Made by a program: the position numbers and the translations under genes. From positions 1-34,484 of the forward strand of contig NZ_FLUY01001786.1 of the NCBI RefSeq assembly GCF_900092655.1: a DNA stretch of 34,484 nt, written 5' to 3'. Shown one piece after another: positions 1-34,484 of this stretch (position 1 is its first letter; the number at the start of each line of letters is the position of its first letter). Source of the DNA: Candidatus Thiosymbion oneisti (GTDB lineage: Bacteria; Pseudomonadota; Gammaproteobacteria; Chromatiales; Chromatiaceae). Below the pieces are notes generated by a model. It saw nothing but the letters and a program-made list of their open reading frames with translations, had not been told where the DNA came from and searched no databases.

Positions 1-11
1 TCGGCTGGCTC

Positions 12-54
12 CCCACGCTCCAGCGTGGGAGCAGATCCCGACGCTCCAGCGTCG
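12..54. repeat. Two short palindromes sharing a CGCTCCAGCG core
   Basis: Two perfect inverted repeats lie back to back: an 8-bp stem with a CC loop at 12-29 and a 7-bp stem with the same loop at 39-54. Both contain ACGCTCCAGCGT. This looks like a small dispersed palindromic repeat at the edge of the window. The rest of 1-288 holds no convincing gene. Confidence 0.6.
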
Positions 55-288
55 ATTAAGCGCCTCGGTAGGCTAACGGCCAACGCCGATCAGCACAGAG
101 GGGCTGAGTCCGCGGGAGCGGACAAGACGGCGTGAGCGTGAACCGCCAGGATGGTGATAGGCTGGCGGCAATCACACACTGTTTGTTGTGGCAATTGAGA
201 AATTAACCCATAACCCATTGAAATAAATGGAAACTGAAGTGCCGCCAGCCGCCCCGGTGAGATATGTGGGTTGAGACTCGGCATGCTG

Positions 289-1056
289 TCAAGGCCGGTC
301 GGCGCGTTCCATGAAATGGCGGGAATACGCAGGATCGAGGTCGTTCATATCGAGCAGCATCAACACGTCGGCGACCCCGAAATCCGCATCGCGGTAAGGC
401 TCGCCACACGCCTTGGCACCCAAACGCACGTAAGCCTTGAGGAGCGGGGGAAGGGGGGCATCCAGCACATCGTTCGGTACGGGAGAGGCCCGTAAAGGTA
501 TCCGCGGGGTCACCCGGATCTCAGGGGCCGCCATGGCCTGATGGCGCAGGCGGTTCATGATTGCCGTCGCTTGCATGTCCTGTTCCCCCAACGGCAGACT
601 GGCGCAGCCGAACAGGTAATCGTACCCGTGCAGATTGACGAAGCTGGCCAGACCGGACCAGAGTACTGCGATCGCAGCGCCCTGGCGGTACTCGGAGGCG
701 ATACAGGTACGGCCTACCTCCAGCATCCGGCCCGGCAGTGCCCGAATGGCCCTCAGATCAAACTCGTTCTCCGAGTAGAAACGCCCGATAAGAGCCGCGT
801 TCCGATCGGTGAGGAGGCGGGCACAACCCACTACGCGGCCGGTTTCGGATTCGCGTACCAACAGGTGCCGGCAATAGGGGTCGAATTCATCGCTATCCAG
901 GCCGGTCTCGCCACCTTTCAAGGTCACCCCCCATTCCTCGCCGAAGATCCGGTAGCGTAGGGCCTGGGCCTCCCGGACATCGTCCGCTCCGCGGGCAAGC
1001 TCCACGAACAGGCGGCTGCTATGCTTGATGGACGACACCGACGCGCTCAACCCCAC
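289..1056 (-). CDS. OlsB-like GNAT-fold N-acyltransferase
   Basis: The protein resembles the OlsB/FeeM-type N-acyltransferases, which move an acyl chain from acyl carrier protein to the amino group of ornithine or another amino acid (first step of ornithine lipid synthesis for OlsB). The pattern is typical: RYRIF near the N-terminus, a DxDEFDxYCRHLLV stretch, GCARLL, LPGRMLEVGRTCI and YLFGCASLP in the acyl-CoA/ACP-binding core, and a C-terminal LLKAYVRLGAKACGEP followed by FGVADVLMLLDM. I place the start at GTG 1056 because GAGGG lies 6 bases upstream; a TTG at 1074 would add six residues. No olsA-like second acyltransferase is adjacent, so the amino acid acceptor is uncertain. The family is clear, the substrate is not. 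Confidence 0.82.
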   Translation of the reverse strand: MGLSASVSSIKHSSRLFVELARGADDVREAQALRYRIFGEEWGVTLKGGETGLDSDEFDPYCRHLLVRESETGRVVGCARLLTDRNAALIGRFYSENEFDLRAIRALPGRMLEVGRTCIASEYRQGAAIAVLWSGLASFVNLHGYDYLFGCASLPLGEQDMQATAIMNRLRHQAMAAPEIRVTPRIPLRASPVPNDVLDAPLPPLLKAYVRLGAKACGEPYRDADFGVADVLMLLDMNDLDPAYSRHFMERADRP

Positions 1057-1201
1057 TGCGTACCCTCGGAACAAACCAAATCATAGAGAGGATACTCGTG
1101 CCTTGTTTCGAACCTGGGTCCGACTCATGAGGAAAGGATGACAGGAGATTTGGATACGATTTTGCAACCAATCCTGTCTCGTGTCGAGGCTCGGCGCCCA
1201 A

Positions 1202-2575
1202 TCAGCCGGTACCCATCTCCGGTTTATAGACCAAGTCATCGGTGTTCTTAAGCATGATCTCCTTGAACCCGACCCCGAGGAAACGCCGACCGGCATCGAA
1301 GCTCAGGACCAGGATCCCGATGAGCACCAGGCTGTAGGCGATACTCCAGACCTCCTCGCTACCCCCGAGGGTGGAGGCGGCCCATTCCGCAACCGTGATG
1401 TAGTCGGTAAGACCGTCCGCCAGCAGCAGCCCATCGATCTGCTCCCGGAACAGGGTGTAGGGTATATAGCCGATAAAGAATCCGGGCAGTGCCGCCAAGG
1501 CCGTCATGTACCCGAGTCCGAGGCGCGCGTAGGTGCGCACCTCGCAGCCGACCATGAATACGGCGCCCACGGCGAGCAGGGGGCCGCCCACGAGGTGGCC
1601 CCAATAGAGCCCCTGCTCCCCCGCCGCATTCGGGATACTACCTTTACCCAACAGCCAAGCACCCAGAATATAGAGGTTGAACAACACAATGGCGGCCATG
1701 AATCCCTGGAGCGGCAGCATGCTGCGGAACATGCGGAAGGTGCAGAGTGGAACCCCCTGGGCACGGGAGGTCTCCTGCTGCATGAAGACCGACTCGGGCG
1801 CCATCACGGAGCACTCGGTACCGAAGCCGCACTTGGCGATACCGATGCCGAGCAGGATCCCCGGCGCTGCCAGCCAGATCACTTCCGACCAGCCGATCTG
1901 ACTCACCGCCCCCTGGATAGCATCCCCGAAAACGGCCAAGACCAGCGGCACCCCGAGAAAGACGATCAGTATCCCGTTCATGAGCCAGCGGGCCGGATCG
2001 CGCCACGGGCTGTAGTCCGGGTCGTAACAGGGATTATGGTGCTCGGGGTGGCAGTAGCAATGGGCCGCGATCTCCCTTGTCTCCTGGTGCCGGAAGTAGC
2101 CTCCCAAGCCGGTCCGGAGGGCGAATCGGAAGGCCAGGAACGCAAAGGGGATCCCGCTCAGGAGCACGACCCAGGAGGCAATGCTCATGGCGGGGATACC
2201 GCCGACGAAGTGATGGGTGGTACATCCCGCGGCAAGCCGGGTGCCGAATGAGAACAGCAGACCGCCGATGAAGGCGAGCGCAAGCATTTTCCAGTCATAG
2301 CGCACCCAACTGCGCATCTCCCCCTCACCGAGACCCACGAGCCGGGCCCCGAGCAAGGCGCCGATAATAGTCCAGTGGATTCCGGGCTCGTAAACCCGGC
2401 CGACCCAGTCCAGACCTAAGAGCTGCTCGCTCGCCGCATACATCTGGGCAAAGCCGGTGGTAACCACGATAAAGTCGTAATGGTCCGAGTGGATGTAGTA
2501 GAGGATTTCCGCGATCCCGACCAACACCCCACCCAACCAAAAAGGCCATTGTTGCCTGATCAATTTTGAAATCAT
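1202..2575 (-). CDS. YeeE/YedE-family sulfur-compound transporter
   Basis: A 457-residue inner-membrane protein with many hydrophobic segments, of the YeeE/YedE family. Characterised members (TsuA) import thiosulfate through conserved cysteines. Visible here are AAGCTTHHFVGG around residue 100, KCGFGTECSVMAPES around residue 240, and VGCEVRTYARLGLGY around residue 345; each places cysteine in a glycine-rich helix break, as the family does. It is about twice the size of the half-length YeeE proteins, consistent with the fused two-repeat form. It follows the metallo-hydrolase gene with a 74-bp gap on the same strand, so the two are probably co-transcribed. The start ATG overlaps the stop of a tiny upstream reading frame (ATGA), inside a duplicated 23-bp leader. 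Transport of thiosulfate or another reduced sulfur compound is inferred from the family. Confidence 0.85.
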   Translation of the reverse strand: MISKLIRQQWPFWLGGVLVGIAEILYYIHSDHYDFIVVTTGFAQMYAASEQLLGLDWVGRVYEPGIHWTIIGALLGARLVGLGEGEMRSWVRYDWKMLALAFIGGLLFSFGTRLAAGCTTHHFVGGIPAMSIASWVVLLSGIPFAFLAFRFALRTGLGGYFRHQETREIAAHCYCHPEHHNPCYDPDYSPWRDPARWLMNGILIVFLGVPLVLAVFGDAIQGAVSQIGWSEVIWLAAPGILLGIGIAKCGFGTECSVMAPESVFMQQETSRAQGVPLCTFRMFRSMLPLQGFMAAIVLFNLYILGAWLLGKGSIPNAAGEQGLYWGHLVGGPLLAVGAVFMVGCEVRTYARLGLGYMTALAALPGFFIGYIPYTLFREQIDGLLLADGLTDYITVAEWAASTLGGSEEVWSIAYSLVLIGILVLSFDAGRRFLGVGFKEIMLKNTDDLVYKPEMGTG

Positions 2576-2610
2576 CTGTTCATCTCGTTTGAAATCATCT
2601 GCTCATCTCG
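2565..2610. repeat. 23-bp tandem duplication of leader and start codon
   Basis: Two adjacent 23-bp copies, 2565-2587 and 2588-2610, differ at one base. On the minus strand each contains a GAGATGARCAG ribosome-binding-like stretch followed by ATGATTTCAAA, so the first four codons and the initiation region of the YeeE gene are present twice. Confidence 0.85.
2572..2598 (-). promoter_or_regulatory. Leader minicistron overlapping the YeeE start codon
   Basis: An eight-codon frame (MISNEMNR, then TGA) begins at 2598 and its TGA overlaps the ATG of the YeeE gene as ATGA. Its own GAGATGAGC Shine-Dalgarno-like region is a copy of the one before the YeeE start. The frame is a by-product of the 23-bp tandem duplication. 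Translational coupling is possible but is an inference. Confidence 0.35.
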
Positions 2611-2649
2611 CGGGACTCGACACCTACTAAGCTCGCCGGGCCGGTAAGT

Positions 2650-3630
2650 TCAAGCATTGGCCTTCTCGGCCGCCTGCTTGGCCCGCCGCGCCAGCCACAC
2701 CTCCAGCCCCTGGGCATTGAGGGCAATGTCGACCTCGAGGACGGCGCGGATTCGGGACTCGTCCAGTGCGCAGCCCTGGCGCCGGGTGCGGCCAAGCAGC
2801 TGCTCCGCGACACCTGCTCGCAGCCGTTCGCTACGCCCTGCCTGCTCATTGCCTTCCTCCGCTAACGCCAGCTCGGTGAAGTCACGGATACTTCGGCGTA
2901 GCTCCTCTTCCAACGCTTGGGGGTCATCAAGGCGCCCGTAGTGGGTCAGATAGACGGCCTTGGGGTTGTAGCCCATGAGTCTGTCCAGGCTCTTCTGCCA
3001 GGCAGCGGGATCGAAAGCGACCGGGGTGGTAGGGGCAAACAGGAAAGGACCGTCGGGCGTGTGGAGCTCCGGGTAGGCGATGCCGAAGGTATCACCCGTA
3101 AACCAGCCGCGGGTGTGCTCGTCGAAGATACAGCCGTGGTGGTTGGCGTGCCCCGGGGTGTCGATAAAGGTCAGCGGACGCCCGTTGAGGTCGATCACCA
3201 GCGAGTCCTCCGCCACCATGACGCGCTCCGCGGGGATCGGCGTCAGGGTGTCGAAGTGCCGAGCGAACTCCTCCGCCCCATAAACGGCGGTAGCTCCGGC
3301 CACCAGCTTGGAGGGATCCAGCATGTGGTCCGCACCCTTGGGATGGACCACCAGCCGGGCCTTGGGGCAGCGGGCCATGAGGTCACCGGCGCCGCCCGCA
3401 TGATCCAGGTGCACATGGGTAGGGATGACATAATCGACGGCCTCCGGCGTGAGCCCGAGGGCGGAAACCAGGGCCAGCATGCGGGGCACCGAGCGCGCGG
3501 TGCCGGTTTCCACGAACGCCAGGCGATCGCCCGCGCGGATCAGATAGCAGGCAGCCAGGCCAGGGCGGTACAAGCCGGTCTCGATGCAATAGATACCAGC
3601 GGCGACTTCTTCGTAGTGGGATTCGTTCAT
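2650..3630 (-). CDS. Metallo-beta-lactamase-fold hydrolase
   Basis: A 326-residue protein of the metallo-beta-lactamase superfamily. The zinc motif THVHLDHAGG (HxHxDH) is near residue 71, followed by the FIDTPGHANHH histidine, the metal-bridging aspartate in GWFTGDTFG, and a C-terminal histidine in YLTHYG. All expected ligands are present, so the enzyme should be active. The C-terminal 90 residues are helical and charged and have no family I recognise. It is upstream of the YeeE/YedE transporter gene on the same strand, which hints at a role in sulfur metabolism, for example thioester or persulfide handling, but nothing in the protein identifies a substrate. The start ATG has only a weak Shine-Dalgarno sequence (ACAGGT). 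Confidence 0.82.
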   Translation of the reverse strand: MNESHYEEVAAGIYCIETGLYRPGLAACYLIRAGDRLAFVETGTARSVPRMLALVSALGLTPEAVDYVIPTHVHLDHAGGAGDLMARCPKARLVVHPKGADHMLDPSKLVAGATAVYGAEEFARHFDTLTPIPAERVMVAEDSLVIDLNGRPLTFIDTPGHANHHGCIFDEHTRGWFTGDTFGIAYPELHTPDGPFLFAPTTPVAFDPAAWQKSLDRLMGYNPKAVYLTHYGRLDDPQALEEELRRSIRDFTELALAEEGNEQAGRSERLRAGVAEQLLGRTRRQGCALDESRIRAVLEVDIALNAQGLEVWLARRAKQAAEKANA

Positions 3631-3743
3631 GGTTAAGATACCTGTAAGCGGGTCGGGGTTGTGTATGAAATCCTGGCCATCACCGCTGAGAATATGGTCC
3701 GGATTGCGATGTTGCGGATCACGGTTGCCAAGTGTGTATAAAG

Positions 3744-4181
3744 TTTAACCAGACAACTTCTGGAGGACCTGGTGATCCGCCTGGATCCGCTGCTGTCCGT
3801 TTCGCCTCCTGTTTTGTATGCCCGGCGCTGTTTCGGGCTGGCAGGCACCTGCCCATGCCCAGTGCGGCAGCACCCGCCGCAAGCTCCTGAAGATCGGTGC
3901 ACAACGGCGTATCCGTGTGCGCCGAATCTGGAACTCGTTCTCGCAGAGCTACCCTGATGCTGACCGGTTTCGCCACACCCTGAACAACCTGCGTGCCCCA
4001 CCGCTGGTGACAATCTTCGCACAGCATGGATACGCCGGAACCGGGTGTATTTCATTGCTATGAGTCAGGAAATACGCCTTGCCCTGTTTTTTTGATCGTT
4101 TGTTCTATACTTGGTTTGATTTACAATTGTAACTGGGCAGGAGGAGGTTTCACTTCCATACTGAGAAGCTGTCTGGTTAAA
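3744..4181. repeat. 18-bp inverted repeats around a transposase remnant
   Basis: TTTAACCAGACAACTTCT at 3744-3761 matches, inverted and with one mismatch, 4164-4181. The transposase fragment lies between them, so they may be the ends of a decayed or non-autonomous element. Related copies of the same motif are at 4382-4398 and 34334-34350. Confidence 0.55.
3780..3995 (+). pseudogene. IS1380-type transposase, C-terminal remnant
   Basis: One plus-strand frame reads FRLLFCMPGAVSGW, then STRRKLLKIGAQRRIRVRR and SYPDADRFRHTLNNLRA. This is the pattern at the extreme C-terminus of IS1380-family DDE transposases (STxRxxLLKIGAxVRxSxRR, then a short helix ending in LR). Only about 70 codons remain of more than 400, with no catalytic domain and no start, so the gene is dead. 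I matched it by recalled family pattern, not by alignment. Confidence 0.6.
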
Positions 4182-4407
4182 AGCAATCCTGAATTGTTTG
4201 GCGCTGTTTGGGGGACTTGACATGTTGCGTTCGACGCCCAACGGCTCATTGGTCCACGGCCAGGCCAGTGCCAGCGTCTTAACGCAACCTACACCCATAT
4301 GATCCACCTCACTGCACGCGCGGACCTCGCCTACTAAGTGTAGGTTGCATGGCGTAACGCAACACGACGCTAGGCTCCGTTCTAACCAGATAGCTTCTGA
4401 GACGAAA

Positions 4408-4480
4408 CATGTGAAGAGCCGTACGCATGGTTCGATGGGCACATGGGGGTCGCGGTCCCCTCTACCCGATCGATCTTGCG
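4408..4480 (+). other. Possible group II intron 3' end remnant
   Basis: GTGAAGAGCCGTACG followed closely by GGTTCGATGGG and then CCCCTCTACCCGAT resembles the domain V (GAGCCGTACG...GTACGGTTC) and 3' terminus of bacterial group II introns, with the centre of the domain V hairpin deleted. No reverse transcriptase remains. This is a recalled pattern and may be chance. Confidence 0.3.
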
Positions 4481-4640
4481 GTGCCACGTCGCTATCGGGG
4501 TCGCTACCGGGTACGAGTAATCGGCATCGGGGCCAGGAATCCACGGGTAGCGGCATATCTTCACCAGAACCGTAGGTTGATTTCTTGACGGGGTTGTTGG
4601 ATTTCATCCGCCAGAGTGTTTGGCGAAGGAGTGTGAGCTT

Positions 4641-7600
4641 ATGTTCCGGTTCTTAGTTCGATCCAGTCTGAGGCTGCGTTTCTTGTTCCTGGTAGCCGCC
4701 GTGGCCTTGATTACCATCGGTTTCGCAAAGCGAGGAGATTTGCCGACCGATCTGTTGCCTGAATTCTCACCACCGATCGTCCAGATCCAGACCGAGGCCC
4801 TGGGGCTGTCGGCCGCCGAGGTCGAGCAGCTGATCACGGTCCCACTAGAAGCGGACCTGCTCAACGGGGTCGCCTGGCTGGATAGGATTCGCTCCGAATC
4901 CATTCCATCCGTGTCATCCATCGAGCTGATCTTCCAGCCCGGTACCGACCTCATGGAGGCGCGGCAGATGGTGCAGGAGAAGCTGACCCAGGCCCATGGC
5001 CTGCCTAACGTCTCCAAGGCACCGGTGATGCTGCAGCCGGTCTCGTCCACCAGCCGCGTACTTAAGGTCGGGCTGCGCTCGGACGAGCTGTCGCTGATCG
5101 AGATGTCGGTATTGGCCCGGTGGAACATCCGCCCCCGCCTGATGGGGGTGCCCGGCGTCGCGCATGTCTCGATCTGGGGCCAGCGCAAGCGTCAGCTTCA
5201 GGTCCACGTGGACCCGGATCGGATCAAGGAGGCGGACGTGGGCCTGCGTGATGTGGTCGCGACCACCGGTAACGCGCTCTGGGTCTCACCGCTGAGCTTT
5301 CTCGATGCGGCCTATCCGGGTACGGGCGGATTCATCGATACGCCCAACCAGCGCCTAGGGGTGCGTCACGTCCTTCCCATCGTTTCGCCGGAGGGCCTGT
5401 CCAAGGTCACCATCGAAGGCAAGGACCAGCGCCTCGGAGATGTGGTCGAGGTGGTCGAGAGTCATCAGCCCCTGATCGGAGACGCCATCGTCGGTAACGA
5501 CAGCGGCATCATGCTGGTCATCGAGAAGTTCCCCTGGGCCAACACCCTCGATGTTACCCGCGGGGTAGAGAAGGCCCTCGATGACCTGCGGCCCGGACTT
5601 ACGGGCGTCGAGATCGACACCGAGATCTTCCGTCCCGCGAGCTTCATCGAGGATGCCGTCGATAACCTGAACACGGCAGTGACGATCGGCATCCTGCTGG
5701 CGGCGATCACGCTCTTGCTGTTCTTCCTCGACTGGCGGATGACCCTGATCGTGGTCATATCCACCGCGACTTCCCTCATGGTGGTCTGGTTTGTGCTGTT
5801 CCTCACCGGCGCTAGGCTGGACATCCTGGTCTTGACGGGGATCATGACGGCGGCAGGCGTCATCGTGCACGACGCCGTCCTGGATACGCATGCCATCCGC
5901 CACCGCCTTGCCGGTGAGCGACCGGAGGGCAAGGGGGTCTGGACGGCCATCCTCGATGCGGCTTCCGAGATGCGGGGGACCATGGCCTCCGCCACCCTGG
6001 TCGTCTTGCTGCTGGTGCTGCCGTTCCTCTTCGTTTCCGGGGTCCTGGGTGCGTTCTTCCACTCGGTCGGTCTGTATTACGCGATCGCGGTCGTCGCCTC
6101 GCTGGCCGTCACCTTGCTCTTGACCCCGGCGTTGTGCCTGTTGATCCTCCCCAAGGACCCCCGTGAGATCCGGCATTCCCCACTCTCGAAGGCACTGCAG
6201 GGATCGACCAAGAAGATCGCCGAGGGCTTTTCCGCCGCCTCCGGCAAGGTCTATGCCATTGCGGGTGTCGCCCTGCTCGCGGTGGCGGTGGGCATCCCGT
6301 TCGTGCATTCGGATCAATTGGTCCCCGAGTTTCGGGAACGTGACCTGTTGATCCAGTGGAACGCCAAGCCGGGCACGTCCCAGCCGGCCATGAGCCGCAT
6401 TACCGGTGAGTTGGTGCGGGAGTTGGGCGAGATTCCGGGGATCGACAACGTCGGCGCCCATGTCGGCCGTGCGGTGACCTCCGACCTGATCGTCGGGATC
6501 AACGCCTCCCAGGTCTGGGCCAATGTGGATCCGGAGGCAGACTACAACGCCACACTGGCGGCAGTGGAGTCGACCATTGACGGTTATCCGGGGCTCGATG
6601 TGGATCTGACCACCTACTCGGAAGAGCGCATCGCCGCGGTCCGGGTCGAGGAGGACGACAAGCTCGTGGTGCGGGTCTATGGGCAGGACACCGATGTCTT
6701 GGCGCGGGAGGCCCAGAAGGTCAAGGATGTGCTGGGTAACATCGAGGGTATCGCCGAGCTCGAGATCAAGGGTACCCCGATCGAGCCGACAGTGGAGATC
6801 CAAGTAGACCTGGAGCGCGCGCAGGAGTACGGCATCAAGCCGGGTGATGTGCGACGGGCCGCCGCGACCCTGCTCTCGGGCTTGGAGGTGGGGAGCCTGT
6901 TCGAAGAAAAGAAGGTCTTCGACGTCGTGGTTTGGGGTACGCCGGATACCCGTTCCAGCCTGTCCGACATTAAGAATCTCTTGATCGAAACCCCGACCGG
7001 GCAATACATCCGGCTCAAGCAGGTCGCGGATGTGGGTATCAAGCCCCATCCGACCGTGATCCGTCGCGAGGGCGTAGCGCGCTATGTGGATGTGGAGGCC
7101 GACATCTTCGGGCGCGGGATCGCCGAGGTGGCCAATGAGATCCAGACCCGTCTCGAGGCCTATTCCTTCCCCCTGGAGTACCACGCGGAGGTCCTGGGCG
7201 ACTACCGGTTCTTCGCCGCCGGGAAGCAGCAGGTCCTGGCCGCGGTCCTCACCGCGCTGATCGGTATTTTCCTGGTGATCCAGGCGGCCTTGCGCAGCTG
7301 GCGGTTGGCCGCAGTCCTGGTGCTGAGTCTGCCGGTCTCGGTGCTCGGCGGGATCCTGGTGGTGCTGCTCGCCGGTGCTGAGTTCTCACTCGGCTCACTC
7401 CTGGGTCTGCTGTTGGTCACGGCCTTGGCCGCGCGGCTCGCCATCAAGCTGTACCTGCACTTCGAGTATCTGGAGCGCCGGGAGGGGCTAGCCTTCGGTG
7501 CGGAGCTGGTGGCCCGCGGCACCTTTGAAAATGCCATCCCCGCCGTCGCCGCCATCCTGGTCACCGCCGCCGCTTTGCTGCCGTTCGCCTTGCTGCATAA

Positions 7601-7775
7601 CAGTGCCGGTATGGAGATTGCCGGACCCTTGGCCGGCGCCGCACTCGGCGGATTGGTAACCACCCTGGGGATGACCCTGTTCGTGCTGCCCTTGCTGTAT
7701 CTCGGCTTCGGGACCGAGGCCAGGTCCGAAGAGGATTTCGAGAACCTGCTGGAGGCCGTTCCCGATGAAAAGTGA
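4641..7775 (+). CDS. RND efflux permease with degenerate proton relay
   Basis: A 1044-residue RND-superfamily inner-membrane permease of the heavy-metal (CusA/CzcA-like) type: TM1 at the N-terminus, a large periplasmic domain, TM2-6, a second periplasmic domain, TM7-12. ATG 4641 is chosen because AAGGAG lies 9 bases upstream; an in-frame TTG at 4620 is less likely. Key residues are missing. Where the sister pump has [10 protein letters not shown] in TM4, this protein has VHDAVLDTHA, with His410 and His417 replacing the relay Asp and Glu. In TM10 the usual AARNGIM is AARLAIK, Leu933 replacing Asn. The frame is open throughout, so this looks like divergence rather than decay. It probably works as a partner subunit with the downstream permease, or with altered coupling. 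Substrate unknown. Confidence 0.85.
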   Translation: MFRFLVRSSLRLRFLFLVAAVALITIGFAKRGDLPTDLLPEFSPPIVQIQTEALGLSAAEVEQLITVPLEADLLNGVAWLDRIRSESIPSVSSIELIFQPGTDLMEARQMVQEKLTQAHGLPNVSKAPVMLQPVSSTSRVLKVGLRSDELSLIEMSVLARWNIRPRLMGVPGVAHVSIWGQRKRQLQVHVDPDRIKEADVGLRDVVATTGNALWVSPLSFLDAAYPGTGGFIDTPNQRLGVRHVLPIVSPEGLSKVTIEGKDQRLGDVVEVVESHQPLIGDAIVGNDSGIMLVIEKFPWANTLDVTRGVEKALDDLRPGLTGVEIDTEIFRPASFIEDAVDNLNTAVTIGILLAAITLLLFFLDWRMTLIVVISTATSLMVVWFVLFLTGARLDILVLTGIMTAAGVIVHDAVLDTHAIRHRLAGERPEGKGVWTAILDAASEMRGTMASATLVVLLLVLPFLFVSGVLGAFFHSVGLYYAIAVVASLAVTLLLTPALCLLILPKDPREIRHSPLSKALQGSTKKIAEGFSAASGKVYAIAGVALLAVAVGIPFVHSDQLVPEFRERDLLIQWNAKPGTSQPAMSRITGELVRELGEIPGIDNVGAHVGRAVTSDLIVGINASQVWANVDPEADYNATLAAVESTIDGYPGLDVDLTTYSEERIAAVRVEEDDKLVVRVYGQDTDVLAREAQKVKDVLGNIEGIAELEIKGTPIEPTVEIQVDLERAQEYGIKPGDVRRAAATLLSGLEVGSLFEEKKVFDVVVWGTPDTRSSLSDIKNLLIETPTGQYIRLKQVADVGIKPHPTVIRREGVARYVDVEADIFGRGIAEVANEIQTRLEAYSFPLEYHAEVLGDYRFFAAGKQQVLAAVLTALIGIFLVIQAALRSWRLAAVLVLSLPVSVLGGILVVLLAGAEFSLGSLLGLLLVTALAARLAIKLYLHFEYLERREGLAFGAELVARGTFENAIPAVAAILVTAAALLPFALLHNSAGMEIAGPLAGAALGGLVTTLGMTLFVLPLLYLGFGTEARSEEDFENLLEAVPDEK

Positions 7776-7884
7776 TCCGTTGAAGGCAAGGCGTATGGGC
7801 GCGACCGGCGGGGACCTGCGTGGTCCCCGGGTCGCGGACGGGCCAAGCAATGGGCAATTTCGGAACCGAACAGGAGAGTACAAG

Positions 7885-8328
7885 ATGAAAATGCAGCGCT
7901 TCAATCGATGGATGACGATGGCAGCAATTCCGGCAACCGCCCTGTTGCTCGCCGGGTGTGGGGACTCGTCCCACGATGCGGAACACCACAAGATCCACCC
8001 GGCAACCGTGGAGCCCAGCGGGGATTCGGGCATTAGCCGGATCACCTTGACCGACCGGGCGGCGGAGCGTCTGGGCATTCAGCTGGCCGAGGTGACCCGG
8101 CAGGGTGACCGGCTCGTCGCCCCCTACGGCGCGCTGCTCTATGACGCCGGGGGCGGCGAGTGGGTCTACGCCAGCCCCCAGCCCATGGTCTTTAAACGGG
8201 CCAGGGTCGAGGTCGACCGCATCGAGGGCGATCAGCTCTACCTGCACACGGGTCCCGAGCCCGGCACCCAGGTCGTGATCGTCGGCGCGCCCGAGCTGTT
8301 CGGGGCCGAGTTCGAGATCGGGCATTAG
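7885..8328 (+). CDS. Mini RND periplasmic adaptor lipoprotein
   Basis: A 147-residue lipoprotein: a signal peptide ending in the lipobox LLLAGC, a short His-rich segment (SHDAEHHKIH), then a domain matching the C-terminal part of RND adaptor subunits (TLTDRAAERLGIQLAEV, LLYDAGGGEWVYASPQPMVF, VDRIEGDQLYL, ELFGAEFEIGH). The alpha-hairpin, lipoyl and most of the barrel domain found in 350-500 residue adaptors are absent, so it is not a standard membrane fusion protein. ATG 7885 is supported by AGGAG upstream. It sits between the two permease genes and is probably co-transcribed with them. It may stabilise the permease trimer or bind metal through its histidines; both are inferences. No outer-membrane TolC-type gene is nearby. 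Confidence 0.78.
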   Translation: MKMQRFNRWMTMAAIPATALLLAGCGDSSHDAEHHKIHPATVEPSGDSGISRITLTDRAAERLGIQLAEVTRQGDRLVAPYGALLYDAGGGEWVYASPQPMVFKRARVEVDRIEGDQLYLHTGPEPGTQVVIVGAPELFGAEFEIGH

Positions 8329-8338
8329 TATGGAAGAT

Positions 8339-8415
8339 TTAGCCGCAAATGAACGCAAAAAACGCAAATTCGGAATCGATTCAATTTGCGTCCATTTGCG
8401 TTTATTTGCGGCTAA
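8339..8415. repeat. Long palindrome inside the RND operon
   Basis: A 32-base left arm (8339-8370, beginning TTAGCCGCAAATGAACGC) is nearly the reverse complement of the right arm 8383-8415, with a 12-base centre. It would form a strong RNA hairpin between the adaptor and second permease genes. It is built from AACGCAAAT units, like dispersed repeats seen in other environmental genomes. It could limit readthrough or protect the upstream transcript. Confidence 0.85.
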
Positions 8416-8458
8416 AAAATGTCAACAGCCCCTGGATCCATCCACGGAGGACTGAGCC

Positions 8459-11400
8459 ATGATGCGCTGGCTGGTTGGGACCAGTCTGAGGTTCCGGTTT
8501 ATCGTCATCGCCATCGCGGCCGCGATGGTGTTCTTCGGTGTCGGGCGCCTGCGCCAGATGCCGGTCGATGTCTTCCCTGAGTTCGCACCGCCGATGGTGG
8601 AGATTCAGACCCCCTGTCTGGGTCTGACCCCCGAGGAGGTGGAGGACCTGGTGACCGTCCCGCTGGAAGAGGCACTGGCCGGCGTGGACGGGCTGGACGT
8701 GATGCGCTCCAGGTCCGTGCCCCAGCTGTCGGCGGTCAAGCTGATCTTCAAGCCCGGCACCGACCTGCTGCATGCCCGCCAGGTGGTGCAGGAACGGGTG
8801 GATATGGTCACGCCCTCGATCCCGGCCTGGGCCAGTCCGCCGGTCATGGTGCCGCCCTTGTCGGCCACCAGCCGCACCATGAAGATCGGCCTCTCTTCAC
8901 AGGAGCACTCGGTCATCGACCTGTCGATGATCGCCTACTGGAAGATCCGCCAGAAGCTCCTGGACGTGGAGGGGGTGGCGAACGTCGCCATCTGGGGTGA
9001 GCGCCTGCAGATGCTCCAGGTCCAAGTGGACCCGGCGCGTCTCAAAGAGAACGGCGTCACCCTGAACCAGGTCATGAAGACCACGGCGGACGCGCTGGAC
9101 TCCGGCCTGCTGCCCTGGTCCGATGGGGCCGTGGTAGGCACCGGCGGCTTCATCGATACCCCGAATCAGCGCCTCCACATCCGCCACATCTTGCCGATTC
9201 TGAGCCCGGAGGACCTGGCGGAGCTGCCCATCAAGGATACCGGCGGCGAGGTGCTGCGCCTGGGTGACGTGGCGGAGGTCCTGGAGGACCACCAGCCGAT
9301 GATCGGCGACGGGATCATCAACGACGAGGTGGGGCTGCTGCTGATCGTCGAGAAGTTCCCCTGGGCCAACACCCTGGACGTCAGCCTGGGGGTCGAGGAG
9401 GTCCTGGCCAAGATCAAACCGGGGCTACCCGGCATCGAGATCGATCACGAGATCTTCCGCCCGGCCACCTTCATCGAGCTGTCCATCGAGAACCTGACCA
9501 CGGCGCTCCTGATCGGCTGCGTCCTGGTGATCCTGATCCTCGGCGCCTTCCTGTGGGAGTGGCGGGTGGCCCTTATCAGCATCGTCGCCATTCCGCTGTC
9601 GCTGATCGCGGCCGGTATCGTGCTCTATTGGCAGGGGGCGACCATCAACACCATGGTCCTGGCCGGCTTCGTCATCGCCCTGGGGGCGGTGGTCGACGAT
9701 GCCATCATCGGCATCGAGAACATCATGCGGCGTCTGCGTCAACACCGCGCGACTGGCAGTGCCTACTCGGCAGGCAGGATTATCCTCGACGCCACGATCG
9801 AGGTGCGGAGCGCGATCGTCTACGCCACCCTGATCGAGGTCGCCGCCTTGATCCCGGTGTTCTTCATGGAAGGGCTGTCCGGGGCCTTTTTCAAGCCCCT
9901 GGCCTGGGCCTATGTGCTGGCCATCTTCGCCTCCATGGTGGTGGCGCTGACGGTGACCCCGGCGCTGGGTTTCATCCTGCTCAGAAAGGCGCCCCTGGAG
10001 CGGCGTGAGTCGCCGCTCATCAAGCCCTTGCAGGCCGGCTACGGTCGGGTGATGTCCGGACTCCTCAAGACCCCGGTCATCGCCTATTCCACCCTGGGCG
10101 TCATGTTTCTCGCCGGGATCCTGATCGTACCCCAGCTCGGTCAGTCCCTGTTGCCGTCCTTCAAGGAGCGGGACTTCCTGATGCACTGGCTGACTAAGCC
10201 CGGCACTTCCTGGCCGGAGATGAACCGGATCACCATCCAATCCAGCAAGGAGTTGCGCGCGATCCCAGGGGTTCGCAACTTCGGCGCCCACATCGGTCAG
10301 GCCCTCATCATGGACGAGGTGGTCGGCATCTACTTCGGGGAGAACTGGGTCAGCGTCGATCCCGCCGTGGACTATGACGAGACGGTAGCTAAGATCCAGG
10401 AAGTCGTCGACGGCTATCCGGGGCTCTATCGCGACGTGCTGACCTACCTCAAGGAGCGCATTCGGGAGGTGCTGACGGGGGCCCACGAGGCCATCACGGT
10501 ACGCATCTTCGGCCACGACCTGCACGTGCTGCGCGAGCAGGCCGAGGCGGTCGAGGCGGCCCTGAAAGGTACCCCCGGACTCAAAGAGCTGCACGTCTCG
10601 CTGCAGACCGAGCAGCCCCAGATCGACGTGGAAGTGGATCTGGAGAAGGCGCAGCAGTACGGGCTCAAGCCGGGTGATGTCCGCCGTGCGGCGGGAGTCA
10701 TCGTCGCCGGTCTGGAGGTCGGCGATATCTTCCGCGGCGGCAAGGCCTACGATGTACAGATCTGGGGCGTTCCCGAGGTGCGCAACAGTGTGACCGACAT
10801 CGAGAACCTGCTGCTCGACACCCCCAGCGGCGAGCAGGTGCGACTGGCCGATGTAGCACGGGTTGAGATTAAACCGACACCCAATGTGGTCAAACGCGAG
10901 AATATGCAACGGCGCATCGACGTCGGCGGCAATGTGGAGGAAGGCGTTGCCTTGAGCACCGTGGCCGAGGAAGTCGCGCGGCGCCTCGCAACCGTCGAGT
11001 TCCCGACCGGTTACTACCCGGTGCTGCTCGGCGAATATGCGGAGCGCCAGGCCGCGGAAGGACGCCTGCGGGTGTTTACCCTGTTGGCCGCTGCGATCAT
11101 CCTCCTGCTCCTGCACACCTCATTCAAGCGTTGGACGCTGGCGCTGATGGCCTTTCTGGCCTTCCCCACCGCCTTGGTCGGCGGCATCATCGCCGCCTAC
11201 ATGGGCGGCGGCATCGTCTCCCTCGGCTCCCTGGTGGGCTTCCTTACGGTACTCGGTATTGCTGCCCGCAACGGCATCATGATGATCAGCCACTTCCAAC
11301 ACCTGGAGCTGCATGAGGGTGAGACCTTCAGTATTGATCTCATCATGCGCGGTGCGCGGGAACGGTTGGCACCGATCCTGATGACGGCGCTCACCACCGG

Positions 11401-11605
11401 GCTGGCCCTGCTGCCCCTCGTTATCGCCGGGGACATCGCCGGGCACGAGATCGAGTACCCCATGGCCGTGGTCATCCTCGGGGGATTGGTCACCTCGACC
11501 TTGCTCAACCTGTTCGTGATCCCGGCGCTCTACCTGCGCTTCGGCAAGGGCTCCACACGGGCACCGGAACGGATCGGAAGGGAACCGGCACCGGTTGCCG
11601 GTTGA
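8459..11605 (+). CDS. RND efflux permease (CusA/CzcA-like)
   Basis: A 1048-residue RND permease, similar along its length to the first permease of the operon: shared stretches include [24 protein letters not shown] and [13 protein letters not shown]. Unlike that protein it keeps the expected motifs: [10 protein letters not shown] in TM4 (Asp413, Asp414, Glu420) and [12 protein letters not shown] in TM10 (Asn938). It is therefore the likely energised subunit. ATG 8459 follows CGGAGG by 8 bases. The family exports metal ions or small molecules from the periplasm or inner membrane; the substrate cannot be read from the sequence. Expected partners would be a full adaptor and an outer-membrane channel, neither of which is in the window. 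Confidence 0.9.
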
Positions 11606-12053
11606 TTTGGAGTACGGGTCTCGCCTGCGAAGCAGAGTAGGATGTGGTGAGCCGGCGGGCAGGGATGCCCGCGGCGAACTGCATCAGAACAGCCATGAGC
11701 CCGCGTAGGATGGGCAAAGCAAGCGTCCATCAAACCGATCTTGAGGTTTCGGTCATTCCGCGGCGGTTTCCGCACCGCGGCTGTTCGTCAGGATGCACCA
11801 AGCGAAGCGTGCCCATCGATCCATCCGTTGGGCACGGCGCGATATGGGCTATCGGCTCGAGCGTCGGCTCAGCAGTGCGCGCCTTTGCCCAACCTACGCT
11901 ACTACGTTGGGGCTTTTCAACGACTGATCTCTGTTGAACACCAAATCCAAATTGGAATAGGCTGTAGCCTCGGAATGGGACGACTTCCCAGGTACGATTC
12001 ATCAAATCCCTTTATAACCTTCCTTGGGTTTCCCTTGTAATATAACTCCATAT
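11606..12053. repeat. Gene-free stretch with GTAGGATGGGCAAAG inverted repeat
   Basis: No gene is visible. CGTAGGATGGGCAAAG near 11704 and its approximate inverse CTTTGCCCAACCTACG near 11882 bound a roughly 200-bp repeat. Inside it, AGCGAAGCGTGCCCATC and GTTGGGCACGG are further short repeats of the same kind. Such units are common dispersed intergenic repeats and probably have no coding role. Confidence 0.55.
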
Positions 12054-12345
12054 ATGGGTAAACCGATTTCCTGGGCGGAGTCGAAAAACGAGCAACTACG
12101 CCGTCGGCATGGGATAGGTATTCGAGGAGGTCGTCATCGCCTTGGGACAAGGACGGTTACTCGACCATCGGGAACATCCGAATCGGGATCGATACGGACA
12201 TCAGAAGCAGCTGGTGGTCGAAATAGGAGGTTATGCCTACGTGGTCTCCTATGTCGAAGACCACAAAAAGCGGTTTTTCAAGACGTTTTTCCCCAGCCGC
12301 AAAGATACCCGTGACTATTTACTGACACCCGGCAGCCATGAGTAA
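12054..12345 (+). pseudogene. Small toxin-family gene, frameshifted
   Basis: Joining two frames gives one protein of about 96 residues: MGKPISWAESKNEQLRRRHG, then FEEVVIALGQGRLLDHREHP, then a core with YGHQ, YAYVVSYVED and FFKTFFPSRKDTRDYL. This matches small RelE/BrnT-like toxins that are encoded just before a CopG/Arc-like antitoxin. One extra base near 12120 separates the halves, so the gene is inactivated unless the base is a sequencing error. The stop overlaps the start of the next gene by 8 bases, as in live modules. Confidence 0.55.
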
Positions 12346-12550
12346 ACCAAAATTACCGCGGGTCTTAACACGCGAAGACTTTGACAGCGACGAGGAATTC
12401 GCGCTCTACCAATCGAGTGAGGCGGGAGAATGGGTCTCTACCCGAGACCGGAACCTACAGCGGCAGGGATGGAAGAAATCGGCGCTACGGACGATGAATG
12501 GGACTCGATCGCGCGGTTCCCGTGCGGTGCCGCAACGGAATCTTTTGTAG
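12338..12550 (+). pseudogene. Truncated antitoxin partner
   Basis: The N-terminal part (EDFDSDEEFALYQSSEAGEW followed by KKSALRTM) resembles the CopG-like antitoxins that follow this toxin type. The family normally continues with a ribbon-helix-helix region of the KDxRxNIRLS type, which is absent: after RTM the sequence becomes NGTRSRGSRAV and stops. The 3' half has been lost, possibly with the repeat rearrangement just downstream. The overlap with the toxin frame supports the assignment. Confidence 0.45.
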
Positions 12551-12613
12551 GTATTCAAGCCCACGTAGGGCGGGAAAGCGCAGCGCATCCCGCCAAAAGC
12601 CTTTTGTAGGTAT
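12542..12613. repeat. 13-bp direct repeats flanking a REP-like palindrome
   Basis: CTTTTGTAGGTAT occurs at 12542-12554 and again at 12601-12613. Between them lies CGTAGGGCGGGAAAGCGC with GCGCATCCCGCC, a REP-like palindrome. The direct repeats could be a target duplication or the trace of recombination. Confidence 0.6.
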
Positions 12614-12617
12614 CGAG

Positions 12618-13295
12618 ATGCGACCACAGCTTCCTATTGTGGCAGTAGTCACATGTGCGCTTGCCTCAGCCGGCTTGGTTCAGGCCGACGACCGATTCGA
12701 CACGGCCAAGCTCTATCTGGAGCGGAACGTGGCCGACGGCGATGCCGAGGTCGTCATTGAGGCCAAAGGTGATGACGAGGGACTGTCGGTCCTGACCCTC
12801 GTAGCGCCGGACGGCCGCACGCTGGTCGACTTCCAGGTCCCCGAAGGCAAGCTCGGCATCCGATCCGTCAAGTTGGAATCCCCGGAGCCGGAGGACGATG
12901 GCCGCGTCCAGGCCGACTTTCCGGCGGGCGACTACGGCTTCACCGGTATCACCATGGACGGAGACCGGATAAGCGGCAGCGGTACCTTGAGCCACCGGTT
13001 GCCGCCGCCGGTATCCTTCCTCGTCCCGAAGGACGAGCAGGAGGACGTTCCGGCAGCCGGGTTGAAGGCGCAGTGGAAGCCGCTTGAAGGCATCGAGAAA
13101 TACGTCTTGATCCTGGAGGACGAAGCGGCCGACCTGGCGATCGAAGCCGAGCTCCCCGGCAATGCGTTCTCATTTGAGATCCCGAACGGCTGGATGAAGC
13201 CGGATACGGACTACAAGCTGGCCGTCGGATCGGTCGCACCGGACGGCAATCGCTCATTCGTCGAGATCGAGTTCGAGACCGCTCAGACGCAATAG
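12618..13295 (+). CDS. Secreted protein of unknown function
   Basis: A 225-residue protein with a signal peptide (MRPQLPIVAVVTCALASAGL, cleavage probably after VQA). The mature part is acidic and beta-rich. Residues from about 130 on (PVSFLVPKDEQEDVPAAG, LKAQWKPLEGIEKYVLILED, GWMKPDTDYKLAVGSVAPDG) resemble a fibronectin type III-like fold. ATG 12618 is chosen because the signal peptide begins there; the longer upstream frame is repeat sequence. The Shine-Dalgarno is weak (TAGG) and comes from the second copy of the 13-bp repeat. I do not recognise the family; a periplasmic or extracellular binding role is a guess. Confidence 0.7.
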   Translation: MRPQLPIVAVVTCALASAGLVQADDRFDTAKLYLERNVADGDAEVVIEAKGDDEGLSVLTLVAPDGRTLVDFQVPEGKLGIRSVKLESPEPEDDGRVQADFPAGDYGFTGITMDGDRISGSGTLSHRLPPPVSFLVPKDEQEDVPAAGLKAQWKPLEGIEKYVLILEDEAADLAIEAELPGNAFSFEIPNGWMKPDTDYKLAVGSVAPDGNRSFVEIEFETAQTQ

Positions 13296-13360
13296 AGGGT
13301 CAATTCCGCGGCTGAAGAGCAGCGGTTGCCTGCCACGGCTCGACGCGGCTCGGGAGCGTC

Positions 13361-14491
13361 ATGGCCCAGTCCGGTAGCGTCTTTCACCTGTTCCACTCCG
13401 CCGGTGTCGGCGGTATCGAGATCCACCTGCTGCAATTGGCCGCGGCCCAGCGTGAGCAGGGCTGGACGCCCAGGATACTGACCCAGCCCCGGGGTTGGCT
13501 CGCGGAACAGGCCTTCGATGCCGGGTTCGAGGTATTGCCCCTGCCCATGCGAGGGTTCTTCGATCCGCTATCGGCCCTACGCCTCGGCAGACTGATACGC
13601 CGCCATCGGCCCGACCTGTTGCATGCCCACGCCATGCGCGCCAGCCACTATGCGCGCCTTGCCAGGCGTTGGAACCAGGCGCCGGCCCTGGTGATGACCG
13701 CACATTCGACCAACTCCTGGAAGCACTTCGACCGCGCTGCCCCGATCATCTGCGTGAGTCGGGCGGTGGAGCGGGTGCTGTGCGCGCGTGGCCTGTCCAA
13801 CCTGCACCTGATCTATCACGGCATCCCCGAAATCCCGCCCCAGCCGGCCGAATCGGTGGAAGAATCACCGCTCTTCCGTGGGCTTGCCGAGCGCAAACGT
13901 ACCCAGGACCGCCTGGTACTACTCCAAGTCGGCCGTTTCATCCGCGACAAGGGACAGGACTGGCTGCTGGAAGAGCTCGCGGATCTGCCGCGGGAGCTAG
14001 CCGAGCGGGTATTGGTGCTGTTCGCCGGTGATTGGCGGGGAACCGACTATGGACGCGCCTGCCGGCATAGACTCGCCTCCAGCCCGCGTCTGAGGGAGAT
14101 AGCGGTCTTGATCGGGCAAACGTCCATGGAGGCATTGAGCGCCTGGTACCGGCTGGCTGACGTGCTGGTCCTGCCCTCACGGCGGGAGGCCTTATCGTTA
14201 AGTCTGTTGGAGGCTGCACGCGCAGGGCTTCCGGCATTGGCCAGCGCGGTCGGCGGTATCCCCGAGTTGGTACGCGATGCCGAGAATGGGTACCTATTTC
14301 CCTGCGAAGACAGTGCGGCCTTCAGAGCCCAGCTGCAGCACTTGCTTGATCCCGCTCAGCGCCACGCCCTCGGGACCGCGGCCAGGACCCGCTTCCTGGA
14401 GCATTTCACCACGGAGCGCATGGCAAACCAGACCCTGGCGCTCTATCACCGGGTCCTCGACGGTGATGCCTCAAGTCCCGCCAGATCATAG
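13361..14491 (+). CDS. Glycosyltransferase family 4 (GT-B fold)
   Basis: A 376-residue glycosyltransferase. The N-terminal domain has the acceptor-side glycine loop (AGVGGIEIHLLQLA) and DLLHAHAMRA; the C-terminal domain has VGRFIRDKGQDWLLE, then ADVLVLPSRREALSLSLLEA with the two glutamates of the EX7E motif, and PALASAVGGIPELV. These enzymes move a sugar from a nucleotide donor onto lipid, polysaccharide or another acceptor at the inner face of the membrane. No other polysaccharide gene is adjacent, so the product is unknown. ATG 13361 has GGGAG just upstream. Confidence 0.88.
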   Translation: MAQSGSVFHLFHSAGVGGIEIHLLQLAAAQREQGWTPRILTQPRGWLAEQAFDAGFEVLPLPMRGFFDPLSALRLGRLIRRHRPDLLHAHAMRASHYARLARRWNQAPALVMTAHSTNSWKHFDRAAPIICVSRAVERVLCARGLSNLHLIYHGIPEIPPQPAESVEESPLFRGLAERKRTQDRLVLLQVGRFIRDKGQDWLLEELADLPRELAERVLVLFAGDWRGTDYGRACRHRLASSPRLREIAVLIGQTSMEALSAWYRLADVLVLPSRREALSLSLLEAARAGLPALASAVGGIPELVRDAENGYLFPCEDSAAFRAQLQHLLDPAQRHALGTAARTRFLEHFTTERMANQTLALYHRVLDGDASSPARS

Positions 14492-14832
14492 ACTCTTTTT
14501 GGAACAGGTCAGGCTGCTTTTAGTACCGGTTTTTCATCGCCTGAAGGGGTGGAATATGACCTAAGGCTTTCCGGCGAAGGTGTTGAATTGGCGACAGCTG
14601 AGGCCGCGTAGGGCGGATAAGCTTGCGCCATCCGCCGTATCCGGCTACCTCCGTCGCCCTGGCCTGACCCGACCGACGGGTTGCCATCCGGCGGGTGACG
14701 GCGCGCCCACCGCCGCGGCAATCGCAGCGCCTGGCGCACGCGCCTGACCCGCCCTACGGGCTCAGCGACGCCGGATCGGGAGATCCTTGGGGAATGCCGA
14801 TCCGATCAGATTTCCCGCTTGCATTAAGAGCC
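14492..14832. repeat. Gene-free stretch with CGTAGGGCGG inverted repeat
   Basis: CGTAGGGCGG at 14607-14616 is matched by its exact inverse at 14749-14758, bounding about 150 bp. The interior (CCATCCGCCGTAT, then CTACCTCCGTCGCC and TGACCCGA) is shared with the repeat that truncates vapC near 15780-15870, so both are members of one repeat family. No gene is visible. Confidence 0.6.
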
Positions 14833-15687
14833 TTATCGTTGCTGCGCCGGTTCGACCTTGCCGAAAATCTCCGGCAAGAACTTGACGGCGTTCGCTTCGA
14901 TCCGTCGGGCCTCTTTTCGGACCTCTGCAAGTTCTTCTTCGGAGAGCTTCTCGACGCTGATCAGCTCCATCTGCTCCTGGGTGGTGTCGTCGCCGGAGAA
15001 ACCGATCTTGATATTTCCGACGCCGCGGGCGTAGTACTTGTATTGGCGCGCGTTCGGTTCCTCTCGGTCATGTTCCGCAAAGACGATTACATCTTCAAAG
15101 GTGCCATAACCGGTCTCTACTTTGACGCCGGTCTTATGGACCATCGCGCGGTCGGTCCATGGCACATTGGGCGCCCAGCCTTGCGAGAATTCTGGGTCAC
15201 CCAGCTTGGGGTCCGCCGGCATCATGATGCCTGCGTGTCCGTTGATGCCATGCAGCCATCCGGGAGTAGCATTTATCTTGCCATCTTCGTATTCCTCCGG
15301 GTATTGGCCGAGGTGCCAGATGGTGCCGTCGTTGGCCTGGGCGAAGAACACGATCTCGGCCTCCTCCAGCTCGCCGTCTTTGTAATCTCTATCCCAGTTG
15401 ACTCTGGTCTCGACGCCGCCGATCACCTTGGTTAGATCCGTGACGACAAAGACGACCCGGTGCGGCTCGACAACCCCTTCCTCATCCACCGTGGTACCCT
15501 CCCATACTTGGCGTGTGCCGGGCTCGAGCGGAAACCAAGGATTGGCAATCTTGGTCGGGTTGCTGAATTTAGCTGAAGCGAAATCTTCGTATGGTTTCTG
15601 CTCCTCGCCGGAGACAGGCATGACCGAGGCAGCACTTACCAGGGCCAGTGCGGCAAACGTGGAAGGGTACGAGATTTGTCGATTCAT
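14833..15687 (-). CDS. Secreted protein, paralogue of the PepSY-bearing protein
   Basis: A 284-residue exported protein (signal peptide with AALALVSAASVMPVSG) of unknown function. It shares a layout with the protein at 22211-23290: NPWFPLEPG against NPLYFPLKPG near the start, AGIMMPADPKLGD against PGLLMPAEFKIGD in the middle, and YYARGVGNIK against WWCKGVGIIK near the end. It lacks the PepSY-like C-terminal domain and ends instead in a charged helix. ATG 15687 follows AGGAG by 8 bases. The beta-rich, Trp/Tyr-rich layout suggests a periplasmic or surface binding protein; no catalytic motif is visible. Confidence 0.72.
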   Translation of the reverse strand: MNRQISYPSTFAALALVSAASVMPVSGEEQKPYEDFASAKFSNPTKIANPWFPLEPGTRQVWEGTTVDEEGVVEPHRVVFVVTDLTKVIGGVETRVNWDRDYKDGELEEAEIVFFAQANDGTIWHLGQYPEEYEDGKINATPGWLHGINGHAGIMMPADPKLGDPEFSQGWAPNVPWTDRAMVHKTGVKVETGYGTFEDVIVFAEHDREEPNARQYKYYARGVGNIKIGFSGDDTTQEQMELISVEKLSEEELAEVRKEARRIEANAVKFLPEIFGKVEPAQQR

Positions 15688-15778
15688 TGGACGACTCCTG
15701 GGTATGAGTGATCGAGCGTTGTGCTCTGTGTTTGAAGCTAACTTGAATTGCGGCTAATTGCCCGGCGTCGGGGCCAGC

Positions 15779-15876
15779 CCGCGTAGCCATCCGCCGTATG
15801 CCAGCCATCTCCGTCGGATGGCGGTCAGGCTCCCTCCTGCGTCGGGACGGGGTCTGGCTTGACCCGATCTACGGGC
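15779..15876. repeat. Repeat element that truncates vapC
   Basis: The stretch (CGTAGCCATCCGCCGTAT ... CATCTCCGTCGGATGG ... TTGACCCGATCTACGGGCTC) matches modules of the repeat at 14607-14758. It begins exactly where similarity to the PIN domain of VapC stops. Confidence 0.5.
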
Positions 15877-15926
15877 TCCAGTACAAACCACTTCAGGGCG
15901 ACGCTGGCGTCTATAACCAGGCTCAA
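15825..15926 (-). pseudogene. VapC/FitB-type PIN toxin, N-terminal fragment
   Basis: The frame overlaps the antitoxin stop codon (TTGA) and reads LSLVIDASVALKWFVLEP, the classic PIN-domain N-terminus with its first catalytic Asp. It then runs into repeat sequence and stops after 33 codons, where about 130 are expected. The remaining acidic residues are gone, so it cannot be an active ribonuclease. Confidence 0.75.
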
Positions 15927-16153
15927 CGGTCGCGGTCCTCGCGGATGAGTGAGGTGCTGTCATCGGTCCAGCGGCCCTCCAGTGCTTGCGCCAGCGCCTC
16001 GGCCTTTGCCGTCAGCTCGGGGCGTGACGGGAGTGCGGCTAGGGTGAGGATTTGGCGCAGCTCGCCCTCAAGAGACCGATGGTTTCTCTTCGCGCGTTGT
16101 TTGAGACGGTTCAATACACCGTCGTCGAGATTACGAATAGCGACTTGTCCCAT
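15923..16153 (-). CDS. FitA/VapB-type antitoxin, toxin partner lost
   Basis: A 76-residue antitoxin with an N-terminal ribbon-helix-helix: VAIRNLDDGVLNRLKQRA then RNHRSLEGELRQIL, very like FitA of the FitAB system. The C-terminus (about residues 45-76) should wrap the PIN toxin. The protein appears complete, but its toxin gene is only a 5' fragment. Such proteins bind their own promoter; an imperfect palindrome containing TGATAGCA lies 35-56 bases upstream of the start and is a good operator candidate. It may persist as a solo repressor or anti-toxin for related toxins elsewhere. Confidence 0.85.
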   Translation of the reverse strand: MGQVAIRNLDDGVLNRLKQRAKRNHRSLEGELRQILTLAALPSRPELTAKAEALAQALEGRWTDDSTSLIREDRDR

Positions 16154-16187
16154 TTGATTTGGTCTCTGTTATCAGGATGACTCCAAA

Positions 16188-16209
16188 ATGATAGCATGAA
16201 TGCGATCAT
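16188..16209. promoter_or_regulatory. Candidate FitA operator palindrome
   Basis: ATGATAGCAT and ATGCGATCAT are inverted repeats (9 of 10 matching) separated by two bases. The left half contains TGATAGCA, which as I recall is the half-site bound by neisserial FitAB. It touches the stop codon of the ABC transporter gene and lies upstream of the antitoxin. Confidence 0.45.
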
Positions 16210-18173
16210 CAATGCCGGAAGGCCTCCACCGGCTCCAGCCGTGCGGCCCGTAGCGCCGGATAGGTCCCTGACAAGAGGCCGATTGCGCTGCCTACGACGG
16301 GTGCCAGGAAGGGTACAGAGGGGTCCAGTACCGGTGTCCAGACCTGGTAGGCCGAGACGGCGATGACCACCAGGACGCCCAGGCTGGCGCCGATGATGCC
16401 GCCGACGGCGCCCATGGAGGCGCTCTCGAGCAGAAATTGGATCGCGATATGGCTGCGGGTGGCACCGATCGCTCGGCGCAGGCCGATCTCGGGGGTGCGC
16501 TCCATGACCCCCACCAGCGTGATGTTGGCGATGCCGATGGCGCCGACGATGAGGGACAGGCCGCCGAGCAGCAGGAACATGACATCCAGGTCCGTCTGTA
16601 CCTCGTCGCGGACGCGCTTCGGCTCCTGGGGTACCTCCACCTTGAGGACCCGCGGGTTGTCCGGACGCAGCGCCAAAGGTGCCTGTTCCGCAATCAGATA
16701 GGCGGCGCCGATCCTGGTCTCGACCACTAGCGTACCGGGCCCGGCCAACGCGAAGTATTTGCGGGCCGTCCCCTCGGGAATGATGACGGACCCGAGCAGC
16801 TCCGGCTTGCGCACCAGATCGCGCAATATGCCGATAATCAGATAGCGGTGATCGCCGAGGGCGATCGCCGGCAGCTGATTGAGCCCCTTGATCCCGAGCC
16901 GGCGTGCGGCATCCGGTCCCAGGACGGCGACCCGCTCGGCGCTGTCCGAATGCCCGCGATCGAACAGCCGTCCGCTTTGGAGCTCGGCGCGGACGGCGGA
17001 GAACAAGCTGGGTGATGCGGCGTGAATGGCCATCTTCACGGCGGTCGGATGCAGCGGGTCCTTGACCGGCGAGGCGCTCACCAGCCTATCTCCCACCTCG
17101 ACCTGACTCAGGTTACCCACGCGCTCGACGCCGTTGAGCCGCAGTAACCGCTGGGGCGCATCCCAAGGGATCGCCCTGGGATCGACGATTCCTGTCGTGC
17201 GTCCCGGCCGGGCGCTGATGAAGAGCTCGGTAGCGGCGAGCGCGTCGAACTGGCTGATGATGCGATTGCCCGCGGTCCTGGTCAGCCCGATAGTCGCCAC
17301 CAGCGCCGTGAGCCCGATCACGACCCCCAGGACCGTCAACAGCATGCGTCCGGGTCTGGCCAACATGCCGGCCACCGCCTCCGTGAGCATGTCCCGGACG
17401 GTAATGCCGGAGCGTGAAGCCGCCCGCCCGCCCCCGCTGCTGAAGGCTTCGGAGGGAGGCGGCCCGGTTTCCCCGGGTGTAAGATCCGTCAGGCGCCCGT
17501 CGACGATATGCACCCGTCGCGGGGCCCGGTCGGCAACCTTCGGGTCGTGGGTCACGATCACCAGGGTCAGGCCCTCCTGGTTCAGCTGCTCGAACAGATC
17601 CATGATCGCGGTGGAGTTCTTCGAGTCCAGATTGCCCGTGGGCTCGTCGCAGAGTAGCAGGCTCGGTGAGCCGACGATGGCGCGGGCGATGGCTACCCGC
17701 TGACGTTCGCCGCCGGAGAGCCGGGTCGGCATATACTCCAGGCGGTGCCCGAGCCCCACTCGCTGCAGGGCGGTGATGGCCCGTTCGCGCCGTCCGGCTT
17801 GGGGCCGGTTACGGTAGACCTCCGCCAACATGACGTTTTCGAGCACGCTGCGATAGGCCAGGAGGTGAAACGACTGGAAGACGAACCCGATCCGCCGGCT
17901 GCGCACGCCCGCCCGTTCCCGATCCGTCAAGCTCGTGGTGTCGATACCGTCGATGTGGTAGGTGCCCGCCGTCGGCCGGTCCAGACAACCGAGGATATTG
18001 AGCAGCGTCGACTTACCGGAGCCTGAGGGCCCGGTAATCGCCACCCAATCGCCCTGATCGATGCCCAGGTGGATATCCGTGAGGGCATGGATGGGAGGCT
18101 CGGTGCCGTACCGGCGTCCGATGCCGGCCAGATCGAGTACACGGCGCGAGCGATCGGTCTCCGATCGGGTCAT
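16209..18173 (-). CDS. MacB-like ABC transporter, ATPase-permease fusion
   Basis: A 654-residue fusion typical of MacB. Residues 10-235 are the ATPase: Walker A GPSGSGKST at 48-56, a Q-loop in VFQSFHLL, signature LSGGERQRVAIARA, Walker B LLLCDEPTGNLDS. After a linker comes a first transmembrane helix (LLTVLGVVIGLTALVATIG), a periplasmic MacB domain, and three C-terminal helices of the FtsX type (LSLIVGAIGIANITLVGVMERTPEIGLRRAIGA). Such pumps drive export of macrolides, peptides or lipids from the periplasm through an adaptor and a TolC-like channel. The start overlaps the adaptor stop by 4 bases (ATGA), so the two form one operon. Substrate unknown. Confidence 0.9.
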   Translation of the reverse strand: MTRSETDRSRRVLDLAGIGRRYGTEPPIHALTDIHLGIDQGDWVAITGPSGSGKSTLLNILGCLDRPTAGTYHIDGIDTTSLTDRERAGVRSRRIGFVFQSFHLLAYRSVLENVMLAEVYRNRPQAGRRERAITALQRVGLGHRLEYMPTRLSGGERQRVAIARAIVGSPSLLLCDEPTGNLDSKNSTAIMDLFEQLNQEGLTLVIVTHDPKVADRAPRRVHIVDGRLTDLTPGETGPPPSEAFSSGGGRAASRSGITVRDMLTEAVAGMLARPGRMLLTVLGVVIGLTALVATIGLTRTAGNRIISQFDALAATELFISARPGRTTGIVDPRAIPWDAPQRLLRLNGVERVGNLSQVEVGDRLVSASPVKDPLHPTAVKMAIHAASPSLFSAVRAELQSGRLFDRGHSDSAERVAVLGPDAARRLGIKGLNQLPAIALGDHRYLIIGILRDLVRKPELLGSVIIPEGTARKYFALAGPGTLVVETRIGAAYLIAEQAPLALRPDNPRVLKVEVPQEPKRVRDEVQTDLDVMFLLLGGLSLIVGAIGIANITLVGVMERTPEIGLRRAIGATRSHIAIQFLLESASMGAVGGIIGASLGVLVVIAVSAYQVWTPVLDPSVPFLAPVVGSAIGLLSGTYPALRAARLEPVEAFRH

Positions 18174-19930
18174 GGTGGAAGGCTGGCACCCGGATTCCCG
18201 ACGCCGACCACGACCAATTCGCCGGGGTTCAAGGCTCCGGCGATCGGGATGACCGCGACGAAGCCGTCCGCTGACATCCCCGGTTTCACCACCACATATT
18301 CCAGTGCGCCGCCGCGTTCGACCTGGATGCGCGAGGTATCGTCCGCGGACAGGGACAGGGCGCTGGAGGGCACGGCGATGACCTCGCCTGCGGTCGATTC
18401 GATGGGGATGGTCAAGCGCAGGGAGAAGCCCTCCAGTTTCATGGTCGTTTCTTCGACGGCGACCTCGAAGTAAAAGTGGAAGCCATCGACCCCGCGGGTC
18501 CCCGGCCTATCGGCCACGAATTTGACCAAGCCGGTGGCCGTGACGCCCAGCGCCTGCTCGTCGATCCGGACCTGCATGCCGGGTCGGACCAAAGGCGCGG
18601 TCTCCAGCGGCAGCGACGCGTCGATCGAGAGCCGGTTGTCGGTTACGGACATGAGGGTACCGGTCGCCGCATCGCCGACGGCCGCCTGAATCGCTTCGAC
18701 CCGCACCGGGAGCGCGGGCAGAAACACGAGCTCGTCGACCGGTACCTGGATGCCGAGCTTACTACGGGCCTGCTCCAGTTTGGCACTCAGACGGGAGACC
18801 CGCCTGGCCACCAGGTTGGCCTCGAATTCTGCGATCTTGCGTGCATCCATGGCCGCTCGAATCGCCCGTTTGCCGTCGAGGGCGGCAGACTTGACGGCCG
18901 CCTCCGCGGATTTGATCGCGGCATCGGCGGAACCTACTCCCAGGGTCCCGGAGCTGGATTCGCGCTGCGCCCGGCGAATCGCCAGCTCGCCCTCCACCCG
19001 GGCCTGCTCGAGGGCGGCCTGGGCCAGCTTGAGATTGGCCTCCGCGGCCTCGCGGGCCGTCTTCGGCTGGCGTGGGTCCAGCACGATCCGGGCCCGCTCG
19101 GCGACCTTTGCGGCCACATCGGCCTTGGCGACCTCCAGAGCGGCCTTCGCCTGGGCCTTTGCCGCTTCTATGCTCAGGGCCCGGTCCTTGGTCGAGGCAG
19201 CGGCGAGCCCCCGCCGGTCCGCGCGGCGGGCCGCCAGCGCTGCCGCCGCGGCGCTGTTGTTGGCTTCTGCGCTGGCACGGGCGGCCTTTACCTCCAAGCC
19301 GGCCGCGGAGAGGGCCGCCGCGGCCGCGAGCTCGGCCTTGCGTGCATCCTCCCACGCCTGCTCGATCGAGCGCATGGCAGCGGTTTGTTCTCGGGTGGGA
19401 CCGAACGGCTCCCAACCCCGAGACTCGTACCAGTGGGCCACGGCAGTGCTGGTCCGTTGGTCATAGGCCCCGTCCGCCGGACCTGGGTCGAAGCCCAAAC
19501 GCATAAGCGCCGCCTCCAATTGGCGGACATCTTCCCCCGCGCTACCGGGAACCAGGTCACGATAGGCCGGTAGCTTGCCTTGCAGAATGAAAACGGGGCG
19601 ACCCGAGGCCGTGAGCAGGACGGCACTTTCCTCCAGCTGGGTATTGCGCACCGGCAGGGTGGAAATCAGGCTGGGACCGGCCTTGAGGTTGGAAGGTGCG
19701 ATGGAGACGGGTTGCGGCAGCCCGAACCTGGCCGTGCCTCGGGTCACGATTTCAGTGCTCAGTACGCGCTTCTCGATAGGAACCAAGATCGGCGACGGCT
19801 TGGGGGGTGCGGTGCGGGCGGCGGCATCCGCCGGAGATTCGATCTTGGATCCGGCGATCCAGCCCACCGTCGCGGCCATGGCGACCACTGCCACCGCACC
19901 GGCCAAAACTGCAACTCGTTTCCCTGCCAT
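18170..19930 (-). CDS. Periplasmic adaptor with peptidoglycan-binding domain
   Basis: A 586-residue HlyD/MacA-type adaptor for the MacB-like pump. Residues 5-27 are an N-terminal membrane anchor. Around 130-170 is a PG_binding_1-like domain (PGSAGEDVRQLEAALMRLGF, DGAYDQRTSTAVAHW). From about 180 to 400 is an Ala/Lys/Glu-rich coiled-coil hairpin, unusually long. The C-terminal 170 residues are the barrel and membrane-proximal domains (VRPGMQVRIDEQALGVTATG, ESTAGEVIAVPSSALSL). The peptidoglycan domain could tether the pump to the cell wall. A dispersed repeat ends only 8 bases before the ATG, so the normal leader seems to have been replaced and the Shine-Dalgarno is poor. Confidence 0.85.
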   Translation of the reverse strand: MAGKRVAVLAGAVAVVAMAATVGWIAGSKIESPADAAARTAPPKPSPILVPIEKRVLSTEIVTRGTARFGLPQPVSIAPSNLKAGPSLISTLPVRNTQLEESAVLLTASGRPVFILQGKLPAYRDLVPGSAGEDVRQLEAALMRLGFDPGPADGAYDQRTSTAVAHWYESRGWEPFGPTREQTAAMRSIEQAWEDARKAELAAAAALSAAGLEVKAARASAEANNSAAAAALAARRADRRGLAAASTKDRALSIEAAKAQAKAALEVAKADVAAKVAERARIVLDPRQPKTAREAAEANLKLAQAALEQARVEGELAIRRAQRESSSGTLGVGSADAAIKSAEAAVKSAALDGKRAIRAAMDARKIAEFEANLVARRVSRLSAKLEQARSKLGIQVPVDELVFLPALPVRVEAIQAAVGDAATGTLMSVTDNRLSIDASLPLETAPLVRPGMQVRIDEQALGVTATGLVKFVADRPGTRGVDGFHFYFEVAVEETTMKLEGFSLRLTIPIESTAGEVIAVPSSALSLSADDTSRIQVERGGALEYVVVKPGMSADGFVAVIPIAGALNPGELVVVGVGNPGASLPP

Positions 19931-19937
19931 ACTCTGA

Positions 19938-20279
19938 ATGGCCCTTTATGGATTCCGGTCGGTACGGTTCGCTGCGCTCACCACATCCTACACCCCCGGC
20001 ACAATCGTAGGGGGGGCTGTGCCCACCGGCGGGCTTCCAGTCACCAGCTACCAGCCGCCGGCCTCGCCGCTCATCGATGCGGTTCGCTGCTTGCCTGCCC
20101 CGTCCCTGGGGCGGTCGGCAGGCGCTCACCACATCCTACACCCGGCACGACCCTAGGGTGGGCTGTGCTCACCGGCGGGCTTCCAGTCACCAGCTATCAG
20201 CCGCCGGCCTCGCCGTTCTGTGCCTGCCTGGGTGTGCTCGCCCGTAAACCCGGCGGTCGGAGCCGTCGGCATTCTTGAC
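19938..20279. repeat. Gene-free repeat block with a 95-bp direct repeat
   Basis: Copies at 19974-20069 and 20122-20215 are nearly identical (GCGCTCACCACATCCTACAC, then CACCGGCGGGCTTCCAGTC and CCGCCGGCCTCGCCG). The block opens at 19938 with TGGCCCTTTATGGATTCCGG, the same terminal motif as the element at 20822-21175. No gene is visible. Confidence 0.75.
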
Positions 20280-20561
20280 TTATGCATGGTTGCGCATCCA
20301 CTCCTTGAGTACCGCATCCATCTTGGTTTGCCATCCGCTCCCTGTGGAACGGAAGTAATCCACGACCTCCGCTGAAAGCCGGATCCTAATCCACTCCTTT
20401 GTCACCTCCGCCTTGAGGCGCCCAGGACGCAGCGTCGGCTTGACCTGCTCCCATTCTTCGTCCGTGAACGGACGTGCGTCGAGATCCGACCCAGCGGCCT
20501 CCGTGATGGCCGCATCCTCCTCCGGGGTTGGGATAAGGGTATTTGGTTTAAGCCTGGGCAT
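20280..20561 (-). CDS. brnA: BrnA antitoxin
   Basis: A 93-residue antitoxin of the BrnTA type II system. The C-terminal half holds the DNA-binding and dimerisation region: EWIRIRLSAEVVDYFRSTGS then GWQTKMDAVLKEWM, the pattern of BrnA-family CopG-like proteins. The N-terminal half (MPRLKPNTLIPTPEEDAAI, PFTDEEWEQVKP) is the segment expected to contact BrnT. ATG 20561 lies inside the end of brnT (14-base overlap), which fixes the start. BrnA neutralises BrnT and represses the shared promoter. Confidence 0.9.
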   Translation of the reverse strand: MPRLKPNTLIPTPEEDAAITEAAGSDLDARPFTDEEWEQVKPTLRPGRLKAEVTKEWIRIRLSAEVVDYFRSTGSGWQTKMDAVLKEWMRNHA

Positions 20562-20814
20562 AGTGGTTGATCTCTCGCCTGTTGGCTTTTCGCAAGCTGA
20601 TAATCCGTCGGCGTCCACCTCTATCCACGAAGGCAGCGAAGTAAAGCCGCTTGCCGATATACCCGAGTGCACACCCACGCGGCTCGCCATAGTCACAACG
20701 CACGTCGTCCCAGACTACCGCCGTGTCCCACTCGAAGTCCTCTGCCTGCGCCAACGATACCCCGTGCTTTTGAAGATTGCTCGCATCCTTGCGGGTATCG
20801 TACTCGATCTTCAT
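20548..20814 (-). CDS. brnT: BrnT toxin (ribonuclease)
   Basis: An 88-residue RelE-like ribonuclease toxin. Typical BrnT features are present: MKIEYDTRKDASNLQKHGVS at the N-terminus, AEDFEWDTA, then RGCALGYIGKRLYFAAFVDR, and RIISLRKANRREINHY at the C-terminus with the basic catalytic residues. The length is normal and nothing is missing. It is followed by overlapping brnA, in the usual toxin-first order. A dispersed repeat element starts 8 bases upstream of the ATG and there is no clear Shine-Dalgarno sequence, so expression signals may be altered. Confidence 0.92.
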   Translation of the reverse strand: MKIEYDTRKDASNLQKHGVSLAQAEDFEWDTAVVWDDVRCDYGEPRGCALGYIGKRLYFAAFVDRGGRRRIISLRKANRREINHYAQA

Positions 20815-20821
20815 ATAATTA

Positions 20822-21175
20822 CGGATGGCTCTTTATGGATTCCGGACTGCTTTGGAGTGCGCCGGCAAAGCGGCGCAACCGAATCAAACCTCAGCGACGG
20901 GGGATACCAGCAGCGCTTGCCAAGAACCTGGGCATCGGGCTCCACACGCGCCGCGGCGACGGCGCTTTCCCCTAGCTGCAAGGCCTTTGCCGGGGATGGA
21001 TGCGTCGCCAAATCCAAAGCGGCGGCAGGATTGTGCCACTTGGCTGCCCCCCCGCTTATGCCTGGCGCTGTAGGTTCCGGTAAGCATCGGGGTAAAGTTG
21101 CCGCCGCACTCCAAAACGTCCGGTGGTACCCTTCCATGATCGTTGGCAGTCCGGAATCCATAAAAGAGCCATCCG
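20822..21175. mobile_element. MITE-like element with 29-bp terminal inverted repeats
   Basis: The ends 20822-20850 (CGGATGGCTCTTTATGGATT...) and 21146-21175 are inverted copies differing by a single inserted base. Inside, a second inverted pair (TTTGGAGTGCGCCGGC near 20851, GCCGCCGCACTCCAAA near 21100) is present. The 354-bp interior has no convincing gene. The same end motif recurs at 19938 and 28227-28258, so this is a family of non-autonomous elements. Confidence 0.65.
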
Positions 21176-21216
21176 CGAAAATCCGTGTGCTCTGCGGATA
21201 ATGGACTCCGTATGGG

Positions 21217-22095
21217 CTACTTGACCTCGCGTGCAAACAGCTCCTTCTCGATCGCTGCTTCGACGGGGTCGAAGAGCTCCTCCGCCAAGTGGAAGTTCAT
21301 GGCCGCGGCGCGGCGTTCCTCAGCCTGGAGCTTCTTGAATGCCTTGATCTGCTCGGGCGTCATGTCCTCCACCCGCAGGGTACCATTTTTGGTCAACGCA
21401 GCGAGACGCTCGCGGATATCCGGCTCCACCTCATCCGGGTGGTTGTAGTCCAGACCCATGGTACGCATCTGTGCGGCGTACTTACGAAGGGCCTTTCTCA
21501 TGCGTGGGTCCTTGTTGATAAGGGCATCCTTGGGGTTGTAATAGCTCGCCTGCAGCTGGTCCTCGGTGAAGACCTGGCCGATCGCATCGCGGGTGCATCC
21601 GCCCGTGCGCGAGAAGTTCTCGCCCTCGATGGCGACCGCGAAGCTCTCGCCGGGATTCTCCCCGAACAGGGCGCGGTTATAGGCGACCTGATCGGCCGCG
21701 GAGAGGTTCTTGAAAATCCCCACGTTGCGCTCGCCGAGACCGATCTTTGCAGGGCTGTAACCCGCGGAGAGCTGCGGCGCTTGCCCCGTGTAGAAGGTCG
21801 AGACGCCGAAGCCGTAGCGGTCGATGAAGTCCTCTTCGCTCATCCCGGGCAGGGTCTTGTCCGCGGACATTCCCTTGCGAACGGTGGTGTAATCGGCAGC
21901 GACATACTCGAATCCCTGGCCGCGCATGCACTTGGCGATCAGGGCCTCGACCCGGTCGATGGCCTGGACGAGCTCCCGCGGGGTCAATCCAAATTCTTCG
22001 GTGCCGGGCCTGGGCGCCGGGTCCGCGGCCTGAACAGCGAAGGCGAACGGCAGGCCAACGAGGATGGATAAAATGGTTGGGGTAGTTTTTTTCAT
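21217..22095 (-). CDS. Secreted protein of unknown function
   Basis: A 292-residue exported protein with a signal peptide (MKKTTPTILSILVGLPFAFA, cleavage near VQAAD). The mature protein is mostly helical and charged, with two cysteines (AKCMRGQGFEYV and TGGCTRDAIG) that could pair. It contains YVAADYTTVRKGMSAD, EEDFIDRYGFGVSTFY and a C-terminal EEELF-like helical tail (LAEELFDPVEAAIEKELFAR). I do not recognise the family. It lies 115 bases downstream of the PepSY-bearing secreted protein on the same strand and may share its transcript. A GAGAGA stretch precedes the ATG. Confidence 0.7.
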   Translation of the reverse strand: MKKTTPTILSILVGLPFAFAVQAADPAPRPGTEEFGLTPRELVQAIDRVEALIAKCMRGQGFEYVAADYTTVRKGMSADKTLPGMSEEDFIDRYGFGVSTFYTGQAPQLSAGYSPAKIGLGERNVGIFKNLSAADQVAYNRALFGENPGESFAVAIEGENFSRTGGCTRDAIGQVFTEDQLQASYYNPKDALINKDPRMRKALRKYAAQMRTMGLDYNHPDEVEPDIRERLAALTKNGTLRVEDMTPEQIKAFKKLQAEERRAAAMNFHLAEELFDPVEAAIEKELFAREVK

Positions 22096-22210
22096 GACTC
22101 GATCTCTCTGAAATTGAGCCGGCGGACCTGGCTGTCAGTCAATCAATGGCGCGACCATCCATGGCCGCAGCTCGCGGCGCCTCGAAGTCAAAGCCGCGTC
22201 GCGCATCTCC

Positions 22211-23290
22211 TCAGTTATCCGTACCGACGATCTCGCCCGTCTCGATGTCGACGAAGACATCCCATTCTACGCCGTCTTTCGCGCCGATGATCTCGACGGC
22301 GTAGACATTGTGGTCGCCCTTGCGCTCGATCTTCACCGAGTTGACCTCACCCGGGATCTTCTTCAGCGCGATCTCCGAGGCCTGGAATCCGTCGATCTTG
22401 GCGACCGGCGCATCGATCTTCTGCACAGGATTCTTATGGAATTTGCCGAATTCCGTGACCTTTTTGCCGGGAAGTCCGTCGGATTCGACCAGCTCGCCGT
22501 CGGAGGTGTCCTTGATGATTCCCACGCCCTTGCACCACCACTTATCGGTGATGTCGTCAGGGTCGGTGATATTGAACTCGCGTACCTTCACGCAGTCCTT
22601 GAAGGTACCGGCCGGGACCTTCATGGTCAGTCCCTCTTCCCGGTTCTCGGAGTAGCCGTGGGCCTCCAGCTCGTGGGCCTCGTAGAGATACTTGTCTCCA
22701 ATCTTGAACTCGGCGGGCATCAGCAGGCCGGGCTCGGCGATGCCGTTGCCGTCGGGCTCACCGACGCGCCAGGTGCCGGCAAAGATCTTGCGGCCCGCGT
22801 GATCGACCTCCCAGCTCAGCTCGCCGAATGCATACACGGCGTTGGTAGTCTTGTCGATGGCAAACCAGTTGAGCGCCTGCTGAGTCCAGACGCCGTCGAA
22901 GAACTCCTCCTCCTGGACGACGGCCGCTTCGAACTTGCCGAATCCGGGGACATCGAACGGCTCGGTCTCGTCGAGAACGATGACCTCTTTCCTGTAATAG
23001 CCGTTCTTACTGTCGGGATACTCCATGACGAACTTGAAGCCTGGCTTGAGTGGGAAATAGAGTGGATTGTGGCCTCTCGGGGACAGGTTTTCGGCCTTCA
23101 CCCCCCATTCCTTGAGGCCGGTGACCCCGCTTAGATCGGGTTTCTCCGCGCCTTTGGCGGCAGGGCTACCCGCCATCGCGACCGCCGTACCCCCTAAGAA
23201 TCCGAGCGCGGCAAATGCCAGGGCACAGGACCGAAAAGTAGGAGCGGTAAAGGGTGTCTTATTCTCGGGAATCGTTATTGCAGAACGCAT
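22211..23290 (-). CDS. Secreted protein with C-terminal PepSY-like domain
   Basis: A 359-residue exported protein. The signal region (CALAFAALGFLGGTAVAMAG) is preceded by an extended basic N-terminus; ATG 23290 is chosen because GGAGA lies about 8 bases upstream. The central part is shared with the protein at 14833-15687 (NPLYFPLKPG, PGLLMPAEFKIGDKY, WWCKGVGIIKD). The last 60 residues (FQASEIALKKIPGEV, then DHNVYAVEIIGAKDG and VFVDIETGEIVG) fit a PepSY domain, a small periplasmic module often linked to protease inhibition. Function unknown; a surface or periplasmic sensor or scaffold is possible. Confidence 0.72.
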   Translation of the reverse strand: MRSAITIPENKTPFTAPTFRSCALAFAALGFLGGTAVAMAGSPAAKGAEKPDLSGVTGLKEWGVKAENLSPRGHNPLYFPLKPGFKFVMEYPDSKNGYYRKEVIVLDETEPFDVPGFGKFEAAVVQEEEFFDGVWTQQALNWFAIDKTTNAVYAFGELSWEVDHAGRKIFAGTWRVGEPDGNGIAEPGLLMPAEFKIGDKYLYEAHELEAHGYSENREEGLTMKVPAGTFKDCVKVREFNITDPDDITDKWWCKGVGIIKDTSDGELVESDGLPGKKVTEFGKFHKNPVQKIDAPVAKIDGFQASEIALKKIPGEVNSVKIERKGDHNVYAVEIIGAKDGVEWDVFVDIETGEIVGTDN

Positions 23291-23322
23291 GCTCATTCTC
23301 CATGCAATGCAAGAATTTAGGA

Positions 23323-23346
23323 CCCCGACCCTCATTCCGGTCGGGG
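23323..23346. promoter_or_regulatory. Perfect 8-bp palindrome upstream of the PepSY gene
   Basis: CCCCGACC and GGTCGGGG are separated by eight bases, 33 bases before the start codon. In the transcript this would form a GC-rich hairpin in the 5' leader; as DNA it could be an operator. Confidence 0.4.
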
Positions 23347-23695
23347 GTTACATACCGTCTCGGCATCCTGCCTTCCGCACAAATTCATTCGCCTCCGCGA
23401 AGAACTGAATCACGGCGACACAGGTAGACGTCGTCCGACTACGTCAAGTCAACAAAGTATTCTCGCTGTCGATGGACGGGCAACAACATCCGTCTCCTCG
23501 CCGTATGCCTAATTATTTTAGCAGATGCGCCGAATTCGACAGACGGTTTCCGGGAGCTTGTTCCCAGTAGGCATGCGGTCTACCGTGAATGCGCACAGCG
23601 AATTACAGATTCTTCTAATATTGTTATGTTAGCTCTTATGCGCAGAGTAACAATTATAATATGCTGGAAAATAAAGATTTTTTGCAGTTTTTATT

Positions 23696-23725
23696 TTGCC
23701 GACAAATGTAGAAATACTCTATAAA
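23696..23725 (+). promoter_or_regulatory. Candidate sigma-70 promoter for the porin gene
   Basis: TTGCCG (-35) and TATAAA (-10) are 18 bases apart in an AT-rich stretch about 95 bases before the porin start codon. Confidence 0.35.
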
Positions 23726-23818
23726 TGGTATATTAAAAAGTGGAGAGAAATCTCTCAATGCCAACGGATAGGGGTCTGTTGTAGGAATAGGGATAGGAGT
23801 TTGTAGGAGGATGCCGTC

Positions 23819-25924
23819 GTGATTCGTCAAGCTTTTCCATGGTCCATGCTTATCCTCATTCTGGGCATGACGATGGTCATGCCGGTGCCTGCATATGCGG
23901 CGGATGCGGATGAGCTCACGCGGCTGATGCAGGCCTTCGAGGCCCTCAAGGCACAGAACGAGGCCATGGCGGCTCGGCTCTCGACGTTGGAGTCACAACA
24001 GGCTCCCGGTGCAGCGCCGACACCGGCGACAGACAGCGGTCAGGCCGACGGAACCGCTGCTCAGGAGGGTCTGGCCCGGCGGGTCGCGGAGCTGGAAGCG
24101 GCCAGGGCCGATCAGGAGCAGGTGATGCGCGCCGTAACGACCGAAAAGACCGCCCTCGAGCAGCGTGTCCGCGAGCTGGAAACCGCGCAGGCCGCCCAGA
24201 ACGAGGCATTCCGTGCCATGGTCATGGACAAGGAACGGCTGGAGCACAAGCTCGCCACGTTGGAAGCCAAACCGACCCGGAGTGGGCCCGCCGGGCCCGT
24301 AACAGACGGCAAGCCCGGACCCGGCACCAGAGTCACCGCCGGCCCTGGGGTCGCGGATCGCAATCCCCTCGCCCGCCGCGTCGCCGAGCTGGAGGATGCG
24401 AAAACCCGCCAGGACCGGACCATCGGGATTCTGTCGAAGGACAAGGCGGTGCTTGAACGGCGCGTGGTCGGGCTGGAGAGCGACGCGGCGGTCGCCGCTA
24501 CGCTGGGATCACACGGCTTGGGGTCACACGGCTTGGGATCGCACGGCTTGGAGCAGCGGGTCAGTGAGCTCGAATCGGCCCGGCACGCCCAGGAGGACGC
24601 GACCCGCGCCATCATCCGCGACGCCATGACCTCTGTCGGATCGAATATCAACGACTCCGTCGCCTTGGGCGGCACCCTGGAGATAGTCACCGGCTGGAGC
24701 GAGGATTTCGACGGCACCTCCGCCAGTGATGTTCTACTCAATACGGCGGAGCTCGATCTGGAGTTCTCGGTCAACGACTGGACCCGTGCCGGCATGGTCA
24801 TCGAATACGATGATGGAAAGGACGTATCCTTCGTGTCGACCGGCGGCTTTGAGGAATCGGTGGACCGCATCAATCTGGATACGGCCTTCATCACCATCGG
24901 CGATCCGCAACGGTTTCCTCCTTACCTGACGGCGGGCCGCATCATCCTGCCGTTCGGCATCTCGACCGGCAACCCGGTGGCCGACGTGCTGACCATCGAG
25001 GACCCCTTGACGATTTCCGGCTTCGAACAGCGGCAGGTCGCCATCGGAATCGGCGCCGGATTTCCGACGCCGTCACAAACACCGCCGCTGCCCGTTACGC
25101 CACCGCCGGTCCAACCCCAGGTTCTGAAGCCCGGGTGGGACAAGCTACTCAGCAGCACCGGTTTCAAGGCGCCCACGACCTATCCCCCGCCGCCAGCGGC
25201 AATCGTACCGCCGCCCGAACCGCCGCAATTCAACCTCGCCCTCTATACATTCAACGGCGATACCTTCGCTCGCAAGCAGTCCGGTTGGCACCCCGACGAC
25301 CATTTCAACCTCACCTTCGGCTACCGCACCGGCGGTCATTGCGGGAGGCCCTATGATGAGCTCACGGCGTCCGACCTTTGCCCCTGGACCCTCGACCTGG
25401 GTATCGACTATAACAGCTCGATCTTCGACAGCCGCTTCATGAGCCAGGAATACCGCAAGTGGCTCGGTGATATCGGCCTGGTCCCCGGCCTTGCCGCCAG
25501 CCTCAGATCGACCCTGGGACCGGTATCCCTGGTGGGTGAGTGGAACGGTGCGGTCGATACCGCGACCTTTACCGACGACGCGCAGAACCAAGTCTCCATC
25601 AGCCCCGCCGCCTGGCAGGTCTCGCTCGGCTATCAGCTCGACTGGAACCCCTGGATGGAGGCCATCGGCGCCCAAGGCACCTATCTCGCCATGAGTTATT
25701 CCGAGAGCCGTGATTTCGGCGGGGTCCAGCGGGACATCAACGGCGAGCGCTCACGGGTCGGTTTCCTGCCCAAACGGCGACTGCTGATCGGTGCCGGCGA
25801 ATGGTTCATGGACGGTATCAAGCTCGCGATCGAATACGCTCGGGATTGGGACTACTCGAAACAGGAAGGCGGCACCGGACGTTCCGCCGATGGTCTGTTT
25901 ACGAGCCTGACCTATACCTGGTAG
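23819..25924 (+). CDS. Coiled-coil LbtU-like outer-membrane porin
   Basis: A 701-residue outer-membrane protein. GTG 23819 is the start: AGGAGG ends 8 bases before it, and the nearby ATG 23811 is out of frame. After a signal peptide (cleavage near AYAAD, residue 27), residues 30-270 are coiled coil built from repeats of about 35 residues (LARRVAELE, LEQRVRELE, LERRVVGLE, LEQRVSELE), with a 3 x 5-residue GSHGL repeat at 230-244. The rest is a beta-barrel like LbtU-family siderophore porins (SVALGGTLEIVTGW, VNDWTRAGMVIEYDD, TAFITIGDPQRFPPYLTAGR), ending in the aromatic residue W. A Pro-rich insert near 420-470 interrupts the barrel. The coiled coil probably spans the periplasm or contacts peptidoglycan. 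Role in uptake is inferred. Confidence 0.82.
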   Translation: MIRQAFPWSMLILILGMTMVMPVPAYAADADELTRLMQAFEALKAQNEAMAARLSTLESQQAPGAAPTPATDSGQADGTAAQEGLARRVAELEAARADQEQVMRAVTTEKTALEQRVRELETAQAAQNEAFRAMVMDKERLEHKLATLEAKPTRSGPAGPVTDGKPGPGTRVTAGPGVADRNPLARRVAELEDAKTRQDRTIGILSKDKAVLERRVVGLESDAAVAATLGSHGLGSHGLGSHGLEQRVSELESARHAQEDATRAIIRDAMTSVGSNINDSVALGGTLEIVTGWSEDFDGTSASDVLLNTAELDLEFSVNDWTRAGMVIEYDDGKDVSFVSTGGFEESVDRINLDTAFITIGDPQRFPPYLTAGRIILPFGISTGNPVADVLTIEDPLTISGFEQRQVAIGIGAGFPTPSQTPPLPVTPPPVQPQVLKPGWDKLLSSTGFKAPTTYPPPPAAIVPPPEPPQFNLALYTFNGDTFARKQSGWHPDDHFNLTFGYRTGGHCGRPYDELTASDLCPWTLDLGIDYNSSIFDSRFMSQEYRKWLGDIGLVPGLAASLRSTLGPVSLVGEWNGAVDTATFTDDAQNQVSISPAAWQVSLGYQLDWNPWMEAIGAQGTYLAMSYSESRDFGGVQRDINGERSRVGFLPKRRLLIGAGEWFMDGIKLAIEYARDWDYSKQEGGTGRSADGLFTSLTYTW
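24506..24550 (+). repeat. Three tandem 15-bp repeats within the porin gene
   Basis: Three in-frame copies of GGRTCRCACGGCTTG encode GSHGL three times at residues 230-244, between two coiled-coil segments. The near identity suggests recent slippage and possible length variation between strains. Confidence 0.9.
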
Positions 25925-25980
25925 CCCGTCGCCCAGTTTGCCCTCTTTTCAAATAGAACCGCATCATCCAGGACCTGACA

Positions 25981-26448
25981 TCACCAGTGCTTATAGGGAT
26001 TCCGCGCCAGGTTGACATTGTAGTAGCGCGGGTCGTGGCTCACGTCTTCTCCCGCCCATGCCGGTAGCTCGAAGGGCTCGTCTTCGGAACCGAGCTCCAG
26101 CTCCGCCAGCACCAACCCCGCGTTCTCTCCGGCGAACAGATCCAGCTCCCACAGGTGTCTGCCGGACCGGACCTGGTAGCGCATCTTGTCGATGGCGGGA
26201 TACACCGTGAGATCCCGCAGCATGGCCTGGGCGTCTTCGATTGGAATCGGATATTCGTACTCGCTGCGCCGGACCCCCACCGTGGGCCCTTTGATGGTGA
26301 GATAGGCGGCACCATCCGTTACCCGAACCCGGACCGTCGCTTTGTCACCGTCCGCCAGATAGCCCTGCATCAAATGCGCCTCTGACTCCACATCGGAGCG
26401 CCAAGAATCGTCTTTGACCAGGAATTTACGCTCGATCTCCACGCCCAT
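25981..26448 (-). CDS. CYTH-domain triphosphate-binding protein
   Basis: A 155-residue single-domain CYTH protein, the fold of inorganic triphosphatases and class IV adenylate cyclases. The hallmark ExExK is at the N-terminus (VEIERKFLV). Other expected tunnel residues are present: KATVRVRV, YLTIKGP, EYEYPI, IDKMRY, WELDLF and LAELEL. The length fits the short bacterial clade close to tripolyphosphatases, so cleavage of triphosphate in the cytoplasm is the best guess. GGAGG lies 9 bases before ATG 26448. It follows rlmD by 25 bases on the same strand. Confidence 0.88.
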   Translation of the reverse strand: MGVEIERKFLVKDDSWRSDVESEAHLMQGYLADGDKATVRVRVTDGAAYLTIKGPTVGVRRSEYEYPIPIEDAQAMLRDLTVYPAIDKMRYQVRSGRHLWELDLFAGENAGLVLAELELGSEDEPFELPAWAGEDVSHDPRYYNVNLARNPYKHW

Positions 26449-26473
26449 TGCTCAAGCCCTCCGCGACTGTGCT

Positions 26474-27802
26474 TCAACCGCGCTCGAATACCGCCATCGC
26501 CTCCAGATGCGCCGTGTGCGGAAACATGTCCAGCACGCCCACCGCCCACAGCCGATAGCCGAGACCATTCACCAAGCGGTCCGCGTCCCGCGCCAAGGTT
26601 GCGGGATAGCAGGATACATAAAGGATACGCTCGACCCCCAGCGCCGGCAGCAGCTCCAACACCTGGAGCGCACCGCTGCGGGGCGGGTCCAGCAGCGCCT
26701 TGTGGAACCGCTGTGAGGCCCAAGGCTGAGGGTCTGACCTAGCGTAGAGATCGGCGGCGACAAAGCGGGCATTGGTGATACCGTTGTGCTCGGCATTGGT
26801 CCGGGCCCGGGCCACCAATCCCGGGTCTCCTTCCACACCCAGGACCTCCGCGGCCCGGCGGGCGATGGGCAGGGTAAAGTTCCCGAGCCCACAGAAGAGG
26901 TCGAGTATCCGCTCGTCCGACCGGGGGGCGAGCAACATCAATGCCTGCTCGACCATCATGCTGTTGAGCCCTGGATTGACCTGGGTGAAATCCGTCGGCT
27001 GGAAATACAGGCGGACATCCGCGCCGGGCAGGTCATAGTACAGATCGACGTCCTGGCCCGGCAGGGGACGGATGGTCTCGGCCCCGCCCGCCTGTACATA
27101 GAAGTGCAACCTGCAGGTCCCGCCGAAATCCGTGAGCCGGGCTATGTCCCGTGCCGAGGGTGGTTCCAGGACCCGCAATACCAGTACGCAGGGACCCTCA
27201 CCCATCGCCATCTCGATTTGCGGTATCCGCTGCCGGATCGAGAGGCCGTCCAGGAGTTTGGCGATAGCCTCAATGCGCTCCCCCACTATGGGATGCAGGA
27301 TATCGCAGCGCCGCAGGTCGGCGATATAAGAGGTCCCGCGCTCGCGAAACCCCACCAGGGTGCGTCCTTTCTTGGCCACATAGCGGACCCCCAGACGGGC
27401 CTTGCGTCGATAGCCCCAGGGCGCGGCGACCAGCGGCGGCAGCCGGCGTTCAGGGCGCGCCTGGCCGGTCTCTGTCAGCACTTGTTCGAGCATCTCCTGC
27501 TTCCAGCGGATCTGGGCGGCAGGGTCCAGATGTTGCAGGCTGCAACCCCCGCAGATGTCCGCATGGGGGCAAGGTGCCGGTACCCGCTCCGGGGCTGCCC
27601 GCAAGACCTCCTCTACCGTGCCTTCGGCCCGATCCTTGCGGAGCCGGGTATACCGGAACCGCACCCGCTCCCCCGGCAAGGCCCCGTGGAGGAACACCGA
27701 TTTGCCGTCCACCTGGGCCAACCCCCGCCCCTCCGGCGTCAGGGATGCGATCTCCACCGCGTCGGGGGGCTCGGGGAAGGGTTTAGGCTTCTTCTTGGTC
27801 AA
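26474..27802 (-). CDS. rlmD: 23S rRNA m5U1939 methyltransferase RlmD
   Basis: A 442-residue SAM-dependent RNA methyltransferase of the RlmD (RumA) family, which makes 5-methyluridine at position 1939 of 23S rRNA. An N-terminal TRAM domain (about 15-70) is followed by the iron-sulfur cluster cysteines C78, C84 and C87 (CPHADICGGC), with a fourth in LRRCDIL. The SAM motif ILDLFCGLGNFTLPIA, LLDPPRSGA and the catalytic-cysteine loop ILYVSCYPATLARD are all intact. The only plausible start is TTG 27802 with a weak Shine-Dalgarno sequence, so a low translation rate is possible. Function is confident from motif order. Confidence 0.95.
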   Translation of the reverse strand: MTKKKPKPFPEPPDAVEIASLTPEGRGLAQVDGKSVFLHGALPGERVRFRYTRLRKDRAEGTVEEVLRAAPERVPAPCPHADICGGCSLQHLDPAAQIRWKQEMLEQVLTETGQARPERRLPPLVAAPWGYRRKARLGVRYVAKKGRTLVGFRERGTSYIADLRRCDILHPIVGERIEAIAKLLDGLSIRQRIPQIEMAMGEGPCVLVLRVLEPPSARDIARLTDFGGTCRLHFYVQAGGAETIRPLPGQDVDLYYDLPGADVRLYFQPTDFTQVNPGLNSMMVEQALMLLAPRSDERILDLFCGLGNFTLPIARRAAEVLGVEGDPGLVARARTNAEHNGITNARFVAADLYARSDPQPWASQRFHKALLDPPRSGALQVLELLPALGVERILYVSCYPATLARDADRLVNGLGYRLWAVGVLDMFPHTAHLEAMAVFERG

Positions 27803-28275
27803 GGGCGGCTAGTACCCCATTTCTGCATATTTTGCGCGTAACCCGTAGGGTGGGCTGTGCCCACCAACACCGTGCCTGGCTGGTGGGCACAGCCCAGCCT
27901 ACGAGCCTGAGAACATAAAATAGGGTGAAATGAGGTACTCGTACACCTGAGCGTATCGATCGGAAACAGCATGCAACCAAAGGCGTTGCGGTGGTGGTGT
28001 TGGAGGATAACTTCCCATTTTGGTGGTGGTTAATATTTAAATGATTTGTTGGGCACGTCGCCGTCCAAAGATGCGGTTCGCGGCCTGCCCCTTGTCTGTT
28101 GTGCCTAGCCATCCCTGAGGTGGTGGATAGGCCGGCACAGGCAGACATTCCTGGGGCGGTGGGCAGGCGCTCACCGCATCCTACCGACTTTGCCCAACCT
28201 CCGAGCTTGTTTGATCCCCTCTCCCACTCCAAAGCAGTCCGGAATCCATAAAGGGCCAAGAAGTTTATATGTCGG
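27803..28275. repeat. Gene-free repeat block with a 22-bp palindrome
   Basis: At 27845-27866 and 27881-27902 are 22-base inverted arms (GTAGGGTGGGCTGTGCCCAC...) with one mismatch, a strong hairpin downstream of cbiD and upstream of rlmD. Further right, GGCAGGCGCTCACC and CACTCCAAAGCAGTCCGGAA (ending at 28258) are modules also found at 19938-20280 and 20822-21175. No gene is visible. Confidence 0.7.
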
Positions 28276-29391
28276 TCAGCGCGCACACGAGCCCGAGGCC
28301 GCTTCCGCGATCCGGTTACCGTCCGGGTCGCATACCAACACCTGCAACCTGAACCGGTCCGGGTAACGCCCGGTAAGGTCGTGTACCACCCGCTCGGCCA
28401 GGGCCCGATGGAAATCTGTGAGCATGCTCAAATCCCGCATGCGCTCGGCGGCATAGCGCGCTGTCCTGGCCCGGCGGATCTCGGTGCATACCTGGGACGG
28501 CGCCCCGATCTCCGCGGCCAGATCGGCCAGCAGATCCATGTCCACCGCGCCGCGTCCGGCATGGGTCATGGATGCCCCTTGGGCCATCTTGGTGAGCTTG
28601 CCGACCATGCCGCCGATCACGACTTCACCGATTCCGACCGCGACCACCGTATCCAGCGCGGCGCTCAGAAAATCCCCCATCTGCACGAAGCAGACCGGTG
28701 CCAGGTGAGCCAGCTCCCGCAGCGCGAACTTCTCGGTGCGCCGGCCCGTGGTGAGGACGACGATACCCTGCCCTTGGGCCGCTGCAACCCGAATCCCCTG
28801 GACGACGGTAGCGCGAAACGAGGCCGTGGAATAGGGGTAGACGATGCCTGAAGTGCCCAGGATCGAGATCCCGCCCAGGATGCCGAGTCGGGGATTCAGC
28901 GTCCGCTGGGCGATCTTCTCACCCCCAGGCACTGAGATCCTGACTGCGAGCCCTTGCCGTACCAGTAGCGACCCTGCCACGGCCCGCACGTTATCGGCAA
29001 TGTTGCGCCGGGGAACAGGGTTGATGGCCGGGCCGCCCACTGCGAGGCCGAGGCCCGACATAGTCACGGTGCCGACGCCGGGACCGCCTTCGATGAGCAG
29101 GCGCCCCGGCGCCGCGGGCAGCAGACGGACATCGGCGGTCAATCGCGCGCCGTGGGTGCGATCGGGATCGTCGCCCGCGTCCTTGACTACCACCGCATGG
29201 GCGCACGCCCCATCGCAACGGCCTTCGGTCACGGCAAAGCGTACCGCCTGCCCACGCGGTAATTCACAGTCCACGCGCGCGGGCACCCGGCCCCCGATCA
29301 GGCCCAGGGTAGCGGCCCGAGCGGCCGCGGCCGCGCAGGCGCCGGTGGTAAAGCCGGTGCGTGTGCCTTTCCTTTTCTTCTGCTCCGCCAC
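28276..29391 (-). CDS. cbiD: Cobalt-precorrin-5B C1-methyltransferase CbiD
   Basis: A 371-residue CbiD, which methylates C1 of cobalt-precorrin-5B in the anaerobic (early cobalt insertion) route to cobalamin. The N-terminal RTGFTTGACAAAAARAA motif is diagnostic, followed by TVTMSGLGLAVGGPAINPVPR, LNPRLGILGGISILGTSGIV and GIGEVVIGGMVGKLTKMAQG. GTG 29391 is the start, with AAGGGG 8 bases upstream. No other cobalamin genes are in the window, so the pathway must be scattered. The recD gene lies 32 bases upstream on the same strand. Confidence 0.95.
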   Translation of the reverse strand: MAEQKKRKGTRTGFTTGACAAAAARAATLGLIGGRVPARVDCELPRGQAVRFAVTEGRCDGACAHAVVVKDAGDDPDRTHGARLTADVRLLPAAPGRLLIEGGPGVGTVTMSGLGLAVGGPAINPVPRRNIADNVRAVAGSLLVRQGLAVRISVPGGEKIAQRTLNPRLGILGGISILGTSGIVYPYSTASFRATVVQGIRVAAAQGQGIVVLTTGRRTEKFALRELAHLAPVCFVQMGDFLSAALDTVVAVGIGEVVIGGMVGKLTKMAQGASMTHAGRGAVDMDLLADLAAEIGAPSQVCTEIRRARTARYAAERMRDLSMLTDFHRALAERVVHDLTGRYPDRFRLQVLVCDPDGNRIAEAASGSCAR

Positions 29392-29423
29392 GCCGAATCC
29401 CCTTCACTTCTGCGCTCCGGCAC

Positions 29424-31331
29424 CTACCTGCGGCAGGAGGTAGGAGCAGATTCCGATGAGTCACCACCGGCGCTGTGGGAGCCCGGTCCCGGATCGTCCG
29501 CGCCGGGCCTGGTCCAGAGCGCATCGTAGAGCCCACTGGCGCGGACCAGCGGGCGGGCAATCGCCGCCCGCAAGCGTTCCTCGGTGGCGAGCAACCGGAC
29601 CCGTTTTCTGGCCCGGGTGATGCCCGTATAGATGAGCTCCCGGGTGAGCACCCGGCTTTCGGTCTCGGGCAGCACCAGCAGCACCTCATCGAACTCGGAG
29701 CCTTGACTCTTGTGGACTGTCATGGCATAGACGGTCTCGTGGGCGGGCAGGCGCGACGGCAGGATGCGCCGAACACCCGCGGCGGTGGCGAAAAACACCC
29801 GCAGGGCGCCACCGCTCCCCGGATCGGCCAGGACCAGACCCACATCGCCGTTGTAAAGCCGCAGGGCGTGGTCGTTGGCGGTGAGCATGATAGGACGACC
29901 GGCATAGAGTTCACCGTCGCGCCGGATCAGGCCCGCGGCCTCCAGGGCCTGGGCCAGGCGTTCGTTGAGGTGGTCGACCCCTTGGGGTCCCGAGCGCAAG
30001 GCACACAGGACCCGGACCCGGTCCAGCGCCAGCAGCGCCGCTTGCGGCTCCGGACTTGTCAGTACCCGCCCCATGACAGGCACCAGCCACTGCTCGATCA
30101 GATCGGTGAGGATCTGCGGCCGCGGCGCTTCCAGACCAACGTCCGGATAACGGTCATCGGCCAGGATTTGCAAGCCCGCATCCGCATCGCCCCGGTTCAC
30201 GGCCCTGGCCAGGGCACCGATACCACTGTCTTTGCCGAAGCGCCAGCTCTCGCGCAGCACCAGGATCCGGTCGCCCAGGTCGGGACCGGGCGCAGGAGCG
30301 GGTGCCAGTCGGTCACCAGCCACTGCCGCGATCTCTGCGCACAGCCCCGGTGAGTAGCCGGGGGCCCGACCCCGCCCACAAAGGTCGCCGAGCACCCGGC
30401 CGGCCTCTACCGAGGCCAGTTGGTCCTTGTCCCCCAGCAAAATCAGGCGGGCGCAGTCCGGCAGCGCGGCCAGCAGGCGGGCCATCAGGGGCAGATCCAC
30501 CATGGAGGCTTCATCGACCACCAGGACCTCCAGGTGCAGGGGGTTGTCCGCGCCGTGGCGCGGCGTGGCGTGGCCCGGGCGATAGCCGAGCAAGCGGTGG
30601 AGGGTAACGGCCTCTTCGGGGATGCGATCCGAGGTCTGCTCGGTCACCGACAACCCCGCCTTGGCGGTGCGGATGGACTCCGAGAGCCGGGCCGTCGCCT
30701 TGCCGGTGGGGGCAGCCAAAGCTATGCGCAAGGGGGGGCCCGCTGTCTGCTCCGTCAGCAGGGCGAGGATCGCAGTCACGGTGCGGGTCTTACCCGTGCC
30801 CGGTCCGCCGGAGATCAGACACAGGTGTCGCAGCACCGCTACCGCGGCGGCGACCCGCTGCCAGTCGATGCCGCCGGTGCCGGGGAACAGGCGCCTGAGC
30901 CCTACCCGCAGCCGATCGCGGTCCACCGCCGGCGGGGGGGAACGGACGCGTGCAATCACGGCATCCGCCACCTGCCGTTCGAACCACCAGTAGCGCCCGA
31001 GGTAGAGCCTGCCGTGCCGGTCGAGGATGAGTGGGGCGCGTCCACCGGGCTTGCCGACCACGGCTCGGGCACCTAAAGCATCGACCCAGACCTCCGGAGC
31101 CGGCACCCGCGGCCTGTCCGTGCCGCCATCGCCATGCAACAGAGGAAGCTCCCGGCAGCGCTCCAGATCCAGACAAACATCACCCTCCCCCACCCGGTGG
31201 CTGGCCAGGGCCGCAGCCAACAGTAGCTCGGGGGCATTGCCGCCGGCCAGGGTCTCCATCTGGCGCGCGAAATGGAGATCCACCGCCCTCAGCATGCCTT
31301 GCGCTACCGCCCGGCGCAGAAACCCCTCCAT
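29424..31331 (-). CDS. recD: Exonuclease V alpha subunit RecD
   Basis: A 635-residue RecD, the 5'-3' helicase of RecBCD that processes double-strand breaks. SF1B helicase motifs run in order: Walker A SGGPGTGKTRTV, DEASMVDLPLMARLL, LLGDKDQLASVEAG, the C-terminal AMTVHKSQGSEFDEVLL, and YTGITRARKRVRLLA. ATG 31331 is preferred over GTG 31355 because GGGGAG lies 6 bases before it. The N-terminal domain (ARQMETLAGGN, VCLDLERCRELPLL) fits the RecB-binding region, so it is the RecBCD type rather than RecD2. recB and recC are not in the window; upstream on this strand are small genes of unknown function. Confidence 0.94.
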   Translation of the reverse strand: MEGFLRRAVAQGMLRAVDLHFARQMETLAGGNAPELLLAAALASHRVGEGDVCLDLERCRELPLLHGDGGTDRPRVPAPEVWVDALGARAVVGKPGGRAPLILDRHGRLYLGRYWWFERQVADAVIARVRSPPPAVDRDRLRVGLRRLFPGTGGIDWQRVAAAVAVLRHLCLISGGPGTGKTRTVTAILALLTEQTAGPPLRIALAAPTGKATARLSESIRTAKAGLSVTEQTSDRIPEEAVTLHRLLGYRPGHATPRHGADNPLHLEVLVVDEASMVDLPLMARLLAALPDCARLILLGDKDQLASVEAGRVLGDLCGRGRAPGYSPGLCAEIAAVAGDRLAPAPAPGPDLGDRILVLRESWRFGKDSGIGALARAVNRGDADAGLQILADDRYPDVGLEAPRPQILTDLIEQWLVPVMGRVLTSPEPQAALLALDRVRVLCALRSGPQGVDHLNERLAQALEAAGLIRRDGELYAGRPIMLTANDHALRLYNGDVGLVLADPGSGGALRVFFATAAGVRRILPSRLPAHETVYAMTVHKSQGSEFDEVLLVLPETESRVLTRELIYTGITRARKRVRLLATEERLRAAIARPLVRASGLYDALWTRPGADDPGPGSHSAGGDSSESAPTSCRR

Positions 31332-31483
31332 CAGACTCTCCCCACCCGCCGGCACCTGGGCGCTTCAATACCGGAATTGCGCTAGCGTCCCAGCGTCGAT
31401 AGCGCCCAGGGTCTGTGACATTTGGCTCTAACCAACTGTTTTACTATGTTAAATGGCTGCAACGCCCCACTGGCCCGCACCGG

Positions 31484-31530
31484 GGACCCTAAGGGCTCAA
31501 ATGGCTAACATAGGGTCCGCTACGCGGACC
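31484..31530. terminator. Hairpins after the first 133-residue gene
   Basis: A perfect 7-bp stem with a 3-base loop (GGTCCGCTACGCGGACC) is at 31514-31530. It overlaps a second inverted pair, GGACCCTA at 31484-31491 with TAGGGTCC at 31511-31518. They lie 20-65 bases beyond the stop codon of the gene. There is no clear T tract, so termination is only plausible. Confidence 0.35.
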
Positions 31531-31549
31531 TTCCAAAGGTCAACAGGAC

Positions 31550-31951
31550 CTAGGTCTCCACCCGTCCCGAGGGTACCTGATCAGGGTTCACGGCGGACCC
31601 TGGTAAGACCGGCTTGTAGTGATGATCATCGAAATTCATGACCACATACCGGATACCCATGGTGTTTGCGATTTGGTTCAGGATGGTGATGCAGGGCATC
31701 GCGTTCTCGCTCGCGAATTTGGATAAGTACGAATAGGCACCCTCATTGCCCATGAGCCGGGCAAAGCCCCGGAGTGACCGCACCGGCTCCCCGCCCGAGT
31801 CGCGCAGACCGATATCCCGGCCTTGCTTCAGCTCGACCAGGTTGGCGCGCAGCGCAGGTGCCAACTCGTCGATGCCAACCAGAAACCCTTGTGCCCTCAC
31901 GCTGCGCAAGAGGGTGTCCAACTCCCTGTCAGCGGAGTGATTATTCGCCAT
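31550..31951 (-). CDS. Unknown 133-residue protein, copy 1
   Basis: A soluble 133-residue protein roughly 83% identical to its neighbour copy at 32416-32817. Residues 57-105 (SLRGFARLM, YLSKFASEN, MPCITILNQIANTMGIRYVV) have the spacing of a helix-turn-helix of the XRE/antidote type, although the motif is degenerate. The N-terminal half (ELDTLLRSVRAQGFLVGIDE, LVELKQGRDIGLR) is helical. No signal peptide or membrane segment is present. It has its own TATAAT box 26-38 bases upstream. The gene ends GTGGAGACCTAG, keeping the Shine-Dalgarno that in copy 2 serves the small acidic gene, yet that gene is missing here. Regulator or antitoxin-like role is inference. Confidence 0.72.
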   Translation of the reverse strand: MANNHSADRELDTLLRSVRAQGFLVGIDELAPALRANLVELKQGRDIGLRDSGGEPVRSLRGFARLMGNEGAYSYLSKFASENAMPCITILNQIANTMGIRYVVMNFDDHHYKPVLPGSAVNPDQVPSGRVET

Positions 31952-31983
31952 CGCCTCATCTCATTGTTACCAAAAAGAAACAC

Positions 31984-31989
31984 ATTATA
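31984..31989 (-). promoter_or_regulatory. Perfect -10 box (TATAAT) for copy 1
   Basis: TATAAT on the minus strand lies about 33 bases before the start codon, predicting a leader of roughly 26 bases. No clear -35 is visible. The surrounding bases (AAAATAATCAAC, AT-rich) are conserved in the upstream region of copy 2, so promoter and gene were duplicated together. Confidence 0.45.
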
Positions 31990-32200
31990 TGAAGGGCGAT
32001 GGAGATAAGCACGGTAAAAATAATCAACAGTCAGCGACGTTGCGCGGCCACGCTGCCCCCGGATTACAAACGAAGTCGTTTGCGTACCGGCGTAATCCGT
32101 GGACTCGAAATGCATCCTGGTCGGGTACGGCAGGCGCGTCCGGTCCCCTTTGCCACGCCGAGATCAGCAGGCGCGCCTTACCCGACCTGTCGACAGGGCG

Positions 32201-32413
32201 CTAACTCGACCCGTCGGAAGATGTCAGCTGCTCCGGGTCTCCCCCCATCCGTTCCAAGACCTCGGAGAGCTGCTCCGTAATCAGACGCAACAGACAGGCC
32301 AGGCGCCAACCATTGGTAACGTTCAGATCGAGCTCCTCGGTGGCCACCAGATCGGCAATCGCCTGCAGGGCTGAATTGGCCAGATACAGCTGGGTGTGCA
32401 CATCATCGTCCAT
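32201..32413 (-). CDS. Small acidic helical protein, coupled to copy 2
   Basis: A 70-residue acidic protein, probably two or three helices (LYLANSALQAIADLVATEE, then WRLACLLRLITEQLSEVLER). It begins 2 bases after the stop codon of the 133-residue copy 2 gene, and its Shine-Dalgarno GGAG is formed by the last codons of that gene, so the two are translationally coupled. I do not recognise a family; similar small helical proteins occur beside phage-like or XRE regulators. A complex with the 133-residue protein is a reasonable guess. Confidence 0.65.
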   Translation of the reverse strand: MDDDVHTQLYLANSALQAIADLVATEELDLNVTNGWRLACLLRLITEQLSEVLERMGGDPEQLTSSDGSS

Positions 32414-32415
32414 GG

Positions 32416-32817
32416 TTAGGTCTCCACCCGTAGCTCGCGTGCCTGATCAGGGCTCACGGCGGGCTGCGGCAAGACGGGCTTATAGTGATGATCATCGAAA
32501 TTCATGACGAGATACCGGATGCCCATGGTGTTTGCGACCTGGTTCATGATGGTGATGCAAGGCATCGCGTTCTCGCTCGCGAATTTGGATAAGTACGAAA
32601 AGGCGCTCTCATCGCCCATGAGCCGGGCAAGGCCCCGGAGTGACCGCACCGGTTCCTCGTCCGGGTCGCGCAGACCGATATCCCGACCTTGCTTCAGCTC
32701 GAGGAGGCTGGCACGCAGCGCAGGCGCCAACTCGTCGATGCCAACCAGAAACCCTTGTGCCCTGGCACTGCGCAAGAGGGCATCCAACTCCCTGGCAGCA
32801 GAGTGATTATTCTCCAT
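32416..32817 (-). CDS. Unknown 133-residue protein, copy 2
   Basis: The second copy of the 133-residue family, with the same layout: helical N-terminus (ELDALLRSARAQGFLVGIDE), a degenerate helix-turn-helix-like stretch (SLRGLARLM, YLSKFASENAMPCITIMNQ, GIRYLVMNFDDHHYKPVLP) and a variable tail. The conserved core and variable surface ends suggest both copies are under selection. It leads a two-gene operon with the small acidic protein. AGAGGA precedes ATG 32817 and a TATGAT -10 box is at 32848-32853. Function unknown. Confidence 0.75.
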   Translation of the reverse strand: MENNHSAARELDALLRSARAQGFLVGIDELAPALRASLLELKQGRDIGLRDPDEEPVRSLRGLARLMGDESAFSYLSKFASENAMPCITIMNQVANTMGIRYLVMNFDDHHYKPVLPQPAVSPDQARELRVET

Positions 32818-32847
32818 CGTTTTGTCCTCTCTCGGTTAAAAAAAAGT

Positions 32848-32853
32848 ATCATA
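32848..32853 (-). promoter_or_regulatory. Candidate -10 box (TATGAT) for copy 2
   Basis: TATGAT on the minus strand lies about 30 bases before the start of copy 2, at the position equivalent to the TATAAT box of copy 1. Confidence 0.35.
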
Positions 32854-32889
32854 TGGGGATCGATGAAAATAATCAACATTCAGGCGGCC

Positions 32890-33591
32890 TCACCGCTCGC
32901 GCCACCATACGAGCCGTCGCCAATCGCCCCATGACCGCAGACCGAGCGGATACCCGACATGCCAATCGGTGGGCATCCGGGCAGTGCCGAACAGCCAGTC
33001 CCAGAGAGCAACGGGGGAATAGTTATAGTGGTGTACCCCCATCCGATGGTGTATCAGGTGCATTTCCGGGAGCTGCATCAGGCCGGCGAGCCAACGCAGC
33101 CGGGGCGGGGTACGGACGTTGCTGTGGTGACCGATCTCCAACAGGCCCTCGATCAGCAGGGTACCGGCGGCAATCTCCACGGGGACCCGCAGGAGCTGCC
33201 CGAGACCCAACAACACCCCCAGGTTGCCGAGGGTCTCCACCGGATGACGCCACACACAGAGTTCGGCCCCCATGTGCTGCGGCGCATGATGGAACTCATG
33301 CAAGCGCCAGAGGAGGCCATGCTTGGCGCGGTGTATCCAGTAATTGAGGCCGCTGTAGAGGAGATAAAAACCGATCAGCTGCTCGAGATCGGCAGGCTTG
33401 GTTCCAGCATCGATGGTACTGTGCCAAAGTTGGCCGGCGAGCAGGGACAGGATCAATCCCAAGCCATTGATACCCAGCCACCACCGCCACCAGCCCGGCT
33501 GTATTCGATAGGCACGCGCCGGCGCCACCGACTCGATGATTTTGGCGCCTAAGAGGACCGCTACCCACATCGCGAACAGGATCGTAGACAT
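32890..33591 (-). CDS. Fatty acid hydroxylase/sterol desaturase-family protein
   Basis: A 233-residue membrane protein of the fatty acid hydroxylase (sterol desaturase) superfamily, di-iron enzymes that hydroxylate or desaturate lipids. The histidine clusters are in place: HRAKH near residue 87, HEFHHAPQH soon after, GHHSN, and HHRMGVHHYNYSP near 190. Hydrophobic segments lie at 1-20, 45-60, 70-85 and 130-155. ATG 33591 is chosen because it begins the first membrane helix; a longer TTG-started frame is less likely. No lipid genes are adjacent, so the substrate (for example a hopanoid, carotenoid or fatty acid) is unknown. Confidence 0.87.
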   Translation of the reverse strand: MSTILFAMWVAVLLGAKIIESVAPARAYRIQPGWWRWWLGINGLGLILSLLAGQLWHSTIDAGTKPADLEQLIGFYLLYSGLNYWIHRAKHGLLWRLHEFHHAPQHMGAELCVWRHPVETLGNLGVLLGLGQLLRVPVEIAAGTLLIEGLLEIGHHSNVRTPPRLRWLAGLMQLPEMHLIHHRMGVHHYNYSPVALWDWLFGTARMPTDWHVGYPLGLRSWGDWRRLVWWRER

Positions 33592-33758
33592 GGTCGTTTC
33601 CCGTGGTTGCAAGGCAGGCGCGACGCGCGGAGGCAACCCATAGGAAATCGACCTGGCTCGCGATCGAACGCCAGGATCTCTCTCGTTTCAGATCAGATCT
33701 GTTTGGAAAATCGGGGTCTAGTGCATGGTGTAGAGGAACACCATCGCAACGGATGGCT

Positions 33759-34160
33759 TCAGAAACGCGGTCGCCGGCAGCATTGCGGTTCCATGTCCAA
33801 CAATGCGCGACGAGCCACCTGCGTGTGCTCCGACTGAGCGCGATAGGCGCGCAGCAGGGCGGCTTCCTCGCGGGGGAGACCGAGAAGATCCGGGCGGCCG
33901 AGGAATTCGGTAATCCGGTCGTTTCCGTTCTGATCCGTGAGATGTCGCACGCAGAAGGGCACCCCATCACCTGTCGGTAGCCAGTCGGTACAGACTCCCT
34001 TTGTCCAATGGACGATCACCAGAGCACCTGCCGTGGGGATTCGACCTCGAAACATCTCGGTGATGCGCGTGCTCCGGATACCCATAGATCTGTTCCCAGG
34101 GCTGCTTTCTCCGATCACCCAAATAAATTTTATCCTAGCCAAAAAATTATCATCTCTCAT
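33759..34160 (-). CDS. Doubtful small gene
   Basis: A 133-codon frame with no family I recognise. The part from about residue 40 on (GALVIVHWTKGVCTDWL, VPFCVRHLTDQNGNDRITEF, REEAALLRAYRAQSEHTQVA) looks protein-like; the first 40 residues do not, and a later start such as ATG near 34055 is possible. No good Shine-Dalgarno sequence is seen. It may be real, or the remnant of a longer gene. Confidence 0.35.
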   Translation of the reverse strand: MRDDNFLARIKFIWVIGESSPGNRSMGIRSTRITEMFRGRIPTAGALVIVHWTKGVCTDWLPTGDGVPFCVRHLTDQNGNDRITEFLGRPDLLGLPREEAALLRAYRAQSEHTQVARRALLDMEPQCCRRPRF

Positions 34161-34484
34161 TTGTAGGATTTTGTTCTAAAATTGATAATAAGGATTCCTC
34201 ACGGGTGCTTTGAAAAGCTCAAGGCACCCATACAGGGCAAGAACACCCTCCCTTTTTCAAATACATCGGTATTTGAAAGCGGGCACTCCACCGGTTAAAG
34301 CCGGTGGCTTCGAGTTACGGCTAAAAGTCCTTAAGAAGCTGTTTGGTTAATACGGACCCTCGTTGCGTTACGCCCCGTTCGACGCCGTGCCTGTCCGGGC
34401 GCGGTCGTGGGTTATTTGGCGTTGGTTGTGGGAAAAGATCCCTCCTGCATCGGGACAAGTCTGACGTGTTGGGTTACGGCGCGT
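34161..34484. other. Gene-free right end of the window
   Basis: Beyond the hairpin cluster, AGAAGCTGTTTGGTTAA at 34334-34350 is a further copy of the motif that flanks the transposase remnant at 3744-4181. It is followed by TTGCGTTACGCC, also present inverted near 4345. No gene is visible to the window end. Confidence 0.55.
34203..34307. repeat. Three consecutive hairpins, IS200/IS605-like end
   Basis: Hairpins at 34203-34229 (11-bp stem with one mismatch), 34256-34277 (TTCAAATAC/GTATTTGAA, 4-base loop) and 34288-34307 (CCACCGG/CCGGTGG, 6-base loop) follow each other. The last is followed by CTTCGAGTTACGGCTAAAAG. CCACCGGTTxAAGCCGGTGGCTT plus AGTTACGGCT is a pattern I associate with ends of IS200/IS605-family elements. 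No tnpA or tnpB is in the window. Confidence 0.45.

What the first reader, a model, noticed from the sequence alone, without database searches (positions are those of the whole stretch)
4641..11605. Asymmetric RND pump pair: one permease has lost the proton relay
Two full-length, similar RND permeases sit in one operon. The second keeps [10 protein letters not shown] (TM4) and AARNGIM (TM10). The first has VHDAVLDTHA and AARLAIK at the same places, so the relay Asp and Glu are both His and the TM10 Asn is Leu, yet the frame is open over 1044 codons. Heteromeric RND trimers (MdtBC) are known; a partner that has lost the relay would be an inactive or differently coupled subunit.
Basis: partly seen in the sequence, partly recalled or inferred. 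Interest (0 to 1): 0.62.

Follow-up and report, generated by a model that had tools for sequence, protein, structure and literature searches.

The report
Paired efflux pump, one motor lost
Two sister pump proteins are inherited side by side in very different bacteria, one with its proton-driven motor intact and the other with the motor worn away but much of the rest of its body carefully preserved, which suggests that the two work together as one lopsided pump and gives a natural test of how such pumps turn.

Summary
RND-A (4641-7775) is an open, full-length RND permease, 44% identical to RND-B (8459-11605). RND-B keeps everything. This is not private decay. A and B are two arms of one old duplication, found side by side in Chloroflexota, Pseudomonadota and a Latescibacterota genome, with a short lipoprotein that is only the membrane-proximal domain of an adaptor. 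Across the family A is conserved like B in its N-terminal periplasmic half but diverges about twice as much in the membrane. Core relay loss is not family-wide: 14 of 19 A proteins keep it. But in one distant genus 14 of 14 A proteins carry Asp407His beside an intact B, with dN/dS 0.14. A and B share an 11-residue insertion in the loop that in AcrB enters the neighbouring subunit, with A/B-specific letters. Best reading: a hetero-oligomeric RND pump in which B supplies the energy and A is an unenergised porter/docking subunit. The mixed trimer is inferred, not shown.

The parts
4641..7775 (+). RND-A, relay-poor RND permease, 1044 aa (P0001)
   Evidence: open frame; PF00873 483 bits; A clade of 20 rows, SH-aLRT 99
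5868..5873 (+). RND-A H410 (AcrB D407) and D411 (AcrB D408, kept)
5889..5894 (+). RND-A H417 (AcrB E414) and A418 (AcrB N415)
7434..7439 (+). RND-A R932 (AcrB K940, charge kept) and L933 (AcrB N941)
7530..7553 (+). RND-A N964 (AcrB R971) to A971 (AcrB T978)
5253..5333 (+). RND-A residues 205-231: inter-subunit loop of the docking domain with the 11-residue insertion, A-type W214-x-S216-P217-L218 ... P226
7885..8328 (+). mini-adaptor lipoprotein, 147 aa (P0003): signal and lipobox Cys (by eye), then a membrane-proximal domain only
   Evidence: alignment of 18; model pLDDT 84; VIA Z 13.1 to CusB in CusBA and 12.9 to ZneB
8459..11605 (+). RND-B, relay-intact RND permease, 1048 aa (P0002)
9695..9718 (+). 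RND-B D413, D414 to E420 (AcrB D407, D408, E414), intact
12618..13295 (+). secreted-looking 225-aa protein; relatives (45-50% identity) downstream of RND-B in 14 of 14 g239 genomes with the pair, and a weaker one (32%) on the other strand beside the pair in L090; no Pfam or NCBIfam match
14833..15687 (-). 284-aa secreted-looking protein (P0004); relatives lie beside the RND pair in L078, L082, L084, L086, L087, L088, L089/L127, L098 and L129 (and a weak one beside a single pump, L094)
16209..18173 (-). MacB-type ABC transporter, 70% identical to the one beside the pair in g239 (L126)
18170..19930 (-). 586-aa protein with PG_binding_1; its reading as an adaptor for the ABC transporter is mine (P0007); relatives beside the pair in g239 and G905
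21217..22095 (-). 292-aa secreted-looking protein (P0005), 60% identical to the g239 neighbour
22211..23335 (-). 374-aa PepSY-domain protein (P0006), 57% identical to the g239 neighbour

Best explanation
RND-A and RND-B are the two dedicated subunits of one hetero-oligomeric RND pump. SHOWN by sequence: both descend from one duplication, are kept adjacent across phyla, share an insertion in the inter-subunit loop with partner-specific residues, B is unchanged at the proton relay in every copy examined, A is relaxed in the membrane core but not in the N-terminal periplasmic half, and in the window and in genus g239 A has lost residues whose loss is reported to disable AcrB. INFERRED: A and B assemble into a mixed trimer; B alone binds and releases the protons; A follows B's movements mechanically and supplies periplasmic surface (docking, substrate path); the 147-aa lipoprotein sits on the periplasmic face as a membrane-proximal-domain-only adaptor that steadies or stimulates the pump without reaching an outer-membrane channel. 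The pump therefore probably moves its substrate only across or out of the inner membrane, or hands it to a second exporter such as the MacB-type ABC transporter that shares its gene neighbourhood. The substrate is unknown.
For: One duplication: A clade (20 rows) SH-aLRT 99, B clade (18 rows) 98, A+B 99, single pumps (8 rows) outside; a smaller careful tree gives 100/99 for the split between A and B. Kept together: 17 of 20 A loci carry the mini-adaptor and B on the same contig and the other 3 run off the contig end; 14 of 14 g239 genomes with a match have both A and B, next to each other. B unchanged: D407, D408, E414, N415 in 19 of 19, TM10/TM11 residues in 17 of 17 that reach that far; single pumps 8 of 8. 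Contrast in divergence (A distance / B distance, same loci, 66 locus pairs): N-terminal periplasmic half 0.91, TM2-6 1.68, C-terminal periplasmic half 1.36, TM8-12 2.02; the TM ratios exceed the N-terminal ratio in 66 of 66 pairs, and in 28 of 28 pairs of 8 loci whose A keeps the core relay. Selection: dN/dS of relay-poor A in g239 0.143 overall, 0.080 in the N-terminal half, 0.19 in the membrane parts against 0.12 for B. Interface: 11-residue insertion in 18 of 18 A and 16 of 16 B, 0 of 8 single pumps, 0 of 8 outgroup RNDs, and not in CusA, MdtB or MdtC; A has W/F214, S216, P226 where B has D/E, G, and I/V/T (one P). In AcrB a long loop there inserts into the neighbouring subunit, and D407A, D408A, K940A and T978A disable the pump (PMC4303003, passages). 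Precedent for divided labour: MdtB2C, where relay mutations in MdtB hurt more than in MdtC and substrates are thought to bind mainly MdtC (PMC4338810, passages).
Against: No direct evidence of a mixed trimer. Most A proteins (14 of 19) keep the five core relay residues, so a division of labour need not be general; and in the early-branching pair L083 A and B are most alike in the membrane (67 and 79%, against 55 and 64% in the periplasmic halves), the MdtB/MdtC pattern, so the reversed pattern of the window is not shared by every pair. RND-A keeps D411 and R932, so some proton binding is not excluded. Covalently linked AcrB trimers lose activity when one protomer's relay is mutated (PMC4403515, PMC8277102 and PMC3925222, passages), so a pump with a relay-poor subunit would have to work differently from AcrB. 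The shared insertion could also serve two separate homotrimers that specialised after duplication. The window's own copy has no close relative (best 52% identity), so its own dN/dS could not be measured.
Confidence: 0.6

Rival explanations
1. A and B form separate homotrimers; A3 is no longer a proton-driven pump but a sensor, regulator or passive gate that keeps its periplasmic body.
For: A keeps its periplasmic N-terminal half under strong constraint while its membrane core diverges; nothing here shows contact between A and B.
Against: Strict pairing of A with B, and the shared insertion in the inter-subunit loop with A- and B-specific letters, are better explained by assembly with each other.
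Confidence: 0.2
2. A is still an active, differently coupled transporter: His410 (and His417 in the window) with Asp411 and Arg932 form a new proton or metal site.
For: His at the D407 place is fixed in 14 of 14 g239 A proteins and occurs in the window; D408 is kept in 20 of 20 A proteins and a basic residue at 940 in 19 of 19.
Against: H417 is not shared (g239 has Glu or Asp there); R971 and T978 are lost as well in the window; substitutions at E414 and N941 across A proteins are of many kinds (H, V, R, G, A, D; L, S, G, H, Q), which looks like relaxed constraint rather than a new site.
Confidence: 0.17
3. RND-A is a decaying pseudogene.
For: Many relay residues are gone; frames of A are split in L085 and L090.
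Against: Open over 1044 codons with a coding GC pattern like B; complete RND fold predicted; the relay-poor A of g239 has dN/dS 0.14.
Confidence: 0.03

Closest known systems
MdtBC (E. coli) and MuxBC (Pseudomonas), two-permease RND pumps
   Same: Two paralogous RND permeases from one old duplication, encoded together; MdtB2C is reported to be the active form and unequal roles are reported (PMC7015380, PMC12802153, PMC4338810, passages).
   Different: Both MdtB and MdtC keep D407, D408, E414, K940, R971 and T978 and are most alike in the membrane part (TM 62-70%, periplasmic 42-43%); in the window it is the reverse (TM 36-39%, periplasmic 56 and 44%), though not in the pair L083. MdtB and MdtC lack the 11-residue loop insertion. 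mdtA is a membrane fusion protein gene of 1248 bp, against 444 bp here.
CusA/CzcA (HME) RND permeases
   Same: Best NCBIfam model TIGR00914 and best solved relatives ZneA and CusA.
   Different: Both window permeases score below the TIGR00914 cut-off (340 and 563 against 701 bits); CusA has a single TM4 Asp and E939 at the K940 place.
Single RND pumps closest to this family (Hymenobacter plasmids L076, L077; L091-L096)
   Same: 40-43% identical to A and 51-55% to B; same DD...E and R-N motifs as B.
   Different: One permease, intact relay, no loop insertion; a long adaptor frame next door in 7 of 8 (393-558 codons stop to stop; none recognised in L095), and in both Hymenobacter records looked at a TolC gene too.
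BesA-type adaptors without the alpha-hairpin (Borrelia)
   Same: Adaptor lacking the part that meets TolC (PMC3807786, abstract).
   Different: [quoted passage not shown] the mini-adaptor keeps only the membrane-proximal domain.

Membership tests
RND superfamily (PF00873) | Match over the curated cut-off along the whole protein and an RND fold | tested here: met
   483 and 733 bits against 28; RND-A model TM 0.84-0.88 to CusA
HME / CusA-CzcA family (TIGR00914) | Score over the NCBIfam cut-off of 701 bits | tested here: not met
   340 (A) and 563 (B) bits
Active proton-driven RND permease | TM4 DD, TM10 Lys/Arg, R971, T978 (AcrB numbering) | tested here: not met
   RND-A: H, D, R, N, A. RND-B meets all five.
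MdtBC-type heteromeric RND | Two paralogous permeases encoded together, from a duplication | tested here: met
   probably a different duplication from MdtB/MdtC, which lack the shared loop insertion and were not in the tree
MdtBC-type heteromeric RND | Active only as a mixed trimer | not testable with these tools
   no complex prediction or experiment available
MdtBC-type heteromeric RND | Both permeases keep the relay | tested here: not met
Tripartite RND pump | Adaptor with lipoyl, beta-barrel and hairpin domains beside the permeases | tested here: not met
   147-aa lipoprotein with a membrane-proximal domain only; a full adaptor acting from elsewhere in the genome is not excluded
Tripartite RND pump | Outer-membrane factor (PF02321) in the host | tested here: inconclusive
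   found in the window's genome and 6 other non-Chloroflexota hosts, not found in 12 of 12 Chloroflexota hosts of the pair

The most novel reading that the evidence does not exclude
A widespread class of hetero-oligomeric RND exporter, not recognised in the papers searched, in which energy conversion and substrate handling are split between sister subunits: B is the only proton motor and A a mechanically driven pseudo-transporter, held together by a partner-specific inter-subunit loop, served by an adaptor reduced to its membrane-proximal domain, working without its own outer-membrane channel and, in some lineages including the window, alongside a MacB-type ABC exporter.
Probability: 0.4. Interest if true: 0.85.

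Novelty: new variant of a known kind. Interest (0 to 1): 0.72.

Why it matters
The accepted picture of RND pumps is a strict three-stroke rotation in which the protomers work in concert; in linked AcrB trimers one inactivated protomer stops the whole machine (reviews and one paper seen as passages). A naturally maintained partner that has lost relay residues is hard to fit into that picture and makes it directly testable with native proteins: how many energised protomers does an RND trimer need, and can one be carried passively? For MdtBC the split between energy and substrate subunits was inferred from mutants; here evolution seems to have carried out the split. The 147-aa adaptor also gives a very small natural version of the adaptor surface that touches an RND pump.

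Tried and rejected
Pseudogene: rejected for the reasons under rivals. Alignment slip at TM4/TM10: rejected, the same residues fall in place against AcrB, CusA, MdtB and MdtC and in alignments of 55 and 54 rows. Another acid taking over in RND-A: D411 is the D408 equivalent and D415 is common at that place in the family; the only acid in the TM10 stretch shown that RND-B lacks is E942, ten residues beyond R932, a place where L034_B also has Glu. Assembly error: the window copy is from a draft genome of 1891 contigs, but relay loss recurs in g239 genomes, 6 of 14 of them single contigs. Single origin of D407H in the window and g239: undecided (best trees separate them, but one clade is not rejected, p-AU 0.332). 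Sites fixed differently in A and in B plus single pumps: none at the thresholds used; the A/B differences in the insertion appear only when B is taken alone, as single pumps have a gap there. Function from neighbours: no Pfam or NCBIfam name for the 225-, 284- and 292-aa proteins. Phylum of the window: no tool names it; Pseudomonadota is my inference, since G385 and G402 are in the same phylum, a g239 protein matches rhizobial plasmids best and the window's RecD matches enterobacterial records best. Literature for a described relay-less RND partner: none recognised in the listings of searches; these cover open-licence PMC papers only. The two primary MdtBC papers are not held and are cited through reviews. 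Rows left out before counts: the tree leaves out L003_O, L004_O, L017_O and the half frame L081a_B; one search uses 19 A rows (without L048_A) and 5 B rows; leave out the partial or split frames L085_A, L090_A, L081a_B, L086_B and L097_B; the locus-pair comparison uses 12 loci in which both frames were complete; the structure alignment of the mini-adaptor leaves out the longer forms of L089 and L097. Homologues were mostly chosen by E at most 1e-180 to RND-A, and each genome search scored only the best few candidates per genome, so more distant A proteins are under-sampled.
Full report
WHAT IS THERE. RND-A (4641-7775, 1044 aa) and RND-B (8459-11605, 1048 aa) lie on the + strand with a 147-aa lipoprotein gene between them (7885-8328). 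They are 44% identical end to end, both match PF00873, and both fall below the cut-off of the CusA/CzcA model TIGR00914. Against E. coli AcrB RND-A reads H410 for D407, D411 for D408, H417 for E414, A418 for N415, R932 for K940, L933 for N941, N964 for R971 and A971 for T978. RND-B has the full set (Arg for K940).

HOMOLOGUES. Searches found the same arrangement elsewhere (counts include the genome searched from). Relatives: 18 of 190 genomes have a match at E 1e-100, but only the window's own and G092 were recognised as the pair (again 2 of 210 in the order at 1e-180). Phylum sample: 3 of 398, the window's own, G385 and G402. Chloroflexota sample: 10 of 350. Latescibacterota: 1 of 80. Gemmatimonadota: 5 of 200, of which G586 has A and the mini-adaptor before its contig ends and 4 are single pumps. 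Order of G582: 2 of 150, G582 and one single pump. An unnamed genus g239 with genomes of mostly 7-10 Mb: 14 of 146. Of 20 A loci, 17 show A, mini-adaptor and B on one contig and 3 run off the contig end; in L081 the order is A, B, mini-adaptor and B holds an in-frame stop. The window's phylum is not named by any tool; I take it to be Pseudomonadota.

TREE. With the TM4, TM10 and TM11 columns left out, all A rows (20) and all B rows (18) form sister groups, with single pumps (8, of which 7 have a recognised long adaptor frame) outside them. One old duplication therefore made A and B. End branches of A are generally longer than those of B.

RELAY RESIDUES. B: no exception at any of the eight positions (19 of 19, or 17 of 17 where the C-terminal half is present). 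Single pumps: 8 of 8. A: D407 17 of 20 (3 His), D408 20 of 20, Glu at 414 in 7 of 20 (acid in 12 of 20), N941 6 of 19, R971 16 of 19, T978 15 of 19; the five core residues together 14 of 19. The five exceptions are the window, G092 (R971Q), G385 and G402 (D407H, T978S and, in G402, R971Q) and G582 (T978S, locus L081): the window's phylum and a genome titled Proteobacteria. The other G582 A (L033) keeps the core. In g239, 14 of 14 A proteins have His at 407, Gln at 941 and Ser at 978, and 12 of 14 Gln at 971, while B is intact in 14 of 14. Whether D407H arose once or twice is open.

A IS NOT JUNK. In g239 the median dN/dS is 0.143 for A and 0.139 for B (91 pairs each); by part, A has 0.080 (N-terminal periplasmic half), 0.191 (TM2-6), 0.116 (C-terminal half) and 0.195 (TM8-12), against B 0.090, 0.119, 0.162 and 0.118 (85-91 pairs). 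Over the 12 loci from all phyla, A is as conserved as B in the N-terminal half (distance ratio 0.91) but 1.68 and 2.02 times more divergent in the two membrane parts. This already holds among A proteins with an intact core relay (28 of 28 locus pairs of 8 loci). Fifty sites are nearly fixed in A but variable in B and single pumps, 37 of them before residue 335. The model of RND-A is a full RND fold. So what selection keeps in A is its N-terminal periplasmic body more than its membrane motor. Against a uniform picture: within one early-branching pair (L083) A and B are most alike in the membrane, as in MdtB/MdtC.

THE INTERFACE. In the stretch aligned to AcrB 196-244, which holds P223, near the tip of the long loop that enters the next subunit in AcrB (PMC4303003, passages), every A (18) and every B (16) examined has 54 residues; every single pump (8) and outgroup RND (8), CusA, MdtB and MdtC have 43, and AcrB has 49. 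Within the insertion A has W (17) or F (1) where B has D or E (16); S (18) where B has G (16); and just after it P (18) where B has I, V or T (15) or P (1). A shared insertion with partner-specific letters in the subunit-linking loop is the best evidence here that A and B meet. It is indirect.

THE ADAPTOR. The 147-aa lipoprotein resembles the two ends of the long adaptors of the single pumps; BLAST aligns mainly the C-terminal end, and the N-terminal match is by eye. Its model (pLDDT 84) matches the membrane-proximal domain of CusB (Z 13.1, 96 residues, rmsd 2.2) and ZneB (Z 12.9, 95 residues, rmsd 1.9) using both ends of those chains, and then AcrA, BesA and MexA; plain Foldseek E-values were weak (best 0.004). 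In G905 and G584 longer forms of 256 and 245 residues keep extra sequence in the middle. TolC-type proteins (PF02321) were found in 0 of 12 Chloroflexota hosts of the pair and in 7 of 7 other hosts. An adaptor without the TolC-reaching parts fits hosts without TolC; its presence in Pseudomonadota then suggests transfer or a TolC-free job. This direction is inference.

NEIGHBOURHOOD. In the window, in the four g239 genomes looked at (G385, G402, G1616, G1643; the ABC gene itself was in reach in three) and in G905 the pair is accompanied by a MacB-type ABC transporter (70% identity window to g239), a PG-binding protein and a 292-aa protein; the window and g239 also share a PepSY protein and the 225-aa protein downstream of B. 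In the window these ABC-side genes are on the other strand and a glycosyltransferase gene (13361-14491) lies between. A 284-aa protein has relatives beside the pair in 9 other loci, and a weak one beside a single pump. The functional unit may therefore be larger than the pump; its substrate is not known.

MECHANISM. Most likely A and B form a mixed trimer in which B converts the proton gradient and A is carried along, giving periplasmic surface. MdtB2C is the nearest precedent (PMC4338810, passages), but there both subunits keep the relay. AcrB experiments with linked trimers say that one inactivated protomer stops the pump (PMC4403515, PMC8277102 and PMC3925222, passages), so if the mixed trimer is real its cycle must differ from AcrB's. 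In 254 Burkholderia RND proteins the G403-D407-E414 motif was reported in every sequence (PMC2891726, passages), which shows how unusual RND-A is.

Noticed in passing
   Followed up: partly
window 8338-8416: An inverted repeat with 22-nt arms, 95% complementary and 35 nt apart, lies between the mini-adaptor and RND-B, perhaps a small mobile or terminator-type repeat.
   Followed up: partly
window 12100-12480: Short reading frames that look like a BrnT/BrnA-type toxin-antitoxin remnant (recalled resemblance, not tested) lie between RND-B and the 225-aa protein.
   Followed up: no
L089 9076-9843 and L097 1702-2436: Longer adaptors (256 and 245 aa) with an acidic stretch in the middle look like intermediates between full adaptors and the mini-adaptor.
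   Followed up: partly
L085, L086, L090, L081: One permease frame of the pair is split (A in L085 and L090, B in L086, B with an in-frame TAG in L081); sequencing error or decay was not decided.
   Followed up: no
L036, L083, L084, L085, L086, L090: A regulator family and a kinase family recur near the pair in these Chloroflexota loci; in the two loci tested (L036, L083) they are a LuxR-type response regulator and a HisKA_3 sensor kinase.
   Followed up: partly
L080 5-2043: Two frames upstream of the pair in a g239 genome look like CobW-type GTPases; the one tested (1063-2043) is cobW, PF02492. A possible hint of a metal link.
   Followed up: partly
window 1202-2575 and 2650-3630, - strand: A Sulf_transp-type membrane protein and a metallo-beta-lactamase-fold protein lie upstream of RND-A on the other strand.
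   Followed up: no
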